Shown here one piece after another: positions 1 through 64,000 of a stretch of 64,000 nucleotides of DNA. The stretch covers positions 1 to 64,000 of the forward strand of contig JAJPJV010000003.1 of NCBI GenBank assembly GCA_021324045.1, written 5' to 3'. The DNA comes from Actinomycetota bacterium (GTDB lineage Bacteria; Actinomycetota; Acidimicrobiia; Acidimicrobiales; RAAP-2). The notes beneath the pieces are model-generated. The model saw nothing but the letters and a program-made list of their open reading frames with translations. It was not told the origin of the DNA and searched no databases. How positions within the stretch are numbered: the stretch's first letter is position 1; each line of letters starts with the position of its first letter. A program made the position numbers and the translations under genes.

Positions 1-1664
1 AGACCGAGGGCATGTGCCAGGTTGACCATGGCTGTGACCACCGCTGCATCCTGTCGTTCGCCCAACCCGGCGATGAAGTTCCGGTCGATCTTCAAGCCGT
101 CTACTGGCAGTTTGCTGAGGTAAGAGAAGGCGGAGTAGCCGATCCCGAAGTCGTCGATCGTCAGGCGCACGCCAAGCTCGTCGAGCTCCTTGAGCATCGC
201 CTCCGCGACCGAGCCCTCGTCGACGAGCACCCGTTCGGTGATCTCGATCGTGAGTGCCTCGGCCGGAAGCTCATTCTCTGCGAGCAGGTTCGCGACGAGT
301 CTGGAAAAGCTCGGATCGGCAAGTTGGGAAGCGGAGATGTTGACCGACACGCCGACCTGTTCATGACCGCTCTCCCGCCATTCTCGGCACTTGCGCAGGG
401 CGACCTCGAGGACCCAGGTACCGAGTGCGTTGATCGTGCCGCTCTCTTCGGCCAAGGGAATGAACTCTTCAGGGGCAACGGAACCAATGGTGGGATGCTG
501 CCACCGCAGCAACGCCTCCATCGCTACCACCATGCCACTTGGGAGAGATCGAACCGGCTGGAAGTACACCGACAGCTCATTGCGAGCAAGGGCTCGGTGC
601 AAACCATTGATGAGCTCTGCTCGACGAGTCGCCCGCTTGTCGAAGTCCGGGTGATAAATCTCGAATCGCGAACGTCCACTCTGCTTCGCCATGTACATGG
701 CGCTGTCTGCCCGCGCGATGAGAGTCTCCGGATCGTCTCCGGGCTGGACGAACGCAATGCCAATGGAGACTGAGGTAAAGAACTCCGATCCCCCGACCAC
801 GAAGGGCTTGGACAAGACGTTGAGGAGGCGCTCTGCGATACTGACCGCCTCAGACTGTGCGTCGTAAAGGTTTTCGCAAAGGACCACGAACTCGTCCCCA
901 CCAAGCCGAGCAACCATGTCACCTGGTCGGAGGGTCTCCTTCAACCTCCTGGCCACACCGATCAGGAGATGATCCCCTGCCGCGTGGCCGGCAACATCGT
1001 TGATGGACTTGAAGCGATCGACGTCCACGAACAAGATGGCTGATCGGATCGAGCGCCTTGTGGCGGCCTCCACCGCGCTTGCCAGGCGCTCGAGGAACAA
1101 CGTGCGGTTCGGGAGGCGCGTGAGCGAGTCGTGGAGCGCTTGATGAGCAAGTGCGGCTCGTTCGTGCTCGAGGAGCTCCTGGAGCTCTTTGCGCCGCGCA
1201 TCGAAACGCTCGGCCACGCTGACGAGCACGTGGTCGAAGTACACAGCAAGAAGACTGGCGACCCGGTTCGCCAACTCCGGCGCTACGGAGAGGCGATCGG
1301 CTTCCTCGCGCATCACGGCGACCCAGGCGTCACGTCCCGCGATGAGCTGGGTGATCAGGTACGCCAACGACACGGAGCCATCGGCCAGGATGTTGCCCAC
1401 CTCAGCGAGCGGATTGACCTCCGGCAGGGTGCCGGTCATCAGGGTCTCGGTAATGGCTGCAGAGGTCGCCTCGGCGATCTTTGCCATCTCCGAGAGGGAC
1501 TGGTCATCGAGGTCACTCGGCAGTGGGGCTTTCTCGATGACAAGCCTGATGATGTCTTGCTCACGACAGCGCAGTGCCGCCGCCAACTTCCCCAACGACA
1601 CCTGCGTGACCGGGTCGGCGAGAACCGCCGCCGGATGTCCGAGGGGTCGTGCGTCATGTGGCAT
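1..1664 (-). CDS. GGDEF-EAL cyclic-di-GMP turnover protein (3' end outside window)
   Basis: The reading frame is open from an ATG at 1664 to the window edge, about 554 residues. Residues 1-175 are a helical region of no recognised family. A diguanylate cyclase domain follows: GGDEF is intact at about 255-259, with an RPGD inhibitory-site motif five residues before it. Then comes a phosphodiesterase domain with EALLRW at about 383 and a DDFGIGYS motif near the truncated end. All key motifs are conserved, so both synthesis and hydrolysis of cyclic-di-GMP are possible. No membrane helix or PAS domain is visible, so it is probably cytosolic. An in-frame TGA lies 12 nt before the ATG, which fixes the start. 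An extended -10 (TGC TATACA, 1718-1723 on the minus strand) could drive it. The EAL domain C-terminus is missing. Confidence 0.93.
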   Translation of the reverse strand, partial: MPHDARPLGHPAAVLADPVTQVSLGKLAAALRCREQDIIRLVIEKAPLPSDLDDQSLSEMAKIAEATSAAITETLMTGTLPEVNPLAEVGNILADGSVSLAYLITQLIAGRDAWVAVMREEADRLSVAPELANRVASLLAVYFDHVLVSVAERFDARRKELQELLEHERAALAHQALHDSLTRLPNRTLFLERLASAVEAATRRSIRSAILFVDVDRFKSINDVAGHAAGDHLLIGVARRLKETLRPGDMVARLGGDEFVVLCENLYDAQSEAVSIAERLLNVLSKPFVVGGSEFFTSVSIGIAFVQPGDDPETLIARADSAMYMAKQSGRSRFEIYHPDFDKRATRRAELINGLHRALARNELSVYFQPVRSLPSGMVVAMEALLRWQHPTIGSVAPEEFIPLAEESGTINALGTWVLEVALRKCREWRESGHEQVGVSVNISASQLADPSFSRLVANLLAENELPAEALTIEITERVLVDEGSVAEAMLKELDELGVRLTIDDFGIGYSAFSYLSKLPVDGLKIDRNFIAGLGERQDAAVVTAMVNLAHALG

Positions 1665-1839
1665 GTCAGGCCCTCAGGTCACGCTACTCATCGATAGCAT
1701 CCAGAAACGGAAGCCCATGTATAGCAGGCGGAAGCGCACCGGCTGTGGATGCTAGCAACCTGCCGTCAACCGACGTTGTCTCACGAGTTTCAAAATGATC
1801 AAAAAGTAAGACGATTTGACGGCCGGCAACCCGTAGGGC

Positions 1840-2211
1840 CTACGACCTCGCGTTGATCAACGAGCGAGCGGTTTGCTCGAAGTACTCCATGAGCTCTGCC
1901 TCGTCTTCGGGGGGTAGACCTGCCGATTGGACCGCTGCGCGCATGTGGCGCAGCCATGCATCGCGTTCACGGAGACCGATCACAAACGGCGCGTGCCGCA
2001 TCCGGAGCCGAGGGTGACCTCGCTCCTCGCTATAGGTCGAGGGCCCTCCCCAGTACTGGCCGAGGAAGAGCGCCAGGTGCCGTCGGGACTCCGACAGGTC
2101 GTCGGGGTAGAGCGGACGAAGCACGGGATCGGAGGCAACACCATCATAGAAGCGGTCCACCAGAGCATCAAAGAACGGCTGTCCACCAACTCTCTCGAAC
2201 ATCGAGCTCAT
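1840..2211 (-). CDS. glbO: Group II truncated haemoglobin (GlbO type)
   Basis: A 123-residue globin of the 2-on-2 fold, the usual length for the family. It carries the stretch QYWGGPSTYSEERGHPRLRM followed by HAPF, the proximal-histidine region that is nearly invariant in mycobacterial GlbO, and the group II Trp in RDAWLRHM. The family binds haem and oxygen or NO in the cytosol and is linked to respiration and NO or peroxide defence. The frame is open further upstream, but that extension would run into the tRNA gene, so the ATG at 2211 is chosen. A TACCGT -10-like box sits 7 nt before this ATG, suggesting a leaderless transcript. The gene stands alone. Confidence 0.93.
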   Translation of the reverse strand: MSSMFERVGGQPFFDALVDRFYDGVASDPVLRPLYPDDLSESRRHLALFLGQYWGGPSTYSEERGHPRLRMRHAPFVIGLRERDAWLRHMRAAVQSAGLPPEDEAELMEYFEQTARSLINARS

Positions 2212-2310
2212 GGACCCGACGGTAGTGGCCGTAAACTGTCCGATGGCTAGTGGTGGCGCTCGGTCGCGGTGCCCAGTACCGCGACCGGTGGCTTGCCACC
2301 GCTGCGCTCC

Positions 2311-2381
2311 GCGGGTGTAGCTCAATGGCAGAGTCCCAGCCTTCCAAGCTGGTTATGCGGGTTCGATTCCCGTCACCCGCT
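2311..2381 (+). tRNA. tRNA-Gly (anticodon TCC)
   Basis: A 71-nt cloverleaf. The acceptor stem GCGGGTG (2311-2317) pairs with CACCCGC (2374-2380), and the discriminator base is T. The anticodon stem CCAGC/GCTGG holds the 7-nt loop CTTCCAA with anticodon TCC. The T-loop reads TTCGATT. No CCA is encoded. The sequence closely resembles glyT-type bacterial glycine tRNAs. It lies divergent from glbO. Confidence 0.96.
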
Positions 2382-2933
2382 CTCCGCGTGGCGGTTCTCC
2401 GCCGAAATCCCAAGACCCGGTCCGGGCGGGGGACGCCCCTCCCCGGTACGGGTTCCCTCGGGCAGTGGCAGTTTCACGACACGGTGCTGGGCGCACTGGA
2501 CCCACCCGCGCTTGGCAGCGAGCCGCCATGGTGCCAGGTGCCGCCGTGAGACTGCTGACCCCGCCACGGGAGCAAAGTGCTCCCAGGTTCGCTGTACCCC
2601 ACGGGTGAGTGGACCACGACTGAGGGAGCCACCGGTGGTCGGTACCTTGGTCGCCTTCCCGCCGACTCGGACCCACCCGGGAAATCCCTGGAGCAAGGTC
2701 ACGATGAAGATGAGCGGGACCGGCACCAGGATCTGCTCCGGGGTTCGGAAAACGACCGGTCACGCCCCGGTGATGCTTCGCGACTTGCGGCCCCACGCCA
2801 GCAGCGTCACCTTGACTGGAGGTGGGCCGTGCGATTCCCATCGTGTCGCGCCTCCCCGGTCATCGGCACCGCGCCGACCTGGAGTTGCCGCTGGGCTCAG
2901 CGACGAAGTCCCATACGTTGGTGGTCGGAGCCA
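2382..2933. other. Intergenic stretch with no gene recognised
   Basis: About 550 bases after the tRNA. Open frames exist on both strands but are short of family signatures, start sites and ribosome binding sites. The minus-strand frame whose C-terminus reads VTGIEPA is the well-known artefact antisense to a tRNA. I see no integrase or attachment-site duplication of the tRNA 3' end. Confidence 0.5.
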
Positions 2934-2963
2934 TTGACATTCTCTCGCCACGATCGGCACAAT
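2934..2963 (+). promoter_or_regulatory. Predicted sigma-A-type promoter
   Basis: A perfect -35 hexamer TTGACA (2934-2939) is followed, after 18 nt, by CACAAT (2958-2963, four of six matches to TATAAT). The expected start of transcription is near 2970. The only plausible products are the short open frame at 2992 and the RNA that would run to the hairpin at 3170-3209. Confidence 0.4.
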
Positions 2964-2991
2964 TGTGGCAACGAGCGAAGGGAGCTTGACG

Positions 2992-3036
2992 ATGACTTCG
3001 ACAAGCTCACACGAGGAGGACACTCCACCGGGCTGA
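2992..3036 (+). CDS. Possible 14-residue leader or small peptide
   Basis: The ATG at 2992 opens a 14-codon frame (MTSTSSHEEDTPPG) ending in TGA. A good ribosome binding site, GAAGGGAG, lies 7 nt before the ATG, and the promoter above starts about 20 nt upstream. The peptide is acidic and Ser/Thr-rich with no known relative. It may instead be a chance frame inside a non-coding RNA of about 240 nt that would end at the hairpin at 3170-3209. Nothing else supports translation. Confidence 0.2.
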   Translation: MTSTSSHEEDTPPG

Positions 3037-3169
3037 GAGAGCCTCGCCAGGCGAGTCCGGGACATGAACGAGAATCAGATGGCCGCGTGGATCTGGCTGT
3101 TCAGCAGACGGCAACGCGGTCCCGAACGTTGTGACGGAAGTCCCGGGTATTGCCATCAACAACTTGAGA

Positions 3170-3209
3170 ACACAAAGAGCCGAGGCCAAACGGTTTCGGC
3201 TCTTTGTGT
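3170..3209. terminator. Perfect 14-bp hairpin, probable bidirectional terminator
   Basis: The left arm ACACAAAGAGCCGA (3170-3183) and right arm TCGGCTCTTTGTGT (3196-3209) are exact reverse complements around a 12-nt loop. No run of T follows on the plus strand; on the minus strand a mildly T-rich stretch follows. It lies 58 nt beyond the stop of the minus-strand Rv2466c-like gene and would also end any transcript from the promoter at 2934. Confidence 0.7.
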
Positions 3210-3266
3210 CTTCGGCCAATGCCCAATGGCGCACGTCTTGTAAGACCGTGACACGCTCCCATGCTC

Positions 3267-3887
3267 TCAGTCGAAGCTCGGCCGCCGGTCGCGCGTGCGT
3301 TTGAGCTCGAAAAATCCATCGGTCGAGGCAACCAGCACGACACCATCCCAGAGCCTCCCGGCAGCCTCTCCACGAGGAATCGGCGTGACGACAGGACCGA
3401 AGAAGGCATGCCCGTCAACGCTGATAATCGGAGTACCGACGTCGAGTCCCACTTGGTCCATACCGAGATGGTGGGACTTCTTGATGGCCTCGTCGAAGTC
3501 GGTGCTCTGCGCAGCAGCAAGCAAGCGTCGCGGAAGCCCAACCTCCTCGAGCGCCTCGATGATTGCGTCGTCTCCGCGGCGCTGCTGATTGTGGAACCGG
3601 GTCCCAATCGCTGAGTACAACGGGAGAAGGATGTCCTCTCCTCGTTCGGCGGCTGCCGCCATGCAAATCCGGACCGGACCCCACGCCTGGCGCATCCGCT
3701 CGAGGTAGTCCTCGCTCAAGTCCTTTTCCTCGTGCTGTTGCAAGTTGAGGTACGCAAGGGACATCACGTGCCACGACGTCTGCACGGGACGAACCTTTTC
3801 GACCTCGAGCATCCACCGGGACGTGATCCATGCCCACGGGCAAATCGGATCGAACCAGAAATCTGCCTTCTGCGTGTCTGTCTCCAT
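3267..3887 (-). CDS. DsbA-family mycothiol-dependent oxidoreductase, Rv2466c-like, with CPWA active site
   Basis: A 206-residue cytosolic thioredoxin-fold protein with a DsbA-type helical insertion. Long blocks match the mycobacterial mycothiol-dependent nitroreductase Rv2466c: WFDPxCPWxWITSRW at the N-terminus, AWGPVRI, KSHHxGMD, and the C-terminal FFELKRTR. Rv2466c uses Cys-Pro-Trp-Cys; here the motif is Cys-Pro-Trp-Ala, so the resolving cysteine is lost and a monothiol mechanism using mycothiol is likely. The frame is open for 82 more codons upstream without family similarity, so the ATG at 3887 is chosen; its ribosome binding site is weak. It is a single gene with its own downstream hairpin. 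Confidence 0.88.
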   Translation of the reverse strand: METDTQKADFWFDPICPWAWITSRWMLEVEKVRPVQTSWHVMSLAYLNLQQHEEKDLSEDYLERMRQAWGPVRICMAAAAERGEDILLPLYSAIGTRFHNQQRRGDDAIIEALEEVGLPRRLLAAAQSTDFDEAIKKSHHLGMDQVGLDVGTPIISVDGHAFFGPVVTPIPRGEAAGRLWDGVVLVASTDGFFELKRTRDRRPSFD

Positions 3888-4324
3888 GGCTTCTGCCAAC
3901 ACCCCCTGGGTGAGGAATCTTCCACGAGCGCTCGTGACGACAGACCCGCGGGCCGTGTCCCATCTGGTGATGGGGACTTGAGATCGTGATCCCCGGTGAC
4001 GGTCAACCGTTTCCGGCCTGTTGGAGCTCCCCGGTGATCGCTGCCTCGAACGGGGAAGCTCACCTTTGGGGACGAGTGCTGGAAGCCGATCTTTGCCGGG
4101 TTCTTGATCCCCAGACCAACCGGGTTGCGACACGACCGGGTTTACACACCGACTGGGCTCACACCGGCTATCGGAACCGAGGTCGGACCCCCGAAGAGGG
4201 CATCAGCAAGGCAAGGATGTTCGTCAAACCATGAGAGCGTGTCGCCACCGCTCGGGAACGGTCCGCTGAGGTACCCGCTTTCGACTGACGCACCCTTCTG
4301 CTACCAATGGGTTCGGAGGTGAAA
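3888..4324. other. Intergenic stretch with no gene recognised
   Basis: About 440 bases between divergent genes. The open frames here lack family signatures and ribosome binding sites. It presumably holds the promoters of both neighbours. A TACCAAT box at about 4302-4308, just before the ribosome binding site of the next gene, could be its -10 element. Confidence 0.4.
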
Positions 4325-5659
4325 ATGGTTTTCGAGCACCGAGCCGTGCTCGACCACCCGGTCGGAGAGGTCTTCGCCTGGCACGCCCGACCTGGCGCGC
4401 TTGAAAGGCTACTGCCCCCTTGGCAGCCGGCGCGGGTCCGTTCCGAGAGCGGCTCGCTCGCCTCGGGCGAAGCGGTGATCGACCTACCCGGACCCCTGGT
4501 GTGGCGTGCCCAGCACGTGCCTGAAGGCTACGAGGAGGGGCGTTGCTTCACCGATGTGCTCGCTACGCCCGGTCTCGCCCGCCTCGTCTCTTGGCGCCAC
4601 ACTCACCTCTTCGGCGAGGAGCCCGGCGGCGGCACAGCGCTCATCGACCTGGTGGAGACGGCGGTGCCCGGGCGGCTGCTGCGGCCCATGTTCGCCTACC
4701 GGACCCGCCAACTGTCTGGCGACCTGGCCGCCCATCGTCGCTGGCCGGTCCCGGAGGGACGGCGCCTCACGATTGCGGTCACCGGATCGTCGGGCACCGT
4801 CGGCTCGGCGTTGTGCGCCCTCCTTTCTACCGGTGGCTACCGCGTGGTGAGACTGGTTCGTTCGGCGCCGAAGCCGGGGGAGCGGTTGTGGAATCCGGCC
4901 GACCCGTCGCCAGGCCTGCTCGAAGGGGTCGACACCGTCGTCCACCTTGCCGGCGCGTCAATCGCCGGGAGGTTCACCGGCGCCCACAAGAAGGCGGTCC
5001 GCGACAGCCGGATCGGCCCGACCCGTCGCCTCGCCGAGACCGCTGCGCGAGCAGGGACCCCTGTGTTCGTCAGCGCGTCGGCGATCGGGTTCTACGGGGC
5101 TGACCGGGGTGACGAGGAGCTGACCGAGGCAAGCTCGCAGGGAGACGACTTCCTGGCCGAGGTCGTGGCTGGCTGGGAGGCCGACACGAGGGTCGCCGCT
5201 GACGGAGGGGCGCGGGTGGTCAACGTGAGGACCGGCATCGTCCAGACTCCCCGCGGAGGCGCCCTCCGCCTGCTTCGCCCCCTGTTCGAGGTGGGCCTCG
5301 GCGGTCGGCTCGGCGGAGGGGCCCCGTGGATGGCGTGGATCGGCATCGACGACCTGCTCGACGTCTACCTGCGGGCACTGACCGACCCGGCGCTGGTAGG
5401 ACCGCTCAACGCCACCGCTCCCCGCCCTGTCCGTAACGCCGAGTACACCCGGACCCTTGCGAAGGTTCTGCGACGGCCGGCGCTCGTGCCGCTTCCAGTT
5501 CTCGGCCCACGCCTGCTGCTCGGTCGGGAGGGCGCCGAGCAGGTGGCGCTCGCCAGCCAGCGGGTTTTGCCGGCCCGACTCCTCGCCGAAGGCCACCCCT
5601 TCCGTTATCCCGAGCTGGAAGCCGCGCTCCGCCACGTGCTCGGGCGCGCCGACGACTGA
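4325..5659 (+). CDS. TIGR01777 family NAD(P)-binding epimerase-like protein with N-terminal SRPBCC domain
   Basis: A 444-residue protein. Residues 1-145 look like an SRPBCC/START-type ligand-binding domain (FEHRAVLDHPVGEVFAWHA). From about residue 150 an extended-SDR domain begins with the glycine-rich motif VTGSSGTVGSAL, continues through VHLAGASIAGRF and FVSASAIGFYG, and ends in a conserved C-terminal DUF1731-like segment (NATAPRPVRNAEYTRTL). This arrangement is typical of actinobacterial TIGR01777 (SDR39U1/YfcH-like) proteins. The reaction is unknown. GGAGGT at 4315-4320 sits 4 nt before the ATG at 4325, which decides this start over an upstream ATG at 4307. Confidence 0.88.
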   Translation: MVFEHRAVLDHPVGEVFAWHARPGALERLLPPWQPARVRSESGSLASGEAVIDLPGPLVWRAQHVPEGYEEGRCFTDVLATPGLARLVSWRHTHLFGEEPGGGTALIDLVETAVPGRLLRPMFAYRTRQLSGDLAAHRRWPVPEGRRLTIAVTGSSGTVGSALCALLSTGGYRVVRLVRSAPKPGERLWNPADPSPGLLEGVDTVVHLAGASIAGRFTGAHKKAVRDSRIGPTRRLAETAARAGTPVFVSASAIGFYGADRGDEELTEASSQGDDFLAEVVAGWEADTRVAADGGARVVNVRTGIVQTPRGGALRLLRPLFEVGLGGRLGGGAPWMAWIGIDDLLDVYLRALTDPALVGPLNATAPRPVRNAEYTRTLAKVLRRPALVPLPVLGPRLLLGREGAEQVALASQRVLPARLLAEGHPFRYPELEAALRHVLGRADD

Positions 5660-5817
5660 GACCGAGGTGCCCACCATCCTGGTGCTGCGGTTCCGCAAGG
5701 CCCTCCGCCTCTGCGACAACCCGTCCCGTTCCGAAGGGCACTCACGCGACTCGCGTTTTGCCAGCCATTGAGTCCCACCGATCCACAACCGGTTCGGTCG
5801 CTTTTAGAGTCGCCGCT

Positions 5818-6240
5818 GTGACGAACGTGCATTTCGCTGCGGGCACGCCTGAAACCGTCCTCCCCGAACTCGCTCCAGAAGTTGCAGCAGCGTTGGAGCA
5901 CGCCTGGGCGTGCCCGCCCAGCGAGTGCCGGGAGCGCATGAGGACGATCGCAACCAAGTGGCCGAGATGTCTCGACGCCTGGGCCGCATTGGCCGAGCTG
6001 AGCGACGACCCACTCGAGCGGTACGCGTTCGCCCGAGTCGGTTACCACCGTGGTCTGGATGCCCTCCGTGCGGCCGGCTGGCGCGGCTCAGGCCTTGTTC
6101 GCTGGTCGCACCCTTCCAACCGGGGTTTCCTGCGATCCCTGGCAGCCCTGGGGGAGGCAGCACGGGCGATCGGCGAAACCGACGAGGCGGTTCGCTGCGA
6201 AACCTTTCTCCAACAGCTTGACCCGGATCGAAGGCGGTAG
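5818..6240 (+). CDS. DUF3151 family protein
   Basis: A 140-residue protein of a family found in Actinobacteria. The diagnostic part is the second half: FARVGYHRGLDALRAAGW, then WSHPSNRGFLRSLAALG and RAIGETDEAVRC. Its function is unknown; the all-helical repeats resemble TPR-like folds. I choose the GTG at 5818 because a -10 box (TAGAGT, 5805-5810) lies 7 nt upstream, as expected for a leaderless mRNA, and the resulting length matches the family. An in-frame ATG at 5758 would add 20 residues. The ParA gene follows after 9 nt. Confidence 0.85.
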   Translation: MTNVHFAAGTPETVLPELAPEVAAALEHAWACPPSECRERMRTIATKWPRCLDAWAALAELSDDPLERYAFARVGYHRGLDALRAAGWRGSGLVRWSHPSNRGFLRSLAALGEAARAIGETDEAVRCETFLQQLDPDRRR

Positions 6241-6249
6241 ATTCCGCTC

Positions 6250-6837
6250 GTGAAAATCGTGGTCAGCAACATGAAGGGCGGAGTCGGCAAGACCACGACA
6301 GCGATGTACCTGGTAGCGGCGGCGGCTAGCCGTGGGCGACCGGCCGTCTTGGTCGACTCGGACCCCCAGGGTTCTGCCGCCCAATGGTTCGAGGAACGTC
6401 CCGTTCCCGGGGTGGACCTCGTAGAAGCACCCTCCGAGCGGACGATCACCCGGGCCCTGACAAGGGCCGACAGCGACAACGTCGTCGTTGTCGACACGCC
6501 TCCGGGGGACGAGCGGATCGTGCGAGCAGCGTTACGGCGCGCCGATTCGGTCGTCATCCCCACCCGGGCCGGTGGTGTCGAGCCGACGCCCGTACTCACG
6601 ACCCTTGAGATGATCCCCGAAGACACCCCGTGCGGTGTGGTGATCTGTGCTGCTCGTCTGGGGACGAACGACCTCGAGCTGACGATCGAGGAATGGACAA
6701 GCGCACGGGTGCCAGTGTGGGGGGTCGTCCCCGAACGTGTCGGGATCGCGGCGGGCCCCAGCGCTCGGCTCTACCGAGAAGGACTTGAGACCTACGACAC
6801 GGTCCTCAGGCGAGCCCTCCGAAGTCGCCCGCGCTGA
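6250..6837 (+). CDS. Solo ParA/MinD-type ATPase
   Basis: A 195-residue P-loop ATPase. The deviant Walker A motif KGGVGKTT begins at residue 9, LVDSDPQGSAAQW follows, and the Walker B region is VVVDTPPG. The length is short, as in orphan ParA proteins that act without a ParB partner. Such proteins position cellular cargo or act in undefined complexes; no ParB or parS is seen nearby. The GTG start lies 6 nt after a possible -10 box (TAGATT, 6238-6243) that includes the stop codon of DUF3151, so it may be transcribed both with DUF3151 and from its own leaderless promoter. Confidence 0.85.
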   Translation: MKIVVSNMKGGVGKTTTAMYLVAAAASRGRPAVLVDSDPQGSAAQWFEERPVPGVDLVEAPSERTITRALTRADSDNVVVVDTPPGDERIVRAALRRADSVVIPTRAGGVEPTPVLTTLEMIPEDTPCGVVICAARLGTNDLELTIEEWTSARVPVWGVVPERVGIAAGPSARLYREGLETYDTVLRRALRSRPR

Positions 6838-6976
6838 TCGAAATCCGCCGTCAGCAGGGATCGGGAGCCCTCGACGGCCACCGCGGTGAGCCCCGCCCTT
6901 GCTTGGAGGAGGAGCGCAACCGGGCGATTCGGTGGGAAGCTGGCAGAGCTGGTTGCCTGAACACAAGGAGCGGAGC

Positions 6977-7753
6977 ATGCGTTTCGTTTTGGTTCACGGC
7001 GGCTTCCACGGCGCATGGTGCTGGGAGCGCACGATTCCTGAGCTCCGACGGCTGGGCCACGAGGCGATCGCTGTGGAACTCCCCGGGCATGGCACCCGCC
7101 GGGACGAGCGCTCGACCCTTGCTGACCGCAGGGATGCAATCGTCACCGTTCTCCAGCCTGGCGACGTCCTCGTCGGGCACTCCGGTGGCGGTTATGACGC
7201 GACACTCGCCGCCGATGCTGCGATTGATCACGTTGCCCATGTCGTCTATCTGGCAGCCGGGCTCCCAATCGAAGGGCGGACCGTGCTGGAGGCCACCGGA
7301 GGAATGGCGACATCGAGCGATGACGGCGAAAACCAGGTCACGCAGCTCATGACAGACGAAACGGGGATGCTCCGCTCCATCCGCCCCGATGTGCGCGGGC
7401 GAATGGAATGGGTCTCCTTCAAAGGAGCGTGGGATTTCTTTTATCACGACTGCGACGAGGAAACCGCACGGTGGGCATTCCAGCGACTCACCCCTGCCCC
7501 TGTGGAATTTCTCACCGAGACCGTCTCTGTCCCGCGCTTTTGGCAGGCCGATCTGCCGCGCAGCTACATCCTGTGCCTTCAGGACCGAGCAAAACCTCAC
7601 TCGATGTCCGAAGAGGTCATCGAGCGTCTCGGGGTCGAAGCCTTGACGATCGATTCGTCACATTCACCGTTCCTCAGTCGTCCACGCGAACTCGCCGAGC
7701 TGCTCGTCCATGCCACCACCACCAACCCGATCGGGGCGCTGCGCCCCAATTGA
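6977..7753 (+). CDS. Alpha/beta hydrolase, small esterase type
   Basis: A 258-residue protein of the alpha/beta hydrolase fold. It begins with FVLVHGGFHGAWCW, typical of the group that includes plant methylesterases and hydroxynitrile lyases. The nucleophile elbow is GHSGGG near residue 68, and a catalytic His is expected in the C-terminal SSHSPFLSRP segment. It probably hydrolyses a small ester in the cytosol; the substrate is unknown. AAGGAG about 7 nt before the ATG at 6977 fixes the start. It stands alone between the ParA gene and a convergent membrane protein gene. Confidence 0.85.
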   Translation: MRFVLVHGGFHGAWCWERTIPELRRLGHEAIAVELPGHGTRRDERSTLADRRDAIVTVLQPGDVLVGHSGGGYDATLAADAAIDHVAHVVYLAAGLPIEGRTVLEATGGMATSSDDGENQVTQLMTDETGMLRSIRPDVRGRMEWVSFKGAWDFFYHDCDEETARWAFQRLTPAPVEFLTETVSVPRFWQADLPRSYILCLQDRAKPHSMSEEVIERLGVEALTIDSSHSPFLSRPRELAELLVHATTTNPIGALRPN

Positions 7754-7824
7754 CCGCTACACCGGTATCCACGTCGACGCGCTGGGCCTCGAGGGGGCCA
7801 GATTTTGAGCCAGCGTGAGGGTCG

Positions 7825-8952
7825 TCACCCTTTCCCGAGTTCCGCCCCGCCAGGGTGCTCAGGCGTACGATTGATCACATGGGGCCAGACCACCTCGCCC
7901 AGTTCTGGCCTCTTCATCTGCCAGGGGGACGGGGGTGGAACGATGACCGCAGTCATTTGGTCCACGATCGACTCGTAATTCACCCGCCAACCCGCAAAAT
8001 GCGGCCATGCATCCTCGACCCCGCGCTCAGCTGGAAAATCGACGTCGATGAGTCTCCCGACCCCCTCGAGGAACTCCTCTTTGGTCAGACGAATCCCTGC
8101 CGTCGGGAGCGGATCGGGGTCAAAGGGCATGCGGAGCGCGGAAGCAAGGGAGCGAAGGCAGCTCGTGCCCATTTGCAGGTACAGACGAGCCTGCGGGGGA
8201 GCGGAGTGCGGGCAGAGGGAATCGTGCAACGCTGCAGCGTCGAGCATGGCCACCATGGCGGTCAGCCAGGACCGTCGCGGGTCGGGTGAGCGGAACCACA
8301 TCAGCGAGGGGTAGCTTGCGTGGCTTTCAGAGACCTCCGCAGCCCACCGCTCCCAAGTACGGTACAGGTCAGGGAGCTCCGCCACGGTTCGAAACCGGTA
8401 GTGGCGGCGGATGATCTCGGGCCCCCACGCCGGCACACCTGCTCGAGTTGCGAGCAACGTGACTTCTGCTTCCCGTGACGAGAAGGCGTTGTACAACGCC
8501 GGCAGGTAGGCGATCTCGAGAGCGACCACCAGCAGACCGGTGCCGCCCACGACGAACTGAAGCGCTCGGGTAGGACCTGATCTGCCCACGAGGATTCCCA
8601 GCGTGGTAATCGAGGAGCCCGAGAGGCCGAGCGCGCTCAGCAACGATGCGCCACTCACCCACCAGATAACAAGCCCGTAACCGCCAACGAAAGCCAGCAG
8701 CCAGATTGCGAAGACAATCACCAGTCCCAGCGGCCCAACAATGGCGATCGCCCGATCCTTGGACTCGTAACCCTGGAGCCGATGCACCACGATCCGGAGG
8801 AGCGCGCCGAGACCCGAGGTCACGGACCGCAGGAGTCGCGCCGAACTCGCCCGCGGGATCACAAGGGTCGTGAACATGCTTGCCGCAGTGGTGGTGATGA
8901 TGGCGACGCCGACCACGAAGCCGACAACGCGTGTCACGGTGTCCATCACCAC
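7825..8952 (-). CDS. Ion-channel-like membrane protein with degenerate selectivity filter
   Basis: A 375-residue protein. Four hydrophobic segments lie in the first 165 residues (about 8-30, 66-92, 95-125 and 130-160). The rest is a soluble, mostly helical C-terminal domain. Between the third and fourth segments is SGSSITTLGILVG, which sits where two-transmembrane K+ channels have TVTTVGYGD. The position and S/T-T-x-G pattern suggest channel ancestry, but the GYG triplet is absent, so potassium selectivity is doubtful. GTG at 8952 or ATG at 8946 could start it; no strong ribosome binding site separates them. Neighbours give no functional hint. Confidence 0.6.
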   Translation of the reverse strand: MVMDTVTRVVGFVVGVAIITTTAASMFTTLVIPRASSARLLRSVTSGLGALLRIVVHRLQGYESKDRAIAIVGPLGLVIVFAIWLLAFVGGYGLVIWWVSGASLLSALGLSGSSITTLGILVGRSGPTRALQFVVGGTGLLVVALEIAYLPALYNAFSSREAEVTLLATRAGVPAWGPEIIRRHYRFRTVAELPDLYRTWERWAAEVSESHASYPSLMWFRSPDPRRSWLTAMVAMLDAAALHDSLCPHSAPPQARLYLQMGTSCLRSLASALRMPFDPDPLPTAGIRLTKEEFLEGVGRLIDVDFPAERGVEDAWPHFAGWRVNYESIVDQMTAVIVPPPSPWQMKRPELGEVVWPHVINRTPEHPGGAELGKG

Positions 8953-9235
8953 GATGATCGCTCACAACGCCCATGACCGCCGAACCCGACCATGTCCCAT
9001 GCATCCGTCGCATCGGAAGACCGATGCGCTTGACGTTGATCGAATGTGAACGCTAACTTTTCTCCGGTTTCAGGCTCGGTGAGGGGGGCAGCGTTGGTCG
9101 CCACAGGAGCCTTCACGCCAACGTGGGTGCTGTGCTTCCCGCCTTCTCCCCACCGTGCCGACAGGACCCGGACCGCTCGGCCACCCGAGGGATAAACCCA
9201 GCGTTGGACGGTACCCGCGAACGGAAAGACCCGCG

Positions 9236-10486
9236 ATGAGAGGGGGTTGCGTGTTTCAATTCCTGCGGTCGGCTACTCGGATCCTCGTGGTGACCATGAT
9301 CATGACCACCACGGCCGTTTCGGCATTGGTGGTCGGCGGAACCAGGACCTCGGCCGCTTCGAGCGCTTCATCCAAGTCGCCAATCCGAATCGGTCTCGTG
9401 TGTTCGTGCACAGGCCCCCTCTCCGCAGGCCTTTCGACCGTTCCGAACGTCCTGAAGGCCTGGGTCGACTCGGTCAATGCGAAGGGCGGTATCAATGGTC
9501 ACCGTGTCGACGTCTTCGTCGAGAACGATCAGAGCAATCCAGGAGTGTCCGTTGCTGCGGTGCACACGCTGATCCAGTCCGATCACGTCATCGCACTCGT
9601 GGATGCCACCGACCTCGATCAGGGATGGGCCACTTACGTCCAGCAACAAAACGTGCCCGTCGTCGGCCTCCTCTCGTTCGACAATCCGTTCCTGACGAGC
9701 CCCGATTTCTACGCAGAAGGCCAGACTCTCGACTCGTTGCTCACCTCTATCGCCCAGGGTGCGAAGAAGGTCGGTGCGACCAACCTGGCGCTCTTCTACT
9801 GCGCAGAGGATCCCACCTGTCAACAGGCGATCGGGTTTCTCAAGACTGCCGCTGCCTCTGTGGGGGTGAAGGTCTCCGCAACGCTTTCGGTATCGACCAG
9901 CGCACCGAACTACACAGCCCAGTGCCTTGCAGCAAAGCAAGCAGGGGCGCAGGCCCTATACATTGCGGACGTTCAGAACGTGATCGAGAAAGTCGGATCC
10001 GACTGTGCGGCGCAGGGCTACACCCCCAAGTACGACTACAGCGGGCTGGTCTTCGTCTCTGAAGAGGCATCGACGCCCGGGTTGAAGATCAACTCCATCG
10101 TGCCCTTCCCCGACATTCCCTACTACGCCAAGATCCCTGCCGTCGCGCAAGCGAATGCTGCGATCGACAAGTACGCAAGAGGTCTGCGCCGGCAGGCCAG
10201 CTATGGAGAGACACAGTTCTCCGCGTGGATTTCGGGCAAGCTCATCGAAGCAGCGGCTGCAGCCGGGCACCTGGGGGTGCACGGAACGACGCCGACATCA
10301 GCCCAACTGATCACCGGCCTCCATTCGCTCCACGGGACGACGCTGGGCGGACTCACGCCGCCACTCACCTTCAAGGCTGGCAAGGCGAACCTGGTGGATT
10401 GCTGGTTCTGGGGAACCATCAGGAACGGCAAGATCGGGACACCCTATGGAACCCAGCCCGTGTGCAGCTCGTCGAGTGCCTCCTAA
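9236..10486 (+). CDS. ABC transporter substrate-binding protein, branched-chain amino acid (LivK) type, orphan
   Basis: A 416-residue Peripla_BP_6-type protein. The N-terminus is a classical export signal: RSATRILVVTMIMTTTAVSAL followed by a small-residue region. The mature part begins IRIGLVCSCTGPLSAGL and shows the fold hallmarks GGINGHRVDVFVEND and PVVGLLSFDNP. It should bind a small organic ligand outside the membrane. No permease or ATPase genes are nearby, so it must share a transporter or act as a sensor. A close paralogue lies at 42622-43839; both keep a Cys-Ser-Cys near the N-terminus and a VDCWF motif near the C-terminus. The upstream frame extension (from 9155) is not signal-like, so the ATG at 9236 is used. 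Confidence 0.88.
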   Translation: MRGGCVFQFLRSATRILVVTMIMTTTAVSALVVGGTRTSAASSASSKSPIRIGLVCSCTGPLSAGLSTVPNVLKAWVDSVNAKGGINGHRVDVFVENDQSNPGVSVAAVHTLIQSDHVIALVDATDLDQGWATYVQQQNVPVVGLLSFDNPFLTSPDFYAEGQTLDSLLTSIAQGAKKVGATNLALFYCAEDPTCQQAIGFLKTAAASVGVKVSATLSVSTSAPNYTAQCLAAKQAGAQALYIADVQNVIEKVGSDCAAQGYTPKYDYSGLVFVSEEASTPGLKINSIVPFPDIPYYAKIPAVAQANAAIDKYARGLRRQASYGETQFSAWISGKLIEAAAAAGHLGVHGTTPTSAQLITGLHSLHGTTLGGLTPPLTFKAGKANLVDCWFWGTIRNGKIGTPYGTQPVCSSSSAS

Positions 10487-10555
10487 ACATCGTTCCGGGC
10501 GCCTCCTGAGCTCAGCCACCTTCTCGCCGACTTGGTGGCGACCGGGGGTGCGGGA

Positions 10556-10601
10556 CGTTCGGAGCGAACGCCTGTAGGCGGGGCCCGGGCGTCCTCGGGC
10601 C
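10556..10601 (+). terminator. Tandem GC hairpins after the binding-protein gene
   Basis: Two inverted repeats follow the stop at 10486: CGTTCG-GAG-CGAACG (10556-10570) and GGCCCG/CGGGCC (10582-10601). No T-run follows. They could end transcription of the binding-protein gene before the next promoter at 10640. Confidence 0.4.
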
Positions 10602-10639
10602 TCCCACGGCCCTGCGCGCGGTGAACTCCGAAGAGGGAA

Positions 10640-10662
10640 GTGATCACTCACCCTGTTAGAGT
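10640..10662 (+). promoter_or_regulatory. Promoter with operator-like GTGATCACTCAC and extended -10
   Basis: GTGATCACTCACC (10640-10652) is followed directly by CTGTTAGAGT, whose TG-N-TAGAGT (10654-10662) reads as an extended -10 box. The whole block matches the block at 36870-36892 before a P450 gene at 18 of the 22 positions after the initial G. The palindromic part is a weak member of the TGAGCR-NN-YGCTCA family seen elsewhere in the window. It should drive the amidohydrolase at 10684. Confidence 0.5.
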
Positions 10663-10683
10663 GCAATCGCCGGAGGTGGCCAG

Positions 10684-11970
10684 ATGGGAGCACAGCAAGT
10701 TCGCACCCTCATCGTCAACGCCCGCGTGGTGCCATGTTCGGGCGACGTCACGGAACGTCCCTTTGATGCGAACATTTTGATCGAAGGAGAGCGCATCTCC
10801 GGGGTCTTTCCAGGCCCTGCACCGATCGAGCCGGGGAGCGCTCAAGTCGTCGACGTTCAAGGCGCGACGGTCATCCCGGGCCTGTGCGACGCGCATACCC
10901 ACATCAGCTGGCCCCTGGACTTCGTCTTCGATCACGCCGCGGTCGCGGCAATGCCCGATGACGAGCATGCCCTGGAGGTGGCCGCCGTTGTCCGCACCTT
11001 CCTCCAATGTGGCTACACGGCGCTCGTCGGCGCCGGCGCCCTCAAACCGCGGGTCGACGTCGTCATCGCGAACGCCATCGATCGCGACCTCATCCCGGGG
11101 CCCCGCCTCTGGCCCTCGGGTGCGCACATCACCGTGAAGGGTGGCCTTGGGGCGGGTTTCAACACTGAAGTGGACAGCCCCGAGACCATGCGTCGTGCTG
11201 TTGGCGAGCAATGCGCGCTCGGCGTCAAGGCCGTCAAGCTCATGGCCTCTGGTGACGGCATCATCCCCGAATTTCCCTCGCAAACCAACTACATGGACGA
11301 CGCGATGGTCGCCGCTGCCGTTGAGGAGGCTGAGACACACGGTGCGTTCGTCACCGTGCATGCTCGGGGCGCCGAATCCGTACGTATTGCCGTGCGCAAC
11401 GGGGTACGAATCGTTCACCATGCGAGCTTCCTTGATGACCTGAGCATCAGCGAGCTCAGCGCAGCCCGAGACCACGTCTGGGTCTGCCCAGGCTTGCACT
11501 ACCTTCGATCTGTCGTCGAAGGGAAAGCGGAGCCCTATGGGATGAGCCGCCAGAGCGTGGAACGAGCGCTGTATCCTGAAGAGCTCCAGGCCTCAATCGA
11601 GGGTTTGCGAAAGCTCCACAGCAATGGTGTTCGCCTCGTGGCCGGTGGCGACTTCGGCCATCAGTGGACGAAGCACGGGACCTATGCGGCTGAACTCGTG
11701 AGCTACGTGGAGTTGCTCGGGTTCTCCCCCATTGAGGCCCTGCTCACCGCCACTGCGAACATCGGTCCGTTACTCGGCGAGCCACTCGGCCAGGTACGCG
11801 AAGGCTACTTGGCCGACCTCGTCCTCCTCGATGGTGATCCAACGAGCCACATCGCGATCCTGGCCGATCACGACCGGCTCGGACCTGTCATCAAAGGCGG
11901 CAAGCCCATCCTCTCCGGCTGGGGAGAGGTGGAGCGGTGGGCTCGATCTCGGATCCCGACCAGTCGGTAA
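10684..11970 (+). CDS. Amidohydrolase, imidazolonepropionase/prolidase-like
   Basis: A 428-residue metal-dependent hydrolase of the amidohydrolase superfamily with a split urease-like beta-sandwich and TIM barrel. Visible ligands are DAHTH (metal site, about residue 76), a carbamylated-lysine candidate in VKLMASGDG, VHARG and VHHASF for the third and fourth strands, and the strand-8 Asp in GGDFGH. The family cleaves cyclic amides or dipeptides in the cytosol; the substrate is not predictable. GGAGGTG lies just before the ATG at 10684. It is monocistronic, under the operator-bearing promoter at 10640. Confidence 0.85.
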   Translation: MGAQQVRTLIVNARVVPCSGDVTERPFDANILIEGERISGVFPGPAPIEPGSAQVVDVQGATVIPGLCDAHTHISWPLDFVFDHAAVAAMPDDEHALEVAAVVRTFLQCGYTALVGAGALKPRVDVVIANAIDRDLIPGPRLWPSGAHITVKGGLGAGFNTEVDSPETMRRAVGEQCALGVKAVKLMASGDGIIPEFPSQTNYMDDAMVAAAVEEAETHGAFVTVHARGAESVRIAVRNGVRIVHHASFLDDLSISELSAARDHVWVCPGLHYLRSVVEGKAEPYGMSRQSVERALYPEELQASIEGLRKLHSNGVRLVAGGDFGHQWTKHGTYAAELVSYVELLGFSPIEALLTATANIGPLLGEPLGQVREGYLADLVLLDGDPTSHIAILADHDRLGPVIKGGKPILSGWGEVERWARSRIPTSR

Positions 11971-12082
11971 ACCCAATTTCAAGGCCGTATCACGCAGAAT
12001 GAACTCGCATTTCGTCAATGCCAGACCACCGTCGCGCTTGGGAAATGGATGGCGGTCGCCCACGAATCGGCACCCTGCGACC

Positions 12083-13159
12083 TCAACCCACGACGGTCCG
12101 GACACCCTCAGCTTTGCGCAGCATCTCAATCCCGTCGTTGATGTCGTCGAGCTTGATGCGGTTTGATACGAGCGACCCGAGATCGAGCAGCCCTGCCTCG
12201 GCCAAGGCAACGAACCGGGGGAAGTCTCGGAGGATCTGGGCGTCGCCGACGACGGATCCGACGACATGCTTGCCGGAGAACACGGCTTGGACGGCTGGAA
12301 GTGCCAACGTGGAATCCCCGGGAGGCATGCCGACGAGAGTGACCGTTCCGCCGGCCCGCGCCATCTCATGTGCTTGCACCATGAGCTCTGGCCGGCCAAC
12401 CACCTCGAAGCTGTAGTCGACGCCACGACCATGAGTCAGTGCCCGGACGGATTCGATCGGATCAGCAACGGCCGGATCGACCACGTGGGTCGCCCCGACC
12501 TTGAGGCTCGCCTGACGGCGTCCCTCGACAGGGTCGATGGCGATGATGAGCGCTGCACCGGCAATACGCGCCCCCTGGACGACTGATTGCCCGACACCGC
12601 CGCACCCGATGACGGCCACACTCGCACCAGGGGTCACACGCGCGGTGTTCAGCGCAGCCCCCAAGCCAGTCGTCACCCCGCAGCCCAACAAGGCGAGCTC
12701 TTCGTCGGCGAGACCAGTCTCGACCGGTACGAGCGATGCCTCGTGTACGACCATGGACTCGGAGAACGTTCCGCACCCGCAAAGGGCGGTCGCCGATCGC
12801 CCGTCACCGAGCTGCCATCGGGGCAGCGCCATAACCTGACTATTGAGCTCGCAGTGGTTCGAGAGGCCGTGGACGCACCACCAGCAGGTCCCGCATGCAG
12901 GTGCAACGGCGACAAGCACGCGTTCACCAACCCGGACGCGCCGTACCTCCCGCCCGACCTCTTCGACGACTCCACAGCCCTCGTGGCCGGGCACGAAGGG
13001 GAACGGTATGGACATCAAACCGTCGATGACCGAGACGTCGGTGTGGCAGATCCCGCTCGCACGGACTTCCACACGGACGTCTCGCGGCCCGAGGGGAAGT
13101 GCCGAGACCTCCTCGACGACCAGAGGTTGACCAGCCTCGTAGGCAACAGCGGCTCGCAT
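12083..13159 (-). CDS. Zinc-dependent alcohol dehydrogenase (MDR family)
   Basis: A 358-residue medium-chain dehydrogenase, NAD(P)-dependent. The catalytic zinc ligands are seen in GICHTD, PGHEGCG and the Cys of LGCGVTTG; the structural zinc site is CGTCWWCVHGLSNHC; the Rossmann motif is GCGGVGQSV. Overall it is like the actinobacterial class III-type or aryl/primary alcohol dehydrogenases. It oxidises an alcohol or reduces an aldehyde. The frame is open for another 109 codons, but those overlap the divergent TetR gene; the ATG at 13159 starts the family homology. It is divergent from tetR and shares its operator. Confidence 0.92.
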   Translation of the reverse strand: MRAAVAYEAGQPLVVEEVSALPLGPRDVRVEVRASGICHTDVSVIDGLMSIPFPFVPGHEGCGVVEEVGREVRRVRVGERVLVAVAPACGTCWWCVHGLSNHCELNSQVMALPRWQLGDGRSATALCGCGTFSESMVVHEASLVPVETGLADEELALLGCGVTTGLGAALNTARVTPGASVAVIGCGGVGQSVVQGARIAGAALIIAIDPVEGRRQASLKVGATHVVDPAVADPIESVRALTHGRGVDYSFEVVGRPELMVQAHEMARAGGTVTLVGMPPGDSTLALPAVQAVFSGKHVVGSVVGDAQILRDFPRFVALAEAGLLDLGSLVSNRIKLDDINDGIEMLRKAEGVRTVVG

Positions 13160-13195
13160 CGATGATCTCCGATCTCGCTTGGCGCAATGCCCTAG

Positions 13196-13215
13196 GGTAT
13201 CGACATAGTGATACC
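13196..13215. promoter_or_regulatory. Probable TetR operator GGTATC-N8-GATACC
   Basis: A perfect inverted repeat, GGTATC (13196-13201) and GATACC (13210-13215), lies in the 105-bp gap between the divergent alcohol dehydrogenase and TetR genes. A divergent palindrome next to a TetR gene is the usual place for its own operator. It differs clearly from the TGAGCR-NN-YGCTCA palindrome found before other operons. Confidence 0.65.
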
Positions 13216-13264
13216 TGGTAGCGGTGCCGGATAAGGATCGTCGGGAAGGTGGACGGAAGAGGAA

Positions 13265-13993
13265 ATGGCTAGAAGTGCTCGGCGAACGTCGAGGGTTACG
13301 ACGACCGCACCGGCTCCCCGGGCACGGCGGCTGACAGCTGAAGATCGCAAGCGCTCGATCCTCAAAGCAGCGAGACGGGCGTTCAGCGAGACCGGCGACG
13401 TCAATGGGACCACGATCAAAGCGATAGCCGAACGCGGCGGAATCAGCGAGGGGGTGATCTATCGGCACTTCGAGAGCAAGGACCAACTGTTCCTCGAGGC
13501 CGTGGTCGAACCACTCCGGGAGGCTGTCGATGACCTCGTCGCTGCAGCCGAGGTGATCGACCTCGAAGAGCCGCTGACCCCCGAACGCCAGGTCGAAAGC
13601 CTGAACGGCCTCTATCGCCAGCTCATCTCAACCCTCGAGGAAGTGCTTCCGCTCCTGGGTCTCGTCCTCTTCGGCGACCCACAGGTCGCTCGGCGCTTCT
13701 ATCGCCAGCAACTCGCCGTCGCCATGGACCGCCTCGCCGATGCCTGGCGCAGGGTCGAGGATCGATATGGCTTCGAAATGACCTCACCGGACCTCTCTGC
13801 GCGTGCGGTGATGGGCATCGCGCTCATGCTTGCCCTCGAGAGCCACCATGCCCCGAAGTTCGATCGCGACCGCGCCTTAGCCGTCGTGAGCGAAGGCACA
13901 ATCAAGGGCTTCTTCCACGTCCTTGAACCACAGCACCAGCGAGACTCGACCCGTGAAGTGACCAACGATGACCTCTCGGCCGACAAGCGCTGA
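13265..13993 (+). CDS. TetR family transcriptional regulator
   Basis: A 242-residue regulator. A basic N-terminal arm precedes a TetR HTH (residues about 28-72: RSILKAARRAFSETG, then TIKAIAERGGISEGVIYRHF and KDQLFLEAV). The C-terminal helical domain should bind a ligand, plausibly an acyl-CoA or lipid given the neighbours. It is divergent from the alcohol dehydrogenase gene with the palindrome at 13196-13215 between them, so autoregulation and control of the dehydrogenase are likely. GGAAGA sits just before the ATG. Whether it also controls the downstream operon is open, because the operator there is different. Confidence 0.93.
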   Translation: MARSARRTSRVTTTAPAPRARRLTAEDRKRSILKAARRAFSETGDVNGTTIKAIAERGGISEGVIYRHFESKDQLFLEAVVEPLREAVDDLVAAAEVIDLEEPLTPERQVESLNGLYRQLISTLEEVLPLLGLVLFGDPQVARRFYRQQLAVAMDRLADAWRRVEDRYGFEMTSPDLSARAVMGIALMLALESHHAPKFDRDRALAVVSEGTIKGFFHVLEPQHQRDSTREVTNDDLSADKR

Positions 13994-14010
13994 GCCTTCC
14001 CTTCGACGCG

Positions 14011-14439
14011 ATGAGCCAGCTTGACGAAGGCCCTGCCAAGCCCACCGAGCCTGTGGACCTGGTGAAGGAGTTCGGGCGCCGCTTCCTGCACGGCGACCGT
14101 GAGGGCGCCCTCGAGCTCTTGCACCCCGACTTCCGCCTCCAGCAGCCACCTTCGCTTCCCCACGGGGGTTGGCACTACGGCGTTGCCGGCATGGAGACCA
14201 TGGCTCGTCAGTTCGCTCAGTTCTGGGATCGCAGCATCGCCGACACCCGCGTGCTGGGTTGCGGTGACTTGGCCGTCCAGATCACCACGCAGACCTGGAC
14301 GGCCAAGGCGACCGGACGATCGGCGACGGTCGATGTCGTCGAGCTGTTCTCCTTCGCCGAGGGACGGATCGCTGAGATCCGCGTGTTTCAGCAGGACACG
14401 CACCTGCTCCTCAGCACACTGGCGGACGCCGACCGATAG
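14011..14439 (+). CDS. SnoaL-like/NTF2-like protein
   Basis: A 142-residue protein of the NTF2-like cone fold: FGRRFLHGDREGALELLHPDF at the start, then TVDVVELFSFAEGRIAEIRVFQQD near the end. Relatives are ketosteroid isomerase-like enzymes, polyketide cyclases or small ligand-binding proteins. The catalytic pair cannot be assigned from sequence. It begins 17 nt after the TetR stop and probably shares its transcript. The promoter of the following catabolic operon starts just after its stop. Confidence 0.8.
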   Translation: MSQLDEGPAKPTEPVDLVKEFGRRFLHGDREGALELLHPDFRLQQPPSLPHGGWHYGVAGMETMARQFAQFWDRSIADTRVLGCGDLAVQITTQTWTAKATGRSATVDVVELFSFAEGRIAEIRVFQQDTHLLLSTLADADR

Positions 14440-14462
14440 GCTAGGATGTGAGCGTTCGCTCA
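14437..14462 (+). promoter_or_regulatory. Promoter with full TGAGCG-TT-CGCTCA operator
   Basis: The -10-like hexamer TAGGAT (14442-14447) is followed at once by the perfect palindrome TGAGCGTTCGCTCA (14449-14462), which would cover the transcription start. The layout matches the sites at 30066-30086 and 54948-54967. It stands in front of the amidohydrolase, dehydrogenase, carboxyltransferase, ligase, LLM and amidohydrolase operon. Repression by a TetR-like protein is the simplest reading. Confidence 0.65.
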
Positions 14463-14500
14463 GCAAGGCCCGGGGATCCGGAGGGCCCTCAGGAGGAGAC

Positions 14501-15718
14501 ATGTCCATTACCTGGTTCATCTCCGTCGACGACCACCTCATCGAGCCGGCCCGGCTGTGGCAGGAGCGGGTCCCTGCGCGCTGGCGTGACCGCGCGCCGC
14601 GGATCGTGCGGGAAGGGGACTCGGAGTTCTGGGCCTACGAGGATCGCCAGATCGTCACCACGGGACTGAACGCCGTCGCTGGGAAGCGCCGCGAGGAGTT
14701 CACTCCCGAGCCGATCACCTACGAAGACATGCGACCCGGCTGCTACGAGCCGGCCGCTCGCGTGGCGGACATGGATCAGGGCTTCGTTCTTTCCTCGCTG
14801 TTGTTCCCTTCCTTCCCGCGCTACTGCGGACAGGTGTTCCACGAGGCCAAGGACAAAGAGCTTGCCCTCGTTTGCGTGAAGGCCTGGAACGACTTCATTC
14901 TCGAGGAGTTCGCCGGTGCCTATCCGGGCCGGTTCATTCCCATGATGCTCATCCCCTTGTGGGACCCGAGAGCCGCCGCGGCGGAGATCGAACGGACCGC
15001 GGCACTCGGCGCTAAGTCCATCGCCTTCTCGGAGAACCCCACCAAGCTCGGCCTTCCCTCGATTCATACCGACTACTGGGATCCGGTCTTCCGCGCGGCA
15101 GAAGAAGCGCAGTTCGTGATCTCGATGCACGTCGGCTCCTCTTCGAACCTGCTACGAACCTCCGACGACATGCCGACGCTTGCCTTCATGGCGTACTCGG
15201 CAGCTGCAAACCAAGCCGGGACACTTCTGGACTGGCTTTTCAGCGGCAAGTTCTCCCAGTTCCCCGGCCTAAAGATCGCTCTGTCGGAAGCTTCGATCGG
15301 TTGGATCCCCTATTTCCTCGAGCGCGCCGAACAGGTCGTCGACAAGCAGCGTTTCTGGGCTTCGCGCTTCGACATCAACATGAACCCCAACCACATCCGT
15401 GGCGAGGCCAAGAGCAAGGCCACGTTCTCCCTCGACACCGACATCCGCACGCTGTTCAAGGAACACGTCTTCGGCACCTTCATCGACGACCAGGCTGGGC
15501 TCCGCCTGCTCGACCTCATCGGCGAGGACAACGTGATGCTCGAGTGCGACTACCCCCACTCCGATTCGACCTGGCCCGACACCGTGAACCTCGCCCGAAA
15601 GTGGCTCGGCCACCTGCCCGAGGCCGTCCAACACAAGATCACGGTCGGCAACGCCGCGCGCGTCTACAACTTCACGCCTGCCGATCCCCCGACTGCACCT
15701 TCCCGTCCGGCCCACTAG
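14501..15718 (+). CDS. PF04909 amidohydrolase, DYPHSD subfamily
   Basis: A 405-residue TIM-barrel metal hydrolase of the Amidohydro_2 (ACMSD-like) family. The N-terminal metal motif is SVDDHLIEP, a strand motif SMHVGSSS supplies a His, and the metal-ligand Asp is in CDYPHSDSTWP near residue 349. ACMSD relatives decarboxylate or hydrolyse ring-derived acids; the substrate here is unknown. AGGAGG (14491-14496) 4 nt before the ATG at 14501 fixes the start. It is the first gene of an operon under the operator at 14449. Two close paralogues of this subfamily lie at 21281 and 40093. Confidence 0.9.
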   Translation: MSITWFISVDDHLIEPARLWQERVPARWRDRAPRIVREGDSEFWAYEDRQIVTTGLNAVAGKRREEFTPEPITYEDMRPGCYEPAARVADMDQGFVLSSLLFPSFPRYCGQVFHEAKDKELALVCVKAWNDFILEEFAGAYPGRFIPMMLIPLWDPRAAAAEIERTAALGAKSIAFSENPTKLGLPSIHTDYWDPVFRAAEEAQFVISMHVGSSSNLLRTSDDMPTLAFMAYSAAANQAGTLLDWLFSGKFSQFPGLKIALSEASIGWIPYFLERAEQVVDKQRFWASRFDINMNPNHIRGEAKSKATFSLDTDIRTLFKEHVFGTFIDDQAGLRLLDLIGEDNVMLECDYPHSDSTWPDTVNLARKWLGHLPEAVQHKITVGNAARVYNFTPADPPTAPSRPAH

Positions 15719-15753
15719 AGCCGGGCCGAAGTCGCCCACCCTGAAGCGCTGCG

Positions 15754-16914
15754 GTGCCCCCATTGGACTCCCCGCCGCCTCCCCTACTTTCAGCGGATCA
15801 CGTGGCATTCCAGGCGGTGTGCCGGAAGTTCGTCGAAGAACAGGTCACTCCGCTGGTAGCCGAGGCCGAAGAGAAACAGCGGTTCCCAACGTCACTGTGG
15901 CGGCGGATGGGTGATGCCGGTCTCCTGGGGCTTGGCTTCCCCGAGGAGGTCGGTGGTGCTGGAGGCGACCTGCTGAGCGTGGCGATATTGAGCGAGGAGC
16001 TGGCCAAAGCTTCTGGCGGGATCGCCATTACACCGCTGGTGAGCTCGTACATGGCCGCTCCTCATCTCTACCGGTTCGGACGCCCCGATCAGATGCGCGA
16101 ATACCTCGCACCGGTGCTCACCGGGCACAAAGTTGCAGCGATCGCGGTCACCGAACCCGATGCCGGATCAGATGTGGCCGGCATCACCCTGCGAGCCACC
16201 CCCGAAGGGGATGGCTACCTGCTCCGTGGCACCAAGCTGTTCATCACCAACGGCGGGATCGCCGACATCATCGTCGTCGCGGCGAAAACCGCGGGAGGCG
16301 ACGGCCACCACTCGATCACCACCTTCATCGTCGAAGCTGGCCAGCCTGGGTTCAGCGTCGGTCGGCCCCTTCGCAAGATGGGCTGGCACAGCTCCGACAC
16401 CCGCGAGCTGATCTTCGACGACTGCTTCGTTGGAGCCAATCGCGTGCTCGGCGAGGTCAACCGAGGCTTCTACCAGATCATGCAGGCCTTCCAAGAGGAA
16501 CGAGTCGTCTTGGCCGCCATGGGCGTCGGGCTGGCAGAGGCCTGCATCGAGGCGTCCGTCGCCTATGCCCGCCATCGCAAGGCGTTCGGCAGGCCGATCT
16601 CCAGCCTCCAGGCGATCCGTCACAGTCTCGCCCACATGCGTACACAAACCGAGGCCGCCCGCCTCCTGGTGTATCAGGCAGCCGTGCTCGCCGACGCCGG
16701 CGCGGACGCGGCCCAGGCAACGGCAATGGCCAAGCTCTTCGCGGCGCAAGTGGCCAACGACGTCGCTGATCGCTCCGTCCAGGTGTTCGGCGGCGCCGGA
16801 TTCCTCGAGGAGTCACCGGTCGCCATGCATTACCGGGACGCCCGCGTGCTCCGAATCGGCGGCGGCACCGACGAGATCCAACTCGAGATCCTGGCCAAGC
16901 TGATGAACCTGTGA
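15754..16914 (+). CDS. Acyl-CoA dehydrogenase
   Basis: A 386-residue flavoprotein of the acyl-CoA dehydrogenase family. Domain order is normal: helical N-terminus, middle beta domain (AVTEPDAGSDVAG; FITNGG), and C-terminal helical FAD domain (RKAFGRPISSLQAI; QVFGGAGF). It should desaturate an acyl-CoA at C2-C3, passing electrons to ETF. The usual catalytic Glu of the E-G-T motif is replaced by Gly (RIGGGTDEIQ), and no Glu is present at the isovaleryl-type position (RHRKAFG), so the base is unclear. The GTG start at 15754 follows the previous stop by 35 nt. It sits in the operon started by 14501. Confidence 0.92.
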   Translation: MPPLDSPPPPLLSADHVAFQAVCRKFVEEQVTPLVAEAEEKQRFPTSLWRRMGDAGLLGLGFPEEVGGAGGDLLSVAILSEELAKASGGIAITPLVSSYMAAPHLYRFGRPDQMREYLAPVLTGHKVAAIAVTEPDAGSDVAGITLRATPEGDGYLLRGTKLFITNGGIADIIVVAAKTAGGDGHHSITTFIVEAGQPGFSVGRPLRKMGWHSSDTRELIFDDCFVGANRVLGEVNRGFYQIMQAFQEERVVLAAMGVGLAEACIEASVAYARHRKAFGRPISSLQAIRHSLAHMRTQTEAARLLVYQAAVLADAGADAAQATAMAKLFAAQVANDVADRSVQVFGGAGFLEESPVAMHYRDARVLRIGGGTDEIQLEILAKLMNL

Positions 16915-16953
16915 TCGTGCTGACCAGGGGGGCGAACTGGTAAGAACCTGTCG

Positions 16954-18543
16954 GTGGCCAGGCAGCCAGACAGCGGTGGGAGACAATTCCTGCCTCAGGG
17001 TGAGCGAGGAACGCCGGAGCGGGGACCTTCGACCTCGAACCTCGAACGACTTCGCATGGCGACCGAGCGAGCCCGGGCGAGCGGTGATGCCAGCAGGCTC
17101 GTCAAAAAGCTGCCGGTCCGCCAACGCCTGGATCTGCTGTTCGATGAGGGAACCTTCGTCGAGGACGGGCTCTTAGCGAGGGCGCTGAGCGACGACCTCC
17201 CTGCTGACGGCGTCATTACCGGCATCGGTCAGGTCGGGGGTCGCCACGCCGCCGTGATCGCTCACGACCCAGCAGTCAAAGCAGGGACATGGGGCCTTTA
17301 CACCGTCGAGAAACAGATCCGCATCCTCGAACGGGCACTGGAGGACGTCCTCCCTGTCTTTTACCTCGTCGACTCCGCAGGGGGACGCCTTACCGAGCAA
17401 ACCAGCTTCTTCCCAGGCAGACGAGGTGCTGCCCGAATCTTCGATCTGCAAATCGCGCTCTCGGGAATGGTGCCGCAGATCTGCGTGATGCTCGGACCCG
17501 CGGTTGCCGGTGGTGCGTACATGCCGATGTTCTGCGACTGGGTCGGAATGGTCGAAGGGAACTCCTCAATGAGCTTGGCGTCTGCACGCGTCGCCGAGGT
17601 CGTCGTTGGTGAGAAGGTTTCACTCGACGACATGGGAGGCGCTCGGGTGCACACGACGATCTCGGGCTGCGCTGACGAACGCTTCGAGGACGATGCGACC
17701 GCGATTGACCGGGCATGGGACCTCTTCGGCTACTTGCCCAAGGACTCCCAGTCGGATCCACCGCGAGCTCCCTCGCGGCCACCAGCAGCCAACGATTGGC
17801 GAGGGGTCATTCCCGAGGACCCGAGGGCAGGCTACGACACCAGAGAGATCATCGAGCGAGTCATTGACGCCGGATCGTTCTTCGAGATCAAACGCGAATG
17901 GGCCCCAGAGATCGTCGTCGGGTTCGGCCGCATCGAGGGCAGGGTCGTCGGCATCGTCGCCAACCAACCGATTGTCAAAGGTGGGGCGATCTTCGTCGAC
18001 TCTGCCGACAAGGCGGCACGCTTCATCACCTGGTGCGACGCGTTCAACATCCCCTTGGTGTTCCTCGTCGACGTCCCAGGGTTTATGGTGGGGTCAGCCG
18101 TAGAGCATGCCGGAATCCTCCGCCACGGTGCCAAGATGATCAGCGCGATGGCTCGAGCCGAGGTTCCGCGCTTCTGCGTCGTCGTGCGCAAGGCATACGC
18201 CGCGGGCTACTACGCAATGTCGTGTCCAGGCTTCCGACCTCGTGCCACCATCGCCCTCCCGACAGCAGAGATCGGCGCCATGTCTCCCGAAGCCGCCGTC
18301 GACGCTGTGTTCCGTCGGCGGACCGATGCGATGACTGATGCCGCCGAACGCGAGCGCTTCATCGCAGCTCGTCGCGCGGAGTACGGCGCAGACCTCGACT
18401 TGCTCAGGCTGGCATCGGACCTGCACGTCGACGCAGTCGTCGAGAACGAGGAACTGAGGAACGAGCTGGCGCGACGCCTCGCGGCGGCGGAAGGATGGTC
18501 ACGTCAGCCCCCGCGGCGCCACCAGCCCGTGTTGCCGGTATGA
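16954..18543 (+). CDS. Acyl-CoA carboxylase carboxyltransferase (beta) subunit
   Basis: A 529-residue carboxyltransferase with two crotonase-like halves. Oxyanion-hole signatures are GPAVAGGAYMP in the first half and YAAGYYAM in the second; VDVPGFMVG and EIGAMSPEAAVD are typical of AccD/PccB/MccB proteins. It transfers CO2 from biotin to an acyl-CoA. No biotin carboxylase or biotin carrier gene is in the window, so it must borrow an alpha subunit. In context it may carboxylate an unsaturated or branched acyl-CoA made by the dehydrogenase upstream, as in leucine or isoprenoid acid degradation. The next gene's ATG overlaps its stop. Confidence 0.92.
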   Translation: MARQPDSGGRQFLPQGERGTPERGPSTSNLERLRMATERARASGDASRLVKKLPVRQRLDLLFDEGTFVEDGLLARALSDDLPADGVITGIGQVGGRHAAVIAHDPAVKAGTWGLYTVEKQIRILERALEDVLPVFYLVDSAGGRLTEQTSFFPGRRGAARIFDLQIALSGMVPQICVMLGPAVAGGAYMPMFCDWVGMVEGNSSMSLASARVAEVVVGEKVSLDDMGGARVHTTISGCADERFEDDATAIDRAWDLFGYLPKDSQSDPPRAPSRPPAANDWRGVIPEDPRAGYDTREIIERVIDAGSFFEIKREWAPEIVVGFGRIEGRVVGIVANQPIVKGGAIFVDSADKAARFITWCDAFNIPLVFLVDVPGFMVGSAVEHAGILRHGAKMISAMARAEVPRFCVVVRKAYAAGYYAMSCPGFRPRATIALPTAEIGAMSPEAAVDAVFRRRTDAMTDAAERERFIAARRAEYGADLDLLRLASDLHVDAVVENEELRNELARRLAAAEGWSRQPPRRHQPVLPV

Positions 18544-20161
18544 CCCCGAGGAGGCGCACGCACGCGATGCCAGCCCGACCGAAGACGATCACCGAGACCC
18601 TCGACCACGTCTTGGAGGTGGATCCACAACGGCTGGCACTGAAGGGCCCCTCGGGTGTGCTCTCCTACGAGGAGCTCGATGCAGCGGCGAACAAGGCTGC
18701 TGCGGCGCTTCGGGAGATGGGCGTTGCCCAAGGAGACCGAGTGGCGGCATGCCTGCCCAACGATCTGGACATCGTGATCGCGTTCCATGGCACGATGCGA
18801 TTGGGTGCCATCTGGGTCGGCCTGAACCGGGCCTTGGCCGTCCCGGAGAAAGAGGCGCTCCTCGCCGAGGCCACCCCGACGGTCTTCCTTGCCGACCCCG
18901 ACACCGCCTCTGCGCACGAAGGACGTTGGCCGGTCGTCCGCGTCGATCCATCTGACCCCGCTTCGTCGTGGGCGATGGCGCTCAGCGCGGTAACCGGTGC
19001 GCCCCGCCCCCCGTCGCCGGACCCCGAGGCTCCGGCTGGCATCGCCTTCACGAGCGGCACCACTGGCCTGCCCAAGGGAATCGTCCACTCGCAGCGCAAC
19101 TTGCTACTCGCAGCGACCGCCATCGCCACCACCCGGAATTACGACGAAACGCTGCGGAAGGGAGATTGCCTCGCGCTCACCATCCTCAATCTGCAGGTGC
19201 TCACCACACTGTTGACAACCGCTGCAGGCGGGTGCTGCATCTTGACCGACCGGCGCGATGCCGCGGGGTCGCGCAATGGCTCGCCCGAGAGTCGGTGAAC
19301 GTCTGGAACGGTGTCCCCGCAATCCTTTATTCGATGGTCCACGACGAAGGAATCGACCCTGGCCTCCTCTCAGGCCTGCGAGAGGTCTGGACCGGCGGCG
19401 CGGCTTGTCCCGAGGACCTGTACCGAGCCTTCGAGGCGCGCTTTGGGATCCAACTACGCCAGTCCTACGGGCTCACCGAGGCACCCACGGTGGTAACGAT
19501 GGAACGAGTAGGCGACCACCACATCCCCGGGTCCAGCGGACGACCGCTCCCGCACCTCGAGGTGGTGATCCGCGATGACGCCGGACGCGACCTCCCGCCG
19601 AAAGAGCTTGGTGAGATCGTGGTCCGAGGCACTCGCCGAGGACCGTGGGCAAGCGTCTATACCCCGATGACGGGGTATTGGCACCGCGATCGGCTCGAGC
19701 CGTTCGAGGGGGACGAGCTGTACACCGGGGACGTTGGTTACCTCGACGACGCTGGCAATCTCTTCGTAAAGGATCGCAAGAAACTGGTGATCCTGCGCGG
19801 TGGCGCCAATGTCTACCCAGCCGAGGTCGAGCGAGTGATCGAAGCTGTCCCGGGCGTCCGGGGCAGCGCCGTACTCGGCATCCCCGACCCTCGTCTGGGT
19901 CAGCGGGTTGTCGCAGCGATCGAAGTGGACCAAGGGTTCGCACTCAGCCCGCAAGACCTCATCGAGCACTGTCGGGGACAACTCGCTCGATACAAGGTTC
20001 CCGAAGCGATCGTGATCGTAGACAGTCTTCCGCGCAACGCAATGGGCAAGGTACAGCGAGCGCAGCTCGGCGAACTTTTCGACCTCGATCGACCGGCTCC
20101 CCCGGGTGCCGCGCTGCCTGGCGCCGACAGTTCGGTCATCTCTGGTGCGAACGGCTCGTAG
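18540..20161 (+). pseudogene. AMP-forming acyl-CoA ligase interrupted by a one-base frameshift
   Basis: The two halves together form one ANL-superfamily ligase of about 540 residues. The first frame (from ATG 18540, overlapping the AccD stop) carries the P-loop FTSGTTGLPKGIVHS and stops at 19298. The second frame carries the remainder from about 19262: SYGLTEAPT, YTGDVGYLDDAG and KDRKKLVILRGGANVYPAEVE. The switch occurs at GGGG (19265-19268), where one extra G would restore a single frame. Causes could be a recent loss-of-function deletion, a sequencing or assembly error, or programmed slippage. Both halves keep all motifs and normal codon use, so decay must be very recent if real. The LLM gene overlaps its end. 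Confidence 0.82.
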
Positions 20162-21270
20162 TGGAACTCGACTGTTACGTCCTGGGTACTGACGTCGCTT
20201 CGATCGGCGACGCTGCCGTTCGCCTGGAGGCCGGTGGCCACGGGTGCATGTGGAGCATCGAGTCCCAGTACGACCCGTTCCTACCCCTGCTCGTCGCCGC
20301 GTCGCGCACCTCGACTATGCGGGTGGGGACGAACATCGCGGTCGCGTTCGCGCGCAACCCGATGACCGTGGCGCAGACCGCGCATGACCTCCAGCGCTTC
20401 TCGAGGGGACGCTTCATCCTGGGTCTGGGTCCTCAAGTTCGAGCACACATCGAGCGGCGCTTTTCGATGCAATGGTCGAGCCCGGCACGCCGCATGCGCG
20501 AGTTCGTCCTTGCGCTCAGGGCGATATGGACGGCATGGGAAACGGGATCTCCTCTCGACTTTTCCGGCGAGTTCTACCGTCATACGTTGACGGGGCCGAA
20601 TTTCGATCCGGGACCAACCGGCTACGGCCCGCCACCGGTGTGGCTGGCCGCGGTGGGACCAAAGATGGTCGCGGTCACCGGCGAAGTGGCCGACGGGCTC
20701 CTCTGCCATCCCCTTACGACCCCGGAGTACCTGTCGAAGGTGATCTTGCCCATCGCGGAGCGCGCCCGTCTGCAGCGCGACGCTCCAGGTGACTTCTCCA
20801 TCGTCGTCTCCGTCCTGGGAGCGACCGGTCCCGACGACGCAGCGATCAATGCCTCAGTGCACAACGTTCGGAGGAAGATCGCGTTCTACGCTGCGACGCC
20901 TGCACACCGGCCGATGCTCGAGCTGCACGGCCTTGGGGACCTCCAACCGAAATTGAACACTCTGGCTCGGCAAGGCCGCTGGGATGAGATGGCGGCTGCC
21001 ATCGATGATGGCGTCCTCGACCGGTTCGCCGTCGTGGGCTCCCCGGGGGAGATCGGGCAAGCAGTCCGGAAGCGCTTCGCCGGGCTGGCTGATCGGGCCA
21101 CGATCTACGAGCTCGATGCCATGGGTCGCCTCGATCTGGAGCAGCGGCACCTTGCCGAACCACAGTCCCTGCGCGACCTCATGGCAGGGTTCCTGGGGAA
21201 GGCAGAGGACGCCTACCTGGATACACCGTCACAAGGCAAAAGCGATCGAGCCCGGTCTTCCGAGGAGTGA
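20161..21270 (+). CDS. LLM-class F420-dependent oxidoreductase (TIGR03617-like)
   Basis: A 369-residue luciferase-like monooxygenase-fold protein. Typical blocks are MRVGTNIAVAFARNPMTVAQ, RFILGLGPQV, and AAVGPKMVAVTGEVADGLLCHP. Relatives bind coenzyme F420 or FMN in the TIM barrel and reduce or oxygenate carbonyl or ring compounds. The GTG at 20161 shares its first base with the TAG of the preceding ligase, so translational coupling is likely. A longer frame runs back to 19645 but only overlaps the ligase. Another LLM gene in the window, at 31434, is a distinct subgroup. Confidence 0.88.
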   Translation: MELDCYVLGTDVASIGDAAVRLEAGGHGCMWSIESQYDPFLPLLVAASRTSTMRVGTNIAVAFARNPMTVAQTAHDLQRFSRGRFILGLGPQVRAHIERRFSMQWSSPARRMREFVLALRAIWTAWETGSPLDFSGEFYRHTLTGPNFDPGPTGYGPPPVWLAAVGPKMVAVTGEVADGLLCHPLTTPEYLSKVILPIAERARLQRDAPGDFSIVVSVLGATGPDDAAINASVHNVRRKIAFYAATPAHRPMLELHGLGDLQPKLNTLARQGRWDEMAAAIDDGVLDRFAVVGSPGEIGQAVRKRFAGLADRATIYELDAMGRLDLEQRHLAEPQSLRDLMAGFLGKAEDAYLDTPSQGKSDRARSSEE

Positions 21271-21280
21271 AGGAGCGGCC

Positions 21281-22477
21281 ATGACGACGTTTTTGCCAGA
21301 ACCGGAACGACGCACCCGCTATTTCACGGTGATCTCCGTCGATGATCACATCGTCGAGCCTCCCGAGATGTTCCTCCGAAGGGTTCCGACCAAATTCGTC
21401 GCACGCGCCCCCCGCGTCGTACGCGAAGCCGACGGCACCGAGATGTGGCTCTACGATGGCGAGCTCATCCCCAATATCGGTCTCAATGCCGTCGCCGGTC
21501 GACCTCCACGTGAGTACAGCCGCGACCCAGTCACCTTCGACGACATGCGCCGAGGCGCATGGGACATCCACGCTCGCATCGCAGACATGGACCTCGACGG
21601 TGTGTTCGCCTCGCTGAACTTCCCGTCGTTTTTGACAGGCTTTGGCGGAGGAAGACTCCAGACGACCACCAAGGATCAAGACCTGGCACTCGCCGTGATC
21701 CGGGCATGGAACGACTGGCACCTCGAGGAGTGGGCAGGCTCGTACCCGGATCGGATCATCCCCTGCCAGATCACCTGGCTCCATAATCCGGTGCTTGCCG
21801 CCAAGGACGTCGAACGCAACCGGGAACGTGGATTTCGGGCTTTGAGCTTTCCCGAACTCCCTGACCGTCTCGGGTTCCCCCCGGTCCACTCTTCCTTCTG
21901 GGATCCCCTCTTTGCCGCTTGCGAGGCCACGGGAACCGTCGTCTGCCTTCACGCAGGCTCGGGAGGAACGCTGCTCGGAACCTCTGAAGGGGCGCCGCGG
22001 GAAGCCACCGCCGCCTTCTTCGGGCTCTCAGCCATCATCCCGGCGATCGATTGGCTTTTTGCACTCGTTCCCGTCCGATTCCCCGAACTCAAGATCGTGC
22101 TTGCAGAAAGTGGCATCGGATGGGTCGCGGCACTCCTCGATCGCCTGGATCACCTGGCGCGCTACCACGAATGCTATGGCGACTGGCGAGGGACCGACCT
22201 CTCGCCATCTGAGGTGCTATTACGCAATTTCTGGTTCTGTATGCTCGACAACCCCTCTTCTTTGTGCCAGAAGGAGCGGATCGGCATTCACAACATCTTG
22301 TGCGAGGTCGATTACCCTCATGCCGATTCCTCCTGGCCGAACACCCAGGATTCCCTTCGTCGGCAGTTGAGGGCATTGGAACCCTGGGAGGTCGATCAGG
22401 TCACCTGGAAGAACGCGTCCGAACTGTTCGGCTTCCCTGTGCCCCAACGCGTACGGCGAGACCCCAACGCCTTCTGA
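21281..22477 (+). CDS. PF04909 amidohydrolase, DYPHAD subfamily
   Basis: A 398-residue ACMSD-like TIM-barrel hydrolase and a paralogue of 14501 and 40093. Motifs in order: SVDDHIVEPPEMF (metal site), CLHAGSGG (strand His), LAESGIGWV, and CEVDYPHADSSWP (metal Asp). AAGGAG about 7 nt before the ATG at 21281 fixes the start. It closes the operon that begins at 14501, so the operon starts and ends with members of one subfamily. This suggests two sequential hydrolytic or decarboxylating steps, or two stereo- or chain-specific isozymes. Confidence 0.9.
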   Translation: MTTFLPEPERRTRYFTVISVDDHIVEPPEMFLRRVPTKFVARAPRVVREADGTEMWLYDGELIPNIGLNAVAGRPPREYSRDPVTFDDMRRGAWDIHARIADMDLDGVFASLNFPSFLTGFGGGRLQTTTKDQDLALAVIRAWNDWHLEEWAGSYPDRIIPCQITWLHNPVLAAKDVERNRERGFRALSFPELPDRLGFPPVHSSFWDPLFAACEATGTVVCLHAGSGGTLLGTSEGAPREATAAFFGLSAIIPAIDWLFALVPVRFPELKIVLAESGIGWVAALLDRLDHLARYHECYGDWRGTDLSPSEVLLRNFWFCMLDNPSSLCQKERIGIHNILCEVDYPHADSSWPNTQDSLRRQLRALEPWEVDQVTWKNASELFGFPVPQRVRRDPNAF

Positions 22478-22919
22478 TCTCGGATCCCGCGCACACTGCT
22501 GGACTGGTCGAGGGGACCGAGCACACACTCGGCAGTCCCTTCAGCCGCAGCTCCGAAACGTGCATGCTGCAGGCGGCTCGTGCGAGGGCCGCGTGCAAGT
22601 TGGAGCGGCAACAGGACGCCGCCGGCTTCGGTGAACCAGACCATGGGGTGTTGTACCTCGAGGCTATGGCTGACGGATCGACCCCAAAACCGTTGAACGA
22701 AAGAACCTGCCTTCTGGACCATCAGGGGTCACGCTTCGTCACCCAGGGCCCTTGAACGAAGCGGACGCTCTTCCCTCGAGTGCCCGACACGGCGTTGCGG
22801 TGACATCTTGATGACCTCGCCAACCAGCCGTAGGATCGTCGACTGGTCGAGCGGTGCAACCCCATGGGCGCTGTGGCGTCCGTCAACATGCAAGCGCTGT
22901 CGGCCAGGGGGACAGCAAC
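22478..22919. other. Intergenic stretch carrying the promoter of the M24 operon
   Basis: About 440 bases with no recognisable gene. Near its end TTGATG (22808-22813), a 17-nt spacer and TAGGAT (22831-22836) make a well-spaced sigma-A promoter for the M24-M24-P450 operon. TAGGAT is the same -10 hexamer as at 14442. No TGAGCR-type palindrome is present here. Confidence 0.5.
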
Positions 22920-24146
22920 GTGAACGAGCCTGACAGCACCGACAGCGACGAGGCACCTCTCGACCTGGCAAGGATGCGTCGGGATCGCCGAGCACGCCTC
23001 GTCTCTGAGATGCACGCACGGGGCATCGGGACCCTCCTGCTCACAGGAACGAGCACCGTCCAGTACGGGGTCGGCGACGTTCGCCCGGTGGCCGACGCGT
23101 CGCACGCGCTCTACGAACAGTGTGCTGCAGTCCTCATCGCAGGCGACGACCTCCCCCATCTCTTTACCCCCTTCCCCGACCGTTGCCCGCCCGAGCTTGT
23201 CGTTGACCACTGCCATCCACCGCTGCATCTGGCCACTCCAGAAGGTGTACAGGCGTTGGCCACTGCCCTTCGCGAGATCGCCGGCGGGCCAGTTCCCGGG
23301 CCGCTCGCCCTCGACGAAGCAACTGGAGCGCTGTACTTCGAGCTCTCGAAACTTCTCGACAACCTCACCGTGGTAGACGCCAGCGAGGCGCTCACAGCCG
23401 CAAAGATCATCAAGACGCCCGACGAGATCCTGTGCATCGAGCGAGCCCAGCGCATCAACGAGGCCGCAATGTATGACATCGAGGCAGCACTCCGGCCTGG
23501 CATCCGACAGTCGGAGCTCACCGGGCTCTTCCTACGGCGGATCTTCGAGCTCGGAGCAACCGGTCTCTGCGTGGACCCGATCTGGCAGCCGATGCCGCTG
23601 TCCCGAGCCCAAGGTCCCTTCACGGTGAATGGCGACGTCGCATTCCCGCTGTGCGCGAACGATCGGATGCTCATGGAAGGCGACCTCGTCTGGGTCGACA
23701 TGGGGATCGATTATCACGGCTATGCCTCTGACTTCGGCACCACCTGGATCGTCGCCCGCAACCCCAAGCCGACGCCCCGTCAACACAGCCATTTCGAGCG
23801 CTGGAAGGACGTGGTTGCCGCCACGTTGACTGCCACCCGTCCTGGAGCCACCGGTGGCGACCTTGTCCGGGCCGCAACCGAAGCGAACGCAGGGAAGCGC
23901 CCGTGGCTCGATCACTTCTACCTCATCCACGGCATCGGGACCTTCAGTGCCGAGATGCCTCTCATAGGGAGCGACCTCGGCCCTGCCTTCGACGAATCGA
24001 TCGTTCTGGCACCTGGGATGCTCATGGTGCTCGAGCCCGTGATCTGGGAAGAAGGAGTGGGAGGCTATCGATTCGAAGAGGTCGTGGTGGTCACCGAGAA
24101 CGGTTATCGGCGCCTCAGCTCCTACCCCCATACACCCTATGAATAA
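22920..24146 (+). CDS. M24 family metallopeptidase (Xaa-Pro dipeptidase-like)
   Basis: A 408-residue pita-bread-fold enzyme with an N-terminal creatinase-like domain and a C-terminal catalytic domain. All five metal ligands are visible: the two Asp in VDMGIDYHGYASDF, the His in LIHGIG, and the two Glu in VLEPVIW and RFEEVVVV. It should be an active di-metal hydrolase cleaving X-Pro or a similar amide bond. The GTG at 22920 with a GGGGA site upstream is preferred over a GTG at 22854. It is immediately followed by a paralogue that has lost the ligands. Confidence 0.88.
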   Translation: MNEPDSTDSDEAPLDLARMRRDRRARLVSEMHARGIGTLLLTGTSTVQYGVGDVRPVADASHALYEQCAAVLIAGDDLPHLFTPFPDRCPPELVVDHCHPPLHLATPEGVQALATALREIAGGPVPGPLALDEATGALYFELSKLLDNLTVVDASEALTAAKIIKTPDEILCIERAQRINEAAMYDIEAALRPGIRQSELTGLFLRRIFELGATGLCVDPIWQPMPLSRAQGPFTVNGDVAFPLCANDRMLMEGDLVWVDMGIDYHGYASDFGTTWIVARNPKPTPRQHSHFERWKDVVAATLTATRPGATGGDLVRAATEANAGKRPWLDHFYLIHGIGTFSAEMPLIGSDLGPAFDESIVLAPGMLMVLEPVIWEEGVGGYRFEEVVVVTENGYRRLSSYPHTPYE

Positions 24147-24149
24147 GGC

Positions 24150-25382
24150 TTGGGAACGGTGGTGGCGACCCTGAGAGGCGACGCTCTCCTCGGCCTCGAT
24201 GAGCGGGGCACCGGTGTCCTCCCGCTCGAAGAGGGCGGGAGAGTGGACTTCCATCGGCTCCGGGCGCAACGTCTGGAGCGGTGTCGAACGGAGATGGCAC
24301 GCGATGACCTCGACGCGTTGTTGCTCGGGAACGAGGCGAACGCGCGCTACGCGAGCGGCGCGCGCCGTCTTTGGCTCGGCGGCAGCCGTCCATATGTCCC
24401 GGGATGCATCGTGCTGCCCGACGGGCAGCCGTATGTCATGAGCACCTGGGACGATGGAATCCCCCCTGACATCCCCCGGACGAACCTGTTCGGGGCCTCG
24501 TGGAACCCGGAGAATCACGTCAAGGTCCTCGCATCGATCGAAGGTCTGCGGGCGGCACGGCGCGTTGGTGTGGACGGGATGACACCGCTCATGGCGTCCC
24601 TGATTTCTTCGGCCCTGCCTGACGCGGAGCTCGTCGACGCCGGGCCCACCATGATCCGGGCGCGCCAAGTGAAGACTCCCGACGAACTTGCATGCATCCG
24701 AGCGGCAATCGCCGTCACCGAGTCGTCCCTCGGTTGGGCACTCGATGCCCTTCGACCGGGGATCACCGAACGGGCACTGTTCGGGCACTTCACCGAACGC
24801 CTCGGAGCGCTCGGTCTCACGCTCTCCGCTACCCAGTGCACGTTCGTGGTCCTCTCCGGTGACGGGAGCCAGCGCCGCATGCCTCGTCGGACAGGGACCA
24901 ACCACTGCGTCAATCCCGGCGACCTGGTCGCACTCGACGCTGGCGCCCTCTACGCGGGATACGAAGGCTCGGTAGCCCGCACGTTCAGCTGCCCCGGGGG
25001 CACGGACAACGCCAGGGCGGCAGAACGGCGACTCTACGACCGCGCCCGAGCCGTCCACGAGGCACTCGTCGCCGCGTGCCGGCCGGGCGTCACCGCCCAG
25101 GACGTGGTCCACGTCTACGAAGCATCCGGGGAGCCAGTACCCGAGCTCCCAGTGGTCTTTGGGGTCGGGCTTGGAATGGAACCGCCGCTTGCTGGGGCTC
25201 ACCTCCCGAGCGACGCAGGGGGCACGACGACACTGGTCCCGGGAATGGTGCTTGCGCTGCAGACCTACGTGCACGAGGAAGGGACCGGCGGATATCTCCA
25301 GCGCGACGTAGTCCTCGTGGGACAAGAGGGTTCCACGTTGCTCACGAGCCACTCACGTGGAGGTGACGATGCCAATCGATGA
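24150..25382 (+). CDS. M24 family protein lacking metal ligands (creatinase-like or pseudoenzyme)
   Basis: A 410-residue paralogue of the preceding M24 gene with the same two-domain layout. Aligned with its neighbour, only the first Asp remains (LVALDAGALY). The second Asp is Ser (YEGSVA), the His is Phe (VVFGVGLG), and the two Glu become Gln (LALQTYV) and Arg (YLQRDVVLV). It therefore cannot hold a di-metal centre. Creatinase is a known metal-free M24 enzyme but keeps its His. It might be a regulatory partner forming a heterodimer with 22920, or a new activity. The TTG at 24150 follows the previous stop by 3 nt; a GTG at 24159 is an alternative. Confidence 0.82.
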   Translation: MGTVVATLRGDALLGLDERGTGVLPLEEGGRVDFHRLRAQRLERCRTEMARDDLDALLLGNEANARYASGARRLWLGGSRPYVPGCIVLPDGQPYVMSTWDDGIPPDIPRTNLFGASWNPENHVKVLASIEGLRAARRVGVDGMTPLMASLISSALPDAELVDAGPTMIRARQVKTPDELACIRAAIAVTESSLGWALDALRPGITERALFGHFTERLGALGLTLSATQCTFVVLSGDGSQRRMPRRTGTNHCVNPGDLVALDAGALYAGYEGSVARTFSCPGGTDNARAAERRLYDRARAVHEALVAACRPGVTAQDVVHVYEASGEPVPELPVVFGVGLGMEPPLAGAHLPSDAGGTTTLVPGMVLALQTYVHEEGTGGYLQRDVVLVGQEGSTLLTSHSRGGDDANR

Positions 25383-26631
25383 GCGGATCTCCGTCGACTT
25401 CGACCACCATTCACTTGAATGGCTGGCGAGGCGTCATGAACACAACGCCGAACTCCGCGCCACGTGCCCGGTGGTGTGGAACCCACGCTATGGCGGATTC
25501 TGGTTCGTGACGGGCTATGAAGAGGTGGCCACCGTGGCCCGCGACAGCGTCACCTTCACTCCGCGCTACCCCGTCAAAAGGATCGAAGGTGATGACCTGA
25601 ATTACATCGGGATCATGGGTGTCCCCCGGCCCAAGGGAATGCCCCAGATCGGCATTGCCGAGGCAGAGCCCAACCGCCACGCCGCCCTCCGCCGCCTTCT
25701 CAACCCCTTCATGCTGCCCCCGGCAGTAGCAGCGTTCCGTCCCTTCGTCGAGCAGACCGCAACGTGGTTTCTCGACCAGAAGATCGCCGAGGGGGCAATG
25801 GACCTCGTCCTTGACTTCACGAATCCCGTGCCGGCGATCCTCACGATGAAAATGATCGGCTTGCCCTGCACCAGCTGGCAGCACTACGCCGAGTTCTTCC
25901 ATGCAACGGTCGCCTACGGCACCACCTCACCGGAGTACCAGCACGCGATGAGCATCATGCCCGACATCGTCGGAGAGCTGATCGACGTCGCCGAGCATCG
26001 ACGCAAGAAGCCTGAGGACGACATCCTGTCGAAACTCGTCACGTTGGAGGTCGACGGCGAGCGCCTCGACAACGACGAGCTGATCGCTGTCCTGTGGAAC
26101 CTGATCGGTGGCGGTGTGGACACGACGACCTCGCTCACCTCGTTGGCCCTGCACCACCTCGAGGCGCACCCGGACCTACGGCAGCGCCTGATCGAGCACC
26201 CCGAGCTCTTGGTGCCAGCATGCGAGGAATACCTGCGCTGGACCTCGGTGAACGAAACGCTCACCGTCACTTGCACAAAGGACACCGTGCTCGGGGGCCA
26301 ACGAATCACCCGAGGCGACGTTGTCATGATGAGCTGGCTCGGAGCGAACTTTGACCCGGCGGTCTTCGATCAGCCCGAGGAGCTATTGATCGACCGGAAC
26401 CCCAACCCGCACCTCGCGTTCGGGGTCGGTGCGTACCGCTGCCCAGGCTTGCACGTGGCGCGCGCCCTCTTCATGGTCATGATGCAAGAGGTGCTCTCGC
26501 GCATGGGTGACTACGTCGTGGACCAGGAGAACACTCGCTTCTACCAAGGCAATCCAGAGCTCTTCGGAATGGTGCGGATGCCCGTGCGGTTCACCCCTGG
26601 ACAGCCGGTTGGTGTCGCGCGGCCGTTCTAG
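25369..26631 (+). CDS. Cytochrome P450
   Basis: A 420-residue soluble bacterial P450. The I-helix oxygen motif is GGGVDTTTSL, the K-helix ExxR is EEYLRW, and the haem loop is FGVGAYRCPGLHVAR with the ligand Cys near residue 358. It should hydroxylate a hydrophobic substrate using a ferredoxin such as that at 29829. GGAGGTG just before the ATG at 25369 fixes the start, which overlaps the end of the M24-like gene by 14 nt, so the three genes form one operon. It converges with the dehydrogenase gene at 26646. Confidence 0.95.
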   Translation: MPIDERISVDFDHHSLEWLARRHEHNAELRATCPVVWNPRYGGFWFVTGYEEVATVARDSVTFTPRYPVKRIEGDDLNYIGIMGVPRPKGMPQIGIAEAEPNRHAALRRLLNPFMLPPAVAAFRPFVEQTATWFLDQKIAEGAMDLVLDFTNPVPAILTMKMIGLPCTSWQHYAEFFHATVAYGTTSPEYQHAMSIMPDIVGELIDVAEHRRKKPEDDILSKLVTLEVDGERLDNDELIAVLWNLIGGGVDTTTSLTSLALHHLEAHPDLRQRLIEHPELLVPACEEYLRWTSVNETLTVTCTKDTVLGGQRITRGDVVMMSWLGANFDPAVFDQPEELLIDRNPNPHLAFGVGAYRCPGLHVARALFMVMMQEVLSRMGDYVVDQENTRFYQGNPELFGMVRMPVRFTPGQPVGVARPF

Positions 26632-26645
26632 GCTCAGACACCCGC

Positions 26646-27662
26646 TCAGCCCGGGGACGGCGAATCGGCTCGTAAGGAGAAGGGGAACGGGACCTCGTCC
26701 AGCCCAAAGATCCCCGTCAACCCTTGTCGACCCACGCGGCGCGTCAGCTCGGCCAGGGTCGCTGAACGGCCCAGCGGCAACCGCCGAAGGGGTTGGCTGT
26801 AGCGCGAGACCCACGACAGGACGGTTTCGTCGCAGAATCCGTTCGCCCCGTGAAGCTGGTGGGCAACCCGAAAGACCGTTTCGGCGGCTTCGACTGCGGC
26901 GAGGCGAAGGGCCAATGCGTCTTGAAGCGCCTGCTCGGGGTGAGCACCGATACTCCACAAGGTGAAGCGAGCCAGCGCTTCGAGACCACTTCGCTCGACC
27001 TCTGCATCGACGAGCTGGAATTGGACGCCCTGGAACGCAGCCAACGCCTGACCGAACTGCGTTCGCTCGAGCACATGGGATCGGGTGAGGGTGATGGCGC
27101 GATCGAGCATTCCCAGCAGGCTCCAACACGGCAGGACGAGCGCCAGGGCCACGACCGATGCACCCCCGCCATCGATCGGATCGAGATCGATTGCCTCGAC
27201 GAAGGCCGTTCGTCGCACCGGATCGTTCGTAGGACGCGGCCTCGCCCAGCTGCGGCGGCCATCGAGGTCCACGGCAACCCAGCGGTGCCCCGCACCGGTG
27301 ATCACCCCTGCGGGACTTCGCTCGTCGACGACCAGCAGTCCGTCGGCACCGAGATCTCTCGGACGGCAGAGACGGCCCGCCACCGGGTACGGCACGGCCC
27401 AGTACCCGAAGCTGCGGCACAGCGCAGCAGCCGCCTGGCGGTCGTCCTCGTCCCCGCAGGGGTCCAGGTCAAAGGCTCCCAGCTCCTCGAGCACCGGCGC
27501 GACGAGCTCGTCGCGGGCATTGGGTTCCACCTCGGCCCTTTGCACCAGCTGGTCGCCACCGGCTGCCTCGATTGCTCGCAACGCGAACCGCCCGTACTCC
27601 AACGCCTCGCTGCTCAGCTCCAGATCCATTTCGGACCCGGATGCCTGCAGGTCACGTTCCAT
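26646..27662 (-). CDS. Acyl-CoA dehydrogenase, short (alpha-type) subunit of a pair
   Basis: A 338-residue acyl-CoA dehydrogenase-like protein. Recognisable parts are the C-terminal helical domain with LERTQFGQALAAFQGVQFQLVD and the AHQLHGANGF segment; the N-terminal and middle domains are reduced. Its ATG overlaps the TGA of the 391-residue dehydrogenase upstream (ATGA), a hallmark of obligate alpha2beta2 pairs such as mycobacterial FadE28-FadE29, where the short subunit is also about 340 residues. Alone it is probably inactive. Expected role: dehydrogenation of a bulky polycyclic or branched acyl-CoA. Confidence 0.85.
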   Translation of the reverse strand: MERDLQASGSEMDLELSSEALEYGRFALRAIEAAGGDQLVQRAEVEPNARDELVAPVLEELGAFDLDPCGDEDDRQAAAALCRSFGYWAVPYPVAGRLCRPRDLGADGLLVVDERSPAGVITGAGHRWVAVDLDGRRSWARPRPTNDPVRRTAFVEAIDLDPIDGGGASVVALALVLPCWSLLGMLDRAITLTRSHVLERTQFGQALAAFQGVQFQLVDAEVERSGLEALARFTLWSIGAHPEQALQDALALRLAAVEAAETVFRVAHQLHGANGFCDETVLSWVSRYSQPLRRLPLGRSATLAELTRRVGRQGLTGIFGLDEVPFPFSLRADSPSPG

Positions 27663-28837
27663 CAGAGCGCGCTCCACGCCTCGGAGCGGAGATGGCGAGC
27701 CAGGAGGATCTTCTGCATCTCGATCGCCCCCGATGCCACCGTTGAAGCCTGTGCGTAGCGCCAATGGTCCTCGACTGCCCGCCGAAACCGCACCAGGTCG
27801 TCCCTCGCAGGGGCGGCCAACTCGGCGCCTGCGAGCCCGATGATCTCCATCAAGACCTCAGCGCTTTCTTGGTCGAGTCGTGTCACCGCGATCCGGTAAC
27901 CGGCAGCATCGGCTGGCTGGACACGACCGCTGCTCTGCAGCGCCACGGAGCGATACGCCAGGAGACGGGCACGACGGCACTGGACGAGCATGCGGGCCCA
28001 ACGTGCGCGCAGCTCCTCGGGGAGCTCGTCCCATTGGTCGCCGAGCACGATGGGTGCGGCCTTCAAGAGCCGCTCGCAGCGCGCGTACCGCGCGATTCCT
28101 ACCCGCTCGAAGGCCAGGACCTCCTGGACGACCTTCCAGCCGCCGTGGAGCGGCCCCAGGACATCGGCATCGCTGGCCCACAGGCCGTCGATGAAGAGCT
28201 CGTTGAGATGATGGGGACCCAGCATGCTCTTGATTGGGCGGACTTCGATCGCGGGATCCTCCATCGAGACCAAGAACACGGTGATGCCGTCCTGCTTGCG
28301 TTCCGTCCTTGCCGTGCGCGCGAGGAGGAAGCACCATTGCGCCATCCCCGCATAGGAGGTCCAGACCTTCTGCCCGCTGATCCGCCAACCCTCTCCGTCG
28401 CGCCGGGCCGCGGTCTGCAGCGAAGCGAGGTCGGAGCCAGCATTGGGCTCGCTGAATCCCTGGCACCAGATGACCTCGCCCCGAGCGATCGGCGGCAAGT
28501 GCTTCCGGCGCTGCTCGTCGGTCCCGTAACGCATGATCGACGGGCCGACCCAGTTGACCCCCATGTACTGGGCACCCCGAGGCTCATGGTGCGCCCACAT
28601 CTCTTCACGGACGATGGTCTGCTCCCACGGCGACGCACCTCGCCCACCAAACTCGGGCGGCCAGGCCATGCAGAGCAGCCCCCGTGCCGCAAGGGTCCGA
28701 CAGAACCGCTGGGCAACCTCGAGGTCCCTCGGATCATCGGTGAAGGCCCCCAAGAAATCGGGCGGCACGTGTGCTTTGATCAGGGAACGCAATTCGTGCC
28801 GCAGGGCGGCGGCCTCAGGACCCATGTCGTAGTTCAT
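27662..28837 (-). CDS. Acyl-CoA dehydrogenase, large subunit of a pair
   Basis: A 391-residue member with the full three-domain layout: WPPEFGGRGASP, CQGFSEPNAGSDLASLQTAA (flavin-contact motif), KVWTSYAG, and SGAIEMQKILLARHL at the end. It should carry FAD binding together with the short subunit. The C-terminal motif reads SGAIEMQ, without the catalytic Glu of the E-G-T type, consistent with active-site sharing in heterotetramers. It lies 55 nt downstream of the SDR gene and is translationally coupled to the 338-residue subunit. Confidence 0.92.
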   Translation of the reverse strand: MNYDMGPEAAALRHELRSLIKAHVPPDFLGAFTDDPRDLEVAQRFCRTLAARGLLCMAWPPEFGGRGASPWEQTIVREEMWAHHEPRGAQYMGVNWVGPSIMRYGTDEQRRKHLPPIARGEVIWCQGFSEPNAGSDLASLQTAARRDGEGWRISGQKVWTSYAGMAQWCFLLARTARTERKQDGITVFLVSMEDPAIEVRPIKSMLGPHHLNELFIDGLWASDADVLGPLHGGWKVVQEVLAFERVGIARYARCERLLKAAPIVLGDQWDELPEELRARWARMLVQCRRARLLAYRSVALQSSGRVQPADAAGYRIAVTRLDQESAEVLMEIIGLAGAELAAPARDDLVRFRRAVEDHWRYAQASTVASGAIEMQKILLARHLRSEAWSAL

Positions 28838-28892
28838 CGCGCCAGATTCACCGACTCCGAGGCGTCATCACCTGTCACTGCGACCTTGGGGC

Positions 28893-29666
28893 TCATCGCG
28901 CTGTCCATCCGCCGTCCACGACGATCGACTGCCCAGTGACGTAGCGACCGGCGTCGCTCACCAGCCACAGCACTGCTCCCACGAGATCGTCCACGGAGCC
29001 CTGCCGGGGCAACGGGGTATTGCGTTTCAGCCATTCGATGCTGCGTTCTTCCTCGTACATCTGGTCGGTGATCTCGCTGCGGAAGAAGCCCGCCGCAAGA
29101 CTGTTCACGCGGATCGAGTGACGGGCCCACTGGACGGCGAGCTCGACCGTCAGCCCGCCCAACCCGGCCTTGCTGGCTGCATACGCCGCCTGGGGGATCC
29201 CCGGGATGCCGACCCGTCCGCTGATCGAGGTGACGTTGACGATCGCTCCGCCTCCAGCGGCCGCCATGTGAGGGAAGACTGCCTGGCACAGCCGATACGG
29301 GGCCACCAGATTCAGCTGGAGGAGGCGCATCACCGATTCGATCGGCTCTTCTTCGGCGCGGTGAACGGCCGCAGCTCCGGCAGCGTTGACCAGGATGTCC
29401 GGGCCGCCCCACGTGCTGGCGACCTGAGGGACGACTTCGTCGACTTGGGCGGGGTCCAAAAGATCGCAGCCGATCGCCAGGCCGCCGATCTCCTTGGCCA
29501 AGACCTCGAGGCGATCTCGGCGACGGGCCAGGACCGCGACCTTCGCACCGGCTCCGGCCAGACAGCGCGCGACTCCCTCTCCGAGCCCCGACGAGGCTCC
29601 GGTCACCAGTGCCACGCGGCCGCTGAGATCGAACAGCCGCGCTTGCCCCGACGTCGCGGTCACCAT
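28893..29666 (-). CDS. Short-chain dehydrogenase/reductase
   Basis: A 257-residue classical SDR. The NAD(P) motif is TGASSGLG, NAAG follows, the catalytic Ser lies in NVTSISGR and the Tyr-Lys pair in YAASK, and the end is GQSIVVDGGW. It oxidises a hydroxyl or reduces a ketone, likely a 3-hydroxyacyl-CoA or ring hydroxyl in this context. The ATG at 29666 is chosen; an upstream GTG adds six residues. It stands between the ferredoxin gene and the dehydrogenase pair, all on the minus strand. Confidence 0.92.
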   Translation of the reverse strand: MVTATSGQARLFDLSGRVALVTGASSGLGEGVARCLAGAGAKVAVLARRRDRLEVLAKEIGGLAIGCDLLDPAQVDEVVPQVASTWGGPDILVNAAGAAAVHRAEEEPIESVMRLLQLNLVAPYRLCQAVFPHMAAAGGGAIVNVTSISGRVGIPGIPQAAYAASKAGLGGLTVELAVQWARHSIRVNSLAAGFFRSEITDQMYEEERSIEWLKRNTPLPRQGSVDDLVGAVLWLVSDAGRYVTGQSIVVDGGWTAR

Positions 29667-29828
29667 GGCGTTGCTTGGCACCACTCCCGTAGTCCGGCCA
29701 CCATCAATCGGTTCACCATGGGCGGTGGATTTTCGCCATCGGCGCGGTCAAGTGCGGGAGGGCGCATCGGTTCCGTCGAAGCCCTTCCCCGCCCATCACG
29801 GTGTCGTGCACGAGCTGCTCGATCGGCC

Positions 29829-30017
29829 TCAGGTCAGCGTGATCGCTCGTTCCGGACAGTTGTCGACAGCCTCTTGGACCTTGGCTTCCAGGGCCGAGGG
29901 GACCTCCGGATCGGCGACGAAGGAGTGACCCTCCTCGTCGAGCGAGAACACCTCGGGGCAGATCGTCCAGCACCGCGCGTGCCCCTGGCACACCTCGGAA
30001 TCTACGGTGACCTTCAT
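29829..30017 (-). CDS. Small ferredoxin with Cys-x2-His-x2-Cys cluster motif
   Basis: A 62-residue acidic ferredoxin. The cluster motif is CQGHARCWTICP with the last ligand in NCPERA. The position usually held by the second Cys is His, as in several actinobacterial ferredoxins that serve P450s and carry a [3Fe-4S] or His-ligated cluster. It can supply electrons to the P450s at 25369 and 36953 or to the Rieske oxygenase opposite. The upstream MYRWG extension is ignored because the family starts at MKVTVD. It is divergent from the Rieske gene across the doubled operator at 30042-30086. Confidence 0.93.
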   Translation of the reverse strand: MKVTVDSEVCQGHARCWTICPEVFSLDEEGHSFVADPEVPSALEAKVQEAVDNCPERAITLT

Positions 30018-30041
30018 GACGCCCCAACGATACATGGTCGG

Positions 30042-30057
30042 GTGAGCGGGCGCTCAC
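30042..30057. promoter_or_regulatory. Operator-like palindrome GTGAGCG-GG-CGCTCAC
   Basis: Two perfect 7-bp half-sites around GG, the longest copy of the shared TGAGCR-NN-YGCTCA palindrome. It sits where the -35 element of the Rieske promoter would be, and about 25 nt before the ferredoxin ATG on the other strand, so one bound dimer could affect both genes. Confidence 0.7.
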
Positions 30058-30065
30058 GTTGAAGC

Positions 30066-30086
30066 GATAATGTGAGCGAATGCTCA
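30066..30086 (+). promoter_or_regulatory. -10 box followed by operator TGAGCG-AA-TGCTCA
   Basis: GATAAT (30066-30071) resembles the -10 consensus, and TGAGCGAATGCTCA (30073-30086) follows after one base, covering the likely start of the Rieske operon transcript. Together with 30042-30057 the -10 is bracketed by two sites about 30 bp apart, the same distance as between the two copies at 43950-43996. Confidence 0.65.
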
Positions 30087-30136
30087 GTACGCGCTCCGCC
30101 GGCGAGCGGGAGCTCGAGCCGGTGAGGGGAGGAACG

Positions 30137-31354
30137 ATGGACCGCCAAGCGTTCGAGTACGGGCTGGCACGACGGTTGCTCGACCACATCGAGCACCACA
30201 CCACCGACCTTGCCGATTCGGTGCTCGAAATTCCTGCTCAGACGTATACCTCGCCCTCGCGCTACGCCGAAGAGGTCGAGGTCCTCTTCTACGGCCGCCC
30301 ACTGGTGCTCTGCCTCTCTGGAGCCTTGGAGCCAGGGAGCTATCTGACCATCGACATCGCAGGAACGCCGATCCTTGTCACCAGGGACCGGGAGGGCCGG
30401 GTGCACTCGATGCTCAATGCCTGCCGTCACCGGGGCGTCCGGGTCGTCGATGGCTCCGGGAAGCAGACACGGTTCAACTGCCCCTTCCACGCCTGGACCT
30501 ATGACCTCACGGGGCGGTTGGTCGGAGTCCCCACCGGAGATGCTTTCGAAGGCATGTGTCGTGAGGACAAGGGGCTCATCGAGCTCCCCGTGGCCGAAGG
30601 CCATGGGTTGGTCATCGGAAGCCTGCGACCGGGTCCTGCCCTCGACGTCGACGACTACCTCGGACCCGAACTGGCCGACGAGCTCGCCATGCTGGATTTT
30701 GCCGATTGGCGTCCCTACACCGACTCGCACCTGCATCGAGTGGGTGCGAACTGGAAGGTCACGCTCGACACCTTCCGGGAGAACTACCACTTCAACCAAC
30801 TCCATCGGAAGACCCTCAGTGGCTACGCCTACGGTGGCGCGCTCACCTTCGACGCGTTCGGGCCGCATCTGCGCAACTGCTCGGCCGTGCGCACGATCGA
30901 TCAGATCCGCGGGCGTCCGGAAGCAGAATGGGGCGACGTCTCGCCGCATGTCACCCCTCAGTACTCGCTCTTCCCCAACACCTGCCTCACCGTCGACTGC
31001 CGGCACATCGAGCTCTGGCAGATCCTCCCGGTCGACGAGAAGACTTCCGAGGTCGTCCATACCGCGTACCTTCGGCCGGGCCTGTCGGAGGAGGAGTCGG
31101 CGAAGCTCGCAGAGATGGCACCGTGGATCTGCAAGGCGGTGGTCGACGGCGAAGACTTCTGGGTCGCGGGTCGAACGGAACCCGGACTGCGGACCGGCCT
31201 CATCGACACGGTGGTCTTCGGGCGGAACGAGCCCGCCCCCCAGCATCTGCATCGCGGCTTCGAGGCCGCGCTCGTCGCCGCTCGGAACGGATCCTCTGTC
31301 GGGCAAGCTGATCATCGGCTTCGAACGGAACGCTCCGGGTCGTCGGCTTCGTAG
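30137..31354 (+). CDS. Rieske non-haem iron oxygenase, alpha subunit
   Basis: A 405-residue ring-hydroxylating-type oxygenase. The Rieske [2Fe-2S] ligands are in CRHRGVR and CPFHAW (about residues 95-118). The mononuclear iron site is ENYHFNQLH (about residue 217) with the preceding Asp in DTFREN bridging the centres. It hydroxylates or demethylates an aromatic, steroid-like or quaternary-amine substrate using reduced ferredoxin. GGGGAGGA before the ATG at 30137 fixes the start over an ATG at 30080. It heads an operon with an LLM oxidoreductase, a large 2-oxoacid oxidoreductase and an EthD protein. Confidence 0.92.
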   Translation: MDRQAFEYGLARRLLDHIEHHTTDLADSVLEIPAQTYTSPSRYAEEVEVLFYGRPLVLCLSGALEPGSYLTIDIAGTPILVTRDREGRVHSMLNACRHRGVRVVDGSGKQTRFNCPFHAWTYDLTGRLVGVPTGDAFEGMCREDKGLIELPVAEGHGLVIGSLRPGPALDVDDYLGPELADELAMLDFADWRPYTDSHLHRVGANWKVTLDTFRENYHFNQLHRKTLSGYAYGGALTFDAFGPHLRNCSAVRTIDQIRGRPEAEWGDVSPHVTPQYSLFPNTCLTVDCRHIELWQILPVDEKTSEVVHTAYLRPGLSEEESAKLAEMAPWICKAVVDGEDFWVAGRTEPGLRTGLIDTVVFGRNEPAPQHLHRGFEAALVAARNGSSVGQADHRLRTERSGSSAS

Positions 31355-31433
31355 CCGGACCGACCGCCGCGCCCGGTGGACCCCATGCCGATGCTCCGAG
31401 CGAATCCGCTGGCGTGCGGGTGATGCGCAGCCC

Positions 31434-32471
31434 ATGAGGCCCTCCGCCGCGTCGCCGGCCACCACTGTGGGTCTCATGCTCCCTACCCTGGCCAATCCCA
31501 ATGACCCCGCACTCGACCCCCGGCGCACGCTCGAGGCGGCGCGTCGCGCAGAGGCTGGCGGCTTCGACGGCGTCTACGTCGGTGACCACGTGCTCCACCC
31601 GCGCCCGCTGCTCGAATCGGTCGTCACGCTCAGCGCCATCGCTGCATCGACCGAACGGGTGCACTTCGGTCCCTGCGTCCTGTTGCTCGCCCTCCGCCAA
31701 CCGCTGGTGCTCGCCAGACAGCTCGCGACGCTGGCGAGTTTCGCTCCTGGGCGTCTCCGGGTCGGAGTGGGCGTCGGGGGCGAGTACCCCGAGGAATTCA
31801 AGGCGCTCGGGATCCCGCTGGCCGAGCGCGGGCGGCGCATGGAGGAAGGGTTGCGAGCCGTGCGGGCGCTGCTTTCCGACATGGCCTCCCGACAGGGCAC
31901 GACGAGCACCGGCGGCGAGGCATTGCACAGGAGCGAGCAAGGACACGCGACGACCACCACTTCGGGTGACATTCCGTTCTTCTTGGGCGGCTGGCACGAG
32001 CGCGCGCTGCGACGAGCCGCCCGCTACGGCGACGGCTGGATCGGTTACCTCCTTGGGCCCGAGAGTTTCACCCGCCGGCGAGCCTTCCTCTGGCACTGCC
32101 GCGCAGCGCTCGGTGCGTCCGCTCTGCCATTCACGACCGGCATGGTGGTCCCCGTCCACGTTGCCCCGTCCGCTGAACCCCGTTCCTCCCATGGCGCCGG
32201 TGGCTCGGTCGCCGCGATACAGGTTTGGGCAGCTGCGGCATGGGCGGAGCTCACCGCGACCAGCCACGCGTTCCCCGAGAGGCTGTTCGTAGCCGGACCC
32301 CCTGGAGCGGTGGTCGAGCAGTTGCATGCCTACTGCACCGCCGGGTGCACGGAGCTCGTGCTCGCACCAGTCGACCAAGGCGCCGGCTACCTTCGCCAGC
32401 TCGATCTGCTCGCCGAGCACGTGCTCCCGGCCCTCAAGGCCTTCCGTGAGCCGCTCGGTAGAGTGCCATGA
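31434..32471 (+). CDS. LLM-class (F420-type) oxidoreductase
   Basis: A 345-residue luciferase-like protein: VGLMLPTLANPND at the start, GFDGVYVGDHVLHPRP, VHFGPCVLLLALRQP, then FAPGRLRVGVGVGGEYPEEF and FFLGGWHERALRRAARYGDGW. These are typical of F420-dependent members such as Rv3520c of Mycobacterium, which sits beside ltp4 and ltp3 there. It should reduce or oxidise a ketone or unsaturated acyl group. A longer frame back to 30375 only overlaps the Rieske gene and is rejected. Its stop overlaps the ATG of the next gene (ATGA). Confidence 0.88.
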   Translation: MRPSAASPATTVGLMLPTLANPNDPALDPRRTLEAARRAEAGGFDGVYVGDHVLHPRPLLESVVTLSAIAASTERVHFGPCVLLLALRQPLVLARQLATLASFAPGRLRVGVGVGGEYPEEFKALGIPLAERGRRMEEGLRAVRALLSDMASRQGTTSTGGEALHRSEQGHATTTTSGDIPFFLGGWHERALRRAARYGDGWIGYLLGPESFTRRRAFLWHCRAALGASALPFTTGMVVPVHVAPSAEPRSSHGAGGSVAAIQVWAAAAWAELTATSHAFPERLFVAGPPGAVVEQLHAYCTAGCTELVLAPVDQGAGYLRQLDLLAEHVLPALKAFREPLGRVP

Positions 32472-35400
32472 GTGAGCATGTGCTCAGTTGCAATCCAGGG
32501 ACGGCTGTGACCGATCTCGCCGAACGAAGCGCGACGAGCACCATCTTGTCAGGGGTCGAAGCGCTTGCCCGGCTCCTCGTCCTTCGTCACCAGGTCGACG
32601 AGCGAGACGGGCTCGACACCGCCACCATGGTGTCGGGATATCCAGGATCGCCCCTGGGCGAGTTCGACCTGACCCTCGAGGCGATGGGAGACCTGCTCCG
32701 CACCCATCGCATCTTGCATCGCCCGGGTCTCAACGAGGAGCTTGCGGCAGCCATCGTCTGGGGCAGCCAGATGGGAGGAACGATCCCCTACGTCAACGTC
32801 GACGGTGTCGCCGGCGCGTGGTACGGCAAGTCGCCCGGCCTGGACCGCAGCGGGGACGCGCTCAAGCACGGTAATGCCATGGGGGCCGGGCCGGCTGGGG
32901 GCGTCGTCCTGTTCTGCGGCGACGATCCGACGGCCAAGTCCTCGACGTTGGCCTGCGACAGCCAGTACGCCCTCCAGGACGCCTGTATCCCCGTACTGTT
33001 CCCGGGCAACCAACAGGAGATCGTGGACCTGGGCATCCATGCGTTCCGGATGTCTCGCTACTCGGGCGCGTGGGTGGCCCTCAAGATCGTCACCGCGATC
33101 GCCGACGGCATCGGAACTGTCGATCTTGATCCTCGCCGACACCATCCCAGCGATCCGGTCGGGGTCGTCATCGACGGGCAACCCTGGCAGCACCGTCCCC
33201 TTGCCACCATTGGTGCGCACCCGGTGCCCAACCAGGAAGCCTTGCTGCTGCAGCGACTCCTCGCAGCGCAGGCCTACGCAGCCCACAACGGTCTGGACCC
33301 AGTATTGGGCAGCGAGCCCGGGGCGCGGCTCGGGATCGTCTGCGCAGGGAAGACGGCGTTCGACGTGCTCCAGGCCTTCGCGGATCTCGGCGTGACGGAC
33401 CTCGCTGCGGCTGGGGTCAGGATCCTCAAGCTCGCAATGACCTATCCGCTCGTCGAACGCACCGTCGTCGAGTTCGCGACCTCCGTGGAGGAGATCGTGG
33501 TCGTCGAGGAGAAGCGCCCGTTCGTCGAGACGCAGCTCCGTCACATCCTCCACGAGCACCGCAGCACCGTCGGGGTCCTCGGCAAGCGAGACGCGAGCCA
33601 TGCCGAGCTGGTCCCAGCAGTGGGCGAGCTCGACCCGGCTGTGATCGCCGACATTTTGGTGCGCGTGCTTCCCGACCTGAAAGGGCGCGCCCGCGCGCCA
33701 TCAGGTCGGCCGGCCGCCACCGGGACGGTCCCCACGAGCACCTCCTTGGCTCTTCCCCTCCCGGGCCGACCACCGGCGTACTGCAGCGGGTGTCCCCACA
33801 ACCGCTCGACGCGCTTCCCCCAGGGAGCCCTCGTCGGTGGTGGCGTCGGCTGTCACGGGATCATGTACTTCGAGGCGCGCAACAGGGGCATGAAGAGCCT
33901 GCCGCCCACGCCGATGGGGGCCGAAGGGGTTCCGTGGATCGGTTTGTCGCCATTTGTCTCAGAACCGCATCTCATCCAGAACCTCGGTGACGGAACGCTG
34001 AGCCACTCGGGCATCCTCGCCATCCGTGCCGCCGTTGCGGCTGGAGCCAACATCACGTTCAAGATCCTCTACAACGCAGCGGTCGCCATGACCGGTGGCC
34101 AAGAGGTCACCGGATTGATGGACGTTCCTTCGCTTACCAGGGCACTGGAAGCCGAAGGGGTGAACGAGATCGTGGTGTGCGCCGAGGACCCCTCCCATTA
34201 CGGGCGCCATGCGCGCTGGGCGCGCGGCGTCGAGGTGCTCGGGCGCGACCGGCTCCCAGAGGTCCAAGAGCGACTCCGCCATGTCCCCGGGGTGACAGCG
34301 ATCATCTATGACCAACGCTGTGCCGCAGAGGCACGCCGGCTACGCAAGCGCGGCCTGTTGGCCGAACCGCCGCACCGGGTCTTCATCAATGCGGCGGTCT
34401 GTGAGGGCTGTGGCGACTGCAGCACGAAGAGCAACTGCCTCTCGGTCCTTCCCCATGACACCGAGTTCGGCGAGAAGCGTCGGATCGAGGACTCCAGCTG
34501 CAACCGGGACTACACCTGCCTCGAGGGCGATTGCCCTTCCTTCGTCACGATCACCCCCAAGCCCCCGAGGCGACGGCATCAGCACCGCAAGGGGGCCCGA
34601 GGTCTTCTCCGCAGCGGCGCAGGCTCGAGCGCGCCCCCGATCGTCCGGCCGACGTTGCCGAGCGGCGTTCTCCCGGATCCCCCGATGGCTGAGCTGGGTC
34701 GCCAGTACGGCATCTGCTTCACCGGCATCGGGGGCACCGGGGTCGTCACCGCCAGCCGGCTCATCGCCAGGGCTGCCCAAGCCGCCGGCCTGGTCGTTGG
34801 CGGCATGGACCAGACGGGACTGTCGCAAAAGGCCGGGGCCGTCATCTCGCACCTGCACCTCGCCAGGGACCTCAAGGCAATCGGCGCTCCCACCGTCGGG
34901 GTCCAGGGCGCCGACCTCTACCTCTCGGGCGACATTCTCCAGGCCGCCAGCCCGATCCATCTCGATCGCGTCAAGCCTGGACGAACCCTGGCGGTTGTCG
35001 ATCGCGCACTCAGCCCGACCTCGGCAATGCTCCAGAATGCCCTCTCTGCGCCCGAGGTTCCCGCCCTCCAGCAAGCGATCACGGATCGGGTCGGCGCCGG
35101 GCGCGTCGCGTTCGTGGACGCAAGACGCATCGCCGAGCTCGTCTTCGCCGATCACCTGGTTGCGAACATCGTGCTCTTGGGGGCGGCCTTCCAGCTCGGT
35201 GGTCTGCCGCTCTCACTCGCCGATATGGAGCGTGCCCTCGCCACGGCCGGCCGCGGAACCGATCGCAACCGTGAGGCCTTCGAGTGGGGGCGCTGGATCG
35301 TCCATGACCCCCGAGCAGTCCAACGAGCACTCCTGGACGCCGAGCGCGAGGCGTACGCGGAGGCAGACGGCATCTTCGACCCGACCCCGGGGGCCCTTGC

Positions 35401-36049
35401 GGTCGCGGCCCGGCTCCTCGAGGGGCGCCGAATCCCGGACCCACTCCACGACCTCGTCCTCCGCCGCGCCGCGCAGATGGTCGACTACCACGATGCCCGG
35501 CGCGCGCAACGCTTCCTCGGCCTCGTGGAGCGGGCAGCAGCCCAAGACGACGCGGCGCACGACTGGACCCTCACCCGTGCCGTCGCTGAGTCCTGGTTCA
35601 AGTTGCTCACCTACAAGGACGAGTACGAGGTTGCCCGGCTCCACCTCAGGGTCGACTACGACCACCTCGCTCAGGACCTTGGGATCGACGGTCCGTTCCG
35701 CGTGAAGTACCACCTCCACCCCCCCACCCTCCGCAGGCTGGGGCTCAAACGCAAGCTTGCCCTGGGAACGCCGTACCGCCTCGCCTTCCGCGTGCTCCGG
35801 CGACTGAAGCGCTTGCGTGAAACCCCCTTCGACCCCTTCGGTTGGGACCGCGATCGTCGCATGGAGCGATCGCTCATCGACGAGTACCAACACCTGATCA
35901 ATGCCTCCCTCGCGTCCGATGCAAGACGCTCCTACGAAACCCTGGTCGAGCTCGCAGCCTCCCCCATGTCGATCAAGGGATACGGGCCCATCAAGGAACG
36001 AGCCGTCGCCCAATGGCGCGAGCGCATCACGGAGCTCACCTCGGCATGA
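32468..36049 (+). CDS. Single-chain indolepyruvate/2-oxoacid:ferredoxin oxidoreductase family protein
   Basis: An 1193-residue fusion of the alpha, TPP-binding and gamma modules of the indolepyruvate ferredoxin oxidoreductase family. Order: pyruvate-type domain (MVSGYPGSPLGEFD), TPP domain (CSGCPHNRST to GDGTLSHSGILA), an iron-sulphur segment with eight Cys (VCEGCGDCSTKSNC, then SSCNRDYTCLEGDC, about residues 645-685), and the gamma domain (GIGGTGVVTASRLI, from about 755). It decarboxylates a 2-oxoacid to acyl-CoA and reduces ferredoxin. In this operon the ferredoxin could feed the Rieske oxygenase and the P450s. The ATG overlaps the LLM stop; a GTG at 32507 is an alternative and would place the operator at 32473 upstream of the gene. 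Confidence 0.9.
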   Translation: MSEHVLSCNPGTAVTDLAERSATSTILSGVEALARLLVLRHQVDERDGLDTATMVSGYPGSPLGEFDLTLEAMGDLLRTHRILHRPGLNEELAAAIVWGSQMGGTIPYVNVDGVAGAWYGKSPGLDRSGDALKHGNAMGAGPAGGVVLFCGDDPTAKSSTLACDSQYALQDACIPVLFPGNQQEIVDLGIHAFRMSRYSGAWVALKIVTAIADGIGTVDLDPRRHHPSDPVGVVIDGQPWQHRPLATIGAHPVPNQEALLLQRLLAAQAYAAHNGLDPVLGSEPGARLGIVCAGKTAFDVLQAFADLGVTDLAAAGVRILKLAMTYPLVERTVVEFATSVEEIVVVEEKRPFVETQLRHILHEHRSTVGVLGKRDASHAELVPAVGELDPAVIADILVRVLPDLKGRARAPSGRPAATGTVPTSTSLALPLPGRPPAYCSGCPHNRSTRFPQGALVGGGVGCHGIMYFEARNRGMKSLPPTPMGAEGVPWIGLSPFVSEPHLIQNLGDGTLSHSGILAIRAAVAAGANITFKILYNAAVAMTGGQEVTGLMDVPSLTRALEAEGVNEIVVCAEDPSHYGRHARWARGVEVLGRDRLPEVQERLRHVPGVTAIIYDQRCAAEARRLRKRGLLAEPPHRVFINAAVCEGCGDCSTKSNCLSVLPHDTEFGEKRRIEDSSCNRDYTCLEGDCPSFVTITPKPPRRRHQHRKGARGLLRSGAGSSAPPIVRPTLPSGVLPDPPMAELGRQYGICFTGIGGTGVVTASRLIARAAQAAGLVVGGMDQTGLSQKAGAVISHLHLARDLKAIGAPTVGVQGADLYLSGDILQAASPIHLDRVKPGRTLAVVDRALSPTSAMLQNALSAPEVPALQQAITDRVGAGRVAFVDARRIAELVFADHLVANIVLLGAAFQLGGLPLSLADMERALATAGRGTDRNREAFEWGRWIVHDPRAVQRALLDAEREAYAEADGIFDPTPGALAVAARLLEGRRIPDPLHDLVLRRAAQMVDYHDARRAQRFLGLVERAAAQDDAAHDWTLTRAVAESWFKLLTYKDEYEVARLHLRVDYDHLAQDLGIDGPFRVKYHLHPPTLRRLGLKRKLALGTPYRLAFRVLRRLKRLRETPFDPFGWDRDRRMERSLIDEYQHLINASLASDARRSYETLVELAASPMSIKGYGPIKERAVAQWRERITELTSA
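32473..32486. promoter_or_regulatory. Operator-like palindrome TGAGCA-TG-TGCTCA inside the start of the oxidoreductase gene
   Basis: A perfect inverted repeat identical in form to the sites before other operons, here spanning codons 2-7 of the gene as annotated. It may mark an internal promoter for the oxidoreductase and EthD genes if translation starts at GTG 32507. A chance match in coding sequence cannot be excluded. Confidence 0.4.
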
Positions 36050-36759
36050 TCAAGCGAATCCAGTTCGCCACGCGCAGACCGTCACGCTCGCGGAGCGATT
36101 TCGTTCGAGCGTGGCCGCAGGCAGCGAGGGCGGCGACGCAAGCCCCCCCTGGTGCGCGGCCGTTGCGCGTCGCGGTGAACACCGTGGTGTTCGAGCTCTC
36201 TGGTCCCCATCCCCAACACGACGGCATCGCGCTCTGCTGGTTCGCCGACGAGGACCACGCGTACCGTTACGAGGCCTGGCTGGAGAGCACCGAAGCCCGA
36301 ACGCTCACCCTCGGCCTCGACGAGCTCCTCGATCGTGACCGAAGCCCCACGCTCCTCGCGCAAGAGCACGTCCTGCGCGGCGCGGACTGGCTCGCCCAGC
36401 GCTGGCAGGAGGGCGGGGAGAAACTCAAGCACATGGCCATCGCGCAGCGCGCGGATGGGTTGTCGCTCGAGGAGTTCTCGGAGCGATGGCGCAACCGAGC
36501 CGGGACCATTCGCCGCAGCGGCACGGCGGAGATGGCTCCCATCCCAGAAGAAGCGCGGGGACTCGCCTATATCCAGAACCATCCAATTGCCCGAGCAACC
36601 GGCGAATGGGCCTACGACGCGCTCAACGAGGTGTACTTCGACGACGTCACCGGCCTGCGCCGACGAATGGACTGGTTCTCGGCGAACCTCTCGGGGGGGA
36701 TCGAAGAGGACCTCGTGCGCGCCTCCTGGTTCGTTGCCGCACGAGAAGTCCCCTGCTGA
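36046..36759 (+). CDS. EthD domain protein (dimeric alpha/beta barrel)
   Basis: A 237-residue protein. The second half carries the EthD-like signature HMAIAQRADGLSLEEFSERW with RNRAGTIRR, a ferredoxin-like fold that pairs into a barrel. The first half looks like a diverged repeat (IKRIQFATRRPSRSRSDFVRAW), so it is probably a tandem of two such domains. EthD is required with P450 EthB for ether degradation, and other relatives cyclise or bind polycyclic products; the exact role here is unknown. The ATG overlaps the stop of the 1193-residue oxidoreductase (ATGA). It is the last gene of the Rieske operon. Confidence 0.75.
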   Translation: MIKRIQFATRRPSRSRSDFVRAWPQAARAATQAPPGARPLRVAVNTVVFELSGPHPQHDGIALCWFADEDHAYRYEAWLESTEARTLTLGLDELLDRDRSPTLLAQEHVLRGADWLAQRWQEGGEKLKHMAIAQRADGLSLEEFSERWRNRAGTIRRSGTAEMAPIPEEARGLAYIQNHPIARATGEWAYDALNEVYFDDVTGLRRRMDWFSANLSGGIEEDLVRASWFVAAREVPC

Positions 36760-36869
36760 GGGCGAACGGGGCAGCCGGCCGCGACCCCCTGGCAGTGGGC
36801 AGCCAGCGTCACCGCTCGGCGGCGGCAGGCGGCTCGTGGCGGCTGGTCGCAGCGAGCCAGCCCAAGAAA

Positions 36870-36892
36870 GTGATCGCTCACCCTGGTAGGCT
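36870..36892 (+). promoter_or_regulatory. Promoter with operator-like GTGATCGCTCAC and extended -10
   Basis: GTGATCGCTCACC is followed by CTGGTAGGCT, read as an extended -10 (TG-G-TAGGCT). From 36871 the 22-nt block matches 10641-10662 at 18 positions. It lies about 60 nt before the P450 start at 36953. Confidence 0.55.
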
Positions 36893-36952
36893 GTCGGTCG
36901 GCACAACCTCCAAGACGGCCGCCCCAAGAACCGTGCAACCCGAGGAGGGCTG

Positions 36953-38179
36953 GTGGACGCAGCGCCTTTGTCCGTAAGTCCGGTCACCGACGAGTGGTGC
37001 CTTCACCACTTCGATCATCTCTCTCCGGAGCTCGCCCAGGCCTTTCACGAGACCCTTGCTCGGATGCGATCGCTCTGTCCGGTCGCCAGGAGCGAGGAGT
37101 ACGGCGGCTTCTGGGTCGTGACCCGTTACGAGGACGTCCTGGCCGTGGCTCAGGACTGGGAGACCTTCAGCTCGGCACACAAACTCACCGTGCCACCAGC
37201 GCCAGTGGCCATTCGGAACCTGCCGGTGGAGGTGGACCCACCGCTGCATCGCATCTACAAGCGCCTGATCAACCCCTACTTCACCCCCGCAGCCGTGGCT
37301 CCGTGGGAGGCCGACACCCGAGCGGTGGCGAACCAGCTCATCGACACGTTCATCGAGGCCGGTCGATGCGAGTTCATGGACGCCTTCGCCCGGCCACTCC
37401 CGGCTCGTTCCATCTTCGAGTTCGCGCTCCACGCCCCGCCCGAGGACCTCGAGAAGGTCGCGTACATGGCCTCGAAGTCCTCGATCCCCAATGATCCCGA
37501 GGCTGCGGAGTGCTGGGCCGGCCTTTCGAACTGGATCACCGAGTTCCTCGAGGCGCGTCGCAGCCAACCGCCACGAGGAGACGTCGTCGACGCGGTGCTC
37601 AACGCCCGGATCGAAGGGCGACCCATCACCAACGACGAGGTGGTCGGCACGATCCAGCTGCTCATCCTGGGTGGGCTCGAGACGACCGCCGGTGCCCTCG
37701 GGCTGATGATGGTTCGCTTCTGCCAGGACCCGAAGATCCCGGGCGAGCTTCGCGAGCGGCCCGAGCTGCTCCCGAGGGCGATCGAGGAGCTGCTCCGCCT
37801 CGACCCACCATTCATCGCCATCGCCCGAACCGCGACTCGAGACACCGAGCTCGGCGGCCAGCACATCAAGCAGGGCGACAAGGTCGTCATCTATTGGGCA
37901 TCGGCCAACCGCGATGATGCCGAGTTCGACCATCCAGACGACTTCGACATCAACCGTCGCAGCAATCGCCATGTCAGTTTCGGGGCTGGGCCTCATCGCT
38001 GCGCTGGCTCGAACCTGGCGCGGATGAACCTTCGGGTCGGCCTCGACGCGTTGCTGGCACGACTCGACGATCTCGCGCTCGAAGAAGGCACCGACATCCA
38101 CTACCACTCGACGTTCACGCGCTCGCCGCTCGCGGTTCCGATCACCTTCACCCCTGGCCCAAGGCTCGCAGAATCGTGA
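36953..38179 (+). CDS. Cytochrome P450
   Basis: A 408-residue bacterial P450, different from the one at 25369. The I-helix motif is ILGGLETTAGAL (Glu instead of Asp), the ExxR helix is EELLRL, and the haem loop is FGAGPHRCAGSNLAR with the ligand Cys near residue 349. The N-terminal SEEYGGFWVVTRYEDVL is a common P450 start region. It should hydroxylate or epoxidise a hydrophobic compound with a ferredoxin partner. The GTG at 36953 follows GGAGGG by 5 nt. It is followed by the cupin gene and preceded by the operator-type promoter at 36870. Confidence 0.95.
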   Translation: MDAAPLSVSPVTDEWCLHHFDHLSPELAQAFHETLARMRSLCPVARSEEYGGFWVVTRYEDVLAVAQDWETFSSAHKLTVPPAPVAIRNLPVEVDPPLHRIYKRLINPYFTPAAVAPWEADTRAVANQLIDTFIEAGRCEFMDAFARPLPARSIFEFALHAPPEDLEKVAYMASKSSIPNDPEAAECWAGLSNWITEFLEARRSQPPRGDVVDAVLNARIEGRPITNDEVVGTIQLLILGGLETTAGALGLMMVRFCQDPKIPGELRERPELLPRAIEELLRLDPPFIAIARTATRDTELGGQHIKQGDKVVIYWASANRDDAEFDHPDDFDINRRSNRHVSFGAGPHRCAGSNLARMNLRVGLDALLARLDDLALEEGTDIHYHSTFTRSPLAVPITFTPGPRLAES

Positions 38180-38266
38180 GACGTCCTCCCTTCGGTTCTT
38201 CTCCGACGCGCGGTTCTGGCGTCTCGATGCTTGGAACCTGCCAGCAGACAAACGAGAGGAGGAACC

Positions 38267-38848
38267 GTGGGAACCGAAGAGGGGCAGCACGAGAAGCGCT
38301 CTGGGATTCGGATCTATCGTGCGGTTGACGCACCTGACCTCACCCAGACCGATTTCATCGCCAAGAACGACTTCGGTGAGCACGACGAACTGAAGGACGT
38401 CGTGGCGGCTCTCGGCGCTGCTGCGACGACGACGAGCCGACTACTGGTTCGCCAGAAGCGCCAGGAGGGAGGCTTCTCGCTCCTGTACCTGTCCTTCAAG
38501 CCGAACTTCCCACTGTTCCGGCACACCCACGAGAGCGATTGCCTCTACGTCGTGATCTCGGGCTCGGCGATCATGGGGAACCAGACACTGCGGCCAGGTG
38601 ACTCCTTCTTCGTGCCTGCCTACGCGCCCTACTTCTACACGGCCGGCCCTGAGGGTGTCGAAGTGCTCGAGATCCGCCACAACGTGGACAGCGTCACCGT
38701 GATCTTCACCCACAACCCCCAGAGCCGGCTCGCAGAAGTGGAAGCTGCGATCGAGAAGAACGCCGAGTCCTGGAAGACCCTCGGTCTCGGACCACTGCTC
38801 AGAGCGAACGGCGCGGTGCTTCCCGAGGGCGCACCGCCGCGCGCTTGA
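38267..38848 (+). CDS. Cupin domain protein
   Basis: A 193-residue protein with one double-stranded beta-helix domain. The first cupin motif is FRHTHESDCLYVVISGSAIMG with a His-x-His metal pair, then LRPGDSFFVPAYAPYFY, and the second motif area is EVLEIRHN. It may bind a metal and act as a dioxygenase, isomerase or small-molecule sensor; the reaction is unknown. GAGGAGGA 5-6 nt before the GTG at 38267 decides this start. It lies 87 nt after the P450 gene, probably in one transcript, and converges with the amidohydrolase at 38909. Confidence 0.8.
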   Translation: MGTEEGQHEKRSGIRIYRAVDAPDLTQTDFIAKNDFGEHDELKDVVAALGAAATTTSRLLVRQKRQEGGFSLLYLSFKPNFPLFRHTHESDCLYVVISGSAIMGNQTLRPGDSFFVPAYAPYFYTAGPEGVEVLEIRHNVDSVTVIFTHNPQSRLAEVEAAIEKNAESWKTLGLGPLLRANGAVLPEGAPPRA

Positions 38849-38908
38849 AGGACCGACGACAGCTCTCAGCTGGCCGACTGGCCCTTCGGTGAACGCGGTG
38901 CACCCAGG

Positions 38909-40096
38909 TCAGTCGACGTGGTACACACGGCAGGCATTGTCCTGGAGCACCTTGCGCATGACCGCCTCCCCGACGATCTCGGTGTCTCGGCTGATGACCT
39001 CCGCAGGAGAAGGCGAGTAGCTCGCCGGGCCCGGAGACAAGCTCGTCGGGTGCGGGAAGTCGGTCTCGAACATGACATTGTCGGCGTACTTGGGCAACAG
39101 TTCGAGCGTTTCCTTCTCGAACCACAACATGGTGTACACCTGCCGCCGGAAGTACTCACTCGGCAGCATCCGCTCCGGATAGCGCTCGAGGGCTCCGAGC
39201 CCTTTCCATTGCCAGTCGAGGGCATCGAGCAGGAACGGGATGTACCCGAAACCACTCTCGACGGAGACGAAGTTGAGCCGTGGGAACCGCTCGCACAGAC
39301 CACTCGTCAGCAGCATGCCGATCGTCCTCATGTTCGCCGTGAACGTCATCGACGAGCGTGCGGTGTGGAATGCAGGATCGTAGCCCTCCTTGTTCGTGGC
39401 CTGGGCGATCTCCTCTGCGGTGTTGCCGACCCCGACGTGGAAATTCATGGACATGCCCAGTTCCTGGGCCTCGGCATAGAGCGGATCCCAGTACGGATCG
39501 ACGAAGTCGGGCAATCCGTGCTTCTCGAGGGTCGCTGCCCAGAGGACTCCTCGGTGGCCCATCGCATGGCAACGCCGAAGCTCACGGATCGACGCCTCCC
39601 GATCCCAGAACGGCAGGGTGGTCAACAAAATGAAACGATCGGGAGCCACGGAAGCGAACTCGCAGACATAGTCGTTGTAGGTCTGCACGCACGCGAGCTT
39701 CAGTGCCTCATCGTCGAGCGCCATGAACGCATGACCTTCGAAGGCGATGATGTTGGGATAGAGCACCTGGGCATAGATGCCATTGGCATCCATGTGGGCC
39801 AACCTGGCCTTGGGGTCATAGCAGGCCGGATCGATCTCCTCGATGGTCGGCGGGCACGATGGGGGGAACTCCCGCCACCCAGCCATGCTGGAGTTCCCCA
39901 CAAGGTTGCACCAGCGATCGCCCACCACCCAACGCCACGTCCCGGTGTCCTCGTGGAGGCGAACCGTCGGAGCGGCCGCCCTGAAGCGCTTCGGGAGCCT
40001 CGCCGTCCACAGATCGACTGGCTCGGTGAGATGGGTATCGGCGTCAATCACCCGGAGCCCGGTGCTCGCCGTCGGCTCATTGGCAGCAGCAGTCAT
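38909..40096 (-). CDS. PF04909 amidohydrolase, DFPHPT subfamily
   Basis: A 395-residue ACMSD-like hydrolase. Motifs: VIDADTHLTEP (metal site), MNFHVGVGN (strand His), VSVESGFGYIPF, and FETDFPHPTSLSP (metal Asp). It belongs to the subgroup with 52303 and 62946. AAGGAG 6 nt before the ATG at 40096 fixes the start, and the same bases encode the end of the previous gene, whose TGA overlaps the ATG. It is the last gene of an SDR-amidohydrolase-amidohydrolase operon, so two different amidohydrolase subfamilies are translationally coupled. Confidence 0.9.
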   Translation of the reverse strand: MTAAANEPTASTGLRVIDADTHLTEPVDLWTARLPKRFRAAAPTVRLHEDTGTWRWVVGDRWCNLVGNSSMAGWREFPPSCPPTIEEIDPACYDPKARLAHMDANGIYAQVLYPNIIAFEGHAFMALDDEALKLACVQTYNDYVCEFASVAPDRFILLTTLPFWDREASIRELRRCHAMGHRGVLWAATLEKHGLPDFVDPYWDPLYAEAQELGMSMNFHVGVGNTAEEIAQATNKEGYDPAFHTARSSMTFTANMRTIGMLLTSGLCERFPRLNFVSVESGFGYIPFLLDALDWQWKGLGALERYPERMLPSEYFRRQVYTMLWFEKETLELLPKYADNVMFETDFPHPTSLSPGPASYSPSPAEVISRDTEIVGEAVMRKVLQDNACRVYHVD

Positions 40097-41394
40097 GATG
40101 ATCTCCTTGGCATCCATTCGCGGTCCTCGGGTACCGCGTGGCGATAGACGTCCGCCGCGTTCAGGTGCGTGATCCTGTCGACCTCGCCATTGGGCAAGCG
40201 GCCAACGAGGCGGTGGACCGCGGCTTGCGTCTCCGGCCACGTGGTGTCGGCATGGGGATAGTCGACTTCCAGCATGATTCGGTCAACACCGATCTGGTCT
40301 CGGCGTTCCATGCTCAGCGACTCCTCGATGGAGCAAAACCAGAAGTTCCGCAACAGCAGTTCGGCCGGCGTGAGCTCTTCATGCCAATCCATGATCGCCC
40401 CGCGCGTGCGGTGGCCCCTTTCCATCCGCTCTCGAAGCATCGGAACCCAACCGATGCCCCCCTCGGAGACGACGATCTTGATGCGAGGGAATCGCACAGC
40501 AACCTTCGAGTACACCCATTCGGCCACTGCGCACATCGTTTGCGCAGGCCACAACAGGGACTGCACCGTGACGGGGGTGTCACTGGAGACGCTCGGGCGC
40601 ACCGACGACGATCCCAGGTGCAGGTTGATCGTGGTCCCGGATTCCTCGCACGCCTTCAGCAACGGATCCCAGTGGCGGGTATGGATCGACGGCAGTCCCA
40701 GCATCTGTGGGTTCTCCGAGAAGTGCAGCGCCTTGAAGCCTCGTTCGGCGTTTCGGAGGACCTCCTTGGCGGCAGCGATCGGGTCCCTCATGTAAGGGAT
40801 CGAAGCAGCAATGATGCGGTCGGGATGGGGTCCTGCCCACTCTTCGAACATCCAGTCGTTGTAGGCCTGGGTGCATGCCAGGGCGAGGTCAGGGTCCTTC
40901 AGCCCCCAGATCCTCTGGCCGCAGAACCCCCACACCATCGAGGGAAAAGGCACCGAGGCATAGACCCCGTCGATGTCCATGTCGCAAATGCGTGCATCGA
41001 CGTCGTAGACCCCTGGTCGCATTTCCGCGTACGACAGGCTCCGCAGCAGGTCCTCAACGCCGGCGATGCGCCTCCCAGCGACGGCGTCCCCGCCCGTCCA
41101 GCGCCGCAGCTCACCATCGACCAACCAGGCGGTGTCACCGTCACCGACGGAGAGGAGCCGGGGTGCCGCGGCCGCATGTCGCGCAGGGACGCGTGAGACG
41201 AAGATGTCGGGCGGTTCACAGACATGGTCGTCGACAGAGAAGATCAGGTACCGGCGCTCCCGTGGAGGCGGATCCGGAAGCAGTTCGACAGGCTTGCGCT
41301 CCACGGTCTCCGTCATCGCCATCAAGCCATCGAACGTCGTTGGCACGGGGTCTCCACGGACCCGCTCAGCCCTCTGGGTCACCTTCGAACTCAT
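40093..41394 (-). CDS. PF04909 amidohydrolase, DYPHAD subfamily
   Basis: A 433-residue ACMSD-like hydrolase and paralogue of 14501 and 21281. Motifs: FSVDDHVCEPPDIF, NLHLGSSS, VVSEGGIGWVP, RNFWFCSIE, and LEVDYPHADTTWP. The N-terminus is about 30 residues longer than in the paralogues, so an internal start is possible. It starts 4 nt after the SDR stop and overlaps the following amidohydrolase by 4 nt. Substrate unknown. Confidence 0.9.
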   Translation of the reverse strand: MSSKVTQRAERVRGDPVPTTFDGLMAMTETVERKPVELLPDPPPRERRYLIFSVDDHVCEPPDIFVSRVPARHAAAAPRLLSVGDGDTAWLVDGELRRWTGGDAVAGRRIAGVEDLLRSLSYAEMRPGVYDVDARICDMDIDGVYASVPFPSMVWGFCGQRIWGLKDPDLALACTQAYNDWMFEEWAGPHPDRIIAASIPYMRDPIAAAKEVLRNAERGFKALHFSENPQMLGLPSIHTRHWDPLLKACEESGTTINLHLGSSSVRPSVSSDTPVTVQSLLWPAQTMCAVAEWVYSKVAVRFPRIKIVVSEGGIGWVPMLRERMERGHRTRGAIMDWHEELTPAELLLRNFWFCSIEESLSMERRDQIGVDRIMLEVDYPHADTTWPETQAAVHRLVGRLPNGEVDRITHLNAADVYRHAVPEDREWMPRRSS

Positions 41395-41398
41395 CGGG

Positions 41399-42205
41399 TC
41401 AGCCAGGCCTCAGCAGGGGGGCGCTTGCCATCGCAACGACTGCGCCGCCGTCGACGGGGAGGGTGACGCCGGTGAGGTAGGACGCCTCGTCGCTGCACAG
41501 GAACAGGACGGCATTGGCGACGTCCCAAGCAGTTCCCTGGCGCCGCAAGAGGTTCGGAACGGTGGGCGCCCCGGGGGCACCGCCTCGGCTGGCACCGACC
41601 TGCTCGGCCATCGGCGTCGCGATGATGCCTGGGAGCACGGCATTCACGCGCACGTTCGCGGGTCCGTACGCGCCGGCGAGATCGACGGTCAGGCCGAGCA
41701 GGGCGGCCTTCGACGCGGCGTACGCGGGGTGCGTCGATCCCGAGTCTCGAATGCTGGCGATCGATCCGATATTGACGATCGACCCACCACCACGGGCCAC
41801 GAGCGCAGGAATGGCGAACTTGCACGCCATGAATGCCCCCCTGAGGTTCACCCCGAGGATCGCCTCGTAGAGCTCCTCGGAGGTCTCGAGGACCGAGACG
41901 TGGCGGGTCACCGCCGCGTTGTTCACCAGGATGTCGACCCCGCCATAGTCGGCTACAGCGGCGTCGACCATGGCCTCACAGTCGCCAGACCTACTGATGT
42001 CGGCCTCGAAGACCCGGCCTTCACCGCCGGCCTGCTTGACCAATGCGAGCGTCTCTTCTGCTCGCTCGGGCACCTTGTCAACGAGGAGGACCGAGGCGCC
42101 TTCGCGGGCGAGCACGACCGAGATCGCCTTCCCGGTCCCCACGCCCGGGCCGCTCGAACCCGCACCAGTGACCACGGCGACCTTTCCTGCGAGCCGGCTC
42201 GTCAC
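41399..42205 (-). CDS. Short-chain dehydrogenase/reductase
   Basis: A 268-residue classical SDR. The cofactor motif is VTGAGSSGPGVGTGKA, then VDILVNNAAV, the catalytic Ser in NIGSIASI and YAASK, and the C-terminal LTGVTLPVDGG. It is similar to 3-oxoacyl reductases and dihydrodiol dehydrogenases. The GTG at 42205 is chosen where family similarity starts; the frame is open for 60 more codons. It is the first gene of the operon with the two amidohydrolases at 40093 and 38909. Confidence 0.9.
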   Translation of the reverse strand: MTSRLAGKVAVVTGAGSSGPGVGTGKAISVVLAREGASVLLVDKVPERAEETLALVKQAGGEGRVFEADISRSGDCEAMVDAAVADYGGVDILVNNAAVTRHVSVLETSEELYEAILGVNLRGAFMACKFAIPALVARGGGSIVNIGSIASIRDSGSTHPAYAASKAALLGLTVDLAGAYGPANVRVNAVLPGIIATPMAEQVGASRGGAPGAPTVPNLLRRQGTAWDVANAVLFLCSDEASYLTGVTLPVDGGAVVAMASAPLLRPG

Positions 42206-42621
42206 CGCACGCTCCTCATCCGCAGCTGGAATCCTGCACCCATTCCTGATGCGAGCACTGGCAACGGTCGCCAGGAACGAGCCCCAGCCTCGCACAGGTT
42301 TCGGCGGGAACGAGCCTGGCGTGGTCTCGATCGCGCTCCTACCGAGGAGACCGGTCGCCGGTCGTGCGGCCCGCCGTCGGAGCACGCCTGTTCGAGGTCC
42401 GTGGAGCGGCTCAGCGCAGAGGATCCAGCGCCGCTTGACGGCGCTGGATCCTCACGAAGATGCCAATGGAGCGGACACGGGTCCGTGCCCCTCGCAACGT
42501 CGCAGGGGGAACCGGAGATGCCGCCATCGACCCTCGTCGTCATCGACGCACTCCAGCTGCTGGCCGGCCGGGTGCTCGAGCAAGCGACTGGCTGCATCGC
42601 TCCCCCCAGTGGCAGCTCACC
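42206..42621. other. Intergenic stretch containing one strong hairpin
   Basis: About 415 bases between two minus-strand genes. Apart from the hairpin at 42419-42453 I see no gene, and no TGAGCR-type operator is visible in front of the SDR operon. Confidence 0.45.
42419..42453. terminator. Perfect 15-bp hairpin
   Basis: GAGGATCCAGCGCCG (42419-42433) and CGGCGCTGGATCCTC (42439-42453) are exact complements around the loop CTTGA. There is no T-run. It lies about 170 nt after the stop of the binding-protein gene and before the SDR operon on the minus strand, so it may terminate the former. Confidence 0.6.
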
Positions 42622-43839
42622 TCAGGACGAGGCCCCCTTCTCGCAGGTCAGCTTCCCACCGTCCACCAGGCTCGCCTGACCATTGTGGACACGGGCGGTG
42701 AACCAGCAGTCCACGGGATGGGGCTTTCCGGCCTTGAAGGTCAATGGTGGCGACCACCCATCCAGGGTATCCCCCTTGAGGGAATCGAGGCCCTTGCGGA
42801 TCTCCGCCGCGCTCGGCGTCCCGTGAGGGCCCAATCCGCTGGCCTTGACGGCGTCTTGGATGAGCAGGCCTGCCGTCCAGGCCTGCGCTGCGTACTCGCT
42901 CCAGTTGTTCGGGTTGTTCCGCAGGCCTGGGTAGTAGCGGTCCACCACCTTGTCCATGGCCTTCACCGGTGCCTTGTTGGCGAAGAAGGGCAAGATCGGG
43001 TAGTCGGACCACAGGTTGGTGCGAGTACCAGGAGCACTCGACAGCAAGGTGGAGAACCCAGTGCCCTCGGTGATGTACGCGGGGTCGTAACCTTGCTTCG
43101 TGCAGTCCGCGCCCACTCGGACGATGATCGAGGCCGAGTCTCCGATGAACAACGCCTGAGCATGGGCCTGCTGGGCCGCGACGCACTGAGCGGTGTAGTT
43201 GGGGGCCGTCGCCGAAATGGAGGCATCGGCGACGTCACGGACACCCAACTGCGCTCCTGCTGCTCGGATCAGCGGGACGCTCTGCGCGCACTGGGGCGCC
43301 TCTGCGCAATAGAAATCAGCGAGTGTCTTGGCCCCCGCCTTCTTGGCGGTGACCACATTGGCGTACACGATGGAGTCGTTGGTCTGGCCGCTCGGATAGA
43401 AGTCCGGGTTCGTGTAGTAGGGCGTACCGGAGAAGTTCCCCCCGACGACGGGGACGTTCGCTGCCTGGGCAGCGCTCGCCCACGCCGCGTCCAGGATGGT
43501 CTCGTCCACAATGACGTCGACGTGGTCAGCGACGAGTGCACGCAGATCGGCCGCCGATGTTCCCGGGTTGCTGCCGTCATCGTCGACGATGAGCTGAACC
43601 TTGTGACCGTCAATGCCCCCGGATGCATTGAGTGACTTGGCCCACGCCCTCGAAACGTCTGCAGCGGCCGCGATGTCCGCCGCGAAGGGTCCTGAGCAGC
43701 TGCAGATCACCCCGATCTTGATTGGCGCCCCGTGCGCCGACGCGCTCTTCGCCGACGAGGGGCCTGACATGGCGAGCTGGACCACGACGACCGCCAGCAG
43801 CATCGCCACTGCACCCAAAAACCGTCCGAACCTCATCAT
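42622..43839 (-). CDS. ABC transporter substrate-binding protein, LivK type, orphan
   Basis: A 405-residue exported binding protein. The signal is FLGAVAMLLAVVVVQLAMSG; the mature part begins IKIGVICSCSGPFAAD and continues GGIDGHKVQLIVDDD and PVVGGNFSGTPYY. It is a paralogue of 9236: both share the Cys-Ser-Cys near the start, Cys pairs such as FYCAEAPQCA, and a PPLTFKAGK...VDCWF ending. No transporter subunits are adjacent. It is divergent from the CoA ligase at 44047, and both copies of the 17-nt operator repeat lie between them, so uptake and activation of one substrate may be co-regulated. ATG 43839 or 43836 may be the start. Confidence 0.88.
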   Translation of the reverse strand: MMRFGRFLGAVAMLLAVVVVQLAMSGPSSAKSASAHGAPIKIGVICSCSGPFAADIAAAADVSRAWAKSLNASGGIDGHKVQLIVDDDGSNPGTSAADLRALVADHVDVIVDETILDAAWASAAQAANVPVVGGNFSGTPYYTNPDFYPSGQTNDSIVYANVVTAKKAGAKTLADFYCAEAPQCAQSVPLIRAAGAQLGVRDVADASISATAPNYTAQCVAAQQAHAQALFIGDSASIIVRVGADCTKQGYDPAYITEGTGFSTLLSSAPGTRTNLWSDYPILPFFANKAPVKAMDKVVDRYYPGLRNNPNNWSEYAAQAWTAGLLIQDAVKASGLGPHGTPSAAEIRKGLDSLKGDTLDGWSPPLTFKAGKPHPVDCWFTARVHNGQASLVDGGKLTCEKGASS

Positions 43840-43949
43840 GACCCTCGAAACCCCCTTGTCGACCACGACCCGATGCCCCGCCGAGGCAGGCTCGACCTGG
43901 ATCCTCTCCGCTTGGTGCCATTGAAACGTCACGAGTTCGTAACCATAAT

Positions 43950-43966
43950 TCAGCGAGTGCTCACTT
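43950..43966. promoter_or_regulatory. Operator repeat copy 1, TCAGCGAGTGCTCACTT
   Basis: The first of two identical 17-nt copies; the second begins exactly 30 bp later. Inside is the imperfect palindrome TCAGCG-AG-TGCTCA, a variant of the shared operator. It lies just upstream of a possible minus-strand -10 (TATGGT or AATTAT, about 43940-43950) for the binding-protein gene. Confidence 0.65.
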
Positions 43967-43979
43967 CGCAAACGTCAGG

Positions 43980-43996
43980 TCAGCGAGTGCTCACTT
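43980..43996. promoter_or_regulatory. Operator repeat copy 2, TCAGCGAGTGCTCACTT
   Basis: Identical to the copy at 43950-43966. The 30-bp spacing puts both on nearly the same face of the helix (about three turns), allowing two dimers to bind cooperatively. It lies about 50 nt before the ligase start at 44047. Confidence 0.65.
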
Positions 43997-44046
43997 GCAC
44001 ACCTCGAGTGGGCAGCGGCTCACGTCCTCGGTGGTGACGGGATACC

Positions 44047-45669
44047 GTGAGGGCCGTGCCCCCTGCGCCGCACCCCACGTTCGAGCGCACCGAGACCCTT
44101 CCCGCTGCGCTTCGAGCATGGGCCGAGCGGGATCCGGACCGCCCGTTCCTCCACGAGGTCGGCGGGACCAGCCGCTCCTACGGCCAGTTCCATGAGGACG
44201 CGCTCCGCTGGGCCGACGCCTTCCGGCGTGCCGGGATCCAACCCGGTGACAACGTCCCATCGATCGCGACGACCTCGATCGCCGCACAGGAGCACTGGCT
44301 CGCTCTGGGCTGGCTCCGAGCGGTCCACATCGGGGTGAACACCGACTTTCGTGGCCGCTCGCTCGCATACGTGCTCGGGAACTGTCGAGCGAGACGGATG
44401 CTCTGTGAGAAATCCTTCCTCTCTCGAGTCAGCGAGGTGGCTGACGAGCTCGATCTCCTCGAGCTCGTCATCGTCGTCGATGCCGACCCCGAGGAGCTGC
44501 CAACCGAGTTCCCCGTGCCGCTCCGCAGCGGAACCGAGCTCTGGCACTCCGCTCGCCCTGCAACCGATCTTGCGGTACCCGAGCGCCACGAGATCGCCTG
44601 CATCACCTACACCTCGGGAACCACAGGTCCTTCGAAGGGCGTCCTGATCCCGTGGGGCCGGCTGTGGCCGGACGAGCTGTGGATGACCATGACCAGCGAC
44701 GACGTCCACTACTGCCCCTTCCCGGTCTTTCACCTCTCCGGAATGGCACCCCTCGCCTGGCTCGGCTTCCCAGGCGGTCAAGTGGTCCTGCGCGAGAGCT
44801 TCAAGACCCAGGCGTTCTGGGACGACGTCCGCAAGTACGGCTGCACCGTCGCCGCCATCATCCCGGTGATGATGACGTGGTTGCTCGACCAGCCCGCGCG
44901 CCCCGACGACCTCGACAACCCGCTGCGCTCGGTCGCCATCGGGCCCGTCATCCCCGGCGTCGACGAGTTCAAGCGGCGCTTCGGCGTCCAGGTGCGAACG
45001 AAGTTCGGGAACACCGAAGTGGGGACGCCGTTGTACGCGGGTCCAGACGTGTCCGCCGACCGCGCGTCGAACGGCTTGTGGGTCGCTCCCGGGTACGAGG
45101 TGCGCTTGGTCGACGAGCACGACTACGAGGTCCCCACCGGCCAGGTCGGCGAGCTGCTCGTGCGAACCACCGAGCCGTGGCGCATGGCCGTGGGCTACTA
45201 CGGCATGCCGGAGAAGACTGCCGAAGCGTGGCGGAACGGATGGTTCCATACCGGTGATGGGGTCGTGCGCGGCGAAGACGGTCGCTACCACTTCGTCGAT
45301 CGGATCAAGGACTCGATGCGGCGCCGAGGCGAGAACATCTCCGCCGCAGAAGTCGAGGCATACGTGAACGAACACCCGGCGGTCATGGAGAGCGCTGCCA
45401 TCGGTGTGCCGTGGGAACGGGGCGAAGAAGAGGTCAAGGTATGCGTGGTGCTCGTCGAGGGCGCGACGCTCACCCCCGAGGAGCTCCACCAGTTCCTTGC
45501 CGAACGCATGCCCGCCTTCATGGTCCCCAGGTACATCGAGTTCGTGGCGGATCCGGAGCGGACCGAAGCCATGCAGCGCATCAAGAAACCGCCCTTGCGC
45601 ATCGACCCCCTTAACGAGCGAACCTGGGACGCCCAGCGCAAGCAGTGGGCCCGCGCTGGGACGCACTGA
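44047..45669 (+). CDS. AMP-forming acyl-CoA ligase (CaiC-like)
   Basis: A 540-residue ANL-superfamily ligase. The ATP-binding loop is YTSGTTGPSKGVL, followed by KFGNTEVGTP (aromatic/acyl pocket region), WFHTGDGVVRGEDG and DRIKDSMRRRGENISAAEVE; a conserved catalytic Lys is likely in QRIKKPPLR. It activates a carboxylic acid to its CoA thioester in the cytosol. The hinge resembles crotonobetaine/carnitine-CoA ligases more than fatty acyl ligases. GTG starts at 44047 or 44056 are possible. It is divergent from a binding-protein gene under the doubled operator. Confidence 0.92.
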   Translation: MRAVPPAPHPTFERTETLPAALRAWAERDPDRPFLHEVGGTSRSYGQFHEDALRWADAFRRAGIQPGDNVPSIATTSIAAQEHWLALGWLRAVHIGVNTDFRGRSLAYVLGNCRARRMLCEKSFLSRVSEVADELDLLELVIVVDADPEELPTEFPVPLRSGTELWHSARPATDLAVPERHEIACITYTSGTTGPSKGVLIPWGRLWPDELWMTMTSDDVHYCPFPVFHLSGMAPLAWLGFPGGQVVLRESFKTQAFWDDVRKYGCTVAAIIPVMMTWLLDQPARPDDLDNPLRSVAIGPVIPGVDEFKRRFGVQVRTKFGNTEVGTPLYAGPDVSADRASNGLWVAPGYEVRLVDEHDYEVPTGQVGELLVRTTEPWRMAVGYYGMPEKTAEAWRNGWFHTGDGVVRGEDGRYHFVDRIKDSMRRRGENISAAEVEAYVNEHPAVMESAAIGVPWERGEEEVKVCVVLVEGATLTPEELHQFLAERMPAFMVPRYIEFVADPERTEAMQRIKKPPLRIDPLNERTWDAQRKQWARAGTH

Positions 45670-45686
45670 GACCGACGTTCACTACC

Positions 45687-45728
45687 GGGCCGCGATCGGA
45701 CAGGGCCGCGATCGGAAGCAAGGCTTCC
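45687..45728. repeat. 14-nt direct repeat and small hairpin between convergent genes
   Basis: GGGCCGCGATCGGA occurs at 45687-45700 and 45703-45716 (period 16), each containing the palindrome CGATCG. The second copy runs into the hairpin GGAAGC-AAG-GCTTCC (45714-45728). The place, between the ends of a plus and a minus operon, suggests a transcription-termination region; there is no T-run. Confidence 0.4.
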
Positions 45729-45785
45729 TCAACACGCGGTCAGCACACGACGCTGCGGGTTGGGCCCGCTGTCGAAACTGACCCC

Positions 45786-46937
45786 TCAGGGCCGGCGGCT
45801 CCCCACGATCCACATTGCGACGCAGTTCGAGAAGCCGCCCGCCGCATGGCCCAGGGCGAGACGGACCCCTTCGAGCTGATGGGGCCCAGCCTTCCCCATG
45901 ACCTGCAACGCGGCCTCGGCGAAGCGGATCAGGCCCCCTGCGCCGATCGGGTTGGCGCCAAGGAGGCCACCCGAGACGTTGACTGGCAACGTCCCTCCGA
46001 TCGCGGTCTCTCCCTCGTCGACGAGCCTCCAGCCGGTGCCTGGCGCTGCGAAGCCGAGGTTCTCCAGCACCATGGGCTCCATCCAGCTGTAGGGGACGAA
46101 CAGCTCGACAGCATCGAGGTCTCGAAGCGGATCGCCAATCCCTGCCTGACGGTACACAGCCGTCGCGCAGTCGCGTCCGGCTCGGGGATCGATCTCGTCA
46201 TGGGCTGGTGCAACCGGCGGCTCGGTTCGGACCGCGTACGCGTGGACCCATGCCGGGTTGGGGTAACGGGCTGCAGTCGACTCGTCGCACACTACGACGG
46301 CGCACGCCCCGTCAGAAGATGGGGAGGCGTGCAAGAGCCGGATCGGATCCCAGAGCATCTTCGAGGTCGCGATGTCCTCGAGGGTGATGTCGGTCCGTCG
46401 CACCTGAGCGAAGGGGTTGCGCAACGCGTTCTGCCGGTCCTTGAGGGCCGCGACGTCGCCGATGTGCGCAGGGGCGCCAGATCGATGGATGTATTCGCGG
46501 CAGATCGCTCCGAACAGACTGCCGGTGCCACCCTGCCACCGGGCCTCGAACGGAAGATGCTGAAGCGTCGCTCCTGCGGTCTTGGCCTCGGATTGCTTCT
46601 CGAACCCGACGGCGAGGACCCGGGCATGGAGCCCGGCGGTGACGAGGCTGACCGCTGTGGTCGCCGCGACGCCGCCCGCGTTCCCCGAGGTGTATGCCCG
46701 CAGGATCGGCTTGCCCACCGCACCGAGCTCGTCGGCGAGGAGCAACTCCGGGGACATCAGTCCTTCCATGATGTCGGGGCCGCTGCCAACCACAACGGCA
46801 CCGATGTCACGCATCTCGAGCTCCGCGTCGGCCAACGCGCGCGCGGTCGCTTCCCTCACCAGACCACCCAACGTGACATCGTGGCGAGACGCTGCGTAAT
46901 GGGTCTGGCCCACCCCGACGACCGCGCAGCGCTTCAT
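45786..46937 (-). CDS. Thiolase-fold lipid-transfer protein, Ltp3-like
   Basis: A 383-residue SCP-x thiolase-like protein without a sterol-carrier domain. The N-terminal MKRCAVVGVGQTHY, the site where thiolases have the nucleophilic Cys (here AYTSGNAGGVAAT, no Cys), and C-terminal GGLLGANPIGAGGLIRFAEA and GHAAGGFSN fit the mycobacterial Ltp3 type. Order, strand and sizes (DUF35, 339 aa, then 383 aa) parallel Rv3521-ltp4-ltp3. Such proteins pair with DUF35 partners and catalyse C-C bond cleavage or formation on acyl-CoAs; lacking Cys, an aldolase-type role is more likely than thiolysis. The ATG at 46937 overlaps the stop of a hidden 60-codon frame. Confidence 0.88.
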   Translation of the reverse strand: MKRCAVVGVGQTHYAASRHDVTLGGLVREATARALADAELEMRDIGAVVVGSGPDIMEGLMSPELLLADELGAVGKPILRAYTSGNAGGVAATTAVSLVTAGLHARVLAVGFEKQSEAKTAGATLQHLPFEARWQGGTGSLFGAICREYIHRSGAPAHIGDVAALKDRQNALRNPFAQVRRTDITLEDIATSKMLWDPIRLLHASPSSDGACAVVVCDESTAARYPNPAWVHAYAVRTEPPVAPAHDEIDPRAGRDCATAVYRQAGIGDPLRDLDAVELFVPYSWMEPMVLENLGFAAPGTGWRLVDEGETAIGGTLPVNVSGGLLGANPIGAGGLIRFAEAALQVMGKAGPHQLEGVRLALGHAAGGFSNCVAMWIVGSRRP

Positions 46938-47116
46938 CGCCACGCTCGTGGGCCGCACCGGAGCGACCTGGCCTCCCGCAAGTGGCGCAGCGCCTCTTTC
47001 GGCGTCGTGCGCCGCCGGCTGCCCGGCACCGGCCTCAGCGCGCGCTCCATACGCCGGATCTCTGACCCCTCGACGGCACTGCTCCCTCCGCCATCGCGAC
47101 GCTGCCAGGGGGTCAC
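46934..47116 (-). CDS. Possible 60-residue basic protein between the two Ltp genes
   Basis: The 175-bp gap between the two thiolase-like genes is filled exactly by an open frame. Its GTG (47116-47114) overlaps the TGA of the upstream gene as GTGA, and its TGA overlaps the ATG of the downstream gene as ATGA. It encodes VTPWQRRDGGGSSAVEGSEI followed by an Arg-rich tail with TTPKEALRHLREARS. Codon third positions are strongly G/C. Exact tiling with both neighbours, in an operon where overlaps are the rule, favours a real gene. No family is recognised and no strong ribosome binding site is seen. It could be a structural peptide of the Ltp complex. Confidence 0.4.
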   Translation of the reverse strand: MTPWQRRDGGGSSAVEGSEIRRMERALRPVPGSRRRTTPKEALRHLREARSLRCGPRAWR

Positions 47117-48132
47117 GGTTCGGCCTCGAGCAGGCAGAGCACGTTGTGCTGGAGGCATGGCCCATTCGTCGCGTGGGCGAGGGCGAGGCGAGCATCGCCC
47201 TCGAGGATTGCTCGAGCTGCCTCGCCAATGCGGATGAGCCCGGTCGCCATCAGCGGATCCGCCGGCAGTGCCCCGCCGGAGGGATTCAACGACTCGATCT
47301 CTTTCACCCCAAGGGCGTCCGTGATGATCAACTCTTGATGACTAAAGGGAGCGTGCACCTCCGCCACGTCGATGATCGATCCGGGAAGGCCAAGGGTGGC
47401 GGCGGCTGCCTCGATGGATGGCGCGCGGGCCAGATCGCGGCGACCGAGCGCAGCGCTCTCGACCCCGTGTTCGATGCCCCTGATCCACGCGGGATTCCCC
47501 TCGACCGCTTTTGCCCGGTCTCCTTCAGCCAGCACGACGGCAGCAGCTCCGGAGCAAACACTGGAGCAGTCGAGGGCTCGGAGGGGCGACGCGACGTAGG
47601 GCTGTGCGAGGAGCGCGTCGATCTCGACGTTGCGTCTGCGAAGGCTCGTGACACGAGCAAAGTCGATCTCCTCATAGCGGCCAGTCTCGATGAGGGCGCG
47701 CGCCTGGAGCGCTGCGAGGCTGCGAGGGTCTGGTGCCAGCGGCGCAACAAGGTAGGGATCGAGCTGCAAGCTGAGGATGCTCCGAGGCTCCGGCGCCAAC
47801 GGCCGGCTGAACGCACACGCGAGCGCCACGTCGGCTTCGCCAGCCTGTAGGCGCACCCACGCTTCGAAGAAGGCGAGCGCTCCTTCGCCTTCGAGGTGCA
47901 CGTGGGTGCGCGGCGGCCAACAGGGGAGCGCGTCGAATGCCGCCATGACCGTCCCGACGACGCCGCCCAAGAACTCCGAGCTCGCCGAGGCCACGACGCC
48001 AACCTCTTCGCGAGCGACACCTGCAGCCATCAAGGCTTGGTCCACCACAGGAGCGAGCAACTCGGCATCGCTGCGCCCGTCGGGATGGGGCGCGACCGCG
48101 GCAGCGAACCCGATGACCGCTACCGATCGCAT
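47113..48132 (-). CDS. Thiolase-fold lipid-transfer protein, Ltp4-like
   Basis: A 339-residue thiolase-like protein shorter than its partner at 45786. It begins MRSVAVIGFAAAVAP; the nucleophile region reads ASASSEFLGGVVG without Cys, and the C-terminal part has LNPSGGALPADPLMATGLIR with HATNGPCLQ. The pairing of a shorter and a longer Ltp behind a DUF35 gene matches Rv3521-ltp4-ltp3 of Mycobacterium. Probably forms a heteromer with 45786 and 48120. It overlaps the DUF35 gene by 13 nt. Confidence 0.83.
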   Translation of the reverse strand: MRSVAVIGFAAAVAPHPDGRSDAELLAPVVDQALMAAGVAREEVGVVASASSEFLGGVVGTVMAAFDALPCWPPRTHVHLEGEGALAFFEAWVRLQAGEADVALACAFSRPLAPEPRSILSLQLDPYLVAPLAPDPRSLAALQARALIETGRYEEIDFARVTSLRRRNVEIDALLAQPYVASPLRALDCSSVCSGAAAVVLAEGDRAKAVEGNPAWIRGIEHGVESAALGRRDLARAPSIEAAAATLGLPGSIIDVAEVHAPFSHQELIITDALGVKEIESLNPSGGALPADPLMATGLIRIGEAARAILEGDARLALAHATNGPCLQHNVLCLLEAEP

Positions 48133-49160
48133 GCCGGCCCCACGGCACCTCTGGTCGACGCGGCGGTGAAGGAGCCTGCCGGGCGGAAGTAGCGGATGGC
48201 TTCCCATGTGGGGCGAAGATCCTCGCCGTCCGCCCACACTGCCTCCACGCGCTGGCCCACGTGGACCTCCTCGGGTCGAACCTCACCGAGCAGGTGCGCG
48301 ATGGGAACGTCGGCACCGTCCAAGCGGATACGGGCCGACACGAACGGCAACTCCGAGGTCATCCCGTGGAACGGGAGGTGCACCACCGTGTAGGCGGTGA
48401 CCACGCCGTGGTCAGCGAGCTCCACCTCGGCCATCGGTCCGGACCCACACGCCGGGCACTGGGGATGTGGGGGGACGTAGACGCCTCCACATCCCGGGCA
48501 CCTACCCGCAGCGATGCGCCGCTCGGCAAGGGCACGGAAGAACCTCGACGCGCTGAGACCTGGTTCATAGGCATACTCCAGGTCGACGTCGGAGACCACC
48601 TCGAGCAGCCCCGAGGGGCGATCGGAGCCTGCTGCGCCTCGTGCCGAACCATTGGGGATCGGCACAGGGCGTGCAGAGGACACCTCCGCTGCCGGTAGGC
48701 GTTGCGCGGCCACATCCTCACCTGGAGCCATCGGGACGAAGGCACGAATGTCCAGGATGCTGCCGGAGCGTTCGGGGCGCCATTGCGCCTGTACCCGCAT
48801 GCCCGTCATCATCGCCGACTCGTCCCCGGCATCGACGACGTGGAGCAGGGCGCTGTCTGCACCGTCGAGCTGGATCAGCGCGTAGGCGAATGCTCGGTCC
48901 AGCGGTTGGCGAGCCCCCGGGGCATCGACCCAGGTCCACGCGCGAACCACGCCGGTGTCCTCGAGTCGGACGAGCGCAGCGGTCGCCTCCCCCGTCTCTG
49001 GTTCCCAGTCGACCGGCGGGACCAACACCCGCCCGCCCTTCGTCAGGCTCCCCCAGATCTCCGCTCGCGCCAGGCCACTCAGGAAACGCTCGAGCGCGCC
49101 ACCGACGCTGCGCCGATACGAGAAGCTGATCCGATGAGCCGCTCGGAGCGCTTCGGTCAC
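48120..49160 (-). CDS. Tandem DUF35 (OB-fold, zinc-ribbon) protein
   Basis: A 346-residue protein made of two DUF35 units. The second has a complete rubredoxin-like zinc ribbon, RCPGCGGVYVPPHPQCPACG (about residues 240-260), followed by an OB fold (VVTAYTVVHLPFHG, VGQRVEAVW). The first unit (residues about 15-170) has the OB-fold pattern but a ribbon region without Cys. DUF35 proteins are obligate partners of Ltp-type thiolases and aldolases, positioning the acyl-CoA. It lies between an Ltp2-like gene and the Ltp4/Ltp3 pair and may serve one or both. The GTG at 49160 overlaps the previous stop. Confidence 0.88.
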   Translation of the reverse strand: MTEALRAAHRISFSYRRSVGGALERFLSGLARAEIWGSLTKGGRVLVPPVDWEPETGEATAALVRLEDTGVVRAWTWVDAPGARQPLDRAFAYALIQLDGADSALLHVVDAGDESAMMTGMRVQAQWRPERSGSILDIRAFVPMAPGEDVAAQRLPAAEVSSARPVPIPNGSARGAAGSDRPSGLLEVVSDVDLEYAYEPGLSASRFFRALAERRIAAGRCPGCGGVYVPPHPQCPACGSGPMAEVELADHGVVTAYTVVHLPFHGMTSELPFVSARIRLDGADVPIAHLLGEVRPEEVHVGQRVEAVWADGEDLRPTWEAIRYFRPAGSFTAASTRGAVGPACDR

Positions 49161-50425
49161 GACTCTCCCACCCTGAGCAGCATGCAACCGACGTAGGGCA
49201 GGGCTCCGAGCGCAACGAGGGCGACACGGGCGTTGCGCACCTGGCGCTCCCCGGCCTCGCCACGCAACTGCAGGCACATTTCATGGACGAAGCCCAAGCC
49301 GTGGAGACGACCGCCGGAGAGCTGGCCTCCGTTCGTGTTGATCGGGAGCTCCCCACCCAACGAGATGCGCTTTGCGTCCTCGACGAAGGGCCCACTCTCG
49401 CCGGGAGCGCAGAAGCCCAGCGCCTCCAGCCACAGCATGGTGAGGATGCTGAAGCCGTCATAGAGGCCGGCAACGTCGACATCGCCCGGACGCAAGCCGG
49501 AGCGGGCCCACATCTGGGCTGCCGCGCGCTCGCCGGGGTGCAGGTCGATGTGCTGGGCGTACTGCGCACGAGCCGGTGGCGCAATCCCCATGGCCTCGAC
49601 CCGCACCACACCCCTTGGCGCATCCCGGGCGTAGTCCGCGTGGGACAGGACGATGGCTGTCGACCCGTCGCAGTAGACGTCGCAGTCGTAGAGGCACAGT
49701 GGATCGGCGATCATGCGAGCGCCGAGGTACTCCGCCAACGACAGCGGCTCGCGGAGAACCGCCTTCGGGTTCAACTGCGCGTTCGAACGCGCCGTGAGCG
49801 CGATCTGGGCAAGCTGTTCACGCGAGGTGCCGTACTCGTGGAAGTGGCGCCTCGCCAACAGGGCGTACCCGATCGGTGCCGGTCCGCCACCGAACGCAGT
49901 GATCCACTCCGGTCCCGAGGCGGACCCCGTCGGCTGGGCAGACGATCGGGCCCCATCGGTGCGCGCTCGCTTCCGGGCCGAACCCTCGGTTACGGTGCGG
50001 TACACCACCACGTGGCGAGCGAGGCCCGCGCTGATCGCAAGGCACGCATTCAAGACCGGCCCCAGTTGGGCTGGTCCCTCGAAGTTCCCCATGATGAAAT
50101 CAGGCTCGATCCCAGTGGCATCGTAAATGTCCGCCAATGACGGACCGCCGAATCCTGGGCCGAGCGCGGTTCCACCTCCCGGGTACGTGGCCAGCCCGCT
50201 GATATCGCCCAAGGACAGACCGGCGTCGTCGACGGCGGCCTGGAGGGCATCGAGGGTGAGGCTGAGCGGAGATCGCCCGAGGTGGCGTCCGACCGCGGAT
50301 TGGCCGATACCTGAGATGACGACGTCGTCCTCGAACTTGCGCAGCGTGAGAACCTCTTCAGCTCCGGAGCAAACGCCCTGACGCCACCTGGGGAACGTCT
50401 TGGCCTGCGATCCGTGTTGCCACAC
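49157..50425 (-). CDS. Thiolase-fold lipid-transfer protein, Ltp2/aldolase-like
   Basis: A thiolase-superfamily protein with the signature of Cys-less members: NFEGPAQLGPVLNACLAI at the usual Cys site, GLYDGFSILTMLWLEALGFC, then INTNGGQLSGGRLHG. Tyr-based retro-aldolases such as mycobacterial and Thermomonospora Ltp2 share the YD-F and NGGQLS motifs, so retro-aldol cleavage of a side chain is a reasonable role. The start is unclear: homology begins at DDVVISGIGQSA, yet no ATG, GTG or TTG lies in frame before it until GTG 50425, which overlaps the upstream gene by 68 nt. A CTG at 50344 preceded by GAAGAGG is an alternative. Confidence 0.82.
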   Translation of the reverse strand: MWQHGSQAKTFPRWRQGVCSGAEEVLTLRKFEDDVVISGIGQSAVGRHLGRSPLSLTLDALQAAVDDAGLSLGDISGLATYPGGGTALGPGFGGPSLADIYDATGIEPDFIMGNFEGPAQLGPVLNACLAISAGLARHVVVYRTVTEGSARKRARTDGARSSAQPTGSASGPEWITAFGGGPAPIGYALLARRHFHEYGTSREQLAQIALTARSNAQLNPKAVLREPLSLAEYLGARMIADPLCLYDCDVYCDGSTAIVLSHADYARDAPRGVVRVEAMGIAPPARAQYAQHIDLHPGERAAAQMWARSGLRPGDVDVAGLYDGFSILTMLWLEALGFCAPGESGPFVEDAKRISLGGELPINTNGGQLSGGRLHGLGFVHEMCLQLRGEAGERQVRNARVALVALGALPYVGCMLLRVGES

Positions 50426-51998
50426 CGTTGACCCACACGTACTCGATCCCGGTCGATCCCACGACGAGGCGGTCGGCACCGCCGGGCTGATCGTGCACTC
50501 GCTGCAGCGGAACCGTTCCGACCGTTGCGGGATCGAAGGCCACAAGGTCGGCGTAGAAACCCTCGCGAATCAGGCCGCGATCGACGAGGCGAAAGGCCTG
50601 GTGCGGGTGGCCGGTCAGCCGCCACACCGCATCCTCGAGCGCGAGCACCTTGCGCTCTCGGACCCAGCGTTCGAGGAGATGCGTGGAGAAGCAAGCGTCG
50701 CAGAGCTGGCTCGCATGCGCTCCCGCATCGGAGAGGCCGAGGAGGGGGCGCTTGTCGGCGAGGAGCGTCCCGAGCTCCTCGCCCCCGTCGTTGTCCATGA
50801 CGACACGGAACCGGGTCGCCATGGAGTCAGCGAGGGCAAGGTCGACCATCAAGTCGAACGGTGTCGTCCCCCGCTCGCTGGCAAGCCGGTCCAGCGGGAT
50901 CCCCAGCACCGCTCGATGAGCCACGGTCTCCTCGACGGTGATGCGTGGCCAACGGTGCCTCCATCGTTCGAGCGTCGGTTGGCGAGCGCGGTCGCGCCAT
51001 CGAGCGTCTTTGTAGAGCTCGCCCCGCTGAGGACGTGGGCAGGCGAGAACCTCCTTCCACTCGTCGACCTCACCGAGCGGCGTCGGGTCAGCCATGTTGA
51101 TCTGCATGACGATCTCCCGGCAGGCCAACTGGGGGTACACCTCGCCCGGCAACGCCGCGGCACGTTCGAGCGTACGCATGGCGGCCCCCGGCCGTTCCGC
51201 ACGTGCCAACAGCGCGGTCCAGGTGACCGGAACGCCGTAGTTCGTCGAGAGCTCGGAGAGCTCTTCGATGAAGAGCCCAGGGCCGACCGCGACCGCGAGC
51301 ACCCCCTTGCCCATCTCACCCAACACCGATGCAAGGGCGTAGACCTCCTCGACCTGCGCGAACCGGCTGGGCACGGGTCGGCCGAATGCACCCTGGTGCT
51401 GAGGAGCTCGGGAGGTCGAGAACCCGATCGCTCCCGCTCGTAGCGCTTCGCGCAGGAGCGCACGCATCTTTTTGACCTCTTCGCCGGTCGCGGGGCGCTC
51501 GTCACTGCCCACAACGAAGAGGCGGAGCGCACTGTGACCGAGGAACACTGCGACATTCAGGCGCTTTCGGCGGCGATCGAGAGCGTCCAGATACTGCGGA
51601 AAGGTCGTGAAGCACCAGTCGATTCCCGCATTGAGCGCATCCATAGACATGCCCTCGACGTTCTCGAGCAAGCGCACGACCAGTTCTCGATGGTCCGGAT
51701 GCGTGGGAGCGACGCCGAATCCGCAGTTGCCCATGACAACGCTCGTCACGCCGTGCCAGCTCGAGGGCGTCAGGTCACCATCCCAGAGAATTTGCGCGTC
51801 GTAGTGCGTATGAACGTCGATGAACCCCGGCGCAAGGGTCAATCCGTCGAGATCCACCACCTCTGTGGTGCGGGCTGGGCTGAGTTCCCCCGGCGGAGCG
51901 ATCGCAACGATGCGGTCGCCGCCGACTGCGACATCGGCAGGGCGACCAGGCGACCCGGTGCCGTCGATCACGTTCGCGTCGCGAAGCAGTACATCCAT
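50358..51998 (-). CDS. N-acyl-D-amino-acid deacylase (D-aminoacylase family)
   Basis: A 546-residue amidohydrolase-superfamily enzyme. Metal and active-site features: GFIDVHTHYDAQ, the Cys of MGNCGFG (a known metal ligand in D-aminoacylases), the His in FLGHSALRL, and the catalytic Asp in GLSDAGAHASQ. The C-terminal beta-sandwich closes with ADLVAFDPATVG. The family removes acyl groups from D-amino acids or N-acyl conjugates; members in catabolic islands often have unknown substrates. A purine-rich site GGAGGGGAG precedes the ATG at 51998. It lies between the amidohydrolase at 52303 and the Ltp2-like gene in a long minus-strand operon. Confidence 0.88.
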   Translation of the reverse strand: MDVLLRDANVIDGTGSPGRPADVAVGGDRIVAIAPPGELSPARTTEVVDLDGLTLAPGFIDVHTHYDAQILWDGDLTPSSWHGVTSVVMGNCGFGVAPTHPDHRELVVRLLENVEGMSMDALNAGIDWCFTTFPQYLDALDRRRKRLNVAVFLGHSALRLFVVGSDERPATGEEVKKMRALLREALRAGAIGFSTSRAPQHQGAFGRPVPSRFAQVEEVYALASVLGEMGKGVLAVAVGPGLFIEELSELSTNYGVPVTWTALLARAERPGAAMRTLERAAALPGEVYPQLACREIVMQINMADPTPLGEVDEWKEVLACPRPQRGELYKDARWRDRARQPTLERWRHRWPRITVEETVAHRAVLGIPLDRLASERGTTPFDLMVDLALADSMATRFRVVMDNDGGEELGTLLADKRPLLGLSDAGAHASQLCDACFSTHLLERWVRERKVLALEDAVWRLTGHPHQAFRLVDRGLIREGFYADLVAFDPATVGTVPLQRVHDQPGGADRLVVGSTGIEYVWVNGVATRIAGQDVPQVASGRLLRS

Positions 51999-52302
51999 CT
52001 CGGCTCCCCTCCTTCGGGACGCCCACCAACTCGCCGCGCCCTCAAGCTGCGAGGACGAGCGGGTGCTCGCCCTCATCTTCTCACCACAAGCGGTGGGATG
52101 GCGCCGCTGGCTGTCCCCGCGCCGCTGGACTGGGCCCGAACGGAGCAAAGCTGATGTACTCCACCTCACGCAGCGACAGCGCACCCCTGCCGACGCGCGA
52201 ACTCCGTCGAAGCCCACCGGCAATGCCGAGACGATGCCGACCGCCCCGCACGCTCAGCAACGGTCCGGCTCCATCGCTCCGGACCCTCAGCTGCCGCGGG
52301 TG
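51999..52302. other. Intergenic stretch with no gene recognised, one candidate operator
   Basis: About 300 bases between two minus-strand genes. The only pattern seen is the palindrome at 52056-52069. Open frames here have no family signature. Confidence 0.4.
52056..52069. promoter_or_regulatory. Candidate operator CGAGCG-GG-TGCTCG
   Basis: A variant of the shared palindrome with C and G at the outer positions (CGAGCACCCGCTCG on the minus strand). It lies about 60 nt before the D-aminoacylase start, and AAGATG upstream of it could be a -10. It is the weakest member of the set. Confidence 0.3.
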
Positions 52303-53478
52303 TCAGATCCGGTACAGCTTGCGAGCATTCTCCCCGAGGATCTTTCGCCGTGCCTGAGGCGAGAGGGTGGCCATCTTCTTCTCCACGCTCTGCAGCGGGT
52401 GCGGGTACAGGCACGTCGGGTGCGGGAAGTCGGTCTCGAAGAGGATCGCGTCCTCGCCGACCGCCTCGATGAGCTCGGGCAGCTTGTTGCGGTTGTTCTC
52501 GAACCAGAACGTCGCGTAGAAGTTGCTCCGGAAGTACTCCGAAGGCGGCTTCTTCAGCGCCTTGAACTCCTCGGGTGCGTTCTCGGCCATCTCGTAGTCG
52601 AGAGCTTCGAGGATGAAGGGAATCCACCCCACGCCGCTTTCCACCGACACCATCTTGAGGTCCGGATGGCGATCGAAGATGCCCGAGACGATCGCGTTCG
52701 CAACCACGCGTGCATTGCCGACGAAGAGCAGCGTGCCGCTGAGCGCCAGCTGGGTGTTGGGCGCCTGGGAAGGCCAGTGGTACTTCCCACGGAAGGTTTC
52801 CGCCGTGACGCTTGCCCCGATATGGAAGTGCACTGGCAGCTGGAGCTCAGTGCAGACCTCCCAGAACGGGTCCCACGCGGCATTCGCCAGATCCGGCGCG
52901 CCCAGGTCCTGGGGGTCCGAGGTCATGTTCACCCCCCGAGCCCCCATCGCCGCAACCCGCCGCGCTTCGGCGACCGATGCCTCGACACTCCAGGCCGGCA
53001 TCAGCGGCAGGGGCAGCAGCCGCTCGTTCGAATCAGCCTGAATCTGAGCCTGTGCGTCGTTGTAGAGCTGCATCGTGAGGAGCGACAGCTCTGGATCCGC
53101 AGCCTGACCGAGCGCTTGTCCGCCCAGACCGATCGTGGATGGAAAGATCACCTGCGCATCGATCCCGGACTCGTCCATCACCTGGAGGCGAACCTTGGGG
53201 TCGTAGGCGCCGACGTGGATCATCTCGAAATCCCAGTGATGCAGGGCGAGGTCTGCGGCCTCCTTGCGCCCATCACGCCCGACCACCCCAGCTGCGCTGT
53301 AGAGGCCCACGGGATGGCCATTGAACACCCACATCCGCTTCCCGTCGATCACCTCGACATGGGGCACACGGTCTTTGTACGCAGGCGGCGCAAGCTTCGT
53401 GAACAGGTCCGCCGGCTCGCTCCAATGCGAGTCACAGTCGACCACGAACATGCTTTCGGTCGACGCATCTTCCGTCAT
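52303..53478 (-). CDS. PF04909 amidohydrolase, DFPHPT subfamily
   Basis: A 391-residue ACMSD-like hydrolase: VVDCDSHWSEPADLF (metal site), VHFHIGASVTAETF (strand His), MVSVESGVGWIPF, YATFWFE, and LFETDFPHPTCLYP (metal Asp), ending ENARKLYRI. It is a close paralogue of the truncated gene at 62946, with long shared blocks, and a more distant one of 38909. It should bind one or two metal ions and act on a ring-derived or beta-keto acid. The ATG at 53478 is chosen; in-frame GTG codons just upstream are possible. It starts the minus-strand operon that continues through the D-aminoacylase and Ltp genes. Confidence 0.9.
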   Translation of the reverse strand: MTEDASTESMFVVDCDSHWSEPADLFTKLAPPAYKDRVPHVEVIDGKRMWVFNGHPVGLYSAAGVVGRDGRKEAADLALHHWDFEMIHVGAYDPKVRLQVMDESGIDAQVIFPSTIGLGGQALGQAADPELSLLTMQLYNDAQAQIQADSNERLLPLPLMPAWSVEASVAEARRVAAMGARGVNMTSDPQDLGAPDLANAAWDPFWEVCTELQLPVHFHIGASVTAETFRGKYHWPSQAPNTQLALSGTLLFVGNARVVANAIVSGIFDRHPDLKMVSVESGVGWIPFILEALDYEMAENAPEEFKALKKPPSEYFRSNFYATFWFENNRNKLPELIEAVGEDAILFETDFPHPTCLYPHPLQSVEKKMATLSPQARRKILGENARKLYRI

Positions 53479-53792
53479 CACCACGATCCCAACTCCCTCT
53501 CTTCGCACAACCCTTCTTGTGGACTGTAATCGTGCCAACCAGCAGGCCATGACCGCCGAAGTGACCGCACACGGCGGCGGTCGTCGGTCATGGTGCACTC
53601 ATCAACCAACCCGAGGCGGTTGATCGCCATGAACGAGACGGCGTCGAGGGTTGCCCTCGATCCATCCGATGCCCCCTCGCCGGGACGCATCGCCGTGCCA
53701 GGGTCGTCCGGCGCGAGGAACCCCACGGGGGCGGGAGTGCCGATCGCACGAAGGGCTCCCCGAAGTCATGAGCGCTGGGCCCTCCTGAATGG
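53479..53792. other. Intergenic stretch with no gene recognised
   Basis: About 310 bases between two minus-strand genes. No family-bearing frame, operator palindrome or strong hairpin was seen. It probably carries the terminator of the LLM gene upstream and the promoter of the amidohydrolase operon. Confidence 0.4.
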
Positions 53793-54911
53793 TCAGCCGG
53801 CGCTTTGCACCCCGACCGGTGCGTCATAGGTCACCCCGATGTCGCCCCCGACGTCATAGCGCTTGAGCTCCGGCAGCACCTCGGTGGCGAAGAGCTCGAA
53901 GTTCGCTCGTGCCTCGTCATCAGGCATACCACCGAAGGTGACGTCGATAACCAGGGCACCCGCGTCGCAGCGCTGGGTGTAGTCGAGCAACTTCTCGGTT
54001 ACCTGCTCCGGCGAGCCCCACACCTGGAGGTCGGCCAGGAAACCGTTGAAACGCTCGAGCCCGTGCTTGGCGATGTTGGCCGCTAGGGCACCGTAGTACT
54101 CGTAACCCTCGATCTCGGCAAAGCCGGGATTGTCGAACTCGTAGTGTTCGACCGTCGAGCGTGCCCAGCGCTGCAGGTAGACCTCTCGCATCCGCCGGGC
54201 CTGCTGTGGGTCGTGGCTGACCCCGACGACGAGGACCAGAACCGGCTTCGGCGCCTCGGAACCGTTGAGCTCCCGAAAGCGCTCCCGGTAATCGGCCAGC
54301 TCGGCTTGGGCCGTCTCCCACGGCTTTTGGGCAATCACCAAGATCCCCACGCCCATCCGGGCCATCAGCTCGATCGAGGCGGGCGAGACGGCCGCTGCGA
54401 ACGTCCTTCCCTTGAAGCTCGCGAGCGGCTTGGGCCGGATCGCCACACGCGGCTGTTTGTAAAGCTCGCCGTCATACTCGATGTAGCCGGTCTCCAGGGC
54501 CTCCAGAATCGCCGCCGAGTACTCGGTGAACCGGCGTCGTGATTCCCCCATCACGAGCCGGAAGTTGTTGAACTCGATGCGCCCGAGGCCCCGGCCGAGT
54601 CCGGCGATTGCCCGCCCACCAGAAAGGTGGTCGAGCACCACGTAGCTCTCTGCAACACGAACAGGGTCGTGCCAAGGCAGGACCGTCACCATCTGACCGA
54701 GCTTGACTCGCTTGGTCTGGCCCGCCAGCCACGACAGCACCATCGGCGTTTGCGGCGTGAGCTGGTAGTCCGAGAAGTGGTGCTCGGAGAACCAGATGGA
54801 GTCGAAGCCGGCGTCCTCCGCCCGGACGGCGAGGCCCAGCTCGCGACGGTAAACCTCGGCGTCCGCCTTTCCGTCGAGCGCCTGCATTGTCAGACCGAGA
54901 CCTACGTGCAT
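53793..54911 (-). CDS. LLM-class flavin-dependent monooxygenase
   Basis: A 372-residue bacterial-luciferase-like protein. Motifs: GFDSIWFSEHHFSDYQ, MVTVLPWHDPVRVAE, LSGGRAIAGLGRGLGRIEF, and a C-terminal VWGSPEQVTEKL. The EHHF signature points to FMNH2-dependent alkanal/LuxA-type monooxygenases rather than F420 reductases, so Baeyer-Villiger-like oxygenation of a ketone is plausible. GGAAG 5 nt before the ATG at 54911 decides the start over a GTG at 54917. It is a single gene preceded by a -10/operator pair at 54948-54967. Confidence 0.9.
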   Translation of the reverse strand: MHVGLGLTMQALDGKADAEVYRRELGLAVRAEDAGFDSIWFSEHHFSDYQLTPQTPMVLSWLAGQTKRVKLGQMVTVLPWHDPVRVAESYVVLDHLSGGRAIAGLGRGLGRIEFNNFRLVMGESRRRFTEYSAAILEALETGYIEYDGELYKQPRVAIRPKPLASFKGRTFAAAVSPASIELMARMGVGILVIAQKPWETAQAELADYRERFRELNGSEAPKPVLVLVVGVSHDPQQARRMREVYLQRWARSTVEHYEFDNPGFAEIEGYEYYGALAANIAKHGLERFNGFLADLQVWGSPEQVTEKLLDYTQRCDAGALVIDVTFGGMPDDEARANFELFATEVLPELKRYDVGGDIGVTYDAPVGVQSAG

Positions 54912-54947
54912 GCTCACTTCCTACCACATCTCGTGTCCAGCGTCGAG

Positions 54948-54967
54948 TGAATGCCCACTCACTTATC
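54948..54967 (-). promoter_or_regulatory. Promoter with operator TGAATG-CC-CACTCA
   Basis: On the minus strand GATAAG (54967-54962) is followed directly by TGAGTGGGCATTCA (54961-54948). The order, -10 hexamer then palindrome, is the same as at 14442-14462 and 30066-30086. It precedes the luciferase-like gene. Confidence 0.55.
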
Positions 54968-55087
54968 CCATGCGGCGATGAGCGTTTCTGGGACACCAAC
55001 AGTTCGAGAACGGTTTCGAAACAGCTGTCGGCCTTGACCGCCGCAGCCCCGAGCGTGCGCATCGGCGCCCCGGCTGGCCGGAGGCAG

Positions 55088-56242
55088 TTACCGGATGGCC
55101 TGCGATGCTCGGAGCCTGCTGATCTCCTCGCTCGAGAACCCCCAATCTGCGAGGGCCTCGTCGGTGTGCTCTCCCGGCCGCGGCGGTGGTCCTGCGATGG
55201 CCGCGGCACTGCGGCTGAACCGAGGAGCCGGCGCCGGCTGGACGACCCCGGCGAGGGTGGTGAACGTCTTGCGCTCCCGGTTGTGGGGATGTAACGGCGC
55301 CTCGTCTGGGTCCAGGACCGGGGCAAAACAGGCGTCAGTGCCCTCGAGCAGGGCACACCACTGCGCCCTGGTCTTGGTCTTGAACAGGGCCGCCATGCGC
55401 TGCTTCATCGCCGGCCAAGCGCTGCGATCGGACTGCGCGGGGATCGGCCCCTTCCCGTCGCGCTCGTCGAGCAGTCCGGTGAGACGCAGCAGCTCCCGGC
55501 ACGAGCGCTCGTCGATCGGACCGATGGAGATGAAACGGCCGTCAGCGGTCTCGTACACCTCGTAGAACCAGGCACCCGTGTCGAGGAGGTTCGTACCACG
55601 CGCTCCCCACTGGCCGCTGGCCCTGAGCCCGTGCACCATCCCGGCCAGCAGCGCGGCTCCGTCGACCATGGCGGCATCGATCACCTGACCCTTCCCCGAC
55701 CGCGAGGCCTCGAGGATTCCGCACACGATCCCGAACGCCAGCAACATGCCGCCACCGCCAAAGTCGCCGACCAGGTTGAGGGGGGGCACCGGCGCGTCAC
55801 CGGCTCTTCCGATCATCGACAGGGTGCCCGACAGTGCGAGGTAGTTGATGTCACGCCCTGCTGCCTGCGCGTACGGACCGGTTTGCCCCCACCCGGTCAT
55901 GCGCCCGTACACGAGCTTCGGTTGTCGGGCAAGGCATGCCTCGGGGCCGACACCGAGCCGTTCGGTCACCCCGGGACGAAAACCCTCGATCAGCGCGTCC
56001 GCTCGTTCGACCAGCCGAAGCACCACCTCGGGGCCATCGGGGTGCTTGAGGTCGACGCCCACCGACCGGCGCCCTCGCGCGTTGACGTCCCACAGCGGGG
56101 CGGCATTGGCCGCATCGACCGCCTCGGCGCGGTCGATGCGGAGGACCTCCGCGCCCATATCGGAGAGCATCATGGCCGCGAACGGCCCCGGCCCGATACC
56201 TGCGAGCTCGACGATCCGATAGCCCCGAAGCGGACCACTCAC
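55088..56242 (-). CDS. AMACR/CoA-transferase family III protein with His-to-Arg change
   Basis: A 384-residue CaiB/BaiF-fold protein closest to alpha-methylacyl-CoA racemases: GIGPGPFAAMMLSDMGAEVLRIDR-type start, MTGWGQTGPYAQ, LNLVGDFGGGGM, and WFYEVYETADGRF. In M. tuberculosis MCR the catalytic residues are His126, Asp156 and Glu241. The Asp (VGDFGGG) and Glu (YETADG) are conserved here, but the AGHDINY motif reads AGRDINY. One base (CAT to CGT) would explain it. Racemase activity is therefore doubtful; a CoA-transferase or one-base epimerase role is possible. The GTG at 56242 has GGAGG 7 nt upstream. It follows the dehydrogenase pair on the same strand. Confidence 0.9.
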   Translation of the reverse strand: MSGPLRGYRIVELAGIGPGPFAAMMLSDMGAEVLRIDRAEAVDAANAAPLWDVNARGRRSVGVDLKHPDGPEVVLRLVERADALIEGFRPGVTERLGVGPEACLARQPKLVYGRMTGWGQTGPYAQAAGRDINYLALSGTLSMIGRAGDAPVPPLNLVGDFGGGGMLLAFGIVCGILEASRSGKGQVIDAAMVDGAALLAGMVHGLRASGQWGARGTNLLDTGAWFYEVYETADGRFISIGPIDERSCRELLRLTGLLDERDGKGPIPAQSDRSAWPAMKQRMAALFKTKTRAQWCALLEGTDACFAPVLDPDEAPLHPHNRERKTFTTLAGVVQPAPAPRFSRSAAAIAGPPPRPGEHTDEALADWGFSSEEISRLRASQAIR

Positions 56243-56267
56243 CTTCGTCCTCCCCACCGAACTGGAC

Positions 56268-57410
56268 TCACGACAACGCGCGGCTGCCAGCAATCTCGTT
56301 CGTGCCGACAGAGAGGTAGCGGCGAGCGAGGCGCTTGCGATGTGCACGCGGCGATCCGAACAAAGATCTGTTGAGCAACGCGCGCTTGAGATACGTGTGG
56401 ATCCCGCTCTCCCAGGTGTAGCCGATGCCGCCGTGGAGCTGCATTGCCTTGCCCACGATGCCGACCGCCGCCCCGGTGACGTGTGCCTTCGCCATCGAGA
56501 CGGCGATGCCGAGGTCGGGGTCGTTTCGCACCATTGCGTCGATTGCTGCGCCAACCAGCTCCCGGGAGACCTCGATCTGCACCAGCATGTCCGCGCACGC
56601 GTGCTTCACGGCCTGGAAGGAACCGATGGGCCTCCCGAACTGGTAGCGGACGCGCGCGTAGGCAGCCGTGGCTTCCATCATCGCCTCAGCGAGCCCCAGA
56701 CTGTCGCACGCGATCGCGAGAGCGCCGCGATCGGCCAGGTGCTGGACCGAGGTCGCAGGGTCGGCCTCGAAGCGCAAGAGCGCGCTCTGCGCTCCCTCAA
56801 CGGCATCGGCCCTGAGCTGCCCGAACCGTCGGGTGGCGTCGAGCAACGGTTGCTCGGAGACGCTCAGACCTGGGGTGGCACGGCCCAGCACGACCATGAC
56901 CACATCGCCGCTCTGATCGCGAGCAAGCACCAGGAACCGGTCGGCATCGATGGCGTCGGGCACAAAGGACGCTTGGCCGTCGAGGCGGAAACGACCCCCC
57001 GAGGACTCGACACGGAACGGGGTCTCCGCGCTCGCGACCTCCGCCTGCGCGGTCGGGACGACCACCGCGACCCGCAGCCCACCGGTGGCGATGCCATGGA
57101 GGAGCTCGTCGCGCTCCCTCGCTGCACCCAGCAGGTTGAGGGCACCCACTCCGAGGACCACGGAGCCCAAGTAGGAGCTGGAGGTCGCGGCACGGCCCAT
57201 CTCCTGGAGGATGACCGCCACCTCTCCGAGGCTGGCGCCTGCCCCGGCGCAGTGCTCAGGAACTTCCAGACCCAGCCAGCCGAGTTCGGCGAGTACGGAC
57301 CATTCGACCGGCGCCGGTACGGATCCGGCAGTTCGTGTCCTGACCGCTCCCAGAACGTCACGGGCGACCGTGCGCAGCTCGTCGTGAACGGAAGCGAGGT
57401 CGGAGGTCAC
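56268..57410 (-). CDS. Acyl-CoA dehydrogenase, partner subunit of a pair
   Basis: A 380-residue acyl-CoA dehydrogenase-like protein. Recognisable parts: WLGLEVPEHCAGAGASLGEV, RVRYQFGRPIGSFQAVKH, and QLHGGIGYTWESGIHTYLKR. The substrate and flavin loops of the middle domain are weak, and the end lacks an E-G-T motif. Its GTG overlaps the stop of the 400-residue dehydrogenase upstream. The 400 + 380 pairing resembles mycobacterial FadE26-FadE27 (ChsE4-ChsE5) in layout. Together they should dehydrogenate a large branched or side-chain acyl-CoA. Confidence 0.88.
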   Translation of the reverse strand: MTSDLASVHDELRTVARDVLGAVRTRTAGSVPAPVEWSVLAELGWLGLEVPEHCAGAGASLGEVAVILQEMGRAATSSSYLGSVVLGVGALNLLGAARERDELLHGIATGGLRVAVVVPTAQAEVASAETPFRVESSGGRFRLDGQASFVPDAIDADRFLVLARDQSGDVVMVVLGRATPGLSVSEQPLLDATRRFGQLRADAVEGAQSALLRFEADPATSVQHLADRGALAIACDSLGLAEAMMEATAAYARVRYQFGRPIGSFQAVKHACADMLVQIEVSRELVGAAIDAMVRNDPDLGIAVSMAKAHVTGAAVGIVGKAMQLHGGIGYTWESGIHTYLKRALLNRSLFGSPRAHRKRLARRYLSVGTNEIAGSRALS

Positions 57411-58609
57411 TGGACTCCAGGCTCCCGAGGCAGGCCGAGCCCGCGCTCGCCGATGATGTTGCGCTGGATCTCGCTCGTGCCTGCAGGGATCGTCCACTCC
57501 CACGATCCGATGAAGTCGAGCACCCACGCCCCCGACTCCCATCCGCTCGACAGTGGCTTCTCCAGCTCGGCGTGCGCGGCCAGCCCACTGACGTCGGCGC
57601 CAAAGCCCATCATCCGTTGCAACAGCTCGCTGTAGTACAGCTTGACCACCGAAGCGTCTGCCGGCCCGCCACGTCCCTCATCGTTTCGCTCCACCAGACG
57701 CCGGCAGAGGAATCGGAGCGCGGTGATCTCGGTTTCAAACCCCGCGAGTCGATCGGCCACGAGGGAATCGTCGATCGGGCGCTCGCCATCGGGCGTCGGT
57801 CGAACGCAAGCTTGTAGCAGCCATTTGAAGCCCGCGTTCCCCAGCCGTTCAGCCAGCTCGAGCATCACCATCCCCCGCTCGGCGCCAAGCGTTGTCTGCG
57901 CGATCTGCCAACCGGCGTTCTCCCGACCGACGAGCTGGCTCGCTGGGATGATCACGTCGGTCAAGAACATCTCGCAGAAATGGGACTGACCGGTCGCCTG
58001 GCGAATCGGTCGCACGTCAACTCCGGGGGCATGCATGTCCATCAAGAAGTAGGAGATGCCGTGCCGCTTGGGCGCATCAGGATCGGTCCGTGCAAGCAGC
58101 AGGCACCAGTCGGCATGGTTGGCGCCGCTCGCCCACAGCTTCTGGCCGTTGACGACATAGACGTCGCCCTTTCGACGCGCGCTGGTACGGAGGCTCGCCA
58201 GATCCGATCCGGCTTCTGGCTCTGAGAACCCTTGGCACCAGATCTCGCCATCGAGAATGGCCGGGAGATGCCTTCGACGCTGCTCGTCAGTGCCGGCGGC
58301 AAGCAACGTCGATGCTGCATGGTGGATCGCAACGAACGCCAGGGTTAAACGCGGCGCATCGTGTGCAGCCAACTCTTGGTAAAGCACCATCTGCTGCCCC
58401 ACCGTGAGACCGCCTCCCCATTCCCTCGGCCAGTGGGGTACCGCATACCCTGCGTGGCGAAGCTCTTGGAACCAGGCCTTCTGGAAGTTGACGTACTCTT
58501 CCTCGGATACCCCCATCTGGGTCCTTCGCCAATCGGCGGGAACATGCTCGGCGCACCAGTTACGCACCTGCGCGCGAAACTCACCCAAATCCGTGCCGGA
58601 GATGCCCAT
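57407..58609 (-). CDS. Acyl-CoA dehydrogenase, large subunit of a pair
   Basis: A 400-residue member with full domains: VPHWPREWGGGLTVGQQ, CQGFSEPEAGSDLASLRT, NGQKLWASGANHADW, and WEWTIPAGTSEIQRNIIGER at the C-terminus. This is the usual sequence style of actinobacterial side-chain FadEs. It is co-translated with the 380-residue subunit and followed by the AMACR-like gene, an order suited to dehydrogenation of a methyl-branched acyl-CoA after configurational adjustment. The ATG at 58609 has a purine-rich AGGGAA directly upstream. It is divergent from the flavin/F420 protein at 58802. Confidence 0.92.
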   Translation of the reverse strand: MGISGTDLGEFRAQVRNWCAEHVPADWRRTQMGVSEEEYVNFQKAWFQELRHAGYAVPHWPREWGGGLTVGQQMVLYQELAAHDAPRLTLAFVAIHHAASTLLAAGTDEQRRRHLPAILDGEIWCQGFSEPEAGSDLASLRTSARRKGDVYVVNGQKLWASGANHADWCLLLARTDPDAPKRHGISYFLMDMHAPGVDVRPIRQATGQSHFCEMFLTDVIIPASQLVGRENAGWQIAQTTLGAERGMVMLELAERLGNAGFKWLLQACVRPTPDGERPIDDSLVADRLAGFETEITALRFLCRRLVERNDEGRGGPADASVVKLYYSELLQRMMGFGADVSGLAAHAELEKPLSSGWESGAWVLDFIGSWEWTIPAGTSEIQRNIIGERGLGLPREPGVQ

Positions 58610-58801
58610 TTCCCTCGCATGCTGTCACAGCCGTTCGGGATCGTCCAAGATCGCGGCATTGCCAAGCCTGGGCTCGGTCTTCGTCCCTCCCTTTCTGAGG
58701 CAGCCTCCAGTCCAGCGTCGCCACATGGCGGCGCCACCGATGCCCTCCGGTCCCCTCTTCGATCCTCACGGGACGAGGGGCCGCTTCTAAAGTGTGGAGC
58801 G

Positions 58802-59260
58802 GTGAGCATTCGACTCTCGCCAGAGGAAGCCTGGGACGTGCTCGAGACATCGCATACCGGGATCCTGACGACGCTGAGATCCGACGGATCGCCGATCACG
58901 CTCCCCATCTGGTTCGCGGTGCTGGACCGGACGATCTGTTTCACCACCCCGAACCGCACGAAGAAGATTGCCCGCATCCGGCGCGACCCGCGGGCATCGT
59001 TCCTCGTCGAGTCAGGGCGGCATTGGGCGGAGCTGCGCGCCGTGCACCTCAGTGGTCTCATTGAAGAAGTCAGGGACGACGCGACGAGGGCTCGTATCGA
59101 CGCGGCAATAGACGCAAAATACGCCGCATTCCGCACACCAAGATCCGAGATGCCCGATGGGACCAGGGAGTACTACGCGGGACGAACCTACTTTCGCCTC
59201 TTACCGGGGCCACGCTTGTTGACCTGGGACAACAGCCGCCTCCTCCAGCAATCGACCTGA
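58802..59260 (+). CDS. Pyridoxamine-phosphate-oxidase-like (PPOX/FDOR) F420- or flavin-binding protein
   Basis: A 152-residue split-barrel protein: GILTTLRSDGSPITLPIWFAVLDRTICF, then TPNRTKKIARIRRDPRASFL, a pattern typical of actinobacterial FDOR proteins that bind F420, FMN or haem. It may reduce an activated double bond or protect against redox cyclers. The GTG at 58802 lies 8 nt after a -10 box (TAAAGT, 58788-58793), pointing to a leaderless mRNA. The enoyl-CoA hydratase follows after 13 nt and should be co-transcribed. Confidence 0.85.
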   Translation: MSIRLSPEEAWDVLETSHTGILTTLRSDGSPITLPIWFAVLDRTICFTTPNRTKKIARIRRDPRASFLVESGRHWAELRAVHLSGLIEEVRDDATRARIDAAIDAKYAAFRTPRSEMPDGTREYYAGRTYFRLLPGPRLLTWDNSRLLQQST

Positions 59261-59273
59261 GGCACCAAAGAAG

Positions 59274-60029
59274 ATGAGCGACCTTCTCCTCCAAGACGAT
59301 GCCGGTATTCGGACCATCACCTTCAACCGCCCTGAGGTCCGCAACGCACTCACCGTGGCAATGCGCCATGAGTTCTGCGATCTGCTCGATGCCGCCGACC
59401 GCGATCCGTTGATCAAGGCAGTCATCATCACTGGAACGGATCCGGCATTCACTGCTGGTGTCGACTTCAAGGAACAGGATCCTTCCTTCGACCCACGACA
59501 ACGACGGTTCGCGCTAAACCCTGGGAGGGCACTGCGAGCTATGCGAACTCCCGTCGTCTGTGCGGTCAACGGCGCCTGCGTCTCCGGCGGTCTCGAGATC
59601 GCCCTCAGCGCAACCTTCATCATCGCATCAGAGCGGGCACGGTTTGCCGACACCCACGCTCGCCTCGACGTGGTCCCGGCCTGGGGCCTGACGGCACTGC
59701 TCCCAAGGGCAGTCGGCATCCGTAAAGCGCGAGAGATGTCGATCACCGGAAACTTCGTCGATGCCGAGGAAGCTCTGCGAATCGGGCTCGTGAACCATGT
59801 CGTCCCGCATGATGAGCTGATTCCATTTGCGAGGCGCCTCGCCGCGCAGTTCATCGATACCCCAGCAGCAACCGAGGTGTTGGCACTCTACGAGCAGGGT
59901 GCCGACCTCACCTTCAGCGCGGCCCTGGCGCTAGAAACCGCTCACGCGGCCAACGCCACATGGGATGCAGCCGCGTTTGAGGCGGCTGGACGTGCCGCGG
60001 CGGCCCGCCAGCGCCGAGGGCCCTCGTGA
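59274..60029 (+). CDS. Enoyl-CoA hydratase/isomerase family protein
   Basis: A 251-residue crotonase-fold protein. Oxyanion-hole motifs are PAFTAGVDFKE and GACVSGGLEIALS; the active-site region reads FADTHARLDVVPAWGL, as in mycobacterial EchA proteins, with Asp/Val in place of the second catalytic Glu region, so hydration is not certain and isomerase or hydrolase activity is possible. It acts on CoA thioesters in the cytosol. The ATG follows the PPOX stop by 13 nt with only a weak site (AAAGAAG). Confidence 0.9.
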   Translation: MSDLLLQDDAGIRTITFNRPEVRNALTVAMRHEFCDLLDAADRDPLIKAVIITGTDPAFTAGVDFKEQDPSFDPRQRRFALNPGRALRAMRTPVVCAVNGACVSGGLEIALSATFIIASERARFADTHARLDVVPAWGLTALLPRAVGIRKAREMSITGNFVDAEEALRIGLVNHVVPHDELIPFARRLAAQFIDTPAATEVLALYEQGADLTFSAALALETAHAANATWDAAAFEAAGRAAAARQRRGPS

Positions 60030-60296
60030 CCCGAGCTCGGGAGTTGCCGCGCGGACGCGACGCTGCCCTTCGCAAGTCTCAGTCGATTCCCCGCAAGTTT
60101 CGCTTGGAAAGTGTTCCCCTGGATCGGTGGGCTCGCGCTCGGCGAACACCATTTTCGCCGATCATGAGGGCAGCCCTCCCGCCAGAATTGGACAGCTACG
60201 GGGCTTCCGTTGCTGAACCAACCTGGTTGACGCCCATCACGCAAGCTGGTGCGTCAAATCTGTGATCGGACGAGAGAAGAAGGGGGGAAAGAGAGC

Positions 60297-60845
60297 TTGC
60301 CAGTAGCGGGTCATCAGGACACGGAAGGTCAACTTCAGACGCTTCTGGCGAAGCAGGAGATCCACGAGGCGCTCATGCGTTACTGCCGTGGCATTGATCG
60401 CTGTGACGACAGACTGGTCCTTTCCGCGTTTCACGAGGACGCCATCGACAATCATACCGGCGTGGAAGAGCGCGCATGGGAGCGGTATCCCAAGATGCTT
60501 CTCCTGGCAAGGACCAATATGAAGTGGACACGCCACCACATTTGCAACGAGCTGATCCAGGTTGATGGCGATGTCGCTCACAGCGAGTCCTACCTCATTG
60601 CCTACCACCGTTTCGAGCATGAAGGTCGTGATCTGGATTGGATCCTCGGAGCCCGGTATGTTGACCGCTTCGAATGCCGCGCCGGTGCATGGCGAATCGC
60701 TCATCGCACAGTCATCTTCGACTGGCAAAGGTTTGATGAAGTCAAGGATCCCCCTGAAGGGGTCAGCTACCTGGGGCACTTTGACCACGCAGAACAAGGA
60801 GTTCGAACGCCTGAAGACTTCTCCTACCGGCACTTGGCCCTTTAG
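60297..60845 (+). CDS. SnoaL-like/NTF2-like protein (scytalone dehydratase/aromatic hydroxylase small-subunit type)
   Basis: A 182-residue protein of the NTF2-like fold: LLAKQEIHEALMRYCRGIDRCDDRLVLSAFHEDAI is the common start of the SnoaL_4 type, followed by RHHICNELIQVDGDVAHSESY and RFECRAGAWRIAHRTVIFDW. Relatives include bile-acid 7-alpha-dehydratase-like and small dehydratase proteins. TTG at 60297 with AAGGGGGG upstream is my choice; GTG at 60249 is in frame and would add 16 residues. It stands alone, about 270 nt after the hydratase. Confidence 0.82.
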   Translation: MPVAGHQDTEGQLQTLLAKQEIHEALMRYCRGIDRCDDRLVLSAFHEDAIDNHTGVEERAWERYPKMLLLARTNMKWTRHHICNELIQVDGDVAHSESYLIAYHRFEHEGRDLDWILGARYVDRFECRAGAWRIAHRTVIFDWQRFDEVKDPPEGVSYLGHFDHAEQGVRTPEDFSYRHLAL

Positions 60846-61304
60846 GACATCGGGGTGACCGCATGCACGGTGATGGCGTCCCGCATCGCCACGCGGTGAT
60901 TTCCGGCAGGCGCGCTGGGGGCGGGACCGATTGGTTCGCAGGTGACCGACCAGCGTGCGCTGAACGCGCCACACCCTGAGCAGACGGGCCACCGGTAGCT
61001 CCACCTACGTCATAGGTTCCTCGGAATGCTCAGAACCGCAACTGGTCGGCGATTTGCACGACGACTGCCCGTCCCTGGCCCGGCAATTCCACCACGGATG
61101 CTTCACCATCCTCACCGTGGGCGGCGCCTCGGGGCGACGATTCAGCTACGAGGACCGACGCCAGCTCCAGCGGATTGTGCGCCGTGGTGGCGACAAGGCA
61201 AGTCGATCGCGCTGTGGCCCTGCTCGAGAGTGCTCCTCTCGTGCCGAACCCGGGCGTAACCGCACCTCCCCAACGAACCCAGGCAGGCCCATAGGTAGCA
61301 CCCT
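60846..61304. other. Intergenic stretch with no gene recognised
   Basis: About 460 bases between convergent genes. A minus-strand frame ending near 61030 is open but has no start with a ribosome site and no known family. No T-tailed hairpin was found. Confidence 0.4.
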
Positions 61305-62897
61305 TTACGCTTCCCGTCGCTGTATCCGGGCGCGAAGCTCGTCTTTGAGGACCTTGCCGAGTGCGTTCACCGGCAGGGACTCGCACACCTCCACATAACG
61401 GGGAACCTTGTAATTGGCCATGTGCTGGCGTGCCCAGTCGATCACGTCCTGGGCCTCCAACCTGATCCCAGGACGGGGTACGACAAAGGCTGCCCCGACC
61501 TCCCCGAGACGGCGGTCGGGCACGCCGATCACCGCAACGTGCGCGATCTTTTCATTACCGAGCAAGAGGTTCTCGATCTCAGCGGGGTACGCGCTGAACC
61601 CTCCGACGTTGTACATGTCCTTGATACGTCCGGTGATCTTCACGTAACCGCGATGGTCCATGATGCCCAGGTCGCCGGTATGGAACCAGCCGTCACGATC
61701 GATCGCCGTTGCCGTTCCCTGGGGGTCTCCGACGTACCCGCGCGTCACATGGAAGCCCCGCACGACGATCTCCCCAGGGGTGCCGCGTTCTACCTCTTCA
61801 CCTCCGCCTCCCACGACCTTGAGCTCAGTCCCAGGCATCGCCCGACCCGCGAAGTTGGCGATCGTCTCCGGATCGTCGTCTCGCCGGGAAAGCGAGGCAG
61901 GACCATTGGTCTCGGTGAGCCCGTAGCCGGTGATGATCGTGTCGAAGATTCGCTCGTTTCGGAGCCGCCTGATCAGCTCGACCGGCACATCGGAGGCTCC
62001 AGTAACGGTCGTGCGCAAGGAGGACAGGTCATAGCGCGATCGCTCGGGGGAATCGAGGATCGCCTGCAACAGCGCCGGCGGACCTGGAAGGAACGTAATT
62101 GCTTCGCGTTCAACGCTCTCCATCGTCAGGCGCACATCGAACACTGGCAGTGTGACGATCGTCGCGCCCTGCAGAAGAGCCGCTACCCAGCCGGCCTTGA
62201 AGCCGAAGGTGTGGAAGAAGGGCGTGGCGACAAGGTAGCGATCGCCCTCCCGAAGCCCTACGAGCTCGTTCCAGCTGGCGAACAGACGCAGTACCTGGCC
62301 ATGGCTGCTCATGGCCCCTTTCGGGAGCCCGGTCGTCCCTGAGGTGAAGAGGATGTCCGAGAGATCGTCGCTCCCGAGCTGATCGATTCGAGCCAGTGCG
62401 ACGTCTTCACTGACGGCCTGCCCGTCGAAGAGGAACTCCTCCCAAGGCGTATCGTTCCCTGCGTCGCCGTCGAGGACGACTGTGTCAACGAGCTCCGGCA
62501 GCGCTTCCCCGGTCTCGTTCAGCCATGCGTGCAGCATGGGGAGGTAGCCGTTCCCGAGGAACGCATTGTCCGCGAACAGGGTGCGCACTCCCGCCGTTCT
62601 GAGCACATGGACAGCCTCGGCACCCTTGAAGCGTGTGTTGACCGGGACAATGACCGCTCCAGCACCGAGGGCGCCGAGGGCGGCAACGATCCACTTGTGG
62701 CCATTGGGAGCCCAGATCGCGACACGGTCGCCGTGGTTGATTCCCCGTGCGATCGCTGCCCGCGTGGCACGTAGCGCATCTTCAGCGAGCTCTGCGTAGG
62801 AGAGCCGCACCTCACCATCGACAACGGCCTCGGCCTCCGGGAAGCGCCTCGACCCATCGAGGGCCAGGCGTGCAATGTTTGCAGCGAGGGCGGCCAT
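61305..62897 (-). CDS. AMP-forming acyl-CoA ligase, FadD3-like
   Basis: A 530-residue ANL ligase. The P-loop is FTSGTTGLPKGAM, then PFFHTFGFKAGW, TGYGLTETNG, WFHTGDLGIMDHRG and GRIKDMYNVGGFSAYPAEIE, and LPVNALGKVLKDEL with the catalytic Lys. The blocks FFHTFGFKAG, LPGPPALLQAILD and KDMYNVGGFSAYPAE closely follow mycobacterial FadD3, which activates the propanoate side chain of the steroid C/D-ring fragment. The same role here is a guess from similarity only. It lies 48 nt behind the truncated amidohydrolase on the same strand, with a small hairpin between. Confidence 0.92.
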   Translation of the reverse strand: MAALAANIARLALDGSRRFPEAEAVVDGEVRLSYAELAEDALRATRAAIARGINHGDRVAIWAPNGHKWIVAALGALGAGAVIVPVNTRFKGAEAVHVLRTAGVRTLFADNAFLGNGYLPMLHAWLNETGEALPELVDTVVLDGDAGNDTPWEEFLFDGQAVSEDVALARIDQLGSDDLSDILFTSGTTGLPKGAMSSHGQVLRLFASWNELVGLREGDRYLVATPFFHTFGFKAGWVAALLQGATIVTLPVFDVRLTMESVEREAITFLPGPPALLQAILDSPERSRYDLSSLRTTVTGASDVPVELIRRLRNERIFDTIITGYGLTETNGPASLSRRDDDPETIANFAGRAMPGTELKVVGGGGEEVERGTPGEIVVRGFHVTRGYVGDPQGTATAIDRDGWFHTGDLGIMDHRGYVKITGRIKDMYNVGGFSAYPAEIENLLLGNEKIAHVAVIGVPDRRLGEVGAAFVVPRPGIRLEAQDVIDWARQHMANYKVPRYVEVCESLPVNALGKVLKDELRARIQRREA

Positions 62898-62913
62898 CGG
62901 GTTCAGCGAATGA

Positions 62914-62944
62914 GGCTCGTACCGCGAAGGATACGAGACGAGCC
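62914..62944. terminator. Hairpin between amidohydrolase and ligase genes
   Basis: GGCTCGT (62914-62920) pairs with ACGAGCC (62938-62944); an alternative inner stem CTCGTA/TACGAG overlaps it. It lies 2 nt beyond the amidohydrolase stop on the minus strand. It may attenuate read-through into the ligase gene; there is no T-run. Confidence 0.35.
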
Positions 62945-62945
62945 G

Positions 62946-64000
62946 TCAGAGCCGGTACAGCTTCGCGGCATTCTCCCCCATGATCTTCCGTCGGGTCTCG
63001 GGGCGCAGCGTTGACATCTTCTCCTCCACCGTCCCCAGGGGATCGGGGTACAAACACGTGGGGTGAGGAAAGTCTGTCTCGAAGAGGATGTTGTCCTCAC
63101 CGATGGAGTCGACGAGAACCTGGAGATTGCCAGTCCTGCTCCTCTCGAACCAGAACGTCGCGTACCAGTGATCCCGGAAATACTCCGACGGCATCTTCGA
63201 CAGCTCCGCTGCTTGGATCGGCGCGTTCTCCCAGATCTCGTAGTCCATTGCCTCGAGCATGAACGGAATCCATCCTGCGCCGCTCTCGACTGAAACCATC
63301 TTCAGCTTCGGGTGCCGATCGAAGATCCCCGCGTACACCGTATTGATCACGAATCGGGCGTTACCTATGAACAGCATGGCCCCGCCGATGGCCGGTTTGA
63401 CGTACTCATGCTGCGAAGGCCAGAAGTACTTGCCGTAGAAGTCCATCGCCGTGGCACTGGCACCGATGTGGAAGTGCAGTGGCAGCCCGAGATCGGCACA
63501 CACTTCGAAGAAGGGGTCCCACGCCCTGCTTGCCAGATCCGGTGCGCCGGTCTCCTGCGGGTCCGACATCATGTTGAGACCCCGGAATCCCAGCCTTGCT
63601 GCACGCTGAGCTTCCTTCACGCACTCTTCGACGCTCCACGCCGGCATCACCGCCATGGGAAGGAGTCGGTTGCCCGAATCAGCTTGCAGCTCGGCCATGG
63701 CATCGTTGAAGATCTCCACGCACAGCGTGCGCAGCCGGGAATCGGCGGTCGCGTTCGCCAAGCGCTGGCCTCCGATGCCCACGTCGCTCGGGAAGAGAAC
63801 CTGGGCATGGACGCCTTCCTCGTCCATGAGCGCGATCCGCGCCTTCGGATCCCACGCCGCCGGATGGACCTGATCGATGTTCCACACGAGCTGCGACTCG
63901 TAGAAGGGGAACTTGTTCCCCTGAGGGTCGATGGTGCCCCCGCCCCTCGCCGGCCCGAGCGGCTTGCCCTCGAGCAGCCACGTGTCCCGACCGTCGACCT
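62946..64000 (-). CDS. PF04909 amidohydrolase, DFPHPT subfamily (5' end outside window)
   Basis: The frame is open from the window edge to the stop at 62946, about 351 residues; the N-terminal metal motif lies beyond the edge. Seen motifs: LHFHIGASATAMDF (strand His), MVSVESGAGWIPF, YATFWFERS and LFETDFPHPTCLYP (metal Asp), ending ENAAKLYRL. The sequence is collinear with 52303-53478 throughout, so it is a recent paralogue. It is probably co-transcribed with the ligase at 61305, as other amidohydrolases in the window are with ligase or dehydrogenase genes. Confidence 0.9.
   Translation of the reverse strand, partial: VDGRDTWLLEGKPLGPARGGGTIDPQGNKFPFYESQLVWNIDQVHPAAWDPKARIALMDEEGVHAQVLFPSDVGIGGQRLANATADSRLRTLCVEIFNDAMAELQADSGNRLLPMAVMPAWSVEECVKEAQRAARLGFRGLNMMSDPQETGAPDLASRAWDPFFEVCADLGLPLHFHIGASATAMDFYGKYFWPSQHEYVKPAIGGAMLFIGNARFVINTVYAGIFDRHPKLKMVSVESGAGWIPFMLEAMDYEIWENAPIQAAELSKMPSEYFRDHWYATFWFERSRTGNLQVLVDSIGEDNILFETDFPHPTCLYPDPLGTVEEKMSTLRPETRRKIMGENAAKLYRL

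Follow-up and report, generated by a model that had tools for sequence, protein, structure and literature searches.

Two neighbouring M24-family genes in the 64,000-nucleotide stretch of Actinomycetota DNA analysed here (hereafter, the window) appear to encode the two subunits of a single enzyme. We infer a heterodimer in which the N-terminal domain of a partner that lacks the metal ligands (hereafter, the pseudoenzyme) would act as a lid over the metal site of the other, active subunit, and in which this composite site would carry out a non-peptidase reaction on a small molecule as part of a catabolic pathway. Judged chiefly from comparisons among related sequences, we consider this reading likely.

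The gene pair in the window

Both proteins belong to family M24, with PF00557 scores of 112.8 bits for the first and 91.8 bits for the second against a Pfam curated cut-off of 23 (Table 1). In alignment the first protein retains all five metal ligands (D260, D271, H337, E372 and E386), as the initial annotation had read them. The second has D263, S274, F337, Q371 and R385 at the same five columns, which agrees with the earlier reading of one kept ligand and replacement of the others by Ser, Phe, Gln and Arg. The tight gene arrangement described there was likewise seen: 3 nt separate the two M24 genes, and the P450 gene, whose start codon was chosen in this analysis, overlaps the second of them by 14 nt.

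Table 1. Features of the M24 pair and its neighbours, with positions counted from the first letter of the window.
Feature	Position	Strand	Evidence or detail
Metal-site (active) M24 subunit, 408 aa, GTG start	22920..24146	+	PF00557 112.8 bits; DDHEE kept; AF2 pLDDT 78.7
Active subunit, ligand codons D260 to D271	23697..23732	+	
Active subunit, ligand H337 codon	23928..23930	+	
Active subunit, ligand codons E372 to E386	24033..24077	+	
Ligand-less M24 partner (pseudoenzyme), 410 aa, TTG start	24150..25382	+	PF00557 91.8 bits; ligand columns D,S,F,Q,R; AF2 pLDDT 84.2
Pseudoenzyme N-domain, residues 36-172, proposed to cover the metal site of the active subunit as a lid	24255..24665	+	Conservation and length in 26 relatives; fusions in four genomes
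Pseudoenzyme pita-bread domain, residues 173-403, apparently eroding in relatives	24666..25358	+	Length 164-247; second Asp lost in 26/26
Cytochrome P450	25369..26631	+	PF00067 80.1 bits; overlaps pseudoenzyme stop by 14 nt
Amidohydrolase (PF04909), ending 442 nt ahead of the pair on the same strand	21278..22477	+	Profile match

Recurrence of the pair

The window pair is not the sole copy in its genome. A second pair lies on a different contig, and between the two pairs the pseudoenzymes are 47% identical and the active partners 53%. Among 61 genomes (the source and 60 relatives) the pseudoenzyme gene was found in seven; it adjoined the active gene in six of these, and in the seventh the two genes lay at the ends of different contigs. 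A scan of the collection yielded 25 named loci from several phyla, with 37-48% identity to the window pseudoenzyme. Their hosts were Mycobacterium species, Mycolicibacterium moriokaense, Acidimicrobiaceae and other Actinomycetota MAGs, and also MAGs labelled Proteobacteria and Deltaproteobacteria. The active gene was directly upstream of the pseudoenzyme gene in 24 of the 25 loci, and the 25th pseudoenzyme gene begins at a contig end. A start codon that would make the two genes overlap by 4 nt was available in 21 of the 24 pairs, a count in which the start nearest the upstream stop was taken and which describes available start codons.

A profile search for adjacent M24 pairs in other genomes, the check proposed in the initial annotation, confirmed that the pair co-occurs. 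The phylum sample of 396 genomes contained 16 pseudoenzyme genes (at least 390 bits) and 16 active genes, all adjacent and all in the same 12 genomes; nine more genomes had unrelated M24 proteins only, which scored at most 166 bits against the pseudoenzyme profile. For the class sample of 247 genomes, a broader pseudoenzyme profile retrieved 28 genes (at least 256 bits) in 24 genomes and the active profile retrieved 29 genes (at least 490 bits) in 25 genomes, the class profiles including many of the sequences that they retrieve. All 28 pseudoenzyme genes adjoined an active gene, and 28 of the 29 active genes adjoined a pseudoenzyme gene; the lone active gene extends to base 5047 of a 5049-base contig. 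Six of the 28 pseudoenzyme matches span a stop codon. The profile searches score few candidates per genome, so that distant members can be missed, and the divergent reversed-order type described below is one of these. Co-occurrence of the pseudoenzyme and active genes was close to absolute.

Co-inheritance alone is no proof of contact: genes for consecutive steps of a pathway are kept together as well.

Phylogeny and selection

In a midpoint-rooted tree of 44 proteins, the 17 pseudoenzymes formed one clade (support 100/99) and the 16 active proteins formed another (100/100). The two clades neighboured each other, apart from 10 of the 11 other M24 proteins; the eleventh, L025, which belongs to a divergent reversed-order pair, was placed on the active side (90/79). 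The distance matrices of pseudoenzymes and active partners were correlated at r = 0.95, a value reached by none of 2000 permutations.

Nine comparisons between close relatives gave dN/dS values for the pseudoenzyme gene of 0.09-0.29 (N-domain) and 0.16-0.25 (C-domain). The values for the active gene in the same comparisons were 0.10-0.43 and 0.06-0.17, respectively. Purifying selection acts on both halves of the pseudoenzyme gene. A lone degenerate gene or pseudogene was ruled out by these ratios and by the one-to-one pairing with the active gene. We concluded that the window pair was not the product of chance or decay, because a second pair is present in the genome, the pair recurs elsewhere and the pseudoenzyme dN/dS lies between 0.09 and 0.29.

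Ligand patterns across relatives

The DDHEE set was kept in all 26 aligned active pair members, and in 14 of 14 lone M24 proteins used as controls. The second Asp was missing from all 26 pseudoenzymes, none of which retained more than two of the five ligands. The first Asp was kept in five of them, the His in seven, the first Glu in nine and the second Glu in three, although strongly eroded members align uncertainly in the His and Glu columns. In a narrower alignment of 27 pseudoenzyme rows the window protein alone had the first Asp, and retention of this residue is uncommon. Arg replaced the first Asp in eight of the 26 members, seven of which kept the first Glu; a salt bridge between the two could replace the metal in these proteins.

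No His, Asp, Glu or Cys of the pseudoenzyme C-domain was invariant or nearly so across the 26 diverse relatives, and on this ground alternative metal ligands were rejected as a trait of the whole family. The residues E179, E272 and E344 were invariant in a narrower set of 24 rows, and an alternative site may yet exist in the subclade that this set represents.

Crossed conservation of the two domains

The pseudoenzymes were better conserved in the N-domain and their active partners in the C-domain. This was examined in a set of 24 pairs comprising WIN, WIN2 and 22 of the 25 loci (L049, L050 and L051, affected by a contig end or a gap in the sequence, were dropped). Mean pairwise identity per column was 0.524 (N-domain) and 0.467 (C-domain) for the pseudoenzymes, as against 0.460 and 0.628 for the active proteins, and a set of 11 pairs below 65% identity gave results of the same sign. 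In a set of 26 pairs hand-picked for diversity, the pseudoenzyme N-domain (0.486) again exceeded the C-domain (0.348), and the active N-domain (0.402) fell below the C-domain (0.547). The interaction in this set was 0.282 (95% column-bootstrap interval 0.206-0.358), in tests that resample columns and ignore phylogeny. Omitted from it, among others, were L112, L113 and L123, which are short or lie at a contig end; L125, L126 and L128, which resemble other available loci or share a genome or contig with them; and L100, which is of the divergent type. The direct pseudoenzyme-minus-active difference in the N-domain was small: 0.064 (0.004-0.128) in the 24-pair analysis and 0.083 (0.021-0.143) in the 26-pair set. 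Fourteen lone M24 proteins, which were hand-picked from lower-scoring matches of the class pseudoenzyme-profile search, showed the ordinary order (N-domain 0.361, C-domain 0.452).

Domain lengths were 138-142 residues (N-domain) and 164-247 residues (pita-bread) in the 26 pseudoenzymes, whereas the active partners showed the reverse pattern (120-147 and 241-253 residues, respectively). Pseudoenzyme residues 60-105, the region where the lid loop is expected, had a mean identity of 0.60 versus 0.46 in the active counterpart. Such crossed conservation would be expected of a pair whose working site combines the active pita-bread domain with the pseudoenzyme N-domain.

Parts of the pseudoenzyme C-domain stay conserved (residues 261-270, mean 0.67 in the 24-pair set; the three Glu residues named above; dN/dS of 0.16-0.25), an observation that counts against the proposed lid arrangement.

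Divergent and fused forms

Genome G036 contains a divergent pair in reversed order. Its partner protein, P0003 (a 325-codon open frame), has a full N-domain and a collapsed pita-bread domain, and is directly followed by an active-type protein. The arrangement in G613 is similar, with the active gene read in two frames. Four other genomes (G490, G554, G550 and G456) have one open frame that encodes a partner-type N-domain and then a DDHEE catalytic domain, the pita-bread domain of the partner being absent. A search of the class sample with the four fused proteins found the divergent type in 5 of 247 genomes, namely these four and G613.

The fused N-domains are 44-52% identical to the stand-alone G613 partner over 83-177 residues. 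The stretch between the fused domains, linker included, measures 101, 139 and 112 residues in G490, G554 and G550, respectively, and 22 residues in G456; among the four fused proteins, the active chain's own N-domain is clearly lost in G456 only. Profile scores of the fused N-domains favour the pseudoenzyme lineage, narrowly for L102 (38 vs 35 bits) and with weak pseudoenzyme-lineage scores of 24 and 23 bits for L101 and L109, and the probable assignment to that lineage depends in part on these modest scores.

Structure models

Single-chain AF2 models showed a pita-bread fold for both proteins (mean pLDDT 84.2 for the pseudoenzyme and 78.7 for the active protein). M24 structures matched both models, with 50 matches listed at Z 24-35. 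Among the matches listed, the best for the pseudoenzyme model were prolidase 5cde (Z 35.2) and creatinase (Z 34.7-34.9), and the best for the active model were ectoine hydrolase (Z 33.0), prolidase (31.4) and DddP (30.2). The low-confidence stretches of the active model include residues 56-64, 232-246 and 339-347, which by sequence lie near the lid and ligand regions; weak stretches of this kind could be expected if the partner is missing.

Predicted chemistry and gene neighbourhood

M24 peptidases have two catalytic His residues, equivalent to His243 and His361 of E. coli aminopeptidase P (AMPP). In the active family, position D1-17 was Pro and position H+7 was Ala in 25 of 25 parsed members (26 were aligned and one was unparsed), and we take these positions to be those of AMPP His243 and His361. 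The lone M24 controls had His at D1-17 in 13 of 14 cases and at H+7 in 8 of 14. The substitution H243A is reported to leave E. coli aminopeptidase P inactive (PMC10377022). The active family lacks the catalytic His (as in AMPP His243/His361) by which an M24 peptidase is recognised, and with Pro and Ala at both catalytic-His positions a peptidase role for the metal subunit is improbable. The initial annotation had called the first protein an active hydrolase. This description stands as far as the metal site is concerned (DDHEE intact), but it is qualified by the loss of both M24 peptidase catalytic His residues to Pro and Ala.

Neighbouring genes within ~6 kb were surveyed at 54 pair loci, of which 52 are distinct (L028/L137 and L043/L142 are repeats), and at 14 lone-M24 loci. 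An amidohydrolase was present at 25 pair loci versus 1 lone locus, an SDR at 24 versus 2, a P450 at 19 versus 0, and an acyl-CoA dehydrogenase at 15 versus 0. These counts use names from home-made profiles, with some genes named by Pfam or NCBIfam scan and a few by eye; mycobacteria account for 11 of the 19 P450 loci, which makes the loci non-independent, and several neighbourhoods end at contig ends. Judged from coordinates, 15 of the 52 pair loci have the amidohydrolase as the next gene upstream, in the same orientation. The P450 family of the window recurs at 48-63% identity beside 12 of the 25 loci, in two orientations. On a plasmid of M. branderi the gene order is ferredoxin, P450, amidohydrolase, active, pseudoenzyme, and this P450 is only 24% identical to that of the window.

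Strict dependence on a P450 was rejected, given its presence at 19 of 52 loci and the low identity of the M. branderi P450 to the window's. The coupling to a P450 put forward in the initial annotation is thus partial: a P450 does recur beside the pair, but an amidohydrolase does so more frequently. The type of cluster suggests that a small molecule, hydrophobic or cyclic, is catabolised.

In M. numidiamassiliense, as a single case, hydantoinase A/B genes adjoin the pair.

Discussion

The initial annotation had left a choice between a heterodimer with a regulatory or substrate-binding pseudoenzyme and a new cofactor-free activity. We favour a heterodimer with a substrate-binding pseudoenzyme, because the two genes co-occur one-to-one and adjacent to each other, have starts available at 4-nt overlaps, show crossed conservation and are represented by gene fusions. 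The two proteins would form a heterodimer, or a dimer of heterodimers, in which the pita-bread domain of the first subunit would contain a complete dinuclear-metal site. The second subunit would have lost its own site, and would have been kept since its N-domain would serve as lid and tunnel wall over the site of the first. Its dead pita-bread domain would remain mainly as a dimerisation platform, and such a role would account for the erosion of this domain and, in one divergent lineage, for its loss by N-domain fusion. The path of whittling may have run from a full-length partner to one with a shortened pita-bread domain, then to one with little beyond the N-domain, and lastly to an N-domain fused to the active chain. 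For the metal subunit, the probable role is that of a hydrolase or lyase, other than a peptidase, acting on a small molecule in CoA-linked catabolic clusters, where its gene is set beside an amidohydrolase and often a P450.

Adjacency and one-to-one co-occurrence would also fit a partner that regulates or inhibits the first protein by binding it outside the catalytic pocket, and regulatory and scaffolding pseudoenzymes have been described (PMC11266112). We regard this as unlikely, because such a role alone does not predict that the N-domain should be the half that is better conserved (residues 60-105 at 0.60 vs 0.46 in the active counterpart), nor that fusions should retain just a partner-type N-domain. 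Somewhat less probable again is that the second protein is a separate cofactor-free enzyme, which would perform another step of the same pathway and would not need to touch the first. Co-operonic genes often do encode successive steps, the pseudoenzyme model scores nearly alike against creatinase (Z 34.7-34.9) and prolidase (35.2), and the narrower set of 24 rows shows no variation at E179, E272 and E344. However, a catalytic half with no invariant or nearly invariant His, Asp, Glu or Cys among 26 diverse relatives, which is down to 164 residues in some of them, more eroded in P0003 and absent from the fused forms, is difficult to reconcile with an enzyme of its own, and the new cofactor-free activity is disfavoured on these grounds. 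That the second gene is a decaying, functionless duplicate of the first is very improbable: its ligand replacements differ between lineages, as decay would have it, but this reading is refuted by purifying selection (dN/dS 0.09-0.29) and co-occurrence, and the protein has 37-48% identity to the window protein in 25 loci of several phyla and belongs to a separate supported clade.

Returning to the lid model, we lean, with less assurance than for the heterodimer itself, towards a broader picture. The pair would represent an M24 enzyme of two subunits, widespread in bacteria and with a composite site, in which the pseudoenzyme was whittled by degrees to a fused N-domain, and which catalyses a new non-peptidase reaction in catabolic clusters containing P450 and amidohydrolase genes. 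If true, this would provide a bacterial model of a homodimeric enzyme that split into catalytic and lid subunits, and would show a dead subunit eroding towards the one domain that matters. The M. branderi pair is annotated as M24/Xaa-Pro peptidase; genes so named in Mycobacterium and environmental Actinomycetota would be reassigned to a two-subunit enzyme, one that could not be assayed from one gene alone. The lid model makes a testable prediction of which half of the pseudoenzyme is functional.

Comparison with known systems

A literature search, judged mainly from abstracts, returned no operon-encoded bacterial M24 enzyme/pseudoenzyme pair and no P450 context for one. Among structures, the ectoine hydrolase EutD/DoeA (6twk, 6yo9) was the best listed match of the active model (Z 33.0 over 361 residues, rmsd 3.2); we know of no pseudoenzyme partner for this enzyme. 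Assignment to ectoine hydrolase was rejected, with scores against NCBIfam TIGR02993 of 21.9 bits (active) and 27.4 bits (pseudoenzyme) and a cut-off of 613. Creatinase (1chm, 1kp0, 7yto), a metal-free M24 relative that is itself catalytic, was among the best listed matches of the pseudoenzyme model (Z 34.7-34.9 over ~355 residues, rmsd 2.6). The likeness is by fold only: the pseudoenzyme family has no catalytic set conserved across its diversity, and its C-domain appears to be eroding.

The DddP DMSP lyases (4b28, 4rzy) resemble the proposed enzyme in their M24 fold, five ligands and non-peptidase chemistry. They do so in dimer architecture too: the active-site tunnel of a chain is walled by the partner chain's N-domain, which enters the open pita-bread (PMC4108388). 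DddP differs in being a homodimer (PMC4108388). Identity with DddP was rejected, the scores against NCBIfam NF043017 being 55.6 bits (active) and 24.5 bits (pseudoenzyme) versus a cut-off of 600. EBP1/PA2G4 is likewise an M24 pseudoenzyme that has lost metal ligands, with two of the five kept, but it is MetAP-like and eukaryotic and, as described, is not paired in an operon (PMC11266112).

A heterodimer of M24 enzyme and pseudoenzyme has been proposed in C. elegans, where PID-5 has an M24 pseudoenzyme domain related to the active M24 protein APP-1 (PMC10377022). That system differs from ours in being a eukaryotic aminopeptidase P outside any bacterial operon, in the eTudor domain of PID-5, and in the retention by PID-5 of at least one His and one Glu ligand (PMC10377022). 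Its heterodimer was predicted and co-enrichment had been reported earlier (PMC10377022); no erosion series is known to us from that system.

Heterodimers of a metalloenzyme and a site-less homologue are already known from the M16 peptidases. In MPP alpha/beta one subunit has the metal site and the homologous site-less subunit helps to form the active centre, and prokaryotic homologues of MPP are encoded by two-gene operons (PMC11266112). MPP belongs to an unrelated peptidase family, M16, with another architecture. The pair described here resembles it in having homologous subunits, one with and one without a metal site, that are encoded together.

Fused forms and gene neighbourhoods of the M24 pair

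Single-ORF fusions were found in four genomes, each joining an N-domain of the pseudo M24 partner's type to a pita-bread domain that carries the DDHEE metal ligands (Table). A divergent M24 pair in genome G036 (L099:3199-5306) has the gene order reversed, with the partner, its pita-bread domain collapsed, placed first and the active-type M24 directly after; the region downstream holds an ORF that, judged by eye, resembles a flavin monooxygenase, together with a P450 homologue (25%). In genome G429, one mycobacterial pseudo M24 copy (G429:C132) contains a TGA, a possible break, inside its profile match, and a second M24 pair in that genome has no TGA in the match.

Two related amidohydrolases, 37% identical to each other, lie on either side of further ORFs in the window (14498-22477), and the cluster extends on through 30140-36049.

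The M. branderi plasmid NZ_AP022607 carries an operon-like run (L098:6042-11104) of ferredoxin, P450, amidohydrolase and then the active and pseudo M24 genes, adjoined by a mycofactocin-coupled SDR. A VOC/glyoxalase-type protein of ~150 aa (L044:7128-7580 and relatives) directly follows the pair in 10 mycobacterial loci, and one MAG labelled Deltaproteobacteria has it in the vicinity of the pair. In M. numidiamassiliense (L040:580-4685), the active M24 ORF begins 11 nt past the end of hydantoinase B and A genes, which may hint at a cyclic amide as substrate.

Table. Cluster features in the window and fusion ORFs from other genomes
Feature	Location	Description
Two amidohydrolases with the ORFs between them	window 14498-22477	intervening ORFs, judged by eye: acyl-CoA dehydrogenase-, carboxyltransferase-, CoA ligase- and luciferase-like monooxygenase-looking
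Rieske oxygenase	window 30140-31354	cluster continuation
Indolepyruvate ferredoxin oxidoreductase family protein	window 32468-36049	cluster continuation
Fusion ORF	L101:547-2022	partner-type N-domain + DDHEE pita-bread domain
Fusion ORF	L102:1525-3087	partner-type N-domain + DDHEE pita-bread domain
Fusion ORF	L104:760-2238	partner-type N-domain + DDHEE pita-bread domain
Fusion ORF	L109:1462-2646	partner-type N-domain + DDHEE pita-bread domain
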